From NCBI GenBank assembly GCA_012517065.1, contig JAAYVR010000211.1, positions 1 through 46,956 on the forward strand: 46,956 nt of DNA. The letters are read 5' to 3'. A model generated the notes under the pieces. The model saw only the letters and a program-made list of their open reading frames with translations, was not told where the DNA came from and did not search any database. Position 1 is the stretch's first letter. Every line of letters begins with the position of its first letter. This stretch comes from Verrucomicrobiota bacterium. GTDB lineage: Bacteria; Verrucomicrobiota; Verrucomicrobiia; Limisphaerales; J093. The translations under genes were made by a program, and so were the position numbers. Positions 1 to 46,956 of the stretch are shown one piece after another.

Positions 1-171
1 CACATAACAGACGGAGTGGCGTTGGGGAGCAGGGCGTTTGTTGAGGAGGTGTTCATGAGGCATCGGCCGCTGTTTGGTTCGAAGCGGAAGAGTGGTGCGA
101 GGAAGATACCCGGGATGTTGTTGGGAGAGGTCTATGTGTTGCGTGACTTGAAGGTGAGAGCGATCGAGTAA
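1..171 (+). CDS. REP-associated Y1 (HUH) transposase, C-terminal end only
   Basis: Frame 1 is open from the window edge to a TAA at 169-171 and encodes the last 56 residues of a protein. The tail contains GSRAFVEEVF, then a FGSKRKSGARKI-like basic stretch, then VYVLRDLKVRAIE. In the REP-associated tyrosine transposase family (Y1_Tnp, single-strand HUH nucleases that move or maintain REP hairpins) this G-S-x-x-F-V-E...F-G-x-K-R-K-x-G-A-R...L-R-D-L-x-V order is the usual C-terminal tail, beyond the catalytic HUH and Tyr motifs, which lie outside the window. The gene is cut by the window edge and is too short for a function test here. Its 3' flank recurs at the far end of the window. Recognition rests on the tail motif only; the family assignment is knowledge-based. 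Confidence 0.72.
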   Translation, partial: HITDGVALGSRAFVEEVFMRHRPLFGSKRKSGARKIPGMLLGEVYVLRDLKVRAIE

Positions 172-185
172 AGGGCTGGGAGGAG

Positions 186-585
186 TAAGTCGAGGAAAAG
201 GGGCAGGGGCGTTTTCAGAGATCGGAGTTGGGGGATGCCGAAGGCCTGGTGAAGGAGTTCGGTGATTGGTGGATTGTTTTCACGTGATGTCATTGCCGGC
301 TTGGTCCGTTTGGTGATTAGGGTGAGATCGGCAGTTTGAGGGGTGTTCATGCCGGCTGAATAGGCGTTGTCGGGTCACATCTGAAGTTTCCGGGGACTGT
401 TTTGAGGGGTTGGTGAGGGTTTGGCGGTGGCTGAACAAATAGAGTGACAGAGACGATGTTGTGGCGGCGGGGTTGGACCGGGCTGGACTGGCCTTGTGGC
501 GTCATGAGTGGAGTTTACGATGACCGGTGAGCGCCGTTGGCGGGGTTTGGTGTGGGCGGAGCAAATAGAGTGACAGACACGATGT
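186..585 (+). repeat. Transposase 3' flank, left copy (inverted partner at right edge)
   Basis: The roughly 400 bases after the transposase stop match the reverse complement of 46956-46555, nearly base for base in the first ~150 and more loosely later. Inside are two tandem units of about 126 bases, each ending in AAATAGAGTGACAGACACGAT (434-461, first copy with an AGAGAC variant; 561-585). Each unit also contains a TGAAGTTTCCGGGG-like segment that resembles the right arm of the H2 hairpins described elsewhere. No convincing gene lies here; the open frame on the minus strand between 132 and 350 is a by-product of the repeat. The flank ends about 60 bases before the stop codon of the PQQ-propeller gene. 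Confidence 0.8.
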
Positions 586-642
586 GTTTTCGTCGCCCCA
601 CGAACGTGAATCGGGAGAGAAATCGTTACAACCGGGGTGAAT

Positions 643-3228
643 TCATTTTGCGGCGTCCAAAGCCACACTCAGTTTCAGAATATGAAACAGATCAGCCTGG
701 CAAAACGGCAGGTCAACCCGTTGCGCCAGCTCATCGGCTGGGAGCCGCATCAGCCATGCCCGGGCTGTGAATGCGTCGGCCGCTAGGTCTGGCGGGTCAA
801 TGTAGTTTTCTCCAAAATGCACCTGACGTTCCTCCCCAACCAACCACCAGGTGGCATGCAAACGCTCAAACACTTGCCATAGCGGCAGAACAGAATTGTT
901 CGCTTGCTCGCGTATGCGCGCTGCCAGTTCAGGGGACAAGCCGTCCAGTAACCAAACCTTGTGGCGGTGCGGAGCGATGCGCAAGAACAGGCCGTTCCCG
1001 CCTCCAATGAACCTGTCGAGTTCTGCAGCTCCGTTGAAAGTACTGACACTGTTCTCGGAGCCAACCCGTTTCCACCAACCGGCAAGGGCATCAAAGTTCG
1101 ACTCGAAGCGGCTTTGTGCGTCTGCGAACGTTTCATGGTCGCCGGTCTTTCGCGCTAAATCTTGAATCGCAAGCAAAGACCGCATGTAGCGATTAGCATG
1201 AACGTCGCCTTTAGCGGCGTCCAACTTCCAGCCTGTCATGACAAAGTCACGATAAACACCTCGAATATCCGGCCAACGTTCGAGCACGCGGCCGGTTTGG
1301 CCGCAACGTTGTCCGTAGAACCACGCCGCATACACGCCAGCGAACGGATGCGGTGGTTGATCAGCGCCAACGCGCGACAATGACTCTGTGGGAGGCGGCG
1401 ACCATTCACGCCTTTGACCTTCGTTCAAATCAAGTTGCCCTGCAGCAGTGTAAGGTGGACGTCTTTCAAACTCATTCGCCAGCAAAGCCAGAACACCTGC
1501 TTGTTGGTTCGTCTCCAAATGCGGATACGCCCAGCTTAACGCCTCGAGAACTGCGCCAGTGTTGTCAAAGAAGAATTGCCTCCCGGCGAGCCCGGGTTCG
1601 ACCATCAGCGGCGCCCAACGTGCAGAGAGAAACGCTCCAATACTTCGACCGAGTTCAGCGCGCAGCATCGACGTCGTCGGCACGGATGGAGCTGGTCCGC
1701 GAATTGTTTTCACCTCGTCGCTTCGCACCACGCGAACCGGCGGCACCGAACCGCTCTTTCCCGGCGCCAAGCAGAGCACGCGGCTACCCGTCTGCCAGTA
1801 GATGCGGTTGCCAGCCAGAGCAACACCGCCGCGGCCGGGGCCGTGCCATTCGTTGCGCGCCCATGGCGGATTCCGCAAGCCACCGTATGTGTCGCGCTCG
1901 CCATGAATCGTGACAAGATTACTTTGCACAAGATCGAAAGCGCTGAGTGTTCCCTGGTGCACAATCAAGACCTTATTGCTTGCGACAAGAAAATGCAGGC
2001 TCTCATCTGCTGTGCCCCAGAACGTGTTCCATGGCGGCTGAAATCCATGCCGATGGAATAGGAGTTGCACACGGTTCAACTCTGGATCAAGCATCCCGAG
2101 CGCCACCATCGGCGCCACGCCGAGGTTCCAGTTGCCGTAAGCGGTCCTGAACAAGACCAGCAACCGGCCATCGATCGTCATGGCCGGTGGCGCGCCCACA
2201 CCCTGGCACCCCGCGGCCCAAAGAATCGGCGCAGGATCAATCTCGCGCCCGGATCTGGCGTCGAACATGAAAAACGTCTGCGCAAGCTGATTGGTTGCGA
2301 CATATTCGGCCACGGCAGCCTGCTCGCGTGCCAACAATTCAGGAGTGCCACGAGCAGCTTCGCTCTTATGCCAAGCGTCCAGCTTTTGCCAATGACTGTC
2401 ATCGACGTTAGCCTGTGCCGCAAGAAACCGCCGGTCACGGTTTATGCGGTCGGCAAAATTGTGCGCGGGGTTTGTCCGCACGATGACATAGGCCCGATCC
2501 CCGCGTCTGATCAGGACCGGATAATAATCGCGAGCGCTTTGGCCTGAGAGAGGTTTTGATTCCCACACAAGCTCACCGGTTGAGGCCCGCATTGCCACCA
2601 CATGCAGCGCCTCGGTTGTCACAAACACCAGACCCTCGGCAACTGCGGCCGTTTGGCGAATCGGCGATCCGAGCCGCCGCCGCCAATGTTCCCGGCCGTC
2701 AATCGCGTTTACTGCTAACATGTCGCCTTGTCGTGTGCCGATGAATGCAACGCCTCCATCGAGAACGGGCGCAGCCGCGCATCCACCGAGGTCTGTGACA
2801 TACACCCAACGCACTTCGCCACTCGATGCGTCAAGGCCGAAGAATCTTCCCGCGGTGTCGGCCGCGACAACAACATTGCTGCTCACCGCCGGCGACTGGA
2901 GAAATGGCGCGCCACCGTCGAACCGCCACAAGGCATCGCCTGTCACGGCATCAATCGCATAAACGTTGCCGGCGTGGGTGGCAACATATAGACGGCCTCC
3001 GGCGACGATCGGTTCAGTGGCGGTCCCCAGCCGTTCATTCTCGAATTCAACTGCCCATGCGCGATGATAAGCGGACCGAACCTCAACTTGGGCATAACCG
3101 TTGTGACAAGCGTTTCCGCGCAACATCGGCCAGTCAGCAAGGGGTTGATCCGCCCGCAGCAATCCATTGATGACTGCCAAATGCAAAAGCCATCTCAGCC
3201 CTCGCACACCGACCCTCGCGTATATCAT
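643..3228 (-). CDS. Secreted PQQ-like beta-propeller protein with helical C-terminal domain
   Basis: 861 residues. The N-terminus has a hydrophobic stretch ending near residue 27 (a Sec-type signal), so the protein is probably exported. Residues about 35-230 carry repeated blades of the PQQ/BamB type, with recurring patterns such as GGRLYVATHAGNVYAIDAVTG and SGEVRWVY (aromatic, G-x-L-x-A-L/D-x-x-T/S-G-E-x-x-W). These are structural repeats that do not by themselves prove a bound quinone. Propeller-like sequence continues with longer insertions to about residue 490. The last ~300 residues are Trp- and Leu-rich and look helical, perhaps an alpha/alpha toroid. No dehydrogenase catalytic motif is obvious. 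It is transcribed away from the jelly-roll-like gene at 3540. Function unknown; a surface or periplasmic scaffold or binding role is possible. Confidence 0.8.
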   Translation of the reverse strand: MIYARVGVRGLRWLLHLAVINGLLRADQPLADWPMLRGNACHNGYAQVEVRSAYHRAWAVEFENERLGTATEPIVAGGRLYVATHAGNVYAIDAVTGDALWRFDGGAPFLQSPAVSSNVVVAADTAGRFFGLDASSGEVRWVYVTDLGGCAAAPVLDGGVAFIGTRQGDMLAVNAIDGREHWRRRLGSPIRQTAAVAEGLVFVTTEALHVVAMRASTGELVWESKPLSGQSARDYYPVLIRRGDRAYVIVRTNPAHNFADRINRDRRFLAAQANVDDSHWQKLDAWHKSEAARGTPELLAREQAAVAEYVATNQLAQTFFMFDARSGREIDPAPILWAAGCQGVGAPPAMTIDGRLLVLFRTAYGNWNLGVAPMVALGMLDPELNRVQLLFHRHGFQPPWNTFWGTADESLHFLVASNKVLIVHQGTLSAFDLVQSNLVTIHGERDTYGGLRNPPWARNEWHGPGRGGVALAGNRIYWQTGSRVLCLAPGKSGSVPPVRVVRSDEVKTIRGPAPSVPTTSMLRAELGRSIGAFLSARWAPLMVEPGLAGRQFFFDNTGAVLEALSWAYPHLETNQQAGVLALLANEFERRPPYTAAGQLDLNEGQRREWSPPPTESLSRVGADQPPHPFAGVYAAWFYGQRCGQTGRVLERWPDIRGVYRDFVMTGWKLDAAKGDVHANRYMRSLLAIQDLARKTGDHETFADAQSRFESNFDALAGWWKRVGSENSVSTFNGAAELDRFIGGGNGLFLRIAPHRHKVWLLDGLSPELAARIREQANNSVLPLWQVFERLHATWWLVGEERQVHFGENYIDPPDLAADAFTARAWLMRLPADELAQRVDLPFCQADLFHILKLSVALDAAK

Positions 3229-3539
3229 GATTCAATGGTAAGTTTCGGCTTCAATACGACAAGCACCAATCACGCTTTAATGACCGATCGGAACAACGAG
3301 GTGCCGCGTTGCACGTTGCAATCATCGCTGCCAAATAGCTTCTACCCCGGAAATCCAACCGTAATGCATTTCCGATTGCGTTTGGTCTCGGAGCCTGTGA
3401 CGCATTGAGATTTCTAAAGCGGGCCAGATTTGGCGCAACGCGCCTGTCAACTTCTTGTTGAACAGAGAAGCTTGGACAGGCTATGAATTTGGCCACCGGC
3501 GTAACGGTCGGCGAAATGTTCGTTTTGGGGAGTGTTTTC
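3229..3539. other. Divergent intergenic region without a recognisable gene
   Basis: 311 bases separate the starts of the minus-strand propeller gene and the plus-strand secreted protein. Promoters for both should lie here, but I see no convincing -35/-10 pair, and none of the hairpin repeats found elsewhere. Open frames in this stretch run into neighbouring genes in the wrong frame and look like shadows. Confidence 0.5.
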
Positions 3540-4457
3540 ATGGCTGCGCTGGAACAACAGTTCAATCGAAGATTGACAAAGTGGGTTTCTGCGCTGCTTT
3601 TGGCTGGCATGATGCTCGAGTCGGTTGACGGTGCTGACGCAATGGCGCCGCGCATCAAGGCTTTGGCAAAAACAAAACGAATCGCAACGCACCAATTAGG
3701 GGTCGAAGGGATAACGCCCGCCGAAACGATCGGTACTCTGAAGCTCCCGTATTTCTCGGGCTTGCTGGTAACAGTTCTGTGGGATGATTTCCGACGCGCC
3801 GACACCGTGGAACCGGGGGCTGGAGAACCGCCGATAGGCTCCGAATGGCTGTTGATCGGGGCCGGCGGAACACGTCCCAGTCAGTGGGGCATGGTCCAAG
3901 ACGGCTACTTGACTGCGAGCCAGTTCGGCATTGGCAACACGGTTTATGCGTGTCAGCGGCTCAAGACCGAACCGGTCCGGCTGGATGCTGTGTTCAGGTG
4001 GGAAACGATTGCGCAAGACGGCGCCGATGGCACGTTTGTGCTCGCTGTTGGTCCAGATGAAGGGACGAGCTGGATACGGAATCTTGTGCACGTGCGCTTT
4101 CGCCGGAACGCTGTCATATACGACACGATCATCGGTGGTATAATGTGGTCCGAGGTGGCTTTGAAGCGATTTGAGGAACACCAGCTTGCTTACGGGGTTG
4201 ACCATCATGGTACGGTGATTCTCGACTGGGATGCGCCACGCATAAAGGTTTACCTGAATGATGAACTCATGTTCGAGTGCAGCGACGCGGCGATCTCAAG
4301 GCTTCGTGGCACTCGGGCTTTTTGGGAAATGTACTACGGTTCGGAACTGCCAAAGAGCAAGATCATGATCGGCGGTGCGGCTGCACATGGTAAAGGACCG
4401 TATTGGTGTCATCCGAATGTCAGCGGACGCGAAAGGCAAATCGATGCGTTGCCCTGA
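3540..4457 (+). CDS. Secreted protein of unknown function, jelly-roll-like
   Basis: 305 residues from the ATG at 3540, preceded by GGGGAG about 8 bases upstream; an ATG at 3483 would add 19 residues and is less likely. The first ~32 residues form a signal peptide (basic RR, hydrophobic SALLLAGMMLESVDG, then ADA). The mature part begins with a D-D-F-R-R-A-D segment and a G-S-E-W-L-L...W-G-M-V-Q-D-G-Y-L-T pattern. In concanavalin-like jelly-roll proteins of this phylum such a pattern precedes a sandwich of beta strands. Later KVYLNDELMFECSD fits the characteristic inner strand. I do not recognise the family precisely. A carbohydrate-binding or sorting role would be inference. It converges on the prepilin gene at 4656. 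Confidence 0.72.
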   Translation: MAALEQQFNRRLTKWVSALLLAGMMLESVDGADAMAPRIKALAKTKRIATHQLGVEGITPAETIGTLKLPYFSGLLVTVLWDDFRRADTVEPGAGEPPIGSEWLLIGAGGTRPSQWGMVQDGYLTASQFGIGNTVYACQRLKTEPVRLDAVFRWETIAQDGADGTFVLAVGPDEGTSWIRNLVHVRFRRNAVIYDTIIGGIMWSEVALKRFEEHQLAYGVDHHGTVILDWDAPRIKVYLNDELMFECSDAAISRLRGTRAFWEMYYGSELPKSKIMIGGAAAHGKGPYWCHPNVSGRERQIDALP

Positions 4458-4571
4458 GCCGGTGGAGTTCCCGGCCAATTCGAAAAGTGCGGAGACAGAA
4501 AAAAGTCAGGCGGGAGAATCCCTTTGCGACCTGATTTCTCTGACGCCGATTTTTCTGGTAGTGACGTTCTC

Positions 4572-4611
4572 TTAGCCCACTTATTTCGCGCCCAGAGCGG
4601 TCTGCGAAGCA
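4572..4611 (+). repeat. Degraded left half of hairpin repeat H1
   Basis: TTAGCCCACTTATTTC followed by a GAGCGGTCTGCGAAGC-like block matches the left half of the H1 element at 16123 and 22183 with scattered mismatches. No right arm follows. It lies just downstream of the convergent ends of two genes, where the intact copies also tend to sit. Confidence 0.6.
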
Positions 4612-4655
4612 AAGCCGAGCCAATTGATCGCGCTGCTGCTGTGTCGCGCTGTGGT

Positions 4656-5477
4656 TCAGCGGTCGCCGGCGCGTTTGAGCGGGTCCCAGTACCTGGAGTT
4701 CACAAGCCCCTTTGCGTCGCCGAAAGAGGGGTCTCGGATTGGGTTGATTTGACCTTCTTTGCGGGCCTCGGCGTGGGCGTCGGCGAATACAGCGACGCCT
4801 GTTTTCAGGTGGCGGATGACATCCATGCCTTCGAAACTTTTGTATTGGCTGTTTGCGGGGTCCATGCAGGCCCATGGCCACCAGCAACTGCTGCTCCACA
4901 TGCCGTCTGCTTTGGGCATTGAATCCCCGATCATGAAACAGTCGGTTGGCGTGACTATCGAGGTGCGTTTGAACCACGGTTTGGTGGTGAACCGGACGCC
5001 GCCGACGGTGAGATCGCCGGAGTCATACGGCCAAAGAGAAAGAAACCAACTGTTGATGCCGTACCCGACGTAGTGGCAGTCGAATTTCCACTGCCACTTG
5101 ATGTTATTGTCAACGCGCGGTCCTTTGAGTGCGGGGCAGTGAAACAGATTCGACTGATTTTGTGCGTAACCGATTATGGTTGTGCCCCACCAATTCGTTC
5201 GCGACGGAACTTCATCTGTGGTATTGAGATTCTGGTTCCGGTGAGCGGGGAATGTGTCGTTATTGTCATCGGTGTACAACTGCATGAAGAGCGCAACCTG
5301 CTTGAGGTTGTTCATGCATGACATTCTGATGCTTTTTGCCTTCGCGCGTGCGAGGGCTGGCAGGAGCATGCCCGCAAGGATCGCAATAATTGCAATTACG
5401 ACCAGCAATTCGATGAGGGTGAACGCAGCTTTCGAGCGCCGTGAAATCGGGCCGAAACTCAACGTGGTCGGTTTCAT
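4656..5477 (-). CDS. Prepilin-type N-terminal cleavage/methylation protein, H-X9-DG-like
   Basis: 273 residues from the ATG at 5477. A short basic leader (ISRRSKAA) precedes the class III signal [21 protein letters not shown], whose Phe is the predicted first mature residue after prepilin peptidase cleavage and whose Glu at +5 is present. The rest has the arrangement typical of the large Planctomycetes/Verrucomicrobia family of such proteins: A-R-A-K...C-x-N-N-L-K-Q near the helix, and near the C-terminus [17 protein letters not shown], a variant of the R-H-x-G-x-x-N-V-L-F-A-D-G-H motif. The usual Gly of ADGH is Ala. These proteins are common as single genes and their substrate is unknown. 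It stands alone, not in the pseudopilin run at 26.6 kb. No Shine-Dalgarno is visible. An upstream in-frame Met (5561) precedes the leader and is unlikely. Confidence 0.9.
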
Positions 5478-5560
5478 ATGACCAATTGTTGAGTTACCTA
5501 TGCCACAATGCTGGTTGATCCGCCAGAAAAAACGCAGGGCTGAAATGAATACTGACCTCA

Positions 5561-5625
5561 CCCGGAATTCCCGCCAGAATGAAGTTTTGGGTGTCTTTTG
5601 CTGGTGAGCCGGTGAGACTTCCAGG
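5561..5625 (+). repeat. H2 hairpin repeat, copy 1 (loop type I)
   Basis: Left arm CCCGGAATTCCCGCC pairs imperfectly with GGTGAGACTTCCAGG at 5611-5625. The loop AATGAAGTTTTGGGTG...TTGCTGGTGAG matches the loop of the copy at 22255. It lies about 85 bases upstream of the prepilin start, on the edge of composite element 1. Confidence 0.7.
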
Positions 5626-5939
5626 ACCGGCCTGTTTCATAGCGACGTGAAGATGCTATGTTAGTCAGCTACTCAGGCTGCATCACATATTGAAAAGCCC
5701 TTCATATTCGCGAAGATTTTTGGGCTGCGAGTGTGGTCAGCTTCTCCGTATCGGCTTCTTTGGCTGGCAGTTAGGCGGCAACAACAGCACGATCTTTGGG
5801 AGTGAGTCGGAATAGGGTGACAGGCTCGTTGTTAGGGTTTTACCCCCTGATTGCGGCGTGGCCCGCAGATTGCCCGTTGTTCCAATCGGCGGTTGCCGAA
5901 GTCTGTGCAGGTACCCCTCGGATGCCGATATGGGTGCCG

Positions 5940-6107
5940 ATATGGGGACAGACACGTTGTTTGTGCATAGAAAGAAAGCGGCAGCAAGCTGCCGCACTCC
6001 AAGCGCTTCGCGCCTACCAACGCCAACGGCATCCGCGGCAGCGCGTGAAAAACCATTGGGATCAGGGGCGAAATCGAATGGGGCCATATGGGGACAGACA
6101 CGTTGTT
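5940..6107 (+). repeat. 146-base module bounded by direct GGGACAGACACG repeats
   Basis: Identical 22-base copies beginning ATATGGGGACAGACACG occur at 5940-5961 and 6086-6107. Between them is a module with the palindrome GCGGCAG-CAAG-CTGCCGC and a run matching copy 3. Copy 2 of the composite element (8572-8593) has a single motif and no module, so the module is gained or lost as a unit between direct repeats. Confidence 0.85.
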
Positions 6108-6188
6108 GGCTTGGAGCGTGGCGGGTGGCCCCTTGGCGCAGGCGCAAAGGGTTGGCGTACTATAATCAGGACCAGAAAGCTTTCAGTT

Positions 6189-6580
6189 TTCCGCGTAGAG
6201 GCGGAACTCTAGCAGCGATGGGTTGCTCGGCACCTCGAGCGATGCCGCGTCCGCGGCCGTTAGAGTCCCGCCTTTAGGCGGAACAATTTCATGAAACCAA
6301 ACATTAGCACTTTTCGGTCATCCGGCTGTGTTCCGCGTAAACGCGGAACTCTGGCAGCGACGGGTCGTTCCGCACCTCGGGCGAAGTCACACCCGCGGCC
6401 GTCAGAGTACCGCCTTTAGGCGGAACGATTCCATGAAACCAAACATAAGCACTTTTCGGTGAACTGTCTGTGGTTCCGCGTAAACGCGGAACTCTGGCAG
6501 CGCTCGGTTGTCCCTCACCTCGGGCGAAGTCACGCCCGCGGCCGTTAGAGTACCGCCTTTAGGCTGAAGAGTCTCATGTG
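6189..6580 (+). repeat. Tandem repeat, 142-143-base unit, two full plus one partial copy
   Basis: Units begin at 6189, 6331 and 6474. Each starts with TTCCGCGTAAACGCGGAA (first unit with a TAGAGG variant), a near-perfect hairpin with a 2-4 base loop, and ends with a second small hairpin, CCGCCTTTAGGCGG. The link carries CTCGGGCGAAGTCAC and GCGGCCGT. Units 1 and 2 continue with CATGAAACCAAACAT and CACTTTTCGGT. Unit 3 instead passes into the terminal TGGTTGGAAGTT block. Single copies of the unit occur at 8671 and 19072 in the other composite elements. The length and paired hairpins exclude a CRISPR array. Confidence 0.9.
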
Positions 6581-6765
6581 GTTGGAAGTTGGTCTGACAG
6601 CGCCGCGTCGCGTGGGGGCTTGTTCAGAGTGGTTTTAGCGGCGAGGGAGTCGTAGCAGATAGTTCGCAGACCGGCGCGACCGATTGCCACGGGGGGCGCG
6701 GGAGCCGGCTCACTGCCCGTCAGGCAACTTTGGTTCTGGCTGCGCCGGGTTGCGAAATATGGGAG

Positions 6766-7665
6766 CTAATTCTTCAAGTCCTCTGGAGTGAACCGTACAG
6801 GCACAACGCGTGTCCAACAGCTCGAGCCAAACCTTTCGAGAAAACTTGTTTGAACCCGGGCCGCGGTGTTTTGGTCGAGGAAAAAAGCAAACGTGGAGGA
6901 TCCACTGCCTGACATCATGGCGGCGACAGCGCCTGTTTCTCGCAGGAACTCTTGGTAAAGTTGCAGGATGGGAAACTTGGCAAGGACGGGTGATTCGAGG
7001 GCGTTGTAGAGTTCGGACATTGCGGCGTGAAGGTCGCCTTGCTGGAGTAAACTGACCATGCGCTCTGCGCGCCCCGGCGTTCCATTGAGGGCAGTGGGGA
7101 ATCGCTGTAGGGCTTGGTAAGCCCATCGGGTTGACACCCCAAAACCGGGGTACACAAGAAACAACCAAAGTTGCTCGAGCACTTCAAACTGCCCCAGATG
7201 TTTGATCTGCTCGCCCCGGCCGGTCGCAAGAGCCGGCGCGGGATTCAGAAAGAACGGCACGTCAGACCCCAGCGAGGCAGCGAGCTCGTGAAGAGCGGCC
7301 GCGTCAAACGGTTCTCCGAAAAGCCGGTTGAGCCCGACAATCGTTTGGGCGGCGTCGCTGCTGCCGCCGCCGAGGCCGGCGGCGACCGGTATGTTTTTCT
7401 GGAGACGGATGCGGACGCCGGACCGAATGTGTGTGCGTTGGAGGAATGCTTCGGCTGCGCGGACGACCAAATTGGACGAGTCTGTTGGCAGGGTGTCGTC
7501 GCTACACAAGAAGCTTATGCCCTCTGGCGCGGCGGCAATTTCGAGTTCGTCGAAGACCGGTACCGGGCACATGATGGTTTCCAACTGGTGGAACCCGTCG
7601 GGTCGGCGCCCCAGTATGTTGAGCAGCAGATTGATTTTGCAGGGAGCGCGGAGTTGAATCGGCAT
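6766..7665 (-). CDS. ispE: 4-diphosphocytidyl-2-C-methyl-D-erythritol kinase
   Basis: 299 residues from the ATG at 7665. IspE phosphorylates CDP-methylerythritol at the 2-hydroxyl in the cytosolic MEP route to isoprenoids. The GHMP-kinase signature is clear: APCKINLLL with Lys10, the ATP loop PVAAGLGGGSSDAA at 93-106, and SDVPFF with the likely catalytic Asp135, then MSGSGSSTF near the C-terminus. Lys10 falls at the position known from E. coli IspE, which supports this start. A GTG at 7689 is possible but would place the terminator-like hairpin inside the gene. Length is normal for the family. No other MEP gene is nearby. The stop codon lies directly against the end of composite element 1, and the start lies 6 bases after the terminator of the upstream lipoprotein gene. 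Confidence 0.95.
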   Translation of the reverse strand: MPIQLRAPCKINLLLNILGRRPDGFHQLETIMCPVPVFDELEIAAAPEGISFLCSDDTLPTDSSNLVVRAAEAFLQRTHIRSGVRIRLQKNIPVAAGLGGGSSDAAQTIVGLNRLFGEPFDAAALHELAASLGSDVPFFLNPAPALATGRGEQIKHLGQFEVLEQLWLFLVYPGFGVSTRWAYQALQRFPTALNGTPGRAERMVSLLQQGDLHAAMSELYNALESPVLAKFPILQLYQEFLRETGAVAAMMSGSGSSTFAFFLDQNTAARVQTSFLERFGSSCWTRVVPVRFTPEDLKN

Positions 7666-7671
7666 AAATGG

Positions 7672-7699
7672 AAAAGGCGCCAACAACACTGTTGGCGCC
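7672..7699 (-). terminator. Intrinsic terminator between the lipoprotein gene and ispE
   Basis: On the minus strand GGCGCCAACA-GTGT-TGTTGGCGCC forms a perfect 10-base-pair stem with a 4-base loop, followed by TTTTCC. It begins 20 bases after the stop codon of the lipoprotein gene and ends 6 bases before the ispE ATG. This is the strongest simple terminator in the region. Its position means it could also act as an attenuator for ispE. Confidence 0.85.
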
Positions 7700-7719
7700 C
7701 GGGAAAGCGGATTTGGTGC

Positions 7720-8175
7720 TTAGTAATCGAATATGCGGAATCTGCTGCCTGGCACGAACGGGAAAACGTCGCCGCCGGCATAACCTGTTGCTGAATCGGG
7801 GCCAACGGTCGGGTCCGCAATGAGCCGGGGCACGTCGCTGTCTGGGAAAGCTGGATCAACAGTCATGTCGGGATAAATCGGGTTGTTCGGTTTCAACACG
7901 GGGTCGTAGCTTGGGATTGGGAACGTGGCGACCTCATACAATCCGACTGCAGTTCGGACGACGCTGCGGTTGAACCCGCGGATAACGCCTGTTGTATAGG
8001 CTGCCGCGGGGCCGTCCCACAGCGCTGTTTGCTCGAAAGATCTGCGGATTTCACCCATCCGGGCGAACTCGGTGACATTATTCAGACCACGCCCGAGTTT
8101 CTTTTCGGGGCCGGAACACCCGCACGCCAGCAACACAACGACACAACCAACCGCAATCGAGAGTCTTGTTCGCAT
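7720..8175 (-). CDS. Lipoprotein, TIGR04073-like exosortase-associated family
   Basis: 151 residues. The N-terminus MRTRLSIAVGCVVVLLACGC is a lipoprotein signal with Cys18 in an L-L-A-C lipobox, so the protein is probably lipid-anchored. The next part, KLGRGLNNVTEF followed by GxxxAYTTGVIRGFNRSVVRTAVGLYEVATFPIP, matches what I know of the TIGR04073 family: small envelope proteins that co-occur with the exosortase/PEP-CTERM system, with a K-L-G-R-G-x-x-N start and a G-x-x-R-x-x-x-R-x-x-x-G-x-Y-E-x-x-T-F-P core. The role is unknown. The Pro- and Asp-rich C-terminal third is less conserved. A PEP-CTERM protein at 23.5-24.3 kb agrees with the system being present, but no exosortase gene is in the window. 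A strong terminator follows. Confidence 0.8.
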   Translation of the reverse strand: MRTRLSIAVGCVVVLLACGCSGPEKKLGRGLNNVTEFARMGEIRRSFEQTALWDGPAAAYTTGVIRGFNRSVVRTAVGLYEVATFPIPSYDPVLKPNNPIYPDMTVDPAFPDSDVPRLIADPTVGPDSATGYAGGDVFPFVPGSRFRIFDY

Positions 8176-8270
8176 AATCAGTACTCGTTGCTCTCAGATT
8201 ATCCGTGTTGCCGAAGTTGTAAAGCGCGATTTCAAAGCTTGGCGTAGCCGGAATCCAACGAGCACGGCGA

Positions 8271-8319
8271 GCCCGCGTATTCCATTGCCTGAGCAGTCTG
8301 CGAAGCGGGCCTCTTCACA
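8271..8319 (+). repeat. H1 hairpin repeat, left half (interrupted copy)
   Basis: GCCCGCGTATTCCATTGCC followed by TGAGCAGTCTGCGAAGCGGG and CTCTTCACAA matches the left arm and loop of the intact H1 copies at 16126 and 22186. The matching right arm appears only at 8970, after the ~650-base composite element. Confidence 0.75.
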
Positions 8320-8968
8320 AGATTACATCATCATATTGAAGAGCCGTTCATATTCGCGAAGATTCTGAGGCTGCGAGCATGGTCAGTTTCTTCATATCTC
8401 CTTCCCTTACTACCAGTAAGGCGGTCAAAAGGGTACGGCCTTTGGGAGTGAGTTGGATAAAGTGACAGGCTCGTAGTTCGGGTTTTGCGCCCTGATTGTG
8501 GGGTGGCCTGCAAATTGCCCCTTGTTTCAATCAGCGGTTGCCGAAGTCTGTGAAGGAACCCTTCGGTGCCAATATGGGGACAGACACGTTGTTGGCTCGG
8601 ATCGGCGCGGGTCGTCCCTTGGCACAGGTGCAAAGCGCTGGGATACCAAAATCAAGACCATAGAGCTTTCGGTTTTCCGCGTAAACGTGGAACAGCTCTA
8701 ACGGCTATGGGTTGCTCTGGGCATGGGGCGATGCCACGCTCGCGGCTGTTCGAGTCCCGGCTTTAGGCGGAACAGTTTCATGTGGTTGGGAATTACTCTG
8801 GCAGCGCCGGATTCAGTGGGGCTTGATCAGAGTGCTTTCACTGGTGAGCGAGTCGCAGCAGGTATTTGGCTGCCCGGGGTGGCTGGCAGCCCCCATCAAC
8901 GGGCGTGGGGGTAGGTACTGCCCGCCAGGCGACTTTGGTTCCGGCTACGCCGCGCTACGCCGGGGTGC
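8320..8968 (+). repeat. Composite repeat element, copy 2 (about 0.65 kb)
   Basis: Direct-orientation copy of the element at 5681-6760. It has the TTCATATTCGCGAAGAT block (8347), AAGTGACAGGCTCGTAG (8460), one GGGACAGACACGTTGTTGG motif (8577), a single diverged 142-base unit (8671-8790) and the terminal TGGTTGGGAATT block. It lacks the 146-base module and the extra tandem units. It lies between the H1 left half and right arm. No gene is seen between the lipoprotein start at 8175 and the nadB stop at 9026. Confidence 0.85.
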
Positions 8969-8969
8969 G

Positions 8970-9047
8970 AAATATGCGGGGTCCCGAGAAGGTCGCTGGC
9001 CAACCGAGCAGGCGCACGCAGAGCGTCATGCCGGTGAGGTTTCCGGG
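8970..9047 (+). repeat. H1 right arm followed by H2 hairpin copy 2, overlapping the nadB 3' end
   Basis: AAATATGCGGGG (8970-8981) is the H1 right arm, followed by a degenerate H2: left arm CCCGAGAAGGTCGCTGG and right arm CCGGTGAGGTTTCCGGG (9031-9047). The right arm overlaps the last codons and lies beside the stop codon of nadB on the opposite strand, so the repeat provides the C-terminus of that protein. Confidence 0.75.
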
Positions 9048-10675
9048 CTGGGAGGAGTTGCGGACACCGGCTTGCGAATTATGGTATCGAGCTTGGCAAA
9101 TGCGGGGTCGGGATTTGGGTAATCCAAATTGTAGTGCAGTCCGCGGCTTTCCTTGCGCGACATTGCGCAACGGACAATCAGTTCGGCGACCATGGCGATG
9201 TTTCTCAGTTCGAGCAGGTCGGACGTAACGACAAAGTCCCAGTAATACTCCTGTATTTCCGCCTGGATGTTGAGAATGCGATTGTAAGCGCGCTGGAGGC
9301 GTTTGTTTGTGCGGACGATGCCAACATAATCCCACATGGTGCGCCTGATTTCGTCCCAAAGATGTGAAATCACAACCAATTCATCCGGGTTCTGCGCGCT
9401 GCCCGAATGCCACGGTGGAATGCGGTCGGTCCATTTCGGGAACGATCCGGTGACGGCGCGTTGGGCGGCGCGATGGGCGCAAACGAGCGCTTCCAACAAT
9501 GAATTGCTGGCCAGGCGGTTGGCGCCGTGTAATCCGGTGCACGCAGTTTCGCCAATCGCGTACAGGCCGGCGATTTCTGTTTCGCCATCGACTGTTGTGA
9601 CGACGCCGCCGCACTGATAGTGAGCGGCTGGCACAACTGGGATCATTTCCTTGGTTATGTCAATCCCGTAGGAAAGGCAGGTCTGGTAGATGTTTGGGAA
9701 CCGTCGGATGATGAACGGCGCCGGTTTGTGGGTGATGTCAAGATAGACATGGTCGCTGCCGCTCTTTTTCATTTCACTGTCGATGGCGCGGGCGACGACA
9801 TCTCTTGGTGCGAGCGATTTGAGCGGGTGATAAGCGTCCATGAATTCTTCGCCATTAAAAGTTCGCAGTACGGCGCCTTCCCCCCGCACGGCTTCGCTTA
9901 TCAGGAATGATTTGGCTTTCGGGTGGTAGAGGCAGGTGGGATGGAACTGCATGAATTCGAGGTTTGCCACTGCAGCGCCCGCCCTGTAGGCCATTGCGAT
10001 GCCGTCGCCCGTGGCTATGTCCGGGTTGGTGGTGTAAAGATAGACTTTGCCGCAGCCGCCCGTTGCCAGAACGGTGACGCGTGCGGCGAACGTTTTCACG
10101 GTCTGCGTGTTCTTGTCGAGGACGTATGCGCCAAGACATCTATTGGTGCCGTCTTTGCCCAGCTTGTGAGTCGTGATAAGGTCGATGGCAATGTGATTCT
10201 CGAAAACGTGAATTGAAGGTGTTTGTGAAACACGCTCCAACAATACGCGTTCGATCTCGCGGCCGGTGACGTCCAACGCATGCAAAATCCGCCTTTTCGA
10301 GTGTCCACCTTCGCGGCCGAGGTCAAGTTCTTTCACTCCACTTTTGCCGGGGACCTCATGTTCGGCAAATCGCATGCCCAGTTCCATTAGTTCCCTGACC
10401 CGGGCGGGGCCTTCTTGGACGATTGTGCGCACGACATCTTCTTTGCACAGGCCGGCGCCGGCGGTCAAAGTATCCTGCACGTGAAGTTCAAATGAATCTT
10501 CCGGGCTCATTACCGAGGCGATGCCGCCCTGGGCATGATTGGTATTTGACTCGGCGCTGTTCTTTTTTGTGATGATTGCCACTCTCCCGTGTGGAGCGAC
10601 TTTGAGGGCAAAAAACAGTCCGGCAATGCCGCTGCCAATGACGATGTAATCAAACTCAAGTGTGACGTCTTCCAT
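9026..10675 (-). CDS. nadB: L-aspartate oxidase
   Basis: 549 residues. NadB is the FAD enzyme that oxidises L-aspartate to iminoaspartate, the first step of de novo NAD synthesis, feeding quinolinate synthase. The dinucleotide fold is at the N-terminus (GSGIAG, residues 14-19). The family's fumarate-reductase-like active-site segments follow: [11 protein letters not shown] near residue 44, QFHPTCLY near 245, [11 protein letters not shown], and the C-terminal GGVVTTVDG...[20 protein letters not shown] block. Length is normal. The last ~10 residues ([12 protein letters not shown]-like, Pro/Ser-rich) are encoded by the H2 repeat and are not typical of the family. nadA and nadC are not in the window. 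No clear ribosome-binding site. Confidence 0.96.
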
Positions 10676-10825
10676 TTACCACATGATAGCAGGACATTGA
10701 AACAAATCGAGGAAATCGAAATATAATCTGTGGTGCAGATCGCTGTTCCGACGGTTGCAGGCAGCTCGGCCGGCCAATTGCCAGCGCGCAGCGCGGCGCA
10801 ACCACAACCTTCCAAAAACGCCGGG

Positions 10826-11839
10826 TCAGTTTTGGCCGCGGTTTTCCTGTTCCTTCCACCCGTTCCTCATGAGCACATCGGCGATTTTCACGGGCTGACC
10901 GCCCGATCGTTTGCTTTCGTCGGCCGCTTCCATGAAAGCGAAGAGCTCGATTGTTTCCTCTGGGGGAACCGGTGGCTGGCCGGTTTGGAAGAACTTGATT
11001 ATCTCGCGGACAAGCGGCGCGTAATCGCCGCCGGGTTTCTGGTCCATCACGGCTTTGGTTCCAAACAGGGTCACGCGATACGGTGCGGCACCGTTCCGGA
11101 TGCCGATCACTGTTCCGACTCGGCCGTCGCGCCAAACGCCGGTCACCACATCCGTATCGGCTGTTGATGTGCGCACAACCTGCTGGCAGCCGGTGCCGAG
11201 CACAGCGTACAGGGCTTCGACGGCGTGAATGCCGTACCAGAACAGGTCGGGATGGTGCGGTTCAAGGTGGCACGGGCCTGTTGAAACTGCGCCTTTGATT
11301 TGGCCGAGATCAGCCTGCTTGAGTTCTATGAGCCCCGGGTAATAGCGGAGGGACGAGGAACTGAAGCATGGGACACGATGCTGTTTTGCGAGGCGGAAAA
11401 CCTCGATTGCGTCGCGAAGCGACCCTGCGATTGGTTTGTCAATGAACACAGGTTTGCCTGCAGCAAAAACGGGTTTCACTTGTTCAAGGTGCGGACGTCC
11501 ATCCACGCTCTCGAGCATTATTGCATCGACCTCCTGGCACAGGGCCGGAATCGAATCCACAATCCGAACTCCGTACCGGTCCCGCAGTTCGGTTGTATAA
11601 CCTTTGACGCGCGACCAGCTCGATTCGATGTCAGGGCTTCCGCCGGGGTAAGCAGCCACAACCCGGGCGCCCGGGACGTGCCCGGGTGCGTTTGTATCGT
11701 GAAGCAGTTTGGTAAACGCAACCACGTGCGACGTATCCAGTCCGATTATTCCAACGCGTATATCGCCCGCCAAAAGGCGTGGCATCCAAACGGCGGTGGC
11801 GATCATCACAAAGGCCGACATGAGTGGGAAGAGTTTCAT
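10826..11839 (-). CDS. Secreted Gfo/Idh/MocA-family oxidoreductase
   Basis: 337 residues. A signal peptide (to about residue 25, ending LLAG) precedes a Rossmann fold beginning DIRVGIIGLDTSHVVAF. The usual G-x-G-x-x-G is altered here to G-L-D-T-S-H, a form seen in a Verrucomicrobia/Planctomycetes subgroup. The family's EKP motif is present as FIDKPIAGS near residue 137. The C-terminal sheet domain contains HAVEALYAVLG and WRDGRVGTVIG. Family members are NAD(P)-dependent sugar or sugar-acid dehydrogenases, and exported forms are common in this phylum; the substrate cannot be told. It is co-directional with the glycosidase-like gene at 12079, 239 bases upstream, with a heptamer array and an H2 copy in the gap. 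Confidence 0.88.
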   Translation of the reverse strand: MKLFPLMSAFVMIATAVWMPRLLAGDIRVGIIGLDTSHVVAFTKLLHDTNAPGHVPGARVVAAYPGGSPDIESSWSRVKGYTTELRDRYGVRIVDSIPALCQEVDAIMLESVDGRPHLEQVKPVFAAGKPVFIDKPIAGSLRDAIEVFRLAKQHRVPCFSSSSLRYYPGLIELKQADLGQIKGAVSTGPCHLEPHHPDLFWYGIHAVEALYAVLGTGCQQVVRTSTADTDVVTGVWRDGRVGTVIGIRNGAAPYRVTLFGTKAVMDQKPGGDYAPLVREIIKFFQTGQPPVPPEETIELFAFMEAADESKRSGGQPVKIADVLMRNGWKEQENRGQN

Positions 11840-11891
11840 TGCAGGCGAAAGCTAACAAATAAGCATCAGCACCGCAACACGCTCAACGCAG

Positions 11892-11975
11892 CGGACCATG
11901 GGCGGGGGCGATGGACCAAAGACCGGGGACCAAGGACCAGAGATCGAGGACCAAAGACAAAGCACAAGGGACAAC
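11892..11975 (+). repeat. Heptamer tandem array, consensus GGACCAA
   Basis: A strict 7-base period runs from 11892 to 11975, with clear units at 11913, 11927, 11934, 11948 and weaker ones between (AGACCGG, AGACAAA, GGACAAC). It lies in the 239-base gap between two minus-strand genes. Such arrays are prone to slippage. I see no coding role. Confidence 0.8.
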
Positions 11976-11984
11976 GTTAGTCAG

Positions 11985-12049
11985 CTTGGAAATCGCACCG
12001 GGATGAGAGCTTGAGTGAAGTTGGTGGGTCAGATGGTGAGGTTTAATGG
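11985..12049 (+). repeat. H2 hairpin repeat, copy 3 (loop type I)
   Basis: CTTGGAAATCGCACCGGGATGA...GGTGGGTCAGATGGTGAGGTTTAATGG aligns base for base in most positions with the H2 copy at 22255, including the loop words GATGA, GCTT and GGGTCA (only segments quoted). Arms are degraded. It lies about 30 bases downstream of the stop codon of the minus-strand glycosidase-like gene. Confidence 0.7.
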
Positions 12050-12078
12050 CCAAACTGAAATGCGGCCGTGCGGTTCGG

Positions 12079-15000
12079 TTATTGGCCCGGGCTTTGCGGA
12101 GCGGTCGGTCGAGTTGCTGTTGGTCCTGCGCGGCGGACAACCGCGTCTGGAAAGCCGGGTTGGTCTGGTAGCACTGCGAAGAAATTGTCGTGCTCGAAGC
12201 AGGTTGCGATTCGATCTTGGGCTCTGTTGTTGTAGTTCATTGGGGTTGCAACGCGATACACGCTGTTGCGTGTGATTTCAATGAACCCGCTGCCTTCATC
12301 GAGATAGATGCCGCCGGGACCGCCGGGGCCACAATCATGAATGTGGTTCTCGCGGATTACAGTGCCGGGCTGGTTGCCGAGGATGTAGATGGCGCCTCCG
12401 TCATCGCGGCGTTGCATGAGCCGGTAAAGATGATTTCGTTCAACCCGGTTCCCGCTCGCAGGCGTGGGTGTGGCGTAGCGGAATGGAATCACCTCGTATG
12501 CGCCGCCCCCGGCGTCTTCTTCGCCCCAGCCCCACCCGACCGATATGCCCGAGTACGGGAGATCGTGGATTTCGTTGCATGTGATGACCGTTCCCTGGGC
12601 ATAACCTGCGAAAACGGCGACGCTGTCTTCGAACTCGACGCCGACGTGATGGATGCGGCAATTCGTGACGCGGTTGTCGCGCACAATCAAGCGCGGATCC
12701 TCGGGATGATGGTCCGTCACCTGAACGTCTCCGATCTGAATTGCGCTGCCTGAGATGTCAAAGAAGTCACATCGGTTTACAATGGTCTGCCGTGAGCCGT
12801 GTTCAAGGTCAAGACCGGCCCCGCCGAGCCGGGTGAACGTGCACCGCTCGAAACGGCAACATTCCGCAGCGCGCAAGACAACATTTGCCGGGCTTTTCAC
12901 GTATTCGTTGTGCTGTTTGACCAGCGAACCATCGCGGCTGAACAGGCACTTTGCGTCGGTTGTGAAATTGGCCTGGACGTCGATGTGGCCTGTGCGGTTG
13001 GGACCGAGCCATGTTGCATCTGCGAATGTGATACCTTCAAACACCACACCACGGACGGGCCGATCGAGCGTTCCCTCGATGCGAACCAGGGTCTCGAGTT
13101 GGGGAGCGACCACCGTTATGTCAGCCATGTTTTCGCCTTCACGCGGCATGTAATAGAGAGTTTGCGCCGGGCAATCGTAGTACCATTCGCCCGGGGCATC
13201 GAGGAGCTCGATTGCGTTTTCAATGTATGCCGGCAATTTGGCTTGGACACCTTCTTTGCGGGAGGCGAGGAAAAAGGCCGGCTGCCGCATCAGCACGATT
13301 GCTTTGCCCTGCGCATCACGGAGAATCCGTTCCACGGGACAAATCATGTGGCTCCATGAATTGAAGAATCCCAATTCGATGTTCTGCTGGTTTCGCCAGT
13401 TTGCCATCGCGCCGTCTGCAAACAAGAAACCGGCTTTGGCGTCGATGAATTCAAGGTCGCCATAGCGAATAACGTCATTGGGGCAATCACCACGGGCTCG
13501 CGCAGCTCGTTTGCCATTAACGTAAAGTTGCCTGAAATCGAGCAAATCGACCTTTGCTTTCCAACGTCCGAGAACATCTGGTCGCCAGCCAATTACAGGT
13601 CTGCCGCCGCTGATTACAGGGACTTCGCCGGGAGCTGCGCGAAACACAGTGTTTGCGTCGCGCGCGTCGAGGAGCAGCGGTTCGGCAAGGTAATGCGTGC
13701 CACCGCGAACCAGAATGACGACCTGTTTGGAGGCGCTTTCCGTCGAGGCACGCGCTGTGCGAGCGGCGGCGACTGCTCTTGCCAGGGTTTTGAATGGCTG
13801 TTCAGCGGTTCCCGGGTGCTGGTCAGAACCGTTGGCAGCTACATGGAAGCACAGGTCGGTGTTTGGCGGCAAAACGGGCGGGGCGGGATCGTACCCGAGG
13901 TTCAGTTCAACCAGGTTCAAGGTTACCGCCACAGCGTTTGTGTTTGCGAGAGCGACTGAGTTGTCGCCGGGGCGGAGGTTTTCGGGTGAGAATGTTTGTT
14001 CGATGGGCACAACCTTGTTGTTGATGCGGCAGAGAAGGTTGGCAGCCGGCTCGAGATCGAGCCGCGCGGAATCCGGCGAATTGTCCGAAGCCACAGCGCT
14101 TTGCGGCAATGAAAGAGTCAGCACCCTGGTTTCGCCAGGAGGGATCGTCACCGGCAATTGAACGGGCAGATCAATGCCCGCAACGCGATGTTGCTGATTG
14201 ATGAGCGCGAATTTCAGGTCACACCCACGCAAACGCGCCGGATCGCCAAGCGCCGGCACCCACGACCAGAAAGGATGCGGTTGTTGCTCGCGCCAACACG
14301 GGAAATTGAAAACGTAAATGCCGTCGGCTCCGCTGTCCCACAGACCCAGCGCTGCAGCCCGAATGCTTTCCTCGCAATGTGACTTGCCCGCGTAACCAAA
14401 CTCGATGGCAGCATACAACGCCACCGGGCGATCGCCCAATTCGCGTCGCAGTTGCGCCAATGGCATGCTGAAATCTGAAGAAAGGAATGGCGAGGCAGTG
14501 ATGAAATCAATTAGCCCCTGGCGATTCCATTCTCCTATGTCCACGCCCAACGCTTTGCAGCCGGCCGGACTGGACGGCACTCGCACAGCCACAAGCATCG
14601 GGCGCCCGCGCTGGCGAGCGAGCTCGTCTGCCTTCGCTTTGACGCGGGCAACCACTTCGGTCAAATGGTGACGCTGATTCCATACCGCATCGGATGATCC
14701 GCTCAGGTGCCGCGGGAAACGCATCCAGTCCAGCTCGATCCCGTCAGGCATGTACTTTTCCATCACTTCAAAAATCAGGCGGAGATTGTATTCGCGCACT
14801 GGTTCGAGTCCGTAATCGAGGCACTGAGCCATCCAGTTGTTCGGGTTTGCACCTCTTTCGACCCGGTATTCGGGATGGTCACGCCAAAACTGGCTCAGGT
14901 CAGGCTCGTTCGGTTGATTAACATTGTGCACCTCGTTCATCCGCCATGATATGAAAGTCTCGAAGCCGCGTCTCTTGAGGGCCGCAAGGAATTCGCCAAA

Positions 15001-15345
15001 CGGATCGCGGCCTTCACCAACGAGTCTTGCCAATGCGCCACGAGTTGATAGTTCCTCGTGTTCGCTTGGGTAGAGCATTTTTTGGATTCCATTTGGGCAA
15101 AGCATGTATGTGGTGACAGCGTTCGGGCACTCTGCGGCGTGGCGTTGTATCATCTCTGGCGAAAGGTCATCACGCCAAAGTAGGTTGGTACCGTCGTTGT
15201 TCACCAGGAGCTGGCGCTGGATGGGCGGTCGATCGGGGGCCGCCGGCGCATCTTCCGCAGCACTTGCACACACTGCTAAACACAACGTCGTCGCGCACTC
15301 GATCGTGCGCCAAACACAATCAGAAAGAGGCAGACGGGTAATCAT
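12079..15345 (-). CDS. Secreted two-domain glycosidase-like protein: TIM barrel plus right-handed beta-helix
   Basis: 1,088 residues with a signal peptide (to about 30, ASAAE). Residues ~40-390 look like a TIM barrel of the putative glycoside hydrolase class: FISWRMNEVHNVN, then PDGIELDWMRFPRH with a likely acidic active-site residue, and GADGIYVFNF near the last strand. Residues ~400-490 are a beta-rich linker. From ~505 (CFHVAANGSDQHPGTAEQPFKTL) to the end it is a right-handed parallel beta-helix of the GH141-like type, with REFR-like LYVNGKRAARARG, GVVFEGITF, and asparagine-ladder turns such as NRCDFFDISGSAIQIG. GH141 members include an alpha-L-fucosidase and a xylanase; substrate here is unknown. 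Two catalytic-type modules in one chain suggest stepwise attack on a complex glycan. It follows coaB by 29 bases. Confidence 0.8.
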   Translation of the reverse strand: MITRLPLSDCVWRTIECATTLCLAVCASAAEDAPAAPDRPPIQRQLLVNNDGTNLLWRDDLSPEMIQRHAAECPNAVTTYMLCPNGIQKMLYPSEHEELSTRGALARLVGEGRDPFGEFLAALKRRGFETFISWRMNEVHNVNQPNEPDLSQFWRDHPEYRVERGANPNNWMAQCLDYGLEPVREYNLRLIFEVMEKYMPDGIELDWMRFPRHLSGSSDAVWNQRHHLTEVVARVKAKADELARQRGRPMLVAVRVPSSPAGCKALGVDIGEWNRQGLIDFITASPFLSSDFSMPLAQLRRELGDRPVALYAAIEFGYAGKSHCEESIRAAALGLWDSGADGIYVFNFPCWREQQPHPFWSWVPALGDPARLRGCDLKFALINQQHRVAGIDLPVQLPVTIPPGETRVLTLSLPQSAVASDNSPDSARLDLEPAANLLCRINNKVVPIEQTFSPENLRPGDNSVALANTNAVAVTLNLVELNLGYDPAPPVLPPNTDLCFHVAANGSDQHPGTAEQPFKTLARAVAAARTARASTESASKQVVILVRGGTHYLAEPLLLDARDANTVFRAAPGEVPVISGGRPVIGWRPDVLGRWKAKVDLLDFRQLYVNGKRAARARGDCPNDVIRYGDLEFIDAKAGFLFADGAMANWRNQQNIELGFFNSWSHMICPVERILRDAQGKAIVLMRQPAFFLASRKEGVQAKLPAYIENAIELLDAPGEWYYDCPAQTLYYMPREGENMADITVVAPQLETLVRIEGTLDRPVRGVVFEGITFADATWLGPNRTGHIDVQANFTTDAKCLFSRDGSLVKQHNEYVKSPANVVLRAAECCRFERCTFTRLGGAGLDLEHGSRQTIVNRCDFFDISGSAIQIGDVQVTDHHPEDPRLIVRDNRVTNCRIHHVGVEFEDSVAVFAGYAQGTVITCNEIHDLPYSGISVGWGWGEEDAGGGAYEVIPFRYATPTPASGNRVERNHLYRLMQRRDDGGAIYILGNQPGTVIRENHIHDCGPGGPGGIYLDEGSGFIEITRNSVYRVATPMNYNNRAQDRIATCFEHDNFFAVLPDQPGFPDAVVRRAGPTATRPTAPQSPGQ

Positions 15346-15374
15346 AAAATGTCGCCAGCAGGGTCGCGCATGAT

Positions 15375-16025
15375 TCAGCAGCTTATTCTACGGGCGAGAG
15401 CTTCGTAGAGTTGGAGTGGATCATCGAAATGTAGGACATCGCCCGAGTATGGCACGAGCGCATAGCCGGCGCCATATGCGGGGCCGTTGACCACACAAGC
15501 AGATGTATGGTAAGCGGCGATCTGGTCACGCCCGCGCGAAACTGCATCGTCGCGTGTGCCATCCACTTCGAATTTCCATCCTACGATTGTTGCGTTTGGG
15601 AACCAATCTCGCATTCTGGCGATGATCTTTGGAGTGGGCCTAAGTTCGATCCAGAGGGAGGGAATTTGAGAAGAGATTTTGCCTGCGGCAACGGGCTCGA
15701 GATCGCCTCGGGCTGATCTTGTCCAAACAGCCGCTGGCGCAAAATCGCTCACAGCGGCAACATGAAAAACGGCTTTGACGAGTGGATCAGCAATGTTCGC
15801 AAGAGCGTCGCCGAGATCGTTGGTTGTCGAGAAACGCGTGATATGCTGAACCCCGGCAGGCACTGGGCACGTTGCCGTTTCTCCAAGCAACAGATGGACG
15901 TCATGCCCGCGCTGGGCGAGGTATTGGGCAAGACCGCACCCGAGTTTGCCCGTGGAGAAATTGGTCAGACGCCGAACCCTGTCGATGGGCTCGAAAGTCG
16001 GTCCGGCAGTGACGACGCATTTCAT
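15375..16025 (-). CDS. coaB: Phosphopantothenoylcysteine synthetase (CoaB domain only)
   Basis: 216 residues from the ATG at 16025. CoaB condenses 4'-phosphopantothenate with cysteine in coenzyme A synthesis. The nucleotide-binding start CVVTAGPTFEPIDRVR followed by LTNFSTGKLG corresponds to the family's V-T-A-G-G-T-x-E-P-I-D-P-V-R...N-x-S-S-G-K-M-G. AAGKISSQ and LRPTPKIIA match the later synthetase motifs. Most bacteria have a fused CoaBC of about 400 residues; the decarboxylase half is absent, so this is a stand-alone synthetase and CoaC must be elsewhere. An upstream in-frame ATG at 16133 would extend it into the H1 repeat and is rejected. The H1+H2 double hairpin lies about 100 bases upstream. 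Confidence 0.88.
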   Translation of the reverse strand: MKCVVTAGPTFEPIDRVRRLTNFSTGKLGCGLAQYLAQRGHDVHLLLGETATCPVPAGVQHITRFSTTNDLGDALANIADPLVKAVFHVAAVSDFAPAAVWTRSARGDLEPVAAGKISSQIPSLWIELRPTPKIIARMRDWFPNATIVGWKFEVDGTRDDAVSRGRDQIAAYHTSACVVNGPAYGAGYALVPYSGDVLHFDDPLQLYEALARRISC

Positions 16026-16125
16026 GATGTCATCATGGAGGAATTGGCCGGGGAGGGCAAGTTTGCCTGCGAGCAATTGAGGGCAACTGAGCCGCGGCAA
16101 CGCCAAGAGAAAACTCAATTGCTTA

Positions 16126-16259
16126 GCCCGCATATTTCATACCCTGAGCAGTCTGCGAAACGGGTGTCTTCAAGCAACCAAGGAATATGCGGGCCCCGGA
16201 AATCTCACCGGCGTAAAGGCACGGGCGAATCCGAGGGTGTGACCGGTGAGATTTCCGGG
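16126..16259 (+). repeat. Intact H1+H2 double hairpin (H2 loop type II)
   Basis: H1: GCCCGCATATTTC (16126-16138) pairs with GGAATATGCGGGC (16182-16194). H2: CCCGGAAATCTCACCGG (16195-16211) pairs perfectly over 17 bases with CCGGTGAGATTTCCGGG (16243-16259), enclosing a 31-base loop that contains GAATCCGAGGG. The two hairpins abut. They occupy most of the 311-base gap between divergent coaB and the VOC gene, of which the rest shows no clear feature. Confidence 0.9.
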
Positions 16260-16336
16260 TTAGCCATGCTACGCAACATCGTTTTTGACTTTACGTGGGG
16301 AACAATGGAGAGCCACACTGCAGCCTCCGAAGAGAC

Positions 16337-16888
16337 ATGAAAATGAAACAAGACTTGTTAATTCGATGGTTGGGCGTTGCGGTGGTTTGTTCAGTTTTGG
16401 CGCTGCACTCGGCAGTATATGCCGCAGAGGAGACCAAGGCTGGCGAGTTCTCGAAGCCGGTGATTGATATTGGGATTGTCGCACGCGACGCGGCTGCGAG
16501 CGCGAAGTTTTACACCAATGCAATTGGGTTCACCGAGGTTCAGGGGTTTCCCGTGTCCGGCGAGCTGGGGCGGAAAATTGGGTTGATCGACGGCCATCCT
16601 GTTAACGTGCGCGTGTTTGTGCTCGGGCAGGGTGATCTTGCCACTCGGATCAAATTGCTGTCGTTCCCCGATGCCCCTGGGAAGCCCGCAGACCAATCGT
16701 TCATTCATTCAACACTCGGCATTCGTTATCTTACCATCTACGTGGCCAGCGCGGAAAAGGCCCTCGAACGGCTGCGCAAAGCCGGCGTGAAACCGATTGG
16801 CGAAACGCCCGTCGATCTGGGGGGCGGAACCAAGATAATTGTTGTCCGTGATCCAGACGGAAACTTCATCGAGCTCATCGGCCGATAG
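16337..16888 (+). CDS. Secreted VOC-superfamily (glyoxalase/dioxygenase fold) protein
   Basis: 183 residues from the ATG at 16337 (CGAAGAGA upstream); an open frame from 16295 would place 14 residues before the signal and is unlikely. The signal peptide ends near AVYAAE. The single VOC module shows DIGIVARDAAASAKFYTNAIG, a second strand set GIRYLTIYVASAEKALERLRKAG, and the closing VVRDPDGNFIELIG. In metal-binding VOC enzymes the first and third sets carry His or Gln ligands; here the first position is Asp and the second repeat has no His, although the final Glu remains. It may therefore not bind metal in the usual way. Substrate unknown. It precedes argD by 136 bases, though no functional link is evident. 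Confidence 0.85.
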   Translation: MKMKQDLLIRWLGVAVVCSVLALHSAVYAAEETKAGEFSKPVIDIGIVARDAAASAKFYTNAIGFTEVQGFPVSGELGRKIGLIDGHPVNVRVFVLGQGDLATRIKLLSFPDAPGKPADQSFIHSTLGIRYLTIYVASAEKALERLRKAGVKPIGETPVDLGGGTKIIVVRDPDGNFIELIGR

Positions 16889-17024
16889 TCGAGCGCAGCC
16901 GGAAACGAAGTGTCATGTTGACAGGCTTGCGTTGATCGAACCGTTGCCGCGGCGCCTTTGCGCGCCATCCTGAGCGGTCTTGGCGCGGGCGGCAGGCAAT
17001 GGTTTCCCTCACCGATACTTTCAA

Positions 17025-18341
17025 ATGAAAACAGCAAGAACACGAACTCAAGAACACAAGAAGACCCTCCAGGACAAGACAGCGTCCCGAGACAGATTTG
17101 CCGAAGTAAAGGCGTTGTTTGATCAGTACGTCGTTCCCAGCTACGGACGATTTGAAATAGCCTTCGCACGCGGTTCGGGCAGTAATCTTTGGGATGTCAA
17201 TGGGAAACGGTACCTTGACATGGGCAGCGGGATTGCTGTGTGCGCGCTTGGCCACGCGCACCCTGAGATCGCTGAAACGTTGCGCGACCAGGCCATGCGG
17301 CTGGTGCACGTGTCGAATCTTTACTATCACGAGTGGCAGGGGCGCCTCGCGCAGAAATTGGTCGGACACCTTTCGCCTGGCAAGGTCTTCTTTTGCAACA
17401 GCGGTGCCGAGGCAAATGAAGGCCTGTTCAAACTCGCCCGCAGGTTCGGCCATGACGAAGGGCGATTTGAAATCCTTACCACGTTCAACTCCTTTCACGG
17501 GCGCACGTTGGCGGGGATTTCCGCCACGGGCCAGGAGAAGGTCAAGAAAGGCTTTGAACCGATGGTGATGGGTTTCAGACACGTGCCATTCAACGACCTG
17601 CAGGCAATGCGCAATGCAATCTCGCCAGCCACAGTCGCTATAATGATCGAAGGCGTTCAGGGCGAGGGCGGCGTCACCCCTGCAAGACCTGAATACCTGC
17701 TTGGACTGAGACAGCTTTGCGACGAACGCAGATTGCTCTTGCTGATGGACGGTGTTCAGTGCGGATACTTCCGCACCGGCCGGTTCCAAAGTTATCAGCG
17801 GCTCCTCGAAAACGTCACAGGCGCCGAAACGTTCGTCCCTGACGGCGTTTCGATGGCGAAGTCGATTGCAGGTGGTTTTCCAATGGGCGCCTTCTGGGTC
17901 CGAGACCGACACGCCGATCTTCTTGGCCCCGGGCAACACGCATCGACGTTCGGCGGAACACCGCTCGCGTGTGCTGTGGCACTCAAGGTCCTCGAGGTGG
18001 TCGAGCGGGATCGATTGGCCGATAACGCCCGCCAGCTCGGCGGCCAAATCATGGATGAATTGAGGAATCTTGCGCAGCGATATCCAAACGTGTTGCGAGA
18101 AATCCGCGGACTTGGCTTGATGATCGGCATTGAACTCGTCGATAAGCAGAGCATCCCGGCGTTTGCCGGAGAGACAAAGAGTGCAGCGGCGCTCCTCGTT
18201 GGACGTTTGCAGGAAGCGGGAGTTTTAACCGTCCCAGCCGGGACACAGGTTGTCCGGCTGTTGCCGCCCCTCAATCTCAAACCCGCAGATGCCGAAGAAG
18301 CGCTCGGCTTGATCAAACGCGTCGTCATGAGCCTTGCGTGA
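17025..18341 (+). CDS. argD: Acetylornithine/succinyldiaminopimelate-type aminotransferase
   Basis: 438 residues from the ATG at 17025. Class III PLP aminotransferase; the best match is ArgD, which converts N-acetylglutamate semialdehyde to N-acetylornithine with glutamate. Visible features: SGAEANE (126-132) and FHGRTLAGISATGQ for phosphate and substrate binding, IEGVQGEGGVTP, the cofactor Asp in MDGVQCGYFRTGRF (Asp242), and Lys279 in SMAKSIAGGFPMGAF as the Schiff-base lysine. Two oddities: the very common Glu after that Asp (DEVQ) is Gly, and the usual DEVQTG-x-G-R-T-G is Q-C-G-Y-F-R-T-G. The first ~40 residues are a basic, lower-confidence extension. A paralogue with a different amine substrate is possible. 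No other arg gene is near. Confidence 0.9.
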   Translation: MKTARTRTQEHKKTLQDKTASRDRFAEVKALFDQYVVPSYGRFEIAFARGSGSNLWDVNGKRYLDMGSGIAVCALGHAHPEIAETLRDQAMRLVHVSNLYYHEWQGRLAQKLVGHLSPGKVFFCNSGAEANEGLFKLARRFGHDEGRFEILTTFNSFHGRTLAGISATGQEKVKKGFEPMVMGFRHVPFNDLQAMRNAISPATVAIMIEGVQGEGGVTPARPEYLLGLRQLCDERRLLLLMDGVQCGYFRTGRFQSYQRLLENVTGAETFVPDGVSMAKSIAGGFPMGAFWVRDRHADLLGPGQHASTFGGTPLACAVALKVLEVVERDRLADNARQLGGQIMDELRNLAQRYPNVLREIRGLGLMIGIELVDKQSIPAFAGETKSAAALLVGRLQEAGVLTVPAGTQVVRLLPPLNLKPADAEEALGLIKRVVMSLA

Positions 18342-18343
18342 CC

Positions 18344-18403
18344 TGGAAATCCCAACGGCCAACCCCCAGATATACTCATACTTTCAATCCGGCGAGATTT
18401 CCG
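18344..18403 (+). repeat. H2 hairpin repeat, degenerate copy, at the argD stop codon
   Basis: CTGGAAATCCCAACGG (18344-18359) and CCGGCGAGATTTCCG (18389-18403) can pair imperfectly, matching the H2 arms. The loop differs from both loop types. It starts 2 bases after the argD TGA and may serve as its transcript end. Confidence 0.55.
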
Positions 18404-18667
18404 TGAGCCTGCAGGTCACGCGATTGCGCAGACCGTCGGGAGTGGGCCGACCAGGAATGATAACCTTAAGCGCGGCTCTCCGCTTCGGAGGGACCAGGCA
18501 TGCGGTGTAATAATGCCGAACTGGAACCCGCCGCTTTCGGTGCATGGCCCGCCACGGTCAAAGCGGTCGCTCCGCCGCCACTTCGTCCCTTGGCAACCGA
18601 ATGCGCCGGCAAATGGATCGATTGAGTACATGCTGCCTGCCACCCGCGCACATCTAACAAGGACCCG
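18404..18667. other. Gap without a recognised gene
   Basis: This 264-base stretch lies between the argD hairpin and composite element 3. Short open frames on both strands are unrelated to known proteins and have no ribosome-binding site. I see nothing specific in it. Confidence 0.4.
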
Positions 18668-19360
18668 AATAGAGTGACAGGCTCGTTGTTTGGGTCTTGC
18701 CTCCGGATTGCGGCATGGCGAGCAGATTGTCCCTTGTAGCAATCGGCGGTTACGGAAGTCTGTGTGGCAACCCCGCGTATGCAGATATGGGGACAGACAC
18801 ATTGTTTGTGGTACCATGCCGATCTGGTTCTAGGCACGTTGTTTGCGCATAGAAACAAAGCGGCAGCAAGCTGCCGCACTCCAAGCGCTTCGCGCTTACC
18901 AACGCCCACTGCATCCGCGGTAGCGCGTGAGAAACCATTGGGATCAGCGGCGCGATCCAATGGGGCCATATGGGGACAGACACGTAGTTGGCTAGGAGCG
19001 CCACATGCCGTCCCTCGGCGCAGGGGCAAAGCGCTGGGGTACCACAGTCAGGACCAGAAAGGTTTCAGTTCTCGGCGTAAACGCGGAAGTCTGGCAGCGA
19101 TGGGTTTCTTTGCGCATCGCGCGACGCCGCGCGCACGGCCGTTAGAGTCCCGCCTTTAGGCGGAATGGCTACATCTGGTTGGAAGTTAAGGTGAGAGCGG
19201 TGGGTCCAGTGGGGGGGTGATCAAGGCGCTTTTCCCAGCGACAAAGTCGCAGCCGATATTTTCCAGCCCGGCGTGATTGAAGGTCCGAGGGGGCAAGAGC
19301 CGGGGGCGTTGCCCTTCAGGCAGCTTTGGTCCCGGCCAGGGCGGGCTGGGTAATATGCAG
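18668..19360 (+). repeat. Composite repeat element, copy 3 (about 0.69 kb)
   Basis: Copy sharing with element 1 the AATAGAGTGACAGGCTCGTTG motif (18668), GGGACAGACACATTG (18790), the 146-base-type module with GCGGCAGCAAGCTGCCGC, a second GGGACAGACACG (18973), one 142-base unit (about 19072) and the terminal TGGTTGGAAGTT block, ending in TAATATGCAG. The first ~110 bases of the other copies (CATATTCGCGAAG block) are missing. It ends about 125 bases before the GntP gene start, so that gene's promoter may lie inside or just after it. Confidence 0.85.
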
Positions 19361-19486
19361 GTTAGGACGGCGGTTTTACGAAAGTGCGCACGCCCCATCC
19401 AGGACCTTGAGGATTGGCCATTCTCGCGCCGAGCCTTGACCTGAACGGGTGTTTTTCTGTAGGACTTGCAGCCAACGCAAGCCTGT

Positions 19487-20968
19487 ATGCATTTGCTCGC
19501 CAGCGTAAATCCGCAGCCGGACCTGTGGCCCTTTGCAGTGCTGGGCATTTCCGTCGTACTGATTGTTTTCCTGATAACCGTGCTTCGTTTGCACGCCTTT
19601 TTTGCACTTGTGCTTGCAGCATTGACAGCAGGCGTGTTGGCGAAAGGCTTTGATCAACAAGCCATTCCAGCAGTTCTTAAAGGCAAAGGACATTGGCTCC
19701 AGGCAATCGAACTGACAACTTATGAACTGGGCTCGACCGCAGGCCGAATCGCAGTCGTCATCGGATTGGCTTCTGTCATCAGTTTGTGCCTGATGGAAAG
19801 CGGCGCTGCGGACAAGGTTGTGCGCTGGTTTCTTCGATTGTTCGGCCAGAAACGCGCCGGCGCCGCAATCGCAAGCAGCGGTTATCTGATTTCAATCCCG
19901 ATCTTTTTCGACACCTATTTCATGCTCCTTTTGCCTCTGGCCCGTGCGATGAGCCTCAGAACCGGGAAAGATTATTTGCTGTACGTCCTTGCGATTTGCT
20001 GCGGCGGTGTGGTCACACATTCCCTGTGCGCACCGCACCCGGGGCCGCTTGCAATGGCTGAGACACTGAAACTTGACCTTGGCGTGACTATCATCGCCGG
20101 CATTCTGGCCGGGATACTGCCGACCGCCGCTTCGTGGTGCACTGCAAAATGGCTGAACCGCCGGTTCCATGTGCCAATGCGCGAAACGCCAGGCACAAGC
20201 ATCTCCGATCTCAAGCAGATCATCGAACAAGACGAAGGCGCATTGCCTTCCCTGAGTCTGTCCATCGCGCCAGTGCTTCTCCCAATTATCCTGATGTCCA
20301 CGGCGTCATTCTGCGACGCAATTGTCAAGAACCAGCAAACATTCGCAGGCATTGTCTCGTTGTTTGGGGGACCGGAGTTGTTTGGCCGGTTGGCGCGCGC
20401 TGTTGAGTTCATCGGGAATCGCAATATCGCGCTTCTGATCGGCGCAGTCATCGCCATGGCAGTGCTCATGCGACAGAAGAAACTCAGCGTTGCCGAAGTA
20501 TGCAGGAAAATCGGCCCGTCGTTCGAAACTGCCGGGGTAATCATTCTGATCACAAGCGCGGGAGGCGCATTTGGTTTGATGCTCAAGAACGCCGGGGTCG
20601 GCGAGGCAATCAAACAGACCGTGGCCGGCAACCAGGTTAACTTGATCCTTCTTGCGTGGCTCGTTGCAGCAGTGATCAGAGTTGCTCAGGGGTCGGCCAC
20701 TGTCGCCATGCTCACAACCGCCGCCATGATGTATCCGATCATCTCGAGCGGACCGGGTTTGCCGTATCATCCGATTTACATTTTCATGGCAATCGGGTTT
20801 GGCGCCATGACGCTCTCATGGATGAACGACAGCGGGTTCTGGGTTGTGGGCAGGCTCAGCGGTTTCACCGAACAGGAAACTCTCAGAAGCTGGACCGTGA
20901 TTGTGACGGTCAATTCGTTGGTTGGTCTTGCCGAATGCCTCGTTCTGTCGAAGCTACTGCCGTTCTGA
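19487..20968 (+). CDS. GntP-family permease (gluconate-type proton symporter)
   Basis: 493 residues from the ATG at 19487; a TTG at 19466 with AGGA just upstream would add 7 residues. The protein is almost entirely hydrophobic, with an estimated 12-14 membrane segments. Family features include RLHAFFALVLAALTAGVLAKG near the start, LVESG-type GLASVISLCLMESGAAD, PIFFDTYFMLLLPLA, the THSLCAPHPGPLA loop, and the C-terminal RVAQGSATVAMLTTAAM and SWMNDSGFWVVGRLSG. GntP proteins take up gluconate, ketogluconates, glycerate or related sugar acids; the substrate cannot be fixed. The neighbouring secreted ThuA protein and, further away, sugar-type oxidoreductase and glycosidase genes would suit sugar-acid use, which is inference. 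Confidence 0.93.
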   Translation: MHLLASVNPQPDLWPFAVLGISVVLIVFLITVLRLHAFFALVLAALTAGVLAKGFDQQAIPAVLKGKGHWLQAIELTTYELGSTAGRIAVVIGLASVISLCLMESGAADKVVRWFLRLFGQKRAGAAIASSGYLISIPIFFDTYFMLLLPLARAMSLRTGKDYLLYVLAICCGGVVTHSLCAPHPGPLAMAETLKLDLGVTIIAGILAGILPTAASWCTAKWLNRRFHVPMRETPGTSISDLKQIIEQDEGALPSLSLSIAPVLLPIILMSTASFCDAIVKNQQTFAGIVSLFGGPELFGRLARAVEFIGNRNIALLIGAVIAMAVLMRQKKLSVAEVCRKIGPSFETAGVIILITSAGGAFGLMLKNAGVGEAIKQTVAGNQVNLILLAWLVAAVIRVAQGSATVAMLTTAAMMYPIISSGPGLPYHPIYIFMAIGFGAMTLSWMNDSGFWVVGRLSGFTEQETLRSWTVIVTVNSLVGLAECLVLSKLLPF

Positions 20969-21101
20969 TCTCAAACCGCGTGCAACGCTGCTCCCGGTTT
21001 GAAATCAGTTGGAGCTTGACCGGGAAACCGAGCCTCACTAATGCTGGCGACGGTTAACGTGCAAGGTCTGTAAGCAAATTGAAAAAACTGAAAGGAACGA
21101 T

Positions 21102-21851
21102 ATGCGTCTGACACCTGTTACTTTGGCTGTTACCCTCGCGTGCTGGCTGGCGGGCTCATGCGCCGCAGCAGAACCTCAGGCCAAAATCAAGGTCTTGATT
21201 GTCACCGGCGACGACGTCGAGCCCGCACATAACTGGTCTGAAGTTGCATCGGCGACAAGACAGATTCTCCAATCCACCGGCAAGTTTGATGTCAAGGTCT
21301 CCGAGGATGCCGGCATTTTCGACTCGGCATCGAGCCTCGCAAGGTACGACCTCGTGTATTTTGCCATGTACAACGCCAAAACCCCGACCATCTCGGATCA
21401 GGCCAAGGAGAATCTTCTCAATTTCGTCAAAAGCGGCAAAGGGTTCGTCGTCGCACACCTTGCGAGCGCATCATTCAAGGAATGGCAGGAGTTCAAAAAC
21501 CTCTGCGGACGAGCGTGGATCATGGGAACGTCCGGACACGGTCCGCGGAGCGTCTTCAAAGCCCGCATCAAAAACAACGCACACCCCATCACCCGCGGCA
21601 TGTCCGATTTCGAGGTCGATGATGAGCTTTACGCAAAGCTTCAAGGAGACGCCCCAATCAATGTACTCATCGAGGCCGATTCGGATTGGAGCAAGAAAAC
21701 CGAGCCTCTGGCTTTCACCCTCGAGTACGGCAAAGGACGTGTGTTCCACCACACTTTCGGGCACGATGCAAAGGCCATGGCCACGCCTTCTGTGACACGG
21801 CTGGTGCAACGCGGATGCGAATGGGCGGCCACCGGCACTGTCAAGGACTGA
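21102..21851 (+). CDS. Secreted ThuA-domain protein
   Basis: 249 residues; GAAAGGAACG gives a good ribosome-binding site before the ATG. A signal peptide ends near CAAAEP. The rest is a single ThuA domain, a class I amidotransferase-like fold named after a trehalose-utilisation gene: IKVLIVTGDDVEPAHNW, YDLVYFAMYN, LLNFVKSGKGFVVAHLASASF, HPITRGMSDFEVDDELYAKL, and the C-terminal YGKGRVFHHTFGHD. The Cys nucleophile of true amidotransferases is replaced (HLAS), as is general for ThuA. Secreted versions are common in Planctomycetes and Verrucomicrobia beside sugar genes; activity is uncertain (a related Bacteroides domain is reported to act on ketosugars). It follows the GntP gene by 133 bases and may be co-transcribed. 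Confidence 0.9.
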   Translation: MRLTPVTLAVTLACWLAGSCAAAEPQAKIKVLIVTGDDVEPAHNWSEVASATRQILQSTGKFDVKVSEDAGIFDSASSLARYDLVYFAMYNAKTPTISDQAKENLLNFVKSGKGFVVAHLASASFKEWQEFKNLCGRAWIMGTSGHGPRSVFKARIKNNAHPITRGMSDFEVDDELYAKLQGDAPINVLIEADSDWSKKTEPLAFTLEYGKGRVFHHTFGHDAKAMATPSVTRLVQRGCEWAATGTVKD

Positions 21852-22002
21852 CGCACGTCTGCTAAAAGAACATTTGCATGGCGTTCGCAAGTCGCGGGTA
21901 CGGTCTTGGTTTTTCCACGCCCTGCCTTTATGCACGGTTTTATAAACAGGTAGGACTCGGGGTTCCCGCGAGCCGCAGTTGGCACAGTAACTCTTAGTTC
22001 TC

Positions 22003-22026
22003 AGACCTCAGCAAAAGGGTCTTTTT
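22003..22026 (+). terminator. Weak candidate intrinsic terminator after the ThuA gene
   Basis: AGACC (22003-22007) can pair with GGTCT (22018-22022), a 5-base-pair stem followed by a run of five T. It lies about 150 bases after the ThuA stop. The stem is short, so confidence is low. Confidence 0.35.
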
Positions 22027-22081
22027 GACGCAAAACGGCTCGCAAGTTTAATTCCCGCTCTTACCAGCCCTTGTCGGGAAA

Positions 22082-22100
22082 AAGGAGCAGGCTGCTCCTT
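22082..22100 (-). terminator. Perfect hairpin AAGGAGCA-TGCTCCTT, possible minus-strand terminator
   Basis: An 8-base-pair stem with a 3-base loop; on the minus strand it is followed by further T residues (TTTCCC). No minus-strand gene ends close by (the nearest ends at 22819), so it may be a mobile hairpin. Confidence 0.4.
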
Positions 22101-22185
22101 ACAATAGACACCTTAACAAAACGCAGTGCGGCCCAGCCGCATCCGAATGACGGCGGCGGAATAAGCACGCTCCTTGCAGTCTTAG

Positions 22186-22319
22186 CCCGCATATTTCATA
22201 CCCTGAGAAGTCTGCGAAACGAGTGCCTTCAAGCAACCAAGAAATATGCGGGTCCCGGAAACCTCACCGGAATGAAGCTTTGGGTGCCTTGGGCTGGTCA
22301 AGCGGTGAGATTTCCGGGT
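22186..22319 (+). repeat. Intact H1+H2 double hairpin (H2 loop type I)
   Basis: Same architecture as 16126-16259. H1 arms are GCCCGCATATTTC (22186-22198) and GAAATATGCGGG (22242-22253), with the inner block TGAGAAGTCTGCGAAACG. H2 is 22255-22319 with arms CCCGGAAACCTCACCG and CGGTGAGATTTCCGGG and loop AATGAAGCTTTGGGTG...GGGCTGGTCA. The H1 halves of the two intact copies are almost identical, while the H2 loops differ. Confidence 0.9.
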
Positions 22320-22327
22320 TGGCGCTC

Positions 22328-22352
22328 CGCCGCAGCGCGCCACGCTGCGGCG
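22328..22352. repeat. Perfect 10-base-pair hairpin next to the double hairpin
   Basis: CGCCGCAGCG (22328-22337) and CGCTGCGGCG (22343-22352) are exact inverted repeats with a 5-base loop. No T run follows on either strand. Confidence 0.7.
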
Positions 22353-22590
22353 ATGCGGTTTCCTGCAGTCTATGCGCAAAGCCACGCTAGCTGCAGCGAT
22401 CGGATACGTGAGGTGATCGATGTAACCCTACACAAGGATTTGTGCCTTTCGGGACTGTTGGTTTCGGGATTCGCCCAAGGAGATAGAGCGCAATGGTGAC
22501 ACACTACCCCAATAAAGCCCCGACCTCACCACGAAGCCCCGCCAACGCACCGGCCCCGTTTGACTCCCGGAGTGTGTTTTGCGGTTTTAC
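22353..22590. other. Gap without a recognised gene
   Basis: The 238 bases between the hairpin cluster and the transposase-flank remnant contain short open frames only. No family is recognised, and no ribosome-binding site or promoter stands out. Confidence 0.4.
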
Positions 22591-22776
22591 CCCCAAATAG
22601 AGGGACAGACACGATATTTGGGACCAACTCGATGCCGCTGGCCTGATCAAGCCAGACGGATGAGGGCGCCGATTACGGCTTTATTTGGGCGGTCAAGTGG
22701 ACATCCGAGTTGCGGATGCATCCTGACAAGAAGGCCAGTCTTACCGAGGTCTAATATTGCCGCGTAAAGGCGGCGC
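22591..22776 (+). repeat. Transposase-flank remnant without a transposase
   Basis: CCAAATAGAGGGACAGACACG at 22594, followed by ATATTTGG, a CTCGATG...GCCTGATCAAGC block and GGCGCCGATTA, aligns with the reverse complement of 46582-46490, including a later CCTGACAAGAA word. At its end a GCCGCGTAAAGGCGGC hairpin (about 22760-22775) resembles the small hairpins of the 142-base unit. No coding part of the transposase is present. Confidence 0.75.
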
Positions 22777-22818
22777 AGCGCGGCGAGCTTGGTCGGTCTG
22801 AGTCATAGCCTCGCCGAA

Positions 22819-23418
22819 TCAGCCTTGCTTCTCCTTTGTTGATGTCTGGGGCTTGTCCAAGAGCTTCAGTCGCGGCCACGCGGCTCGCATGTATTCGATG
22901 GCGCTCCATGCTGTAACAAGAACAAGTATTGCCACAATTACCGTGCGCCCCCGGCTCGCGACATGTGACAGTCCTCTGTCGGCAGACCACGCAAGTACAA
23001 CAATGGCCAGAAACCCGATGCCTTGTACCCACGCCTTAAACTTTCCGGAGAACCGTGCTGATGTTGGCCCGCCTGTCCGCGCAAGCACGATCCGCGAATA
23101 AGCCACGAGCAAATCACGGCCTGTCATAACGAACGGGACGACTATTGTCACCCAGCCAGCCAGGGCAAGGGCGTAGTATATCGCAAGACGAGCAAGCGAA
23201 TCGGCCAACGGATCAAACAGTCCGCCTAGTTCGCTGGCTGCACCAGTTCGACGCGCGACAACCCCATCCAGCAGGTCAGTCATTTCCTCGCTGATCCCAA
23301 TTGCCAACAGAACAATCAGCGTCGTGGTAGTAACGCGCCCCGCACGCACAGCAAAACCCACGCCCGCGCAAAACGCAGCGGCCAACCAGATTCGGCTAAA
23401 CGTCAACCAATGATGCAT
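22819..23418 (-). CDS. CDP-alcohol phosphatidyltransferase family protein
   Basis: 199 residues from the ATG at 23418 (MHHWLTFSRIW); an in-frame upstream start at 23490 would add 24 residues and overlap the terminator of the neighbour. The family signature DG-x2-AR-x8-G-x3-D-x3-D is complete: DGVVAR, then G, D and D in the following ~15 residues (segment around GLFDPLADSLAR). About five to six hydrophobic segments follow. Members transfer a phosphoalcohol onto CDP-diacylglycerol; phosphatidylglycerophosphate synthase (PgsA) is the likeliest role, but phosphatidylserine or other head groups cannot be excluded. The C-terminal tail is basic and cytosolic-like. It lies 117 bases downstream of the PEP-CTERM gene and after its terminator. 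Confidence 0.85.
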   Translation of the reverse strand: MHHWLTFSRIWLAAAFCAGVGFAVRAGRVTTTTLIVLLAIGISEEMTDLLDGVVARRTGAASELGGLFDPLADSLARLAIYYALALAGWVTIVVPFVMTGRDLLVAYSRIVLARTGGPTSARFSGKFKAWVQGIGFLAIVVLAWSADRGLSHVASRGRTVIVAILVLVTAWSAIEYMRAAWPRLKLLDKPQTSTKEKQG

Positions 23419-23469
23419 TTTCAGAACAGAAACACCAGCATCAGACGACCGCGGAAGGAGCGCAATGGC

Positions 23470-23499
23470 AAAAAAAGCCGCCGCAATCACGCGGCGGCT
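23470..23499 (-). terminator. Intrinsic terminator of the PEP-CTERM gene
   Basis: On the minus strand AGCCGCCGC-GTGATT-GCGGCGGCT forms a 9-base-pair GC-rich stem, followed by seven T. It starts 37 bases after the PEP-CTERM stop codon. Confidence 0.9.
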
Positions 23500-23535
23500 G
23501 GCTCAAATCCGGCCAAAGTCTGATCAGAAACCAAA

Positions 23536-24318
23536 TCAGGATTTTCGGACTCGGCTCAGTGCAAGAAGCCCAATCGCACCCGCGCCTACCAGAGCCAACG
23601 TGGAGGGTTCGGGTATTGGTGCGACAACAACACCGTACATGTTGCGGCCAGCATTGTCTGCCTGGTAAAGCGAGAATGTGCCAGCATCGAAATTCTTGTA
23701 GTACACTGAAAACCATTGGTTAATGTCACCATTAGCGCCTTCGTCGATTGGCACTTCATCAGGAACTGCAGGGTCTTTGGTACGGTTAAAGCCGTTTGCA
23801 GTAGGCGTCCATGCGCCGTCGAGAATCCATTGCATGCTGGTCGGGCCGAAAGTCGGCGGGGTTGCGCCGTCGCCATCCGACAAGCGGTTGTCTATCAACA
23901 TATAAACAGTCACAGGTGAGTTCACCGTGACATCGAGACGGTAGTCAGCGTTGTCCCGGTTGTCATTGCCAGACATGATGTACTCGAACCCGACTAGATA
24001 ACCGGGGATGGGAAGATTGTTCAGCGCGTCATCCAGATAACGGTGATTTCGGTCCACGTAAGCTGGCGCACCACTGCCAAAAGTTCCCGCAGTGTAAAGG
24101 TCTCCAACAGCGAGACCGGGGACGGGTTCGTTCGCAATGGTCACGCTCCATGTTTGCCCCGTCCACTTGGCGAGAATGGTATCCGTCGGTTCGTTATCGC
24201 CGCCGGTTTCAACGACGTCAGTGATCACACCAGCATTGAGCGACAATGCTATCGAGGTCCCTAAAACGGCGGTTGCGATTCTTCGCGACAAGGTGGTGAG
24301 TTGGTTGGTTGGTTTCAT
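23536..24318 (-). CDS. PEP-CTERM sorting-domain protein, secreted
   Basis: 260 residues. A signal peptide ends near residue 29 (LSLNAG). The C-terminus (234-260) is a textbook PEP-CTERM tripartite signal: PIPEPSTLALVGAG, a hydrophobic helix, and the basic end RVRKS. In this system exosortase cleaves at the P-E-P and attaches or releases the protein at the cell surface or extracellular matrix. The body (Asp/Asn-rich, beta-like, with DNRLSDGDGATPP and Gly-Asn stretches) is not recognised. No exosortase gene is in the window, but the TIGR04073-like lipoprotein at 7720 agrees with the system. It has its own terminator and is divergent from the sulfate-binding-protein-like gene, with an H2 copy between them. 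Confidence 0.92.
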   Translation of the reverse strand: MKPTNQLTTLSRRIATAVLGTSIALSLNAGVITDVVETGGDNEPTDTILAKWTGQTWSVTIANEPVPGLAVGDLYTAGTFGSGAPAYVDRNHRYLDDALNNLPIPGYLVGFEYIMSGNDNRDNADYRLDVTVNSPVTVYMLIDNRLSDGDGATPPTFGPTSMQWILDGAWTPTANGFNRTKDPAVPDEVPIDEGANGDINQWFSVYYKNFDAGTFSLYQADNAGRNMYGVVVAPIPEPSTLALVGAGAIGLLALSRVRKS

Positions 24319-24447
24319 GTCATTACGGTTGTTTGTTTTGATTCAAGCCAAATACCGTTTGCCAAATAATTCCGACAACGGGACCCACTCTGATCAAAAC
24401 GCGACAAGCGTGCAAGCATTTTTTTCACTATGCTCTGACATCATCCA

Positions 24448-24516
24448 GCCCGGAGATTTTACCGGCCATCCCCCCTCGGATTCCTCCGTTCCCTCGGCCC
24501 GGTGAGATTTTCGGGC
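24448..24516 (-). repeat. H2 hairpin repeat, inverted copy (loop type II)
   Basis: GCCCGGAGATTTTACCGG (24448-24465) pairs with CCGGTGAGATTTTCGGGC (24499-24516), with a few wobble positions. The loop read on the minus strand contains GGAATCCGAGGGG, as in the copy at 16195. It is the only strong feature of the 323-base gap between the divergent PEP-CTERM and sulfate-binding-protein-like genes. Confidence 0.8.
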
Positions 24517-24641
24517 CAGCAGCCAACAATTTGAGGGTTTGCGACGGTCGCTGAAATGTTCCAGAATAGCGGTCCAAATACGAAAGTCGCTTTGCCATGA
24601 GATTATGGTTTCTCCAAGAATCTGCGCTGTCATTACAAGTA

Positions 24642-25847
24642 ATGCGATTGTTCAACATTGCCTTCAAACTGCTCAGTCGCAGACCGGAACCCTCTCCTCC
24701 CCTTGAGCGACGAAGTCCTGCTGTTCACGGCAGCCCGACGGAGCGGTGCTCCTGCAGCCGACGCACTCGTAGTATCGAGCGAATCGGTCGGCTCCTGCAC
24801 AGCGCTGGTCAGACACGCCAACTCGGACCCAGCCGGCACACCCGGTTGTTACTCCTGCTGTTTTCTGTTTCCGTGGTGGTTTTTGGATCGGCCGCCACTG
24901 CCCGGGAAATACGAATCTTGAATGTTTCTTATGACCCGACGCGCGAGTTCTATCGCGAGTTCAACGCGGCGTTCAGTGAACATTGGAAGGAAAAAACCGG
25001 CGACACCGTCGTTGTCCTCCAGTCGCACGGCGGGTCTGGCAAACAAGCCCGCGCCGTAATAGACGGCTTGCCGGCCGATGTTGTCACACTCGCTCTCGCT
25101 TACGATATAGATGCAATCGCTATTCAGGGAAAACGACTCGCTACAAACTGGCAGTCCAGACTCCCCCACAGGAGCGCGCCTTACACATCAACGATTGTGT
25201 TCATGGTCCGAAAAGGTAACCCAAAGAACATCCGTGACTGGGACGATCTTATCAAAGATGGCGTTCGCGTTCTCACGCCCAACCCGAAAACCTCCGGGGG
25301 CGCACGCTGGAACTACCTCGCAGCTTACGGACAGGCGCTCCTCAGACATAATGGCAGTCATGCCGCCGCCGTCGAGTTCGTGACAAAACTCTTCCAGCGC
25401 GTCCCAATTCTTGATACAGGCGCGCGCGGCGCCACTTCCACCTTCGTGAACCGCGGTGTCGCGGACGTTCTAATAACATGGGAAAACGAAGCGTTCCTCG
25501 CTCTCAAAGAGCACCCCGCTGAAGGGCTTCAGATAATCGTCCCATCCGCCAGTATCCTCGCCGAACCGCCCGTCGCGGTCGTGGACCGCGTCGTCCAACG
25601 CCGCGGTACCGAATTGGTCGCTACTTCTTACCTGCAATTCCTTTATTCCGAGACCGGACAATCAATCGCCGCACGCCATTTCTTCCGCCCGCGAATGGAA
25701 TCCGTAGCACGCACTTTTGCCGACAGGTTCCCGGCCATCAGACTTTTTACCGTCGAAGACGTCTTCGGCGGGTGGCAGGCCGCCCATAAAGCCCATTTCA
25801 GCGATGGTGCGACATTCGACCAAGTCTGCGGCACGTCACGGAAATAA
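24642..25847 (+). CDS. Sulfate/thiosulfate-binding-protein-like periplasmic protein (orphan)
   Basis: The frame is open from 24597. The mature protein begins near [20 protein letters not shown], which with [25 protein letters not shown] is typical of the sulfate-binding protein (Sbp/CysP) of the CysTWA importer. [13 protein letters not shown] and ITWENEA also fit the ligand pocket. The start is uncertain: a hydrophobic segment [19 protein letters not shown] (the likely signal) has no ATG before it for 60 codons. A start at 24642 leaves a ~70-residue Arg/Pro/Ser-rich extension, while a TTG at 24846 gives a signal with almost no n-region. No permease or ATPase gene follows; the next genes are a toxin-antitoxin pair. 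It may serve a distant transporter or bind another oxyanion. Confidence 0.82.
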
Positions 25848-25855
25848 TTTTGTTG

Positions 25856-25883
25856 TTGACAAACAGCGAAACTTGTAAATACT
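25856..25883 (+). promoter_or_regulatory. Candidate sigma-70-type promoter of the toxin-antitoxin pair
   Basis: TTGACA at 25856-25861 is a perfect -35 box; 16 bases later AATACT (25878-25883) matches four of six -10 positions. Transcription would start near 25890, about 40 bases before the toxin ATG. The A/T-rich stretch directly after the preceding gene favours a real promoter. An operator palindrome for the antitoxin could not be seen clearly. Confidence 0.5.
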
Positions 25884-25928
25884 TTGTACTGACATTGCAT
25901 GGGCGATTGATATACATGACCCGCGATT

Positions 25929-26216
25929 ATGGAGTTTGATTGGTCAAATCCGCCCTTTGAATTGCACAGCTCTTTGACTCAACGCGACATCGAAGAGTCG
26001 TTCGAAGACCCTTTCGCAGTCCGATTAATGCCAGATTCAAGCCGGTTTTCGGTCCAAGCACGATTCTTTAACTTGGGCAGATCAGCTTCCGGAATGGGCA
26101 TAATCAGCCTCTACCGTACCAACGGCAAGCTTATCAGGGTCATATTCGCCCGACCTTTCGTCCCGGAAGAACAGTTCTTTTATCAGCGCAAGGTAAACCA
26201 AATGTTGGCCCAGTAA
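25929..26216 (+). CDS. BrnT-like toxin of a type II toxin-antitoxin pair
   Basis: 95 residues. The pattern MEFDWSNPP...IEESFEDPFAVRL...QARFFNLGRSASGMGIISLYRTNGKLIRVIFARPFVPEE follows the BrnT layout (E-F-x-W start, F-x-D-P after the first helix, R-x-x-x-I-G-x-S strand, I-R-I-I-S-A-R-x-A-x-x-x-E end). BrnT is a RelE-fold ribonuclease neutralised by a partner with a DNA-binding domain. Here the usual K-H-G after the first strand is changed (E-L-H-S-S) and the final S-A-R is F-A-R, so activity is not assured. It is the first gene of the pair, as in brnTA. Start ATG at 25929; no clear Shine-Dalgarno. Confidence 0.75.
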   Translation: MEFDWSNPPFELHSSLTQRDIEESFEDPFAVRLMPDSSRFSVQARFFNLGRSASGMGIISLYRTNGKLIRVIFARPFVPEEQFFYQRKVNQMLAQ

Positions 26217-26280
26217 TTGCATGCAGTAAGCAAGCAAAACGACCCGGTTCCTGTGCGACCACAGCGGCCGGGCAGAAGTT

Positions 26281-26565
26281 ATGACCTTGGTATCTCGATG
26301 GGAAGACGTGCCGCTGTTCGACGACGAAACAGCCGAGGCAGCCTTTTGGTCTGATGCCCGCTTGGACCTACGCCTCATGGAAGCTTCGGTCGCCGCCAGC
26401 TCCGATTCAACAGAATCCGTCACCATCACGCTGCGGATAGACCCGCGCATGCTGGCCAAGATCAAACGGTTGGCACGAATGCGTTACCTGAACTACCAAA
26501 GCATGATCAAACAGTGGCTAAGCGAAAGGCTTGAACAGGAAATGCGTGATCGATCACAGATCTGA
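26281..26565 (+). CDS. CopG/BrnA-like antitoxin
   Basis: 94 residues. The first part (VPLFDDETAEAAFWSDAR) matches the E-x-A-E-F-W toxin-contact segment of the CopG-type antitoxin family (PF12441-like). The second part, VTITLRIDPRMLAKIKRLA followed by RYLNYQSMIKQWLSERL, is a ribbon-helix-helix DNA-binding fold, in which T-I-T-L-R would form the operator-contacting strand. It lies 64 bases after the toxin gene, a wider gap than the overlapping or abutting genes usual in such pairs; a separate start signal was not recognised. The antitoxin probably represses the pair's promoter, as known for BrnA and CopG families. Confidence 0.85.
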   Translation: MTLVSRWEDVPLFDDETAEAAFWSDARLDLRLMEASVAASSDSTESVTITLRIDPRMLAKIKRLARMRYLNYQSMIKQWLSERLEQEMRDRSQI

Positions 26566-26597
26566 CCACCGCCCGGTCATTGCACAACACGCATGAT

Positions 26598-27326
26598 ATG
26601 AAATACTTAAACGGACAATCAGAAAACTATAAGACAACGGCGGCATCGCAATCCCAGCCTCTTGCTGGATTCACCCTTATCGAAGTCCTTACCGTAATCT
26701 CGATAATCGCCCTCCTCGCTGCCATAGGCGCCGGCATGAGCGGCATCGCAAGCTGGAAAGCCAAAGAAGCCAACCTCACTGCCGAACGCGACAAATTGGT
26801 CACGGCCATCGAAACTTACCGAGCCGACTTTAACCAGTATCCACCAGACAACGCAAAGAAAGATGCTTCATACACCCCGGCGATAAACCCTTTGTACTAT
26901 GAATTGATCGGCACTTTGTCGTCCAACAAAGGAGCAGTGTACCACACTTCAGATAGGGAGGAAACTGTCACAACCGACGAAATCAAAGCGGCCTTTGGAA
27001 TCGGCGGATTCCTGAACGCAGCCGAACCGCCGGCCGTTCCGAAAAACTACCTGCCAAATCTCAAGGCAAAACAACGCAGAGAAATCACCCTCCCAAATGC
27101 AAAAGACATCGAGCTATTGGCCGCTCCGGTGGATTGGCCGGTCAAGTATGCCAAAGAAGCTCCCTTGGCCGGAAAACTGGCCTCAACCGCGCCCCAAACA
27201 CAACTCCAGATCAACCCATGGCATTACGTCTCCTCGAACCCAACCAATAACGTGAACGGATTCGATCTCTGGGTCCAAGTCGTTTACCGCGGCCAAAGAA
27301 AACTGATTGCCAACTGGAAGGAGTAA
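26598..27326 (+). CDS. GspG-like pseudopilin (first of the cassette)
   Basis: 242 residues from the ATG at 26598; a TTG at 26580 is possible. A 24-residue leader ends LAG, then FTLIEVLTVISIIALLAAIGAG with Glu at +5, the class III signal processed by prepilin peptidase. The helix continues into KAKEANLTAERDKLVTAIETYRADFNQYPPDN, a G-type major pseudopilin layout with a YPP after the first strand. The C-terminal part has no DPWGNPY; it ends with DLWVQVVYRGQRKLIANW. Length is larger than ordinary GspG (~140). It is 32 bases after the antitoxin gene and begins a co-directional run of seven genes. Confidence 0.88.
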   Translation: MKYLNGQSENYKTTAASQSQPLAGFTLIEVLTVISIIALLAAIGAGMSGIASWKAKEANLTAERDKLVTAIETYRADFNQYPPDNAKKDASYTPAINPLYYELIGTLSSNKGAVYHTSDREETVTTDEIKAAFGIGGFLNAAEPPAVPKNYLPNLKAKQRREITLPNAKDIELLAAPVDWPVKYAKEAPLAGKLASTAPQTQLQINPWHYVSSNPTNNVNGFDLWVQVVYRGQRKLIANWKE

Positions 27327-27421
27327 GGCTTTGCTTATGCAAAAGTCTCGTCACGCTCGTTCGCTACCGCTACGCCGATGGGTTTCGTCGCGCCGAAAGG
27401 TCCCGATCCGCGTCCGGGCCA

Positions 27422-27440
27422 GCTCGCGCTTGCCGCGAGC
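27422..27440 (+). other. Short hairpin in the spacer between the two G-like genes
   Basis: GCTCGCG (27422-27428) and CGCGAGC (27434-27440) form a 7-base-pair stem with a 5-base loop in the 196-base gap. No T run follows. It could separate expression of the first G-like gene from the rest, but this is speculative. Confidence 0.4.
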
Positions 27441-27522
27441 GGGTTGCCAGACTGAATTTGTCATGGAAAGATTGCTTGTTTCGACAGATACAGACCAAAA
27501 TTCCACCCACCCGACTGCCACT

Positions 27523-28392
27523 ATGAAAAAAATGCTCGTGATCAATCGTCGCTTGCCGCGCGGCTTCACATTGATCGAATTGTTGACTGTAATCGCCATC
27601 ATAGGCGTTCTGGCGTCACTTACTTTGCCTGCAATCAGCAAAGCAAAGGAAAAGGCCCAAATCGCAATCGCAAAAAAAGATATTCAAGTCCTTGTCGGGG
27701 CAATCAACTCATACAACGCAACCTACAACCGCATGCCAGCTTCAAAACAAGCCCAGGCGGCTATCGATGACAATTGCCCTGACTTTACCTTTGGCACGGT
27801 TTTGCGCACGGGCGCAACCACGCCGCTTCTCGATCGCCGTGGGAACCCACTTCCGTTGATCCAAAACCTCGGCATCAACAGAAACGAGAACAACGGCGAG
27901 CTCGTCGCAATCCTGCGCGATCTCGAACGGTTTCGAGACGGCAACCCAACCGTGAATCCCAACCACTCACTGAACCCAAACAAACAGGATTTCCTCGACT
28001 TCAAAGAGGTTGATTACCAGCGGCCCCCTGGAGCTGGCCCGGCCCTCTATAAGCCCGGCGGTATCGGACCGGACGGCGTTCTTCGGGATCCATGGGGCAA
28101 CCCTTACATTGTTACCTTGGACCTGAACTACGACAACCACACCCGAGACGCATACTATAGAATGGAGGCTGTCTCACTAATGAGTGGCGACATGGGTTTC
28201 AATGGCCTGCGACGCGCCAGCCCGGTAGGCCCGGGCGACAAAACGCCAAACCGATTCGAGGCCAACTCGACCGTCATGGTGTGGTCATTCGGACCCGACG
28301 GAATGATTGGAAAACGCGACGGTGCAGGTTACAATGTCATGGCCAGAGCCAACGAGGGCTTCAACAAAGACAACGTCCTTAGCTGGAAGTAA
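27523..28392 (+). CDS. GspG-like major pseudopilin
   Basis: 289 residues from the ATG at 27523; the frame is open further upstream, but the earlier Met residues give an unlikely long leader. Leader MKKMLVINRRLPRG is cleaved before FTLIELLTVIAIIGVLASLTLPAI, followed by the polar helix SKAKEKAQIAIAKKDIQVLVGAINSYNATYNRMP. Near residue 190 the family's DPWGNPYIVTLDLNYDN appears, the calcium-loop signature of GspG. It is roughly twice the length of classical GspG owing to inserts between the helix and that signature. The gene precedes the H-like gene by 22 bases. Confidence 0.9.
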   Translation: MKKMLVINRRLPRGFTLIELLTVIAIIGVLASLTLPAISKAKEKAQIAIAKKDIQVLVGAINSYNATYNRMPASKQAQAAIDDNCPDFTFGTVLRTGATTPLLDRRGNPLPLIQNLGINRNENNGELVAILRDLERFRDGNPTVNPNHSLNPNKQDFLDFKEVDYQRPPGAGPALYKPGGIGPDGVLRDPWGNPYIVTLDLNYDNHTRDAYYRMEAVSLMSGDMGFNGLRRASPVGPGDKTPNRFEANSTVMVWSFGPDGMIGKRDGAGYNVMARANEGFNKDNVLSWK

Positions 28393-28414
28393 AGTAGCAC
28401 ATTAGGAGATGCTC

Positions 28415-29263
28415 ATGGCACCTCGACACAAAATCCGACCGCGCGCGCCTTGCCCGGCCTCGAAAGCGTTCACGTTGCTCGAGTTATTGGTTGTGGTTGG
28501 CGTCATCGCACTTCTCGCGGCCACCAGTGTGCCCGCGATCCGGAGCATCTCCAGAACCAACATCGTCGCTTCTGGCAACCGCCAAATGCTCGATGATCTC
28601 GCCTATGCACGGCAGCTTGCAATAAGCGGACGTAGAACGGTGTATGTTGTATTCGTGCCCCCCACAATGCGATTTCATTTCGATACCGTTCGCAAAGAAG
28701 TTAGAAATGCCGCCCAACAACGGCAGATTCTTCGCCAAATGACAAACCTTGTCACCGGCCAGTACACAGCTTATGCACTCTTTTCCCGCAGAACTGTGGG
28801 TGACCAGCCAGGCCGCCAAAACCCGCGCTACCTCACCCCGTGGAAATATCTGCCCGACGGCATATTCGTCGCAACCAACAAGTTCATCGACCTCGGAGAT
28901 GAATGGGTCAAAGAAGTGGATAAGCGTTACTCGAAACAGTACACCAACCGGCCTTTGCCCTACGCTTACTTCCCTTTCCCCACCGCTACCAGCCCAGAAC
29001 TCCGAATGCCTTACATCGCTTTTGACCCGGCAGGCAGAGTCTTCTACGAAGAACGCAAATACCCGGCGGGTAAGGATCAGCAGGACGCGTGGATTACTCT
29101 CTCGCGCGGAAGCATATTCTATCCCAAGAACGCCCAGACAAGATGGGCATTCGACCTGTCATCGCCCCCAGATGTCGTCGAAACGCCCAAAGGCAACCGC
29201 ACCGATATCCGCGTCAATTGGCTCACCGGCCGAGCTCAAGCCGAGGAGGCGAAGCTGAAATGA
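28415..29263 (+). CDS. GspH-like minor pseudopilin (Verru_Chthon D-like)
   Basis: 282 residues from the ATG at 28415, with AGGAG six bases upstream; the ATG at 28409 is too close to it. The 18-residue leader ends PASKA, followed by FTLLELLVVVGVIALLAATSVPAI with Glu at +5. The body has the beta-rich pattern of GspH, including ARQLAISGRRTVYVVFVP, the typical A-R-x-x-A-x-x-x-x-x-x-V-x-V strand after the helix, and FDPAGRVFYEE. Minor pseudopilin H-type proteins couple the major pilus to its tip in type II secretion. The final ATGA overlaps the next start, indicating translational coupling. Confidence 0.88.
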   Translation: MAPRHKIRPRAPCPASKAFTLLELLVVVGVIALLAATSVPAIRSISRTNIVASGNRQMLDDLAYARQLAISGRRTVYVVFVPPTMRFHFDTVRKEVRNAAQQRQILRQMTNLVTGQYTAYALFSRRTVGDQPGRQNPRYLTPWKYLPDGIFVATNKFIDLGDEWVKEVDKRYSKQYTNRPLPYAYFPFPTATSPELRMPYIAFDPAGRVFYEERKYPAGKDQQDAWITLSRGSIFYPKNAQTRWAFDLSSPPDVVETPKGNRTDIRVNWLTGRAQAEEAKLK

Positions 29264-30183
29264 AAACAGCCAAAGTCCATCAAAAGCGCCCATCAGCCCA
29301 ACCGCCACGTGAGCGCTGGACTTCCACTCCCCAACATGCTGACAAGAGCCTTTGCACCAGACCCAGCGGACTCCAGGTGTCGGCAATGGCCCTGCCCAAC
29401 TCCGCCTTTACCATGGTCGAAATCGCCATCTGCATCGCTATTATTGCGTTCGCTTTGGTGGCAATAATTGGAGTTCTGCCAACCGGTCTCCAGGTCCAGA
29501 AACAAAACCGCGAGGATACTATTATCCAGCAGGAAGGCGCGTTCTGGATCGAAGCCATCCGGAGCGGCGCGCAGGGCCTCGATTACCTGACCAACCTGGT
29601 CGATGTCATACACACGGAAACGTTTTCTCAGGTCCTAGGACAACCCGGCGGCACACTGACCATGGCCGACGCGACCTATGGCCAAGGTTTCAGAAACGGA
29701 CGCGATATCGTGGGACTCTTAAGCCTGCCGAAGTTATTGTTCTACACAAACGAACGCGGCCAGTCGATGCTGTTCAAGTCCCGCTCGACTTTCGCCTTTG
29801 TCCGTGCAATTGCCGGCTCGGCTATCGAAAAAGTGCCAAAGAATGACTTCGCTTTTGCCTATCGCATTACGACGGAACTCGTGCCGTTCAGTCCACTGGC
29901 GGGCTTCAATACGAATTTCAATGTGCCAAATCTTCCGCCAGCAGAATGGGAGGCCAGATCCAACGCGTTCCTCAGAGCAACCTTGCTCCGCCAAAACGCT
30001 TACGAACTCAAGGTGACCTTCGCATGGCCGGTTTACCAATCCAGAACCGGCGTCCGCGTCGGTAACAACCGGAAAACATTCCGAACCCTTGTCGGCGGCG
30101 CTCTATGGCGAACAAATGTTAATTACTTGCAACAGCGCGAACTGTTTTTCATCCAACCTTCACAATTCACAGTCGGCCAATGA
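29260..30183 (+). CDS. GspI-like minor pseudopilin (Verru_Chthon B-like)
   Basis: 307 residues from the ATG at 29260, which overlaps the TGA of the preceding gene; GAGGAG lies about 11 bases upstream. A long 49-residue leader ends NSA, then FTMVEIAICIAIIAFALVAIIGVLPTGLQ with Glu at +5. The phrase A-L-V-A-I-x-G-x-L-P-x-G-L-Q followed by NREDTIIQQEGAFWIEAIRS matches the Verrucomicrobia cassette family I know as Verru_Chthon B (TIGR02598). The I position of type II secretion (a tip subunit) fits by order. The stop overlaps the start of the J-like gene by ATGA. Confidence 0.86.
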   Translation: MKTAKVHQKRPSAQPPRERWTSTPQHADKSLCTRPSGLQVSAMALPNSAFTMVEIAICIAIIAFALVAIIGVLPTGLQVQKQNREDTIIQQEGAFWIEAIRSGAQGLDYLTNLVDVIHTETFSQVLGQPGGTLTMADATYGQGFRNGRDIVGLLSLPKLLFYTNERGQSMLFKSRSTFAFVRAIAGSAIEKVPKNDFAFAYRITTELVPFSPLAGFNTNFNVPNLPPAEWEARSNAFLRATLLRQNAYELKVTFAWPVYQSRTGVRVGNNRKTFRTLVGGALWRTNVNYLQQRELFFIQPSQFTVGQ

Positions 30184-31082
30184 ACACCCACCGCTGCCAT
30201 ACTTGCCCTCCTCACTGCCCAAGCCGCGCTTTCTCGCTGATGGAGCTGTTGCTGGCGGTGTCCATTTCCGTCGTCATAATAGGAGCGCTTTATACGGTTT
30301 TCCACCACACCCAGCGTGCTCTGCTGTCCAGCGTTACCCAGGTGGATGTCCTCGAGTCAGGACGGCAGGCAATGGATATTATCGCGCGCGACCTCTCGCA
30401 AATATCCGCTTCCGACATCGCGGGTGCCACCAACCTTCTTTGTTTCCAAAGCCCGGCGTATAAACCGCTCCAGCAGGCTCTGGTCGGCGGCGCAGTCCGT
30501 ACCAATATCCTCCACGAATTGTATTTTCTGTCCCGATTCAACAGGGATTGGACCCAAATAGGGTATCGCGTTTTGTTCGCCAGCAACGGCGTCGGAACTT
30601 TGGCCAGACTCTCCTATGCCACGAATTTCTATAATCGAAGACCGGATTCAAACATGCTGGCTCAAGTGGCGCGCATAGTCATCAACCAGGAGCCAACCAA
30701 CTATCTCACGCTCGCCGAGGGTGTGATTCATTTCCATGTCCAAGCCTATGATGACATGGGCCTGCTCATGTCCTGGGACACAACCAATCGGTTCACAAAC
30801 AAATGGATGTATCCACGATTGTTGCTGGGAACCAACGTGTTCCTCTGGAAAGACCGCGAGCCGACCGAAACACGGTTTGCTTTCCTTAGCAACGCACTGC
30901 CCGCCTACCTCGAACTTGAAGTCGGCATCCTCGAACCTCGAGCCCGTGACCAGTTCCAGGCTTTCGCTGCAGGGTCTGTCATGGCCGAACGCTTCATTTC
31001 AAACCGGGCCGGACAGGTTCACTTGTTCAGACAGCGAATTCCGCTGCGTGAATCTTCGCCTTTCTATACCAAACTTCCATGA
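30180..31082 (+). CDS. GspJ-like minor pseudopilin (Verru_Chthon C-like)
   Basis: 300 residues. The ATG at 30180 overlaps the TGA of the I-like gene. A Cys/His-rich 17-residue leader ends PSRA, then FSLMELLLAVSISVVIIGALYTVF with Glu at +5. The helix continues with ESGRQAMDIIARDLSQI, the typical J pattern (R-x-x-M-D-x-x-x-R-D-L). The rest is beta-rich, with VIHFHVQAYDD and a final basic RNRAGQVHLFRQRI segment. GspJ joins GspI and GspK in the pseudopilus tip. The stop overlaps the next start by ATGA. Confidence 0.86.
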   Translation: MNTHRCHTCPPHCPSRAFSLMELLLAVSISVVIIGALYTVFHHTQRALLSSVTQVDVLESGRQAMDIIARDLSQISASDIAGATNLLCFQSPAYKPLQQALVGGAVRTNILHELYFLSRFNRDWTQIGYRVLFASNGVGTLARLSYATNFYNRRPDSNMLAQVARIVINQEPTNYLTLAEGVIHFHVQAYDDMGLLMSWDTTNRFTNKWMYPRLLLGTNVFLWKDREPTETRFAFLSNALPAYLELEVGILEPRARDQFQAFAAGSVMAERFISNRAGQVHLFRQRIPLRESSPFYTKLP

Positions 31083-34000
31083 AGCATCAGTCCCAAAAAG
31101 GTGTCGCCCTTGTCATCACGCTTGTGATGCTGGCAGTGGTCACTTTGATGGCCATAACCTTCCTCGCCGTCAGCCGTCGCGAACGCGCTGCCGTAACAAT
31201 CGCCGATGACCAAACAGTGTCACGCTTGATGGCTGATGCCGCACTCGAGCGCGTCAAGGCTGAAATTGTTACCCGAATGATGGCCTCCGGCAGCCTCTTG
31301 ACATACGACTTCGCAGTCTCCACCAACTTCGTAAACACAAACGGGTTCAACCCAAGTCTCCCAACAGACACACCCAATATCACAAACGTCAACTACAACT
31401 ACCTCAATACCGGTGCGCCGCTCAAAGACGAAACCCACCGGCTCCGCAACATCGCAAACCTACAAATCGATCCGCGCCCGCCCGTCTATGTTCTCGAGGG
31501 CACCAATCTGGAGTTCAGATTCTACCTCGACCTGAACCGAAACGCGCGCTTCGAATCAAACGGCGTTTGCCCAATATTGGGTGATGACGGACGGCCCGTT
31601 TCACCATTCCAATCCGCCAACCTAACAGGCGACCCGGAATGGATCGGTGTCCTCGCTCAACCCGATGCCCCCCACTCAGCAACAAACCGTTTCGTCGGCC
31701 GTTATGCCTACATGGTTCTGCCCACTGGCAAAAGCCTGGACATAAACTTCATCCACAACAACACAAAGGCTGGCCCCTCAGATCGGCAAATGCGTTCCAT
31801 CGGTTACCTGCGGAACCAGGGCGTCGGCCCATGGGAACTCAACCTCGCCGCTTTCCTCCATGACCTAAACACAAATGTCTCCCGTGAATATGATTACCGC
31901 GGTTTCCGCACATTCGCCCGCAACACCGACTCTTTCGCCGATGCACTCGCCTTCCTCCGGTACCGATATGACGGTGACTACCGCAACCTTGCTCCGGCCA
32001 GAAACTGGTTTTACAACACAAACGGCTTCTCTGTCGCAAATTCACTTCGCTTCGATCTTGTTGACAGTTACACCGACGGACCGGTTTACAACGGCGTTTT
32101 GCCGCTGACATCCGACAACGACGATGTCACCACCCCGTGGGCCGGGAGCGATTCACCAAAGAGCTATTTCGAGTTCAACGATTTCTTCAACACAAACAAA
32201 GTCCCTGTCTCCTGGCTTGGCAACTTGCTGCTCGTACAAAACGGCCTTTCCACCTACAACCGATACACTTTCTATCGGCTCCTGTCACAGTTGGGAACTG
32301 ACTCGCCGCCGCCAAGCCGCACCAAAATCAATTTGAATTACAACAATCTGCCCCCGTACAACTCCACAAATCTTGTGCCATGGACACCCTTGGCATTCTT
32401 CACCAACGTGGCAAACAGGCTGATAGAAGCGTCCCGTACCACCAATTTCGTGCTGTTCAGCACCGGCAGGATCGCCACAAACGCCTTCCTTGGAGAGCAT
32501 CTGATCCGGCCAGGCTTGCACGTCAACCGAATACAAATCTATCCTTTCAATGAGTATTCTCCTGCCCTCCATCGCCTTCTCCAGCTAGCGGTCAATCTTT
32601 ACGATGCCACCACAAACAATCCAGCTACCCCTTACCCACAATTGCCAACAGTCCTGAGACCGTTGTTCTCAGGCTCAGGCACCAACATCTACATCTCAGG
32701 ATATGAAGAGGTTACCGATGCGTCTTTGCTGGATCGAATGCGGCTCTATGATCTTAACATCCCCGAAGACCGCGCCCGACTCACCAACGATCCGCTCGCC
32801 GTCGTCTATAATATTCCGTTTCTCATAGGCGCAAAGAAAGGCTTCCCGAATTTCAACGAGTTCGCCCTCCAAAATGTTGCCCAGTTGACCCGTAAACTCG
32901 AAATCCGCAAGCCGTCCCCCGGCGCACGGCCAAATCAAACCAACATCTTGTATCAACTCACGCTGTCGAATCAGTTCGGCCTCGAATGCTGGAACTCATA
33001 TACCCAGGACTTTTCGCGTGCACTCAGGCTCAAAGCCGCCGGTGACCTGTTCGTAATGGTTTCAAACACACTCAGCCCCGGTTCAATCCTCCGCTACGTA
33101 TCAAATCATTACGAGACAAACATGTTTCTGCCCAACTGGCCGGCGCGTGAGTTCAAGGTGCCAATCCATCGCGGCCTTGTTGTTGCCAGCAACGAGGTTT
33201 ACAACCCGCTCAATAGCTCGCTCCAGTTCGCCGGCACCAACCTCAATTTCATCCCGGGCCTTGGCTTCTATGTCCCATACATCAACATCTATCTGACAAA
33301 CAGGTGCTACTATGCTCTCATCGACCAGAGCGTCGTTCCGAACCGAATCGTCGATTTCGTTTGTCTGGGAAACATGGGCACTGCATTGGACCTCACAAGA
33401 GAGCTCGCAGGACGCGCGCAATCGGTCTCAGTGGCAGGTGGTTTGGCCGAGCCAGCCAATCTTTGGGGCACAAATACGGCGGGCTTGCAAAACCAGGTTG
33501 AAATCTCGCTCGGTAACATCCCCGTAAGCTCGCAGCAATGGCGCAGTTTTAGCCAGGTCAGCGCCGAGGGGCGCGACAAAGAAAAGAGCATCGACAGATT
33601 ACGCCTGTTTTGCGGCCTTACGCCACTTGTGTACCAATCCGGTCGCGCTCTTGCCGAACTTAGCGCCGAGGTTGGCAACAAGCTCGCAATACAAGCCGGC
33701 TTCTCACCCACGCGCAAGATCTACCAAGACCTCTCATGGCAAGCCAACGATCCACTTGTCCACTACACACTTGGAGACTTGCTTGATCCGTTCAATCGGC
33801 CCGGCGATCCAAACCGCACAAATGCCATAAGATTCGCTATTCCGCCCGAAATCGCCCTCACAAACTCGAACCTCGGCATCCTCAACGAAAGATACAGGCC
33901 ATGGGGCGGCAACCCGAATCAATCCGTCGATCGTATAGCACGTGATTTGAGATTCAAAGACCCGCTCATCACTCAGTCGGATGATTGGCAATTCCCAACC

Positions 34001-34792
34001 AACAAATTCCCGAATATCGGATGGATCGGCCGTGTCCACAGAGGCACGCCATGGCAAACTGTCTATCTCAAGGCTGACATAGCCCCCACAAACGACTGGT
34101 TCCGGTGGGCGGGAAGTTATGGCACGCATCCAACCAACGACTGGAACATCGTCGAATGTTTCACAACCGCTTTGAACGACAATGCCGCGCGCGGACTTCT
34201 GGGTGTAAACCAGGCCAACCTCGCCGCCTGGTCAGCAGTCCTGAACGGCCTCATGATCGCCATTCCAACCAATGACGTTGGCGGCGTGCAATCAATCCTC
34301 ATCGGCCCCCACCCACCACCGCCAATCGCAACAAACCTTGTCCCGGATATCGTCGCCGGCATCAACCGAACCCGCACGATGGAAATCGCTCTTGACCCGG
34401 CTGGGCGTGGCGTGCCCTTGTTCCATAGGATGGGCCGGATTCTTGCCACACCCGAGCTGACGTTCGGAACAGTTACTGTCCCAAGTCCGTCGCCCGGCTT
34501 ATACCACAGGTGGATTCAGTACATGCCGCGCGACGAAGTGCTCGAGTGCATCCCGCAGCATATCCTCTCGCTTATTAAAGAAGATGAGCCTCGGTTCGTT
34601 GTATATGCTTTCGGTCAGGCGCTTCGTGAAGCGCCCAATTCTCTTTACCTCGGTTCCGGCACTTTCAACCGGCTGTGTACCAATTACCAGGTCACTGCCG
34701 AGTTCGTCAGCAAATCCGTCATACGCATAGAAGGAACACCACTCTCACCACGCGCAGTGGTCGAAAGTTACAACGAACTTGTTCCGGAATGA
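31079..34792 (+). CDS. Giant GspK-like protein (Verru_Chthon A-like)
   Basis: 1,237 residues. The start overlaps the J-like stop by ATGA. The N-terminus QKGVALVITLVMLAVVTLMAITFLAVSRRERAAV is a K-type pseudopilin signal: cleavage after Gly and no Glu at +5, as in GspK, followed by a long helix (LMADAALERVKAEIVTRMM). Classical GspK has ~330 residues; the remainder here is a very large Asn/Thr-rich body without a domain I recognise, with many TNTNG-like turns. In Verrucomicrobia such proteins are grouped as Verru_Chthon A (TIGR02600). As K caps the pseudopilus and contacts substrates in type II secretion, an enlarged K could be an adapter for the giant protease that follows after 37 bases. Confidence 0.82.
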   Translation: MKHQSQKGVALVITLVMLAVVTLMAITFLAVSRRERAAVTIADDQTVSRLMADAALERVKAEIVTRMMASGSLLTYDFAVSTNFVNTNGFNPSLPTDTPNITNVNYNYLNTGAPLKDETHRLRNIANLQIDPRPPVYVLEGTNLEFRFYLDLNRNARFESNGVCPILGDDGRPVSPFQSANLTGDPEWIGVLAQPDAPHSATNRFVGRYAYMVLPTGKSLDINFIHNNTKAGPSDRQMRSIGYLRNQGVGPWELNLAAFLHDLNTNVSREYDYRGFRTFARNTDSFADALAFLRYRYDGDYRNLAPARNWFYNTNGFSVANSLRFDLVDSYTDGPVYNGVLPLTSDNDDVTTPWAGSDSPKSYFEFNDFFNTNKVPVSWLGNLLLVQNGLSTYNRYTFYRLLSQLGTDSPPPSRTKINLNYNNLPPYNSTNLVPWTPLAFFTNVANRLIEASRTTNFVLFSTGRIATNAFLGEHLIRPGLHVNRIQIYPFNEYSPALHRLLQLAVNLYDATTNNPATPYPQLPTVLRPLFSGSGTNIYISGYEEVTDASLLDRMRLYDLNIPEDRARLTNDPLAVVYNIPFLIGAKKGFPNFNEFALQNVAQLTRKLEIRKPSPGARPNQTNILYQLTLSNQFGLECWNSYTQDFSRALRLKAAGDLFVMVSNTLSPGSILRYVSNHYETNMFLPNWPAREFKVPIHRGLVVASNEVYNPLNSSLQFAGTNLNFIPGLGFYVPYINIYLTNRCYYALIDQSVVPNRIVDFVCLGNMGTALDLTRELAGRAQSVSVAGGLAEPANLWGTNTAGLQNQVEISLGNIPVSSQQWRSFSQVSAEGRDKEKSIDRLRLFCGLTPLVYQSGRALAELSAEVGNKLAIQAGFSPTRKIYQDLSWQANDPLVHYTLGDLLDPFNRPGDPNRTNAIRFAIPPEIALTNSNLGILNERYRPWGGNPNQSVDRIARDLRFKDPLITQSDDWQFPTNKFPNIGWIGRVHRGTPWQTVYLKADIAPTNDWFRWAGSYGTHPTNDWNIVECFTTALNDNAARGLLGVNQANLAAWSAVLNGLMIAIPTNDVGGVQSILIGPHPPPPIATNLVPDIVAGINRTRTMEIALDPAGRGVPLFHRMGRILATPELTFGTVTVPSPSPGLYHRWIQYMPRDEVLECIPQHILSLIKEDEPRFVVYAFGQALREAPNSLYLGSGTFNRLCTNYQVTAEFVSKSVIRIEGTPLSPRAVVESYNELVPE

Positions 34793-34829
34793 CAACCACA
34801 AACTCCAGATTTTCCATCGCTCGCGGCCT

Positions 34830-37800
34830 ATGAAAGCCCGTACCTGGTCAATAATCAGCGTTGTTTGTTTCTGCGCCGCAATCGGCTTCTGGATGCTGGG
34901 CAATCGCACTCAGCAACGCCAGATGCAGACCATGGCAACAAACTCAGCCCACGCCGGTCAACAGCTCGGTAGTGCTGACAGCCCCGTCCGACTTCTAAGC
35001 GCGCCCAATCTCACCAACGGCAGCCAGACAAGGAATGGTTCTGCCCCCGCAGACCCGGCTAACCCGCCAGTATCGACAAATCATTCAGTCCAGCAAGACC
35101 CGCTGTTCCCATTCCGCCTCCGAAACACAGGTCGCAACGTGGAAGCCCTGTCGCGCAGCGACACCGCCATTCTCCTGCGCAACGCAATTATAGACACCAG
35201 CCTCGATCCTTCGCTGCCCATCCCTTCGCACCTCCGAGCAGGAGATGATCCTGGCGCTTATCTGGTGCAGAGCCGAAAGCCAGCGGACGCCGGTTTTCTC
35301 AACTCCCTGTCAGAAATGGGCGCTGCTCTGGTTTCGTACATCCCCAACAACACATGGCTCGTTCGCGCATCCCGTGAGGCCGCTGGGCGAATTCGATCGT
35401 CGCCCCTTGTCCGAGCCGTCTTGCCGTACGAGCCTTACTACAAGATTGACCCGCAGTTGCTGCCGTTGGCCGTTGACCAACAACCTCTTCCCGAAGGCGC
35501 AAGGCTCGTTGTTACGGCTTTTCCGGATGCAGGTCCGCAACTGAACCGGGCGCTCATCGCTCAGAACGCGAACGTCATTGGCGAGAATCGGACGCCATTT
35601 GGACCGCAGTTCATCGCTGAGGTTTCACCGGACGCCCTCCCTGCACTCGCCGGACGTCCGGAAGTCCAATTGATCGAACCGTGGAGTCCCCGTGTTCTCC
35701 TTAACGACCTGACACGGGTGCGAATCGGTGTTTCGGACGGCACTCTTTCCACCAACACCAATTACTTCAACCTCACCGGCGACAAGATTTGGGTCAATAT
35801 GAACGACAGCGCCGTCGATTCAAGCCATCCTGACCTCGAAGGCCGTGTGTTCGGCGAAACAAACGTTATCTCCGGCGACCCAAGCGGCCACGGCACACAT
35901 GTGGCCGGCACAATCGCCAGCTCTGGCCTCAAAAGCCCGAACGGAACCAACGCCCCAGGGTCCGTTGAAGGCGCAAGTTTTCGAGGCATGGCCCCATCCG
36001 CAAAGCTTCTTGTCCTGCCAGTTGATCTCATCTTCGGCCCGCTAGTCTCGGATTCATACCTCCAGGAAACCGCGGCCCTGACCAACTACGTCGTGCTCCA
36101 GCGCACCAATGTCATGGTCTCAAACAACAGTTGGGGTTACGGTAATCGTTTTGACTATGACTCAGCAGCCGCCACCTATGACGCCGCAACAAGGGACGCG
36201 GTCCCCACCATGACAGACCTAACCAATAGCCAGGCAATGCTTTTCGTGTTCGCCGCAGGCAATTATGGCAAAGGCAACGACATCGGCACAGGCGGCGAGC
36301 CGGGCACGATCAATTCCCCAGCAACCGCCAAGAACGTCATAACTGTCGGCGCCATAGACAGCCCCAGATTCATCTACTACACCAACATCACCGAAGAACT
36401 CGTAACCAACATCATCGATGACGAGTTCGTTGTCACCAATATGTTGGTCACTAACATGGTTTATCTTGGCGAAACCGATAGCGACGACGAAGTCGCGCCT
36501 TTCTCAAGCCGCGGCAACGTTGGCATTGGCCTCGAAAGCACCGCTGGCAGGTTCAAGCCCGATCTTGTGGCTCCCGGTGCAATGCTCGTCTCAACCCGCC
36601 CCATCAAACCCGAGTCGGTCTGGGAGGATTGGGACCCAACCATAAACATAACAAATCAGCAGGTTAATAATTATCCGGCTCAGACTGTTCCGCACCACCA
36701 AACGAATCAGTACTCGATTTATGTCCCTGCCAATGCAACACGCCTAACAATCGAAGTCCTTACCAATCTAAGTTCGCCTAGCCCGTTCCCAACTCTGCCC
36801 ATCTATGTCAATCAAGGCGATTTCGCCTACAACGTGGAACCGTTCCGCACAAACCGAGTTGTCATTCCCAATGAACGGTTCACCAACCTTGTCGAAGGCA
36901 TTTGGTTCTATGGCATCGGCAATGAAACCGCAAACAGCGTCGATTTTGACCTCCGCACAATCCTCGAGTTCAGGGTCGATACCGGTTCTTATTCGAATGT
37001 GCTCAAACAGCTCTCCGATGACCTTGGGCCATACTACCGCGTCAAATCAGGCACAAGCGGCGCAGCGGCAGCCGTGTCCGGTCTGCTTGCTCTCGTGCAG
37101 GAGTTCTTCGAACAGCAGCTCAAAACCAATTACAGCCCAGCTTTGCTCAAGGCAATCCTCATCAACGGCGCTCGGTCGCTCGGTCCGCTATACAACTTCC
37201 AGGTCCGCAACAACATCAACTACCAAGGATGGGGCATCGTAAACCTCACCAATTCACTGCCGCAGACGTTGACCAATGCACTCGACAAACCCGAATCATG
37301 GCCTGTGGCATGGATCGACCAGAACCCAACAAACGCCCTCGCCACCGGCCAGACAAACCAGTATTCACTCTCCATCGAACCCGGCGCCACAAACGGCAAC
37401 CTCCGCATAACACTCGTCTGGACCGATCCCCCGGGTAACCCGGCAGCTTCATACAAACTGGTCAACGACCTCGACCTGATCGTATCCAACAACGTCTCCG
37501 GCACGGTGTACCTCGGCAATGACATCCCGGCCTCAAGCGATTTCAATCAGCCCAATTCAATCGATAACCTCGCAGCTTACGACAATGTCAACAACGTCGA
37601 GAACGTCTTTATCCGAGCGCCTGTTGACACAAACTATACAATCCTTGTCTCCGCGCGCAGAGTCAACGTCAACGCTGTTAACACACATACAAACGGAATC
37701 GTCCAGGACTATGCCCTCGTGGTTTCAACAGAAACCACAAATGCGATCACCCTAAAGCCGAAAACGGGGGATTCACCCCGCCCACTGGCAGCCGCAGAGT

Positions 37801-40800
37801 TGACCGTCGTAACAAACGGCATCCCGCTTCTCTACCAACGCGCCGGCGCAAATTCGCCCCTTCAACTCTACCCTGTCGGAGTCACAAACCAATGGCATTT
37901 CTACGTTTTCACCAACGCCTATGTCGAAGGCATGGAAGGCGAAACCAATTTCGGCCCGTACGTCGCATTCGTCACCTTCATGCCGCCTGAACTGTCAACC
38001 CCAAGAAATGAGGACGCCGACATCGATATGTATGTCGCCCGCAGTCAAGACCCGCGCGGGGACTTGTACCAGGCCGATCAGCTGCTCGTGCTCGAAACAA
38101 ACGCTGTCCGATACGCCTACAAGTCACTTTCAGCCGGTGGTTCCGAAACAGTGGTCTTCACAAACGCCGCCGACGGCGAGGTGTTCTACATCGGAGTAAA
38201 AGCCGAAGACCAAAGCGCCGCCGAATACGGTTTCTTCGGCATCTCGAGCCCGGAACCGTTCAGTTCAATCGATGAAAACGGTAACCAGATCACACGCGGT
38301 TTGCGCCTGCCTCAGGCCATCCCAGATGGCTCGCCGGTAACCCCGGGCGGTACCAACATCTTCGCCATCGCAATCTACCCCATGGACCTGATCCAGGTCG
38401 TCGTCAGCAATAGCCTCTACCACGAAGCCCTCGGCGACCTGGTCGGAAACCTTAGCCACTTGAACCGATTCGCCGTCCTTAACAATCACAAGAGCAGCGA
38501 TGCCGCTCCAGACGGGTTCTATTCCGCGCTCTACGACGACACGGGTTCCGGTGCCTTCCCGAATGCCCAAACCACCGACGGGCCGGGCACACTCGACAAC
38601 TTCGTCGGTTTGGAAGGCTCAGGCGCATGGATTCTCACCGTCGTCGATAACGCACTCGGCCAAACAGGGTATGTCCAGAATCTTGAGATGAGGCTCACCC
38701 CAAACCTCGATCTTCTGGCAGGTGCATTCGTAACGCTCGCACCTGAGCAGTGGCGTTACGCTTACATCGATGTTCCCCCTGACGCCAGCCGAATGATCGT
38801 TTCCGTCACACGATTAAGCGCCGGACCGCTTGAGTTGTACCTGCGAAGGGGTGTGCGCCCGACGAGAACCGATTACGACAACATGGCAACGCTGTTCCCG
38901 CCAGGAGGCGAGCTGAGCCAGAGCATATACGATGACCCGCCTCTCACGGCCGGCCGCTACTTCATCGGCGCTTACAACCCAAATGCATCCAGTATATCGT
39001 TCTACATTTACGTCAGATTCGAACGCGAATTGCCCGATGTCTTTCGCCGAACCTTCGTGTCAACGAATATGGTTGCTGTCGGCGACCTCGCTCTGAACGT
39101 TGGCACCAACGACGTCACAAGTGCCATGGTTATCAGCGATATCAAGGTCGGCCTCCGCATAAATCACCCGCGCGCTTCAGACCTCGACATTCGCTTGGTC
39201 AGCCCCCGCGGCCAGTCAGTCTTGTTGTCCGAAAGCCGCGGCGGAACCAATTGGACCGCTTTCGGCGCTGAAACTGTGCTTACCAATTTCCATCACGTGG
39301 CTTTGACCTACCTGAATGCAAGCAGAACCGCTACACTCTACATCGACGGTGAACCTATCCGCTCGAAACAGATTCCCGAGTTTGGCGACCGCCTTGTGAC
39401 CTGGGGCGATCTGTATTTCGGCGCGAGGCCTGACTTCCCAACCATGACCAACCAGTACCGCGGCATGCTGGATGAAACTGACCTCTACCGCCGCGCCCTT
39501 TCTGCGTCCGAAATACGCGCAATCTACAAGTTCGGCGGCGCAGGCAAGCCAATCGACGGGCTCGCCGCCCGCTGGCTTTTCGACGACGACACCGGTATCG
39601 ATTGGCTCACAAATCATACAGCCATCTTCACCAACCTCGTCGTTGACTACCCAGGCATGTTCGATCGCTCCCTCCATTTCCCTGCCGAAGGCACAGGTTA
39701 CGCATTCGTGGCCCGCCACCCAAACCTCGACCTCGGCGCAGCCGAAGGACTCACAATCGACGCATGGATCAGCCCTTCCGACCTGTCCACAAACCGAACA
39801 ATCGCAGTCTGGGCAGACGGCACAAACAGCATCGGCGTCGAGTTCTTCATTCGGCCGGGGTCCGACACCAACAAACCACAAGGCGAACTCGCCGCCCGCT
39901 TAATCGATTCTTCCGGCGTAACTAACATCATCGCGGCCGGCCCCGAAAGTCAGGGTCTCATCCGGACCAACAGCCTCATCACCAATATCGTATTCGCCAC
40001 CTTTACCAGCGATACCAATCTGGCCCACACGCCGATCAAATTCACAGGCCTGACCAACGAGCAGACAGAGATAATCCCCGGTTTCGCAGGTCCTGCCACA
40101 GGCGCTTCCGTCCATTACACAAACCAGTACATAAGCGGATTCGAATTCCCGGTCGCCAACCCAACCGCAACATTCTGCGCACAACCGGCAGGAACGAACC
40201 TCCCCACAGTTGTCATGGACGACCCCTATCCATGGCAACGCACAAACGGCTGGGTTGTCACAAACGGCTGCGTCACCGTAATCAATTCCCCGCTCTTGGC
40301 GCATACGGGCACGAATCTGCTGGCCCTGCGAAACGGCCATATCAGACGTTGGCTGCCAACACGCCCGGGCACCGAGTACAAGCTCCAGTTCACTCACCGC
40401 TTGCAACCTCTCGCGCCAGATATTGTCGCATGGTGGCCAGGCCAGACCTCCGAAGTGGACGTCATAGGCGGTCACAACGCCCAAGTCCTGGGCACGGTAG
40501 CTTACACAAACGCCATGGTTGACCAGGGATTCCTTTTCGCAACAAACCAAGTCAGCCTGAGTGTCCCGGACGACCGCGAGCTCGTCGCCACCAATGAGTT
40601 CACGATTGAACTCTGGTTCAACCTCACGAATGCTATCGCCGTCTCCAATCCCCCACCGGTAGGCGGGCCGATGCTCCTCAAAGCAATCACCGGTTCCAAC
40701 CCCGCCGTCAATTACGGGCTTTCAGCTTATCAGACCGGACTCGAATGGTGGTACAATGATCCCACTGTCGCAGGGGACATCGACTCCGACCACCCGACAC

Positions 40801-43451
40801 TCGAGTTGGTGCGGTCAAAACGTGCGCCTACACCGGGCGCTTTCCACCATGCCGCCGCAACTATTCGGCAAATCAGCACCAACAGAGTCGAACTCAAGCT
40901 TTACATGGATGGGCAGTTGGAACGACACGTCACGCTGCCGGGCACGCTCACCAACACCTTCCTCCCAACAAACTCAATCGATTCGCCTCTCCTCATTGGG
41001 ACCAACTCCGTCACCGGCGAGTTCTTCACGGGTATCATGGACGAAGTCTCCATCTATCAACGCGCCTTATCTGAAACTGAAATTGCAGAAATCTACGCCC
41101 TGCACAACGTCGGTAAGTGCCCGCCCCCCGCGCAACCCCGCACGCGCCTCACCTTGGGCAGCTCCATCTCCGCCGTCTTTAGCACTTACTCACCCCAGTG
41201 GCAGACCAACTCCGTTACGTTCGTTGCCGAATCTGACGAAACCGAGTTCGGCTTGGAAGCGCTCGGCCCAGGCGTGCTTCTCGATTCCTTTGAACTGATC
41301 GAGATGGCACCACGCTATTTCTTGCCCGAAGAAGAACTGACGCCTTTCATAGGCCAGGTGGCAGCGGGCGAGTGGCACCTGCAGGTTGTTGATAGACGGC
41401 TCGGCGTCACAAATGACATCGATCCTCAGCTCGTCTCATGGCAGCTCGATCTCACGTTCGCCCCGCCCACCTACCCAATAGTCCGCATCACAAACGGTGT
41501 CCCATACACAAATACCATCATCGGCGGCGCCACAAGGTACTTCCTCGTGGAGGTGCCTTCAACAGCACAGCGCGCAACCAACACTCTCATTGCCACTACT
41601 AACCTTAGCCTATGGTACAACCCCAACAGCCTTCCTGCGGGCATGTCTAAGTACGGCGACGTCCAGTTCCTCACAAATGAGCTCGCCGGCATCGCAGTCC
41701 TGGCTACCAACGGATGGTGGATGGCTCTGCCAGATGGAACTCCTGTGATGCCTGCTGATCCCATAGCTTCTCTCCCGGTCGGGCAACTGTACTACCTTGC
41801 TGTCAAAAACGAACAGGCAGGCCCAGTAGATTTCAGCATTCAGGTCGATTTCTACCCAGACGCCAGCCGCGACATTTGCCCTGACATAACCACGCTGCCG
41901 TCTGGTGAATTCATCATAGCCAACATCCCGGCAACCAACGCCTTGCAGTACTATTGCTATCACGTCACCGACACAGCCAAATGCGTCACTTTCCAGGTCT
42001 TGCCTCTTGATGGCAACGTTGACATTTACATCCGGAACGCACGCTCGACACCGCCTCTCTGGCCAGCTCCAGATTGGTACGAGTACGCCAGCGAAAACCC
42101 GGGATTGTTCAGCGAACAAATCGTCGTCAACCACCGGTCACGGGTCCCGTTGTTCCCCGGCAACTGGTACATCGGCATACTCAACCGCGAAACCAACGAA
42201 GTCCAATACGCGCTATTCGTCGATGAAACCGTCGCCTACGGTGAGATTCCTCTCCAGCTTGGAACGCCTGTCACGGCCACTGCTGAACCGGCCAACGACA
42301 CCTGCACTTATTATGCGTTGAACGTCAACGCCGCTGTGCCAGCCCTGCAGTTCCAGTTGTACAACCTGACTGGCAACGCGCGCCTGCTGATCAGCCGAAA
42401 CAGCCGGCCAGGCCCTTCAGACGCTCTCTACTCCCAGGACGCTTCTAAAGGCATACCCGCTAACCTCGTCGTTTGCCCAGACAGTTCCATGCCTGACCTC
42501 CGCGGAATATGGTACATCGCAGTGCTATCACGTGACCCTGTTCCAGTTACCTGCAGCCTTTCTGTTTCGGTGCCACAACCGCGGTTAACCACGCTGCTCA
42601 GCGGCATCGCCCTCACTAACACCGCACCTCGCCTCGGCTCCGGCGGCGATTGCGTTCCTGAAGTGTACAAGTTTACTGTCGTACCCAACGCAACTCGCGC
42701 CGAGTTCTTCCTCACCCCAATCGATGGCAATGTCGATCTGTTCGTGCGGAAGGGCGATTCGCCCACATCGGTTCTGTTCGACTACATGAGCACTGAGCCG
42801 GGTATCCTGCCGGAAAGTATCAGGGTCACAACAAACAGCGTGCCTGTGCCACTCAGCAGCGGTGATTGGTACGTCTATGTCTATAACGCTGACAACCGAG
42901 CGGTGTCGTACATGCTCCAAGCCATCCAATACATAGGCGATACACCGGTCGGCGTGTCGTTCAAGCCGGTCATCTCAGTCACAGGCAGCATCATCACCCT
43001 GCAATGGTTCGCGTCGCCCGGCCTGGTTTTCCGTGTCCAGTATGCAACCCAGATTGCGCCGTCGGGCGATTTTATCTGGATCGACATACCCGGGACGGTC
43101 ACATCCGCAACAACCCTTTACACATTCATAGACGATGGATCACTCACCGGCGGCCCCGCACCGCAGAAGTTCTATCGCGTCACCCTCGAAGGCGGCACCC
43201 CGGTTGACACATCCATTACCGTCAACATTTCGCTGGCAGGCGACACGATTGTTCTCGACTGGGACAGTCTCCCGAACCTCAAATTCAAGGTCCAATACGC
43301 ACCAGACATTCCCGGCTCCGGCGTAATCAACTGGTCCGATGTGCCCGGTACCGTCACATCAGCAACCGGGTCTTACACTTTCACCGACGACGGCTCCCAG
43401 ACCGGCGGCAAAGGCAAAACGAAGTTTTATCGGGTCGTCCTGATCCCGTAG
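34830..43451 (+). CDS. Giant subtilisin-family (S8) protein with P, LamG and PPC-like modules
   Basis: 2,873 residues from the ATG at 34830 (a TTG at 34779 is possible); signal-like segment SIISVVCFCAAIGFWML. A propeptide-like part (about 80-290) precedes an S8 domain (about 310-800): His354 in SGHGTHVAG, oxyanion Asn477 in FAAGNYG, and Ser742 in GTSGAAAAVSG. The Asp motif is unusual, NDSAVDSSHPDL, with Asp325 the likeliest residue instead of D-T/S-G. Later come a P-type end (about 1237-1293), a P domain interrupted after 1486 and resumed near 2163-2210, a permuted LamG (1486-1718), a regular LamG (about 1860-2100), several PPC-like sandwiches (2215-2700), and two C-terminal beta repeats (about 2710-2790 and 2795-2873). 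No sortase or PEP-CTERM signal is present. It ends the pseudopilin run and is its likely cargo. Confidence 0.88.
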   Translation: MKARTWSIISVVCFCAAIGFWMLGNRTQQRQMQTMATNSAHAGQQLGSADSPVRLLSAPNLTNGSQTRNGSAPADPANPPVSTNHSVQQDPLFPFRLRNTGRNVEALSRSDTAILLRNAIIDTSLDPSLPIPSHLRAGDDPGAYLVQSRKPADAGFLNSLSEMGAALVSYIPNNTWLVRASREAAGRIRSSPLVRAVLPYEPYYKIDPQLLPLAVDQQPLPEGARLVVTAFPDAGPQLNRALIAQNANVIGENRTPFGPQFIAEVSPDALPALAGRPEVQLIEPWSPRVLLNDLTRVRIGVSDGTLSTNTNYFNLTGDKIWVNMNDSAVDSSHPDLEGRVFGETNVISGDPSGHGTHVAGTIASSGLKSPNGTNAPGSVEGASFRGMAPSAKLLVLPVDLIFGPLVSDSYLQETAALTNYVVLQRTNVMVSNNSWGYGNRFDYDSAAATYDAATRDAVPTMTDLTNSQAMLFVFAAGNYGKGNDIGTGGEPGTINSPATAKNVITVGAIDSPRFIYYTNITEELVTNIIDDEFVVTNMLVTNMVYLGETDSDDEVAPFSSRGNVGIGLESTAGRFKPDLVAPGAMLVSTRPIKPESVWEDWDPTINITNQQVNNYPAQTVPHHQTNQYSIYVPANATRLTIEVLTNLSSPSPFPTLPIYVNQGDFAYNVEPFRTNRVVIPNERFTNLVEGIWFYGIGNETANSVDFDLRTILEFRVDTGSYSNVLKQLSDDLGPYYRVKSGTSGAAAAVSGLLALVQEFFEQQLKTNYSPALLKAILINGARSLGPLYNFQVRNNINYQGWGIVNLTNSLPQTLTNALDKPESWPVAWIDQNPTNALATGQTNQYSLSIEPGATNGNLRITLVWTDPPGNPAASYKLVNDLDLIVSNNVSGTVYLGNDIPASSDFNQPNSIDNLAAYDNVNNVENVFIRAPVDTNYTILVSARRVNVNAVNTHTNGIVQDYALVVSTETTNAITLKPKTGDSPRPLAAAELTVVTNGIPLLYQRAGANSPLQLYPVGVTNQWHFYVFTNAYVEGMEGETNFGPYVAFVTFMPPELSTPRNEDADIDMYVARSQDPRGDLYQADQLLVLETNAVRYAYKSLSAGGSETVVFTNAADGEVFYIGVKAEDQSAAEYGFFGISSPEPFSSIDENGNQITRGLRLPQAIPDGSPVTPGGTNIFAIAIYPMDLIQVVVSNSLYHEALGDLVGNLSHLNRFAVLNNHKSSDAAPDGFYSALYDDTGSGAFPNAQTTDGPGTLDNFVGLEGSGAWILTVVDNALGQTGYVQNLEMRLTPNLDLLAGAFVTLAPEQWRYAYIDVPPDASRMIVSVTRLSAGPLELYLRRGVRPTRTDYDNMATLFPPGGELSQSIYDDPPLTAGRYFIGAYNPNASSISFYIYVRFERELPDVFRRTFVSTNMVAVGDLALNVGTNDVTSAMVISDIKVGLRINHPRASDLDIRLVSPRGQSVLLSESRGGTNWTAFGAETVLTNFHHVALTYLNASRTATLYIDGEPIRSKQIPEFGDRLVTWGDLYFGARPDFPTMTNQYRGMLDETDLYRRALSASEIRAIYKFGGAGKPIDGLAARWLFDDDTGIDWLTNHTAIFTNLVVDYPGMFDRSLHFPAEGTGYAFVARHPNLDLGAAEGLTIDAWISPSDLSTNRTIAVWADGTNSIGVEFFIRPGSDTNKPQGELAARLIDSSGVTNIIAAGPESQGLIRTNSLITNIVFATFTSDTNLAHTPIKFTGLTNEQTEIIPGFAGPATGASVHYTNQYISGFEFPVANPTATFCAQPAGTNLPTVVMDDPYPWQRTNGWVVTNGCVTVINSPLLAHTGTNLLALRNGHIRRWLPTRPGTEYKLQFTHRLQPLAPDIVAWWPGQTSEVDVIGGHNAQVLGTVAYTNAMVDQGFLFATNQVSLSVPDDRELVATNEFTIELWFNLTNAIAVSNPPPVGGPMLLKAITGSNPAVNYGLSAYQTGLEWWYNDPTVAGDIDSDHPTLELVRSKRAPTPGAFHHAAATIRQISTNRVELKLYMDGQLERHVTLPGTLTNTFLPTNSIDSPLLIGTNSVTGEFFTGIMDEVSIYQRALSETEIAEIYALHNVGKCPPPAQPRTRLTLGSSISAVFSTYSPQWQTNSVTFVAESDETEFGLEALGPGVLLDSFELIEMAPRYFLPEEELTPFIGQVAAGEWHLQVVDRRLGVTNDIDPQLVSWQLDLTFAPPTYPIVRITNGVPYTNTIIGGATRYFLVEVPSTAQRATNTLIATTNLSLWYNPNSLPAGMSKYGDVQFLTNELAGIAVLATNGWWMALPDGTPVMPADPIASLPVGQLYYLAVKNEQAGPVDFSIQVDFYPDASRDICPDITTLPSGEFIIANIPATNALQYYCYHVTDTAKCVTFQVLPLDGNVDIYIRNARSTPPLWPAPDWYEYASENPGLFSEQIVVNHRSRVPLFPGNWYIGILNRETNEVQYALFVDETVAYGEIPLQLGTPVTATAEPANDTCTYYALNVNAAVPALQFQLYNLTGNARLLISRNSRPGPSDALYSQDASKGIPANLVVCPDSSMPDLRGIWYIAVLSRDPVPVTCSLSVSVPQPRLTTLLSGIALTNTAPRLGSGGDCVPEVYKFTVVPNATRAEFFLTPIDGNVDLFVRKGDSPTSVLFDYMSTEPGILPESIRVTTNSVPVPLSSGDWYVYVYNADNRAVSYMLQAIQYIGDTPVGVSFKPVISVTGSIITLQWFASPGLVFRVQYATQIAPSGDFIWIDIPGTVTSATTLYTFIDDGSLTGGPAPQKFYRVTLEGGTPVDTSITVNISLAGDTIVLDWDSLPNLKFKVQYAPDIPGSGVINWSDVPGTVTSATGSYTFTDDGSQTGGKGKTKFYRVVLIP
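39282..39986 (+). other. LamG-encoding segment in circularly permuted order inside a P domain
   Basis: Within the giant protease gene, 39288-39540 encodes the C-terminal half of a LamG domain (FHHVALTY...YIDGEPI...RALSASEIRAIYKFG), and 39541-39980 encodes an N-terminal half (LAARWLFDDDTG...GLTIDAWISPSDLS). The P domain before it breaks off at ETVLTN and plausibly resumes at IVFATFTSDTN. ACCAAT occurs at both junctions (39282-39287 and 39981-39986), exactly 699 bases apart (233 codons), so removal would keep the frame. The domain order is seen directly; the mechanism is inferred. Confidence 0.7.
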
Positions 43452-43720
43452 CCCGCAGCGCGGCACGGCCGCAACCAAACGCTCTGTTCGATACAACTCC
43501 GCCCTGGACGCAGGCACCCCGCGCTGTTGCGCCACGCTGGCCGGGGCAAATTTGTCGCCCTCGCCCGTCATGGGTTGGGATGAGTAAATGAGTTCCTTGA
43601 GACAAAAGGTTTGAACGACCCCACAGCCTGCAATGGTTGCGCGAACCCGGCTTCTCAAGTCGCTCTCGAGTTTCATTTAAGCCTTTAAATCACGAGACCT
43701 GCCACCTAGACTTCCGCCCG

Positions 43721-44428
43721 ATGCGGAACCCAATCATAGTTGCACTTGACGTCCCAAATGCAGAGCGCGCAGTTGACCTCGCGAAGCGTCTCAAGCCTTT
43801 CATCGGCGCCGTCAAAATCGGCTCCGAATTGTTCACCGCCGAAGGTCCGGCAATTGTCCGAGCCCTGCGTGAAGACGGAGTCCCGGTGTTCCTGGACCTC
43901 AAGTACCACGACATCCCCAACACCGTCTCAAGGGCTGTCGAAGCCGCAGTGCGCCTTGATGTTCAAATGCTCACTGTGCATACCTCCGGCGGACTTGAAA
44001 TGATGCGCGCTGCCAAACAAGCAGCAGACCGGGCAGCTTCCGAACAGCATCACTCCCCGCCAATCTTGCTCGGCGTGACTGTGCTCACCAGTCTCAATGA
44101 CACCGGACTGGCCCAGGTGGGAGTCAATGCAAGCGTAGCCGATCAGGTACAACGTCTTGCAAGGCTTGCCGTGCAAGCCGGGTTGGGCGGCCTCGTTTGT
44201 TCGCCCATTGAACTCCCAATCGTACGACCGATTGCGCCACCAGAGTTCCAAATCGTCACGCCAGGCATCCGGCCGCCAGGAGCGCCTCCGGACGACCAAA
44301 TGCGAACCCGCACACCTGCTGAAGCAATCGCCGCAGGAGCAACATGGCTCGTCATCGGACGGCCAATCGTTTCCGCTCCCGACCCTTGTGCTGCGGCTCG
44401 CATTATTCTTGAATCTTTGGGCTGTTGA
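43721..44428 (+). CDS. pyrF: Orotidine 5'-phosphate decarboxylase
   Basis: 235 residues from the ATG at 43721; the frame is open further upstream, but the family starts at PIIVALDV. PyrF converts OMP to UMP, the last step of UMP synthesis. All catalytic positions are present: Asp10 in VALDV, Lys32 in VKIGSELF, and the D-x-K-x-x-D-I motif DLKYHDIPNTV (Asp59, Lys61, Asp64). The phosphate-gripping end VTPGIRPPGA...RTRTPAEAIAAGATWLVIGRPI is complete. Length is normal. A 269-base gap separates it from the protease gene. FtsB-like and peptide-transporter genes follow in the same direction at 46 bases each, so they may share a transcript. Confidence 0.97.
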   Translation: MRNPIIVALDVPNAERAVDLAKRLKPFIGAVKIGSELFTAEGPAIVRALREDGVPVFLDLKYHDIPNTVSRAVEAAVRLDVQMLTVHTSGGLEMMRAAKQAADRAASEQHHSPPILLGVTVLTSLNDTGLAQVGVNASVADQVQRLARLAVQAGLGGLVCSPIELPIVRPIAPPEFQIVTPGIRPPGAPPDDQMRTRTPAEAIAAGATWLVIGRPIVSAPDPCAAARIILESLGC

Positions 44429-44474
44429 TGTCTGGTATTTGATCTTTTGTTTTTGGCGATTTCGTCTTATAGAA

Positions 44475-44819
44475 ATGCGCATGTATGTGCCCACGATTTG
44501 GGATCGGCTGACGCGCCTTGTGCTCTTGCTGATTTTCGCAGCGGCGGTGCTGCTCGTGGTAATTTCCTACCTCCCCCTTATCCGTCAAAACAAGGCCATG
44601 CGCGAGGAACTGCTGCGCATCGAGGAGGAGATTCAAAAAGCCGAGGATATGAACCGCCAAAAGAAAGCAGCCATAGAATCACTCCGCAATGATCCTGAAG
44701 CTGTCGAAAGGCTGGCCCGCGAACGACTCGGGCTCGCCAAACCGGGCGAGGTCGTGGTCCACTTCGAACCGCCGGCCACAAACAGTCCTGTCCCGGTTGA
44801 GCTGCCTGCGGGCAAATAA
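44475..44819 (+). CDS. Septum formation initiator, FtsB/DivIC-like
   Basis: 114 residues from the ATG at 44475. A short cytosolic N-terminus precedes one membrane helix (about 16-36, VLLLIFAAAVLLVVISYLPL), then a coiled coil (about 40-75, heptads with REELLRIEEEIQKAEDMNRQKKAAIESL) and the family's end motif NDPEAVERLARERLGLAKPGEVVV. These match bitopic FtsB/DivIC proteins that link FtsL and FtsQ in the divisome. The tail after residue 98 is Pro-rich and variable. A longer open frame upstream has no family content and is excluded. No cell-division gene is adjacent. Confidence 0.88.
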   Translation: MRMYVPTIWDRLTRLVLLLIFAAAVLLVVISYLPLIRQNKAMREELLRIEEEIQKAEDMNRQKKAAIESLRNDPEAVERLARERLGLAKPGEVVVHFEPPATNSPVPVELPAGK

Positions 44820-44865
44820 TTGCTGGCAATCAAATGTAAAACCACCAACGCCGCCCAACAACGCA

Positions 44866-46299
44866 ATGACAACCGCCAACGGTGCTTCAAACAGGTTCCC
44901 GCCTCAAATTCGCTATATCATTGGCAATGAAGCCTGCGAACGTTTCAGCTACTACGGCATCCGGAGCATACTCGCTCTCTATATCAGCACGGTACTCTAC
45001 AAGAATCTGCCCGACGGCGAGGCCAAAGACCAAGCAACCTCGATAATCCACACTTTCATTTTCGCAAATTACTTTACGCCGCTGATCGGCGCATGGCTCA
45101 GCGACAAGCTCTGGGGCAGATACAACACCATACTATACGTGTCGCTCATTTACTGCCTTGGCAACGCAATACTCGCCCTCGGCGTAGGGTCAATCTGGGG
45201 ACTTTACATCGGTCTAGCCTTTGTCGCACTCGGATCCGGAGGGATCAAGCCTTGCGTCTCAGCTTTCTGCGGAGATCAGTTCAGACCCGATCAGGCGCCC
45301 CTGCTCCAAAAGGCTTATGGCTTGTTCTACTGGTCGATAAACTTTGGCTCGTTCTTTTCGTTCCTTGTGATTCCGTGGGTCAAAGATGCGGCCGGCTATC
45401 GCTGGGCATTCGGCATACCCGGGATCCTTATGTTTATCGCCACACTGATATTCTGGCTAGGGCGACGGTATTACACCCGAATGCCACCCTCCCGCGAGAC
45501 AGGGTCTGCCGGTTTCTTCAAGGTGACATGGTACGCAATCAAGAATCGAAACCAACGTCGGCCCGGCCAATCAATCTGGGATGTCGCACGCACAAGGTTC
45601 ACTGAACACGAGGTGGACGCCGCAAGATCAGTGGGGCCAATCCTGCTCGTATTCGCCCCCATAACAGTCTTCTGGGCGCTCTTTGATCAAACAACTTCCA
45701 CATGGGTATTGCAGGGCAATCAGATGACCCCCGTCCATATCATTGGAAGTCTTTCGATCGGGGCCGAGCAAATGCAATCGATGAACCCGGCTCTTGTGAT
45801 GGTCCTTGTGCCATTGCTCACTTTTGTCGTGTACCCTCTGGTAGGCAAACTCGGCGTGGCCGTCACGCCGCTGCGCCGAATGTCTGTCGGAATGTTCCTT
45901 GCGGCTTTTTCCTACGTCGTGGTCGCAATGCTCCAAACACAAGTCGATTCCGGCGCGCAACTCAGTGTGCTTTGGCAGACCCTGCCATACTTCATTCTTA
46001 CAACTGCTGAAGTCCTTGTTTCCGCCACGGGCCTCGAGTTCGCATTCACCCAGGCCGCACCCGAAATGAAGAGCACGATAATGAGCTTTTGGTTGCTGAC
46101 CGTCGCGGTGGGGAACCTCTATGTGCCTTTGATAACCAAAGCCAAGGGTGCGCTTTTCCCTGAGCCAGCCGGTGTCACTGGCGGGCATGCAGTAAGTCCT
46201 TCCACCTTCTATTTCTATGCGGCCCTCACGCTTGTTACCGCAGTCGTCTTCGTAATCATCGCCGCACGTTACAAGGAACGGCGACATCAGCAGCCCTGA
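44866..46299 (+). CDS. POT/PTR2-family proton-dependent oligopeptide transporter
   Basis: 477 residues from the ATG at 44866. The hallmark E-x-x-E-R-F-x-Y-Y-G motif for proton coupling is present as EACERFSYYG early in the protein. Twelve or more hydrophobic segments are estimated, with F-x-x-F-Y-W-x-I-N-x-G near 150-160 (GLFYWSINFGSFFS) and GGIKPCVSAFCGDQF as family signatures. It imports di- or tripeptides with protons across the inner membrane, which would suit an organism exporting large proteases; the link is inference. It lies 46 bases after the FtsB-like gene. An upstream frame extension to 44689 overlaps that gene and is excluded. The stop codon touches an H2 hairpin. Confidence 0.93.
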   Translation: MTTANGASNRFPPQIRYIIGNEACERFSYYGIRSILALYISTVLYKNLPDGEAKDQATSIIHTFIFANYFTPLIGAWLSDKLWGRYNTILYVSLIYCLGNAILALGVGSIWGLYIGLAFVALGSGGIKPCVSAFCGDQFRPDQAPLLQKAYGLFYWSINFGSFFSFLVIPWVKDAAGYRWAFGIPGILMFIATLIFWLGRRYYTRMPPSRETGSAGFFKVTWYAIKNRNQRRPGQSIWDVARTRFTEHEVDAARSVGPILLVFAPITVFWALFDQTTSTWVLQGNQMTPVHIIGSLSIGAEQMQSMNPALVMVLVPLLTFVVYPLVGKLGVAVTPLRRMSVGMFLAAFSYVVVAMLQTQVDSGAQLSVLWQTLPYFILTTAEVLVSATGLEFAFTQAAPEMKSTIMSFWLLTVAVGNLYVPLITKAKGALFPEPAGVTGGHAVSPSTFYFYAALTLVTAVVFVIIAARYKERRHQQP

Positions 46300-46359
46300 A
46301 ATCTTACCGCCTGACCAGTCCAAGACACCCGGAACTTCATCCCTGTGAGATTCCCGGGC
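46297..46359 (-). repeat. H2 hairpin repeat, inverted copy at the transporter stop codon (loop type I)
   Basis: On the minus strand CCCGGGAATCTCACAGG pairs imperfectly with CGGTAAGATTTCA, and the loop GATGAAGTTCCGGGTG...GACTGGTCAGG matches the type I loops at 5561, 11985 and 22255. The left arm starts with the TGA stop of the transporter, so this repeat may end its mRNA. Confidence 0.75.
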
Positions 46360-46489
46360 TGGCCACACTCAAATCCAAAACCTCCGCACAATACGCTGAA
46401 AAGCTTGCTGTTTGCTTTGCATGATTTCACGCAAGGAATCAGACCCAAGTAAAACCACGCATTTCTTTGTCAGGACACGCTTCATTCCC

Positions 46490-46956
46490 CAGATGAAGCC
46501 TTAACCGGCGCCTTGATCCATTTAGCTTGATCAGGCCGGCGACATCGAGCCGGGCAAATATCGTGTCTGTCACTCTATTTGCTCTGCATGCACAGAACGC
46601 CCGCCAACCCCTCCCAACAACCCCGGAAACTTCACGCATGACGCTACTATGCCCGCCCAGCCCAGCCCAACCCGGCCGCCACAATATCGTGTCTGTCACT
46701 CTATTGGTTCACCCAGCGCCAAAACCGCAACAACAGCGCTCAACGCTCCTCGGAAACTTCACCTCTGACGCAACAATGCTCCTTTAGCCCGGTTCAACGC
46801 CCCTCCCACTGCCGATCTCACCCTTATCACCAAGCTGAACAAGCCGGCAATGAAATCACGTGAAAACAATCCCCCATCGCCGAACTCCTTCACCAGGCCT
46901 TCGGCATCCCTCAACTCCAATCTCTGAAAACGCCCCTGCCTCCTTTCCTCGACTTA
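46490..46956 (-). repeat. Transposase 3' flank, right copy (inverted)
   Basis: Read on the minus strand from 46956, this repeats bases 186-585 of the window: the TAAGTCGAGG start, TTTTCAGAG, the GATGCCGAAGGCCTGG block, CACGTGAT, and two tandem ~125-base units, each ending in AATAGAGTGACAGACACGATA (46707-46682 and 46582-46555). Beyond that the sequence down to 46490 matches the remnant at 22591. A second transposase gene on the minus strand is therefore expected just beyond the right edge. No gene is seen in the 657 bases after the transporter. Confidence 0.82.

Follow-up and report, generated by a model that had tools for sequence, protein, structure and literature searches.

A giant S8 (subtilisin-like) protease, predicted to be secreted and encoded in a 46,956-nucleotide stretch of verrucomicrobial DNA (the whole of which is called the window here), carries a natural circularly permuted LamG domain with a concanavalin A (ConA)-like fold, inserted into a loop of its P domain. 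Residues 1504-1736 of the protein are one complete LamG domain in the order C-terminal half, short linker, N-terminal half. We give a probability of about 90% to the whole reading, in which this domain would have a single origin in a slice of a tandem LamG array and would serve the protease as an interchangeable binding module.

Organization of the S8 protein and its P domain

The S8 protein was read from a TTG codon, although an in-frame ATG at 34830, ahead of a signal-peptide-like stretch, is the likelier start. A Pfam search found the S8 domain, half of a P domain (residues 1453-1495), LamG matches, and a PPC domain. The Peptidase_S8 match covers residues 335-612 (E value of 8.1e-38), and the catalytic Asp, His, and Ser motifs are all present (VNMNDSAVD from 339, GHGTHVAG from 370, and GTSGAAAA from 758); of 46 orthologous S8 sequences, 4 escaped the simple GTS pattern and 3 the HGT pattern. 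The base composition showed no break at the permuted segment. The parts of the gene considered below are as follows.

34779-43451, + strand: S8 (subtilisin-like) giant protein, 2890 aa read from TTG (open reading frame)
39135-39287, + strand: opening part of the P domain, residues 1453-1503, running into the insert-bearing loop (site A); P_proprotein profile positions 2-45 of 86 and orthologue alignment
39288-39533, + strand: LamG C-terminal half, residues 1504-1585, which comes first; HMM 130-208, 74.8 bits; Laminin_G_3 positions 80-150
39534-39560, + strand: linker GGAGKPIDG, residues 1586-1594; tandem-array-like but shorter (linker table)
39561-39986, + strand: LamG N-terminal half, residues 1595-1736, which comes second; HMM 1-118, 62.4 bits
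39987-40046, + strand: resumption of the P domain (IVFATFTSDTNLAHTPIKFT); aligns with the strand directly after the loop in empty-site orthologues
40137-41309, + strand: site B, the second P-domain insertion, a DUF642/choice-of-anchor-C-like jelly roll, residues 1787-2177 (approximate); profile matches and AlphaFold2
About 40428-41100, + strand: ordinary N-to-C LamG nested inside the DUF642-like domain of site B; Laminin_G_3 at 1927-2103
41310-41480, + strand: closing part of the P domain, residues 2178-2234; aligned in every full-length homologue

The permuted segment is 699 nucleotides long and in frame. ETVLTN ends at residue 1503 (39287) and FHHVALTY begins at residue 1504 (39288), while SLITN ends at residue 1736 (39986) and IVFATFT begins at residue 1737. 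In the native protein, P_proprotein matched residues 1453-1495 with only the first half of its profile. Once the permuted LamG was omitted, the P domain was continuous, as the original prediction had proposed: P_proprotein scored 54.8 bits over two stretches, and the flanks aligned with those of orthologues in which the site is empty. It resembles the P_proprotein domains (PF01483) of S8 proteases in its first part and in the next strand, both of which align with the orthologues, but differs in having two interruptions, the permuted LamG and the LamG-bearing DUF642-like domain. The second insertion, overlooked in the first reading together with the variable character of the site A loop, is itself nested, with an ordinary LamG inside the DUF642-like jelly roll, and in most relatives site B carries an ordinary LamG. 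A TIGR04362 match to the site B domain (residues 1823-1875) was weak and under its cut-off.

The halves of the LamG domain are in swapped order

On the isolated segment, Laminin_G_3 (PF13385) scored 60.5 bits, above its gathering cut-off of 27.6, and aligned segment residues 2-78 with profile positions 80-150 of 151. Since the first residues match the end of the profile, the C-terminal half comes first. The segment departs from the canonical strand order of this family, and a domain that exceeds the cut-off with its strand order swapped is a permuted variant rather than an ordinary family member. An independent LamG profile, built only from 32 unpermuted LamGs, nearly all out of tandem arrays, matched the insert twice in its native order, at 74.8 bits (HMM positions 130-208) and then at 62.4 bits (positions 1-118). 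When the insert was rotated, the same profile gave a single match of 150.8 bits over positions 1-208. Thus, both the swapped halves with their GGAGKPIDG linker and the normal LamG recovered on joining the ends, which had been proposed from the letters of the window, were borne out.

The same arrangement was found in all 26 homologous inserts, each of which matched positions 130 to 207-210 of the independent profile first and positions 1-3 to 112-129 second. Rotation raised their median best-domain score from 57 to 113 bits and their median profile span from 100.5 to 207.5 of 210 positions, and every rotated insert gave one full-length match except L121_G283 (42-208, owing to an extra stretch). 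Ordinary LamGs rotated at the same cut behaved in the reverse manner, with the median falling from 137.6 to 67.5 bits. The cut point was common to the 26 inserts, at about profile position 125-130 in the loop ahead of the FHHVALTY strand, and the rotated inserts (n = 26) held the whole LamG domain once, with neither half duplicated. The swapped-order signal across these homologues is far beyond chance. The extra stretch in L121 (G283) amounts to about 30 residues in the N-terminal half, and the match to that half is split around it.

When a profile of the inserts was compared with the sequences of solved structures, the matches were again swapped: in 6hox, query residues 2-79 aligned with 167-241 and 107-174 with 37-106, and in 4qvs, query residues 2-76 aligned with 137-218 and 108-188 with 24-102; in both structures, the second piece is weak when taken alone. 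Like the Laminin_G_3 domains of verrucomicrobial tandem arrays, the insert has all profile positions once, bar a few loop residues; unlike them, it has its halves in the opposite order and its termini in a different loop.

Ordinary annotation would give two partial LamG matches here and overlook the permutation. Both Pfam and the independent profile do give two partial matches in the native order, which is what would be seen if two decayed, functionless remnants of different LamGs lay side by side. We consider such a pair of remnants highly improbable, given that the halves are complementary without overlap in 26/26 inserts, that rotation brings the score to roughly the total of the two halves, that the frames are open at 30-50% protein identity, and that the prediction for the insert is a single confident domain (see below).

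The permuted domain is predicted to form a single jelly roll

AlphaFold2, run on the isolated insert in native order together with 24 homologues, gave one jelly-roll domain with a pLDDT of 93.1 and a pTM of 0.90, from an input alignment of permuted sequences only. A closed jelly roll is therefore the most likely fold of the permuted LamG, as far as a predicted model can tell, in agreement with the earlier suggestion that the rearranged domain may still fold. Its best sequential structure match was 1ajo (Z score, 10.5; 154 aligned residues, 1..212; 10% identity). This structure, CPA16M-127, is one that we take to be an engineered circularly permuted (1-3,1-4)-beta-glucanase. The match covers nearly the whole insert; the glucanase, however, is a permuted enzyme, whereas the insert occurs naturally, belongs to another family, and shows no enzyme signs here. 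Next came half of the LamG-like 4qvs (Z score, 9.0; 93..222), an acylase (Z score, 7.4), and many ConA-type lectins near a Z score of 7. Foldseek likewise placed ConA-type lectins and 1ajo at the top, all with E values above 0.001. In contrast, the ordinary LamG of the same protein, taken from the AlphaFold2 model of the whole region, matched the unpermuted AbnA domain 4 (Z score, 22.8). Permuted and ConA-type matches for the insert against unpermuted matches for the ordinary LamG are the contrast expected of circular permutation in this fold.

The model of the whole P region was weaker, with a pLDDT of 76.5 overall and of 26-46 after the insert (about model residues 311-361). In a fold search with this whole region, the ordinary LamG at 456-690 took up the matches, and clostridial neurotoxin receptor-binding jelly rolls were frequent among them; this reflects a shared fold only and has no bearing on toxicity.

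Permutation of this fold is already known from concanavalin A and the permuted glucanases. No earlier report of a permuted LamG was found in the literature searched, a search whose coverage excluded most subscription journals. Concanavalin A is permuted posttranslationally, by cleavage and ligation (PMC3320104). It stands in the same relation to other legume lectins, with the same fold circularly permuted, and ConA-type lectins are among the sequential structure matches of the insert; the order of the insert, however, is fixed in the gene, and the insert belongs to the LamG family and is set inside another domain.

The S8 gene lies behind a conserved cluster of prepilin-like genes

The genes ahead of the S8 gene are as follows.

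26580-34792, + strand: six upstream genes, with family matches mostly under curated cut-offs
26580, 27307, 28409, 29089, and 30180 (starts), + strand: five genes with prepilin-like N-termini
31079-34792, + strand: 1237-aa GspK/Verru_Chthon-A-like protein

At least seven other genomes (G004, G006, G010, G013, G047, G066, and G106) have all six upstream genes, in unchanged order, ahead of the S8 gene. Their products resemble Verru_Chthon cassette proteins A-D and the type II secretion pseudopilins GspG/H/J/K at their N-termini, but nearly all matches fall far below the curated cut-offs, and an S8 protease as the last gene is absent from those models. Its S8 motifs and its position behind prepilin-like genes suggest that the S8 protein is probably exported, and it may work alongside an assembly resembling type II secretion or a pilus. 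After the S8 gene, at 43637-46299, lie an orotidine monophosphate (OMP)-decarboxylase-like gene and a POT-family peptide transporter gene; neither was found in the searched downstream stretches of relatives.

The upstream cluster is common to genomes with the permuted LamG and to G047, in which the site A loop is empty. The shared gene order therefore indicates that this is the same S8 gene whether the loop is empty or filled.

The P-domain loop is empty or differently filled in orthologues

Homologues lacking the segment, which the original prediction had named as a means of checking it, do exist: the site A loop, which follows ENRGG, is empty in the orthologues of G047, G257, G017, and G091. 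The empty site of G257 reads QIDQTN-LVFAGFTENTN, compared with ETVLTN-IVFATFTSDTN in the source protein without its insert. In other orthologues, site A holds CUB-like sequence (about 100 residues) or a DUF642-like domain with or without a LamG, these contents being named by eye from the sequence. Judged by what the orthologous sequences carry there, the loop is a variable domain site. In L108 (G063), site A seems, when read by eye, to hold an L-type-lectin-like domain in the ordinary order.

Two genomes of the same genus differ at this loop, G111 (L077) carrying a permuted LamG and G125 (L112) a CUB-like sequence. Their flanks are 91.7% identical up to nucleotide 4807 and 86.5% identical from nucleotide 5530 (G111 numbering); the identity on the left ends about 50 nucleotides before the insert, and that on the right begins at the P-domain strand. 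The content of the loop has thus been exchanged near the domain edges between G111 and G125. The CUB-like insert of G125 (L112, about 2420-2740) contains a reading-frame break, which is either a real lesion or a MAG error.

The permutation is old and shared

Full-length relatives of the region, at 31-53% identity, are present both in the same family and in others of the order. When 320 genomes of the order were searched by profile, a P domain with a permuted LamG turned up in families f1, f7, f44, and f54 and in one f15 genome, as a rule in a single copy per genome. The contigs belong to several unrelated MAG projects, mostly titled Verrucomicrobiota or Verrucomicrobia and in one case Pedosphaerales. 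One matching contig record is labeled Akkermansia muciniphila, a label unsupported by its placement here. Among 388 genomes sampled from the phylum, no match outside the order reached an E value of 1e-30; a wider genome-contig search returned the same Verrucomicrobiota contigs and some weak, partial matches, of which three lie in Acidobacteria MAGs (L137, L139, and L140).

The source assembly consists of 298 contigs, and LamG repeats are prone to misassembly, which raises the question of a LamG repeat misjoined or misbinned in one MAG. That such an artifact produced the swapped order is next to inconceivable and, for the family, is refuted: the same order and cut recur in 26 homologues, and their presence in five families of one verrucomicrobial order and in independent MAG projects, with a shared upstream gene order, argues against an assembly error. 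The permutation is old and shared, being neither recent nor specific to one genome.

Origin and history of the insert

In the LamG tree, 25 of the 26 inserts fell into one group (90% SH-aLRT). G111 and two tandem repeats of G092 adjoin this group in a polytomous fork, and the permuted group needs two changes on this tree; the ordinary LamGs nearest to the inserts are tandem repeats of L113_G092. Between profile edges, the linker measures 5-13 residues in the permuted domains and 11-19 in tandem arrays, and a GxxGK pattern is kept in many rows. The tree and the linker back one part of the earlier proposal that a single LamG unit opened in its middle had been inserted, namely its derivation from a tandem array; the event itself is old and shared rather than particular to this genome.

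We propose that the permuted LamG probably arose once, when a slice one period long, running from mid-repeat to mid-repeat of a tandem LamG array, entered a surface loop of a proprotein-convertase-type P domain. The cut lies in the loop ahead of the FHHVALTY strand, and the old termini are joined by a short linker resembling the tandem-array link. The domain would subsequently have been kept by descent and, in at least one genus, gained or lost by exchange of loop content. No P domain that would represent an intermediate, carrying several LamG repeats in shifted phase, came to light.

The S8 tree, an unrooted one in which a gain looks the same as a loss, rejected the grouping of all permuted genes as one clade (p-AU of 8e-8) but did not reject a clade of f1 with f44 and f54 (P value of 0.35). 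The first of these results shows that simple vertical descent from one gain, with neither loss nor exchange, is wrong. It would also suit independent permutations in the f1/f54/f44, f7, and f15 lineages, as would the LamG tree in joining G111 to the other inserts without firm support. We nevertheless think repeated permutation unlikely, because every insert has the same profile cut (about 125-130) and occupies the same P-domain loop, and 25 of 26 form one group at 90% SH-aLRT. Moreover, the loop takes other domains too, so module exchange explains the patchy pattern without repeated permutation.

ACCAAT ends at each junction, 699 nucleotides apart and in frame, as had been noted from the window; as a meaningful trace of the insertion, the hexamer fails. 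Its bases vary between close relatives, and 14 of the 75 Thr-Asn dipeptides encoded in the S8 gene use ACCAAT. Given the age of the event, silent sites are uninformative about the insertion. At the protein level, Thr-Asn precedes both junctions in most members of f1, f44, and f54, as a single-crossover integration of circular DNA from a tandem LamG array at ACCAAT microhomology would leave it, and the empty-site orthologue of G257 also has Thr-Asn. Against such an integration, Thr-Asn is very common in these proteins, the six bases differ among members, G111 and most f7 members have no Thr-Asn directly at the left junction, and copying a slice of a tandem array would leave the same trace. A circular intermediate is accordingly an improbable route in our estimate, and the junction Thr-Asn may be part of the P domain proper, as the empty site of G257 has it too.

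Significance of the permuted insert

LamG and the other modules found in the loop are mostly binding folds. In our reading, the permuted LamG would bind a glycan or a protein and so deliver the protease to its substrate, sitting close to the protease on the P domain as one of several interchangeable modules. To our knowledge, few circular permutations are natural and encoded in the gene, and this one coincides with insertion into another domain. Unpermuted tandem relatives, empty-site orthologues, and two close species with different content at the site are rarely available together; their presence here makes both the route of permutation and the tolerance of the host domain directly testable.

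A wider proposal, to which we would give rather less than even odds, is that the loop serves in nature as a place of domain exchange, within the gene that closes a conserved pseudopilin cluster. Recombination would swap whole binding modules (CUB-like, DUF642-like, L-type-lectin-like, and permuted LamG) at their edges between species, and a protease near or on a pseudopilus would thereby change its target. If this is true, the permuted LamG would be a natural case of permutation adapting a domain to life as an insert.
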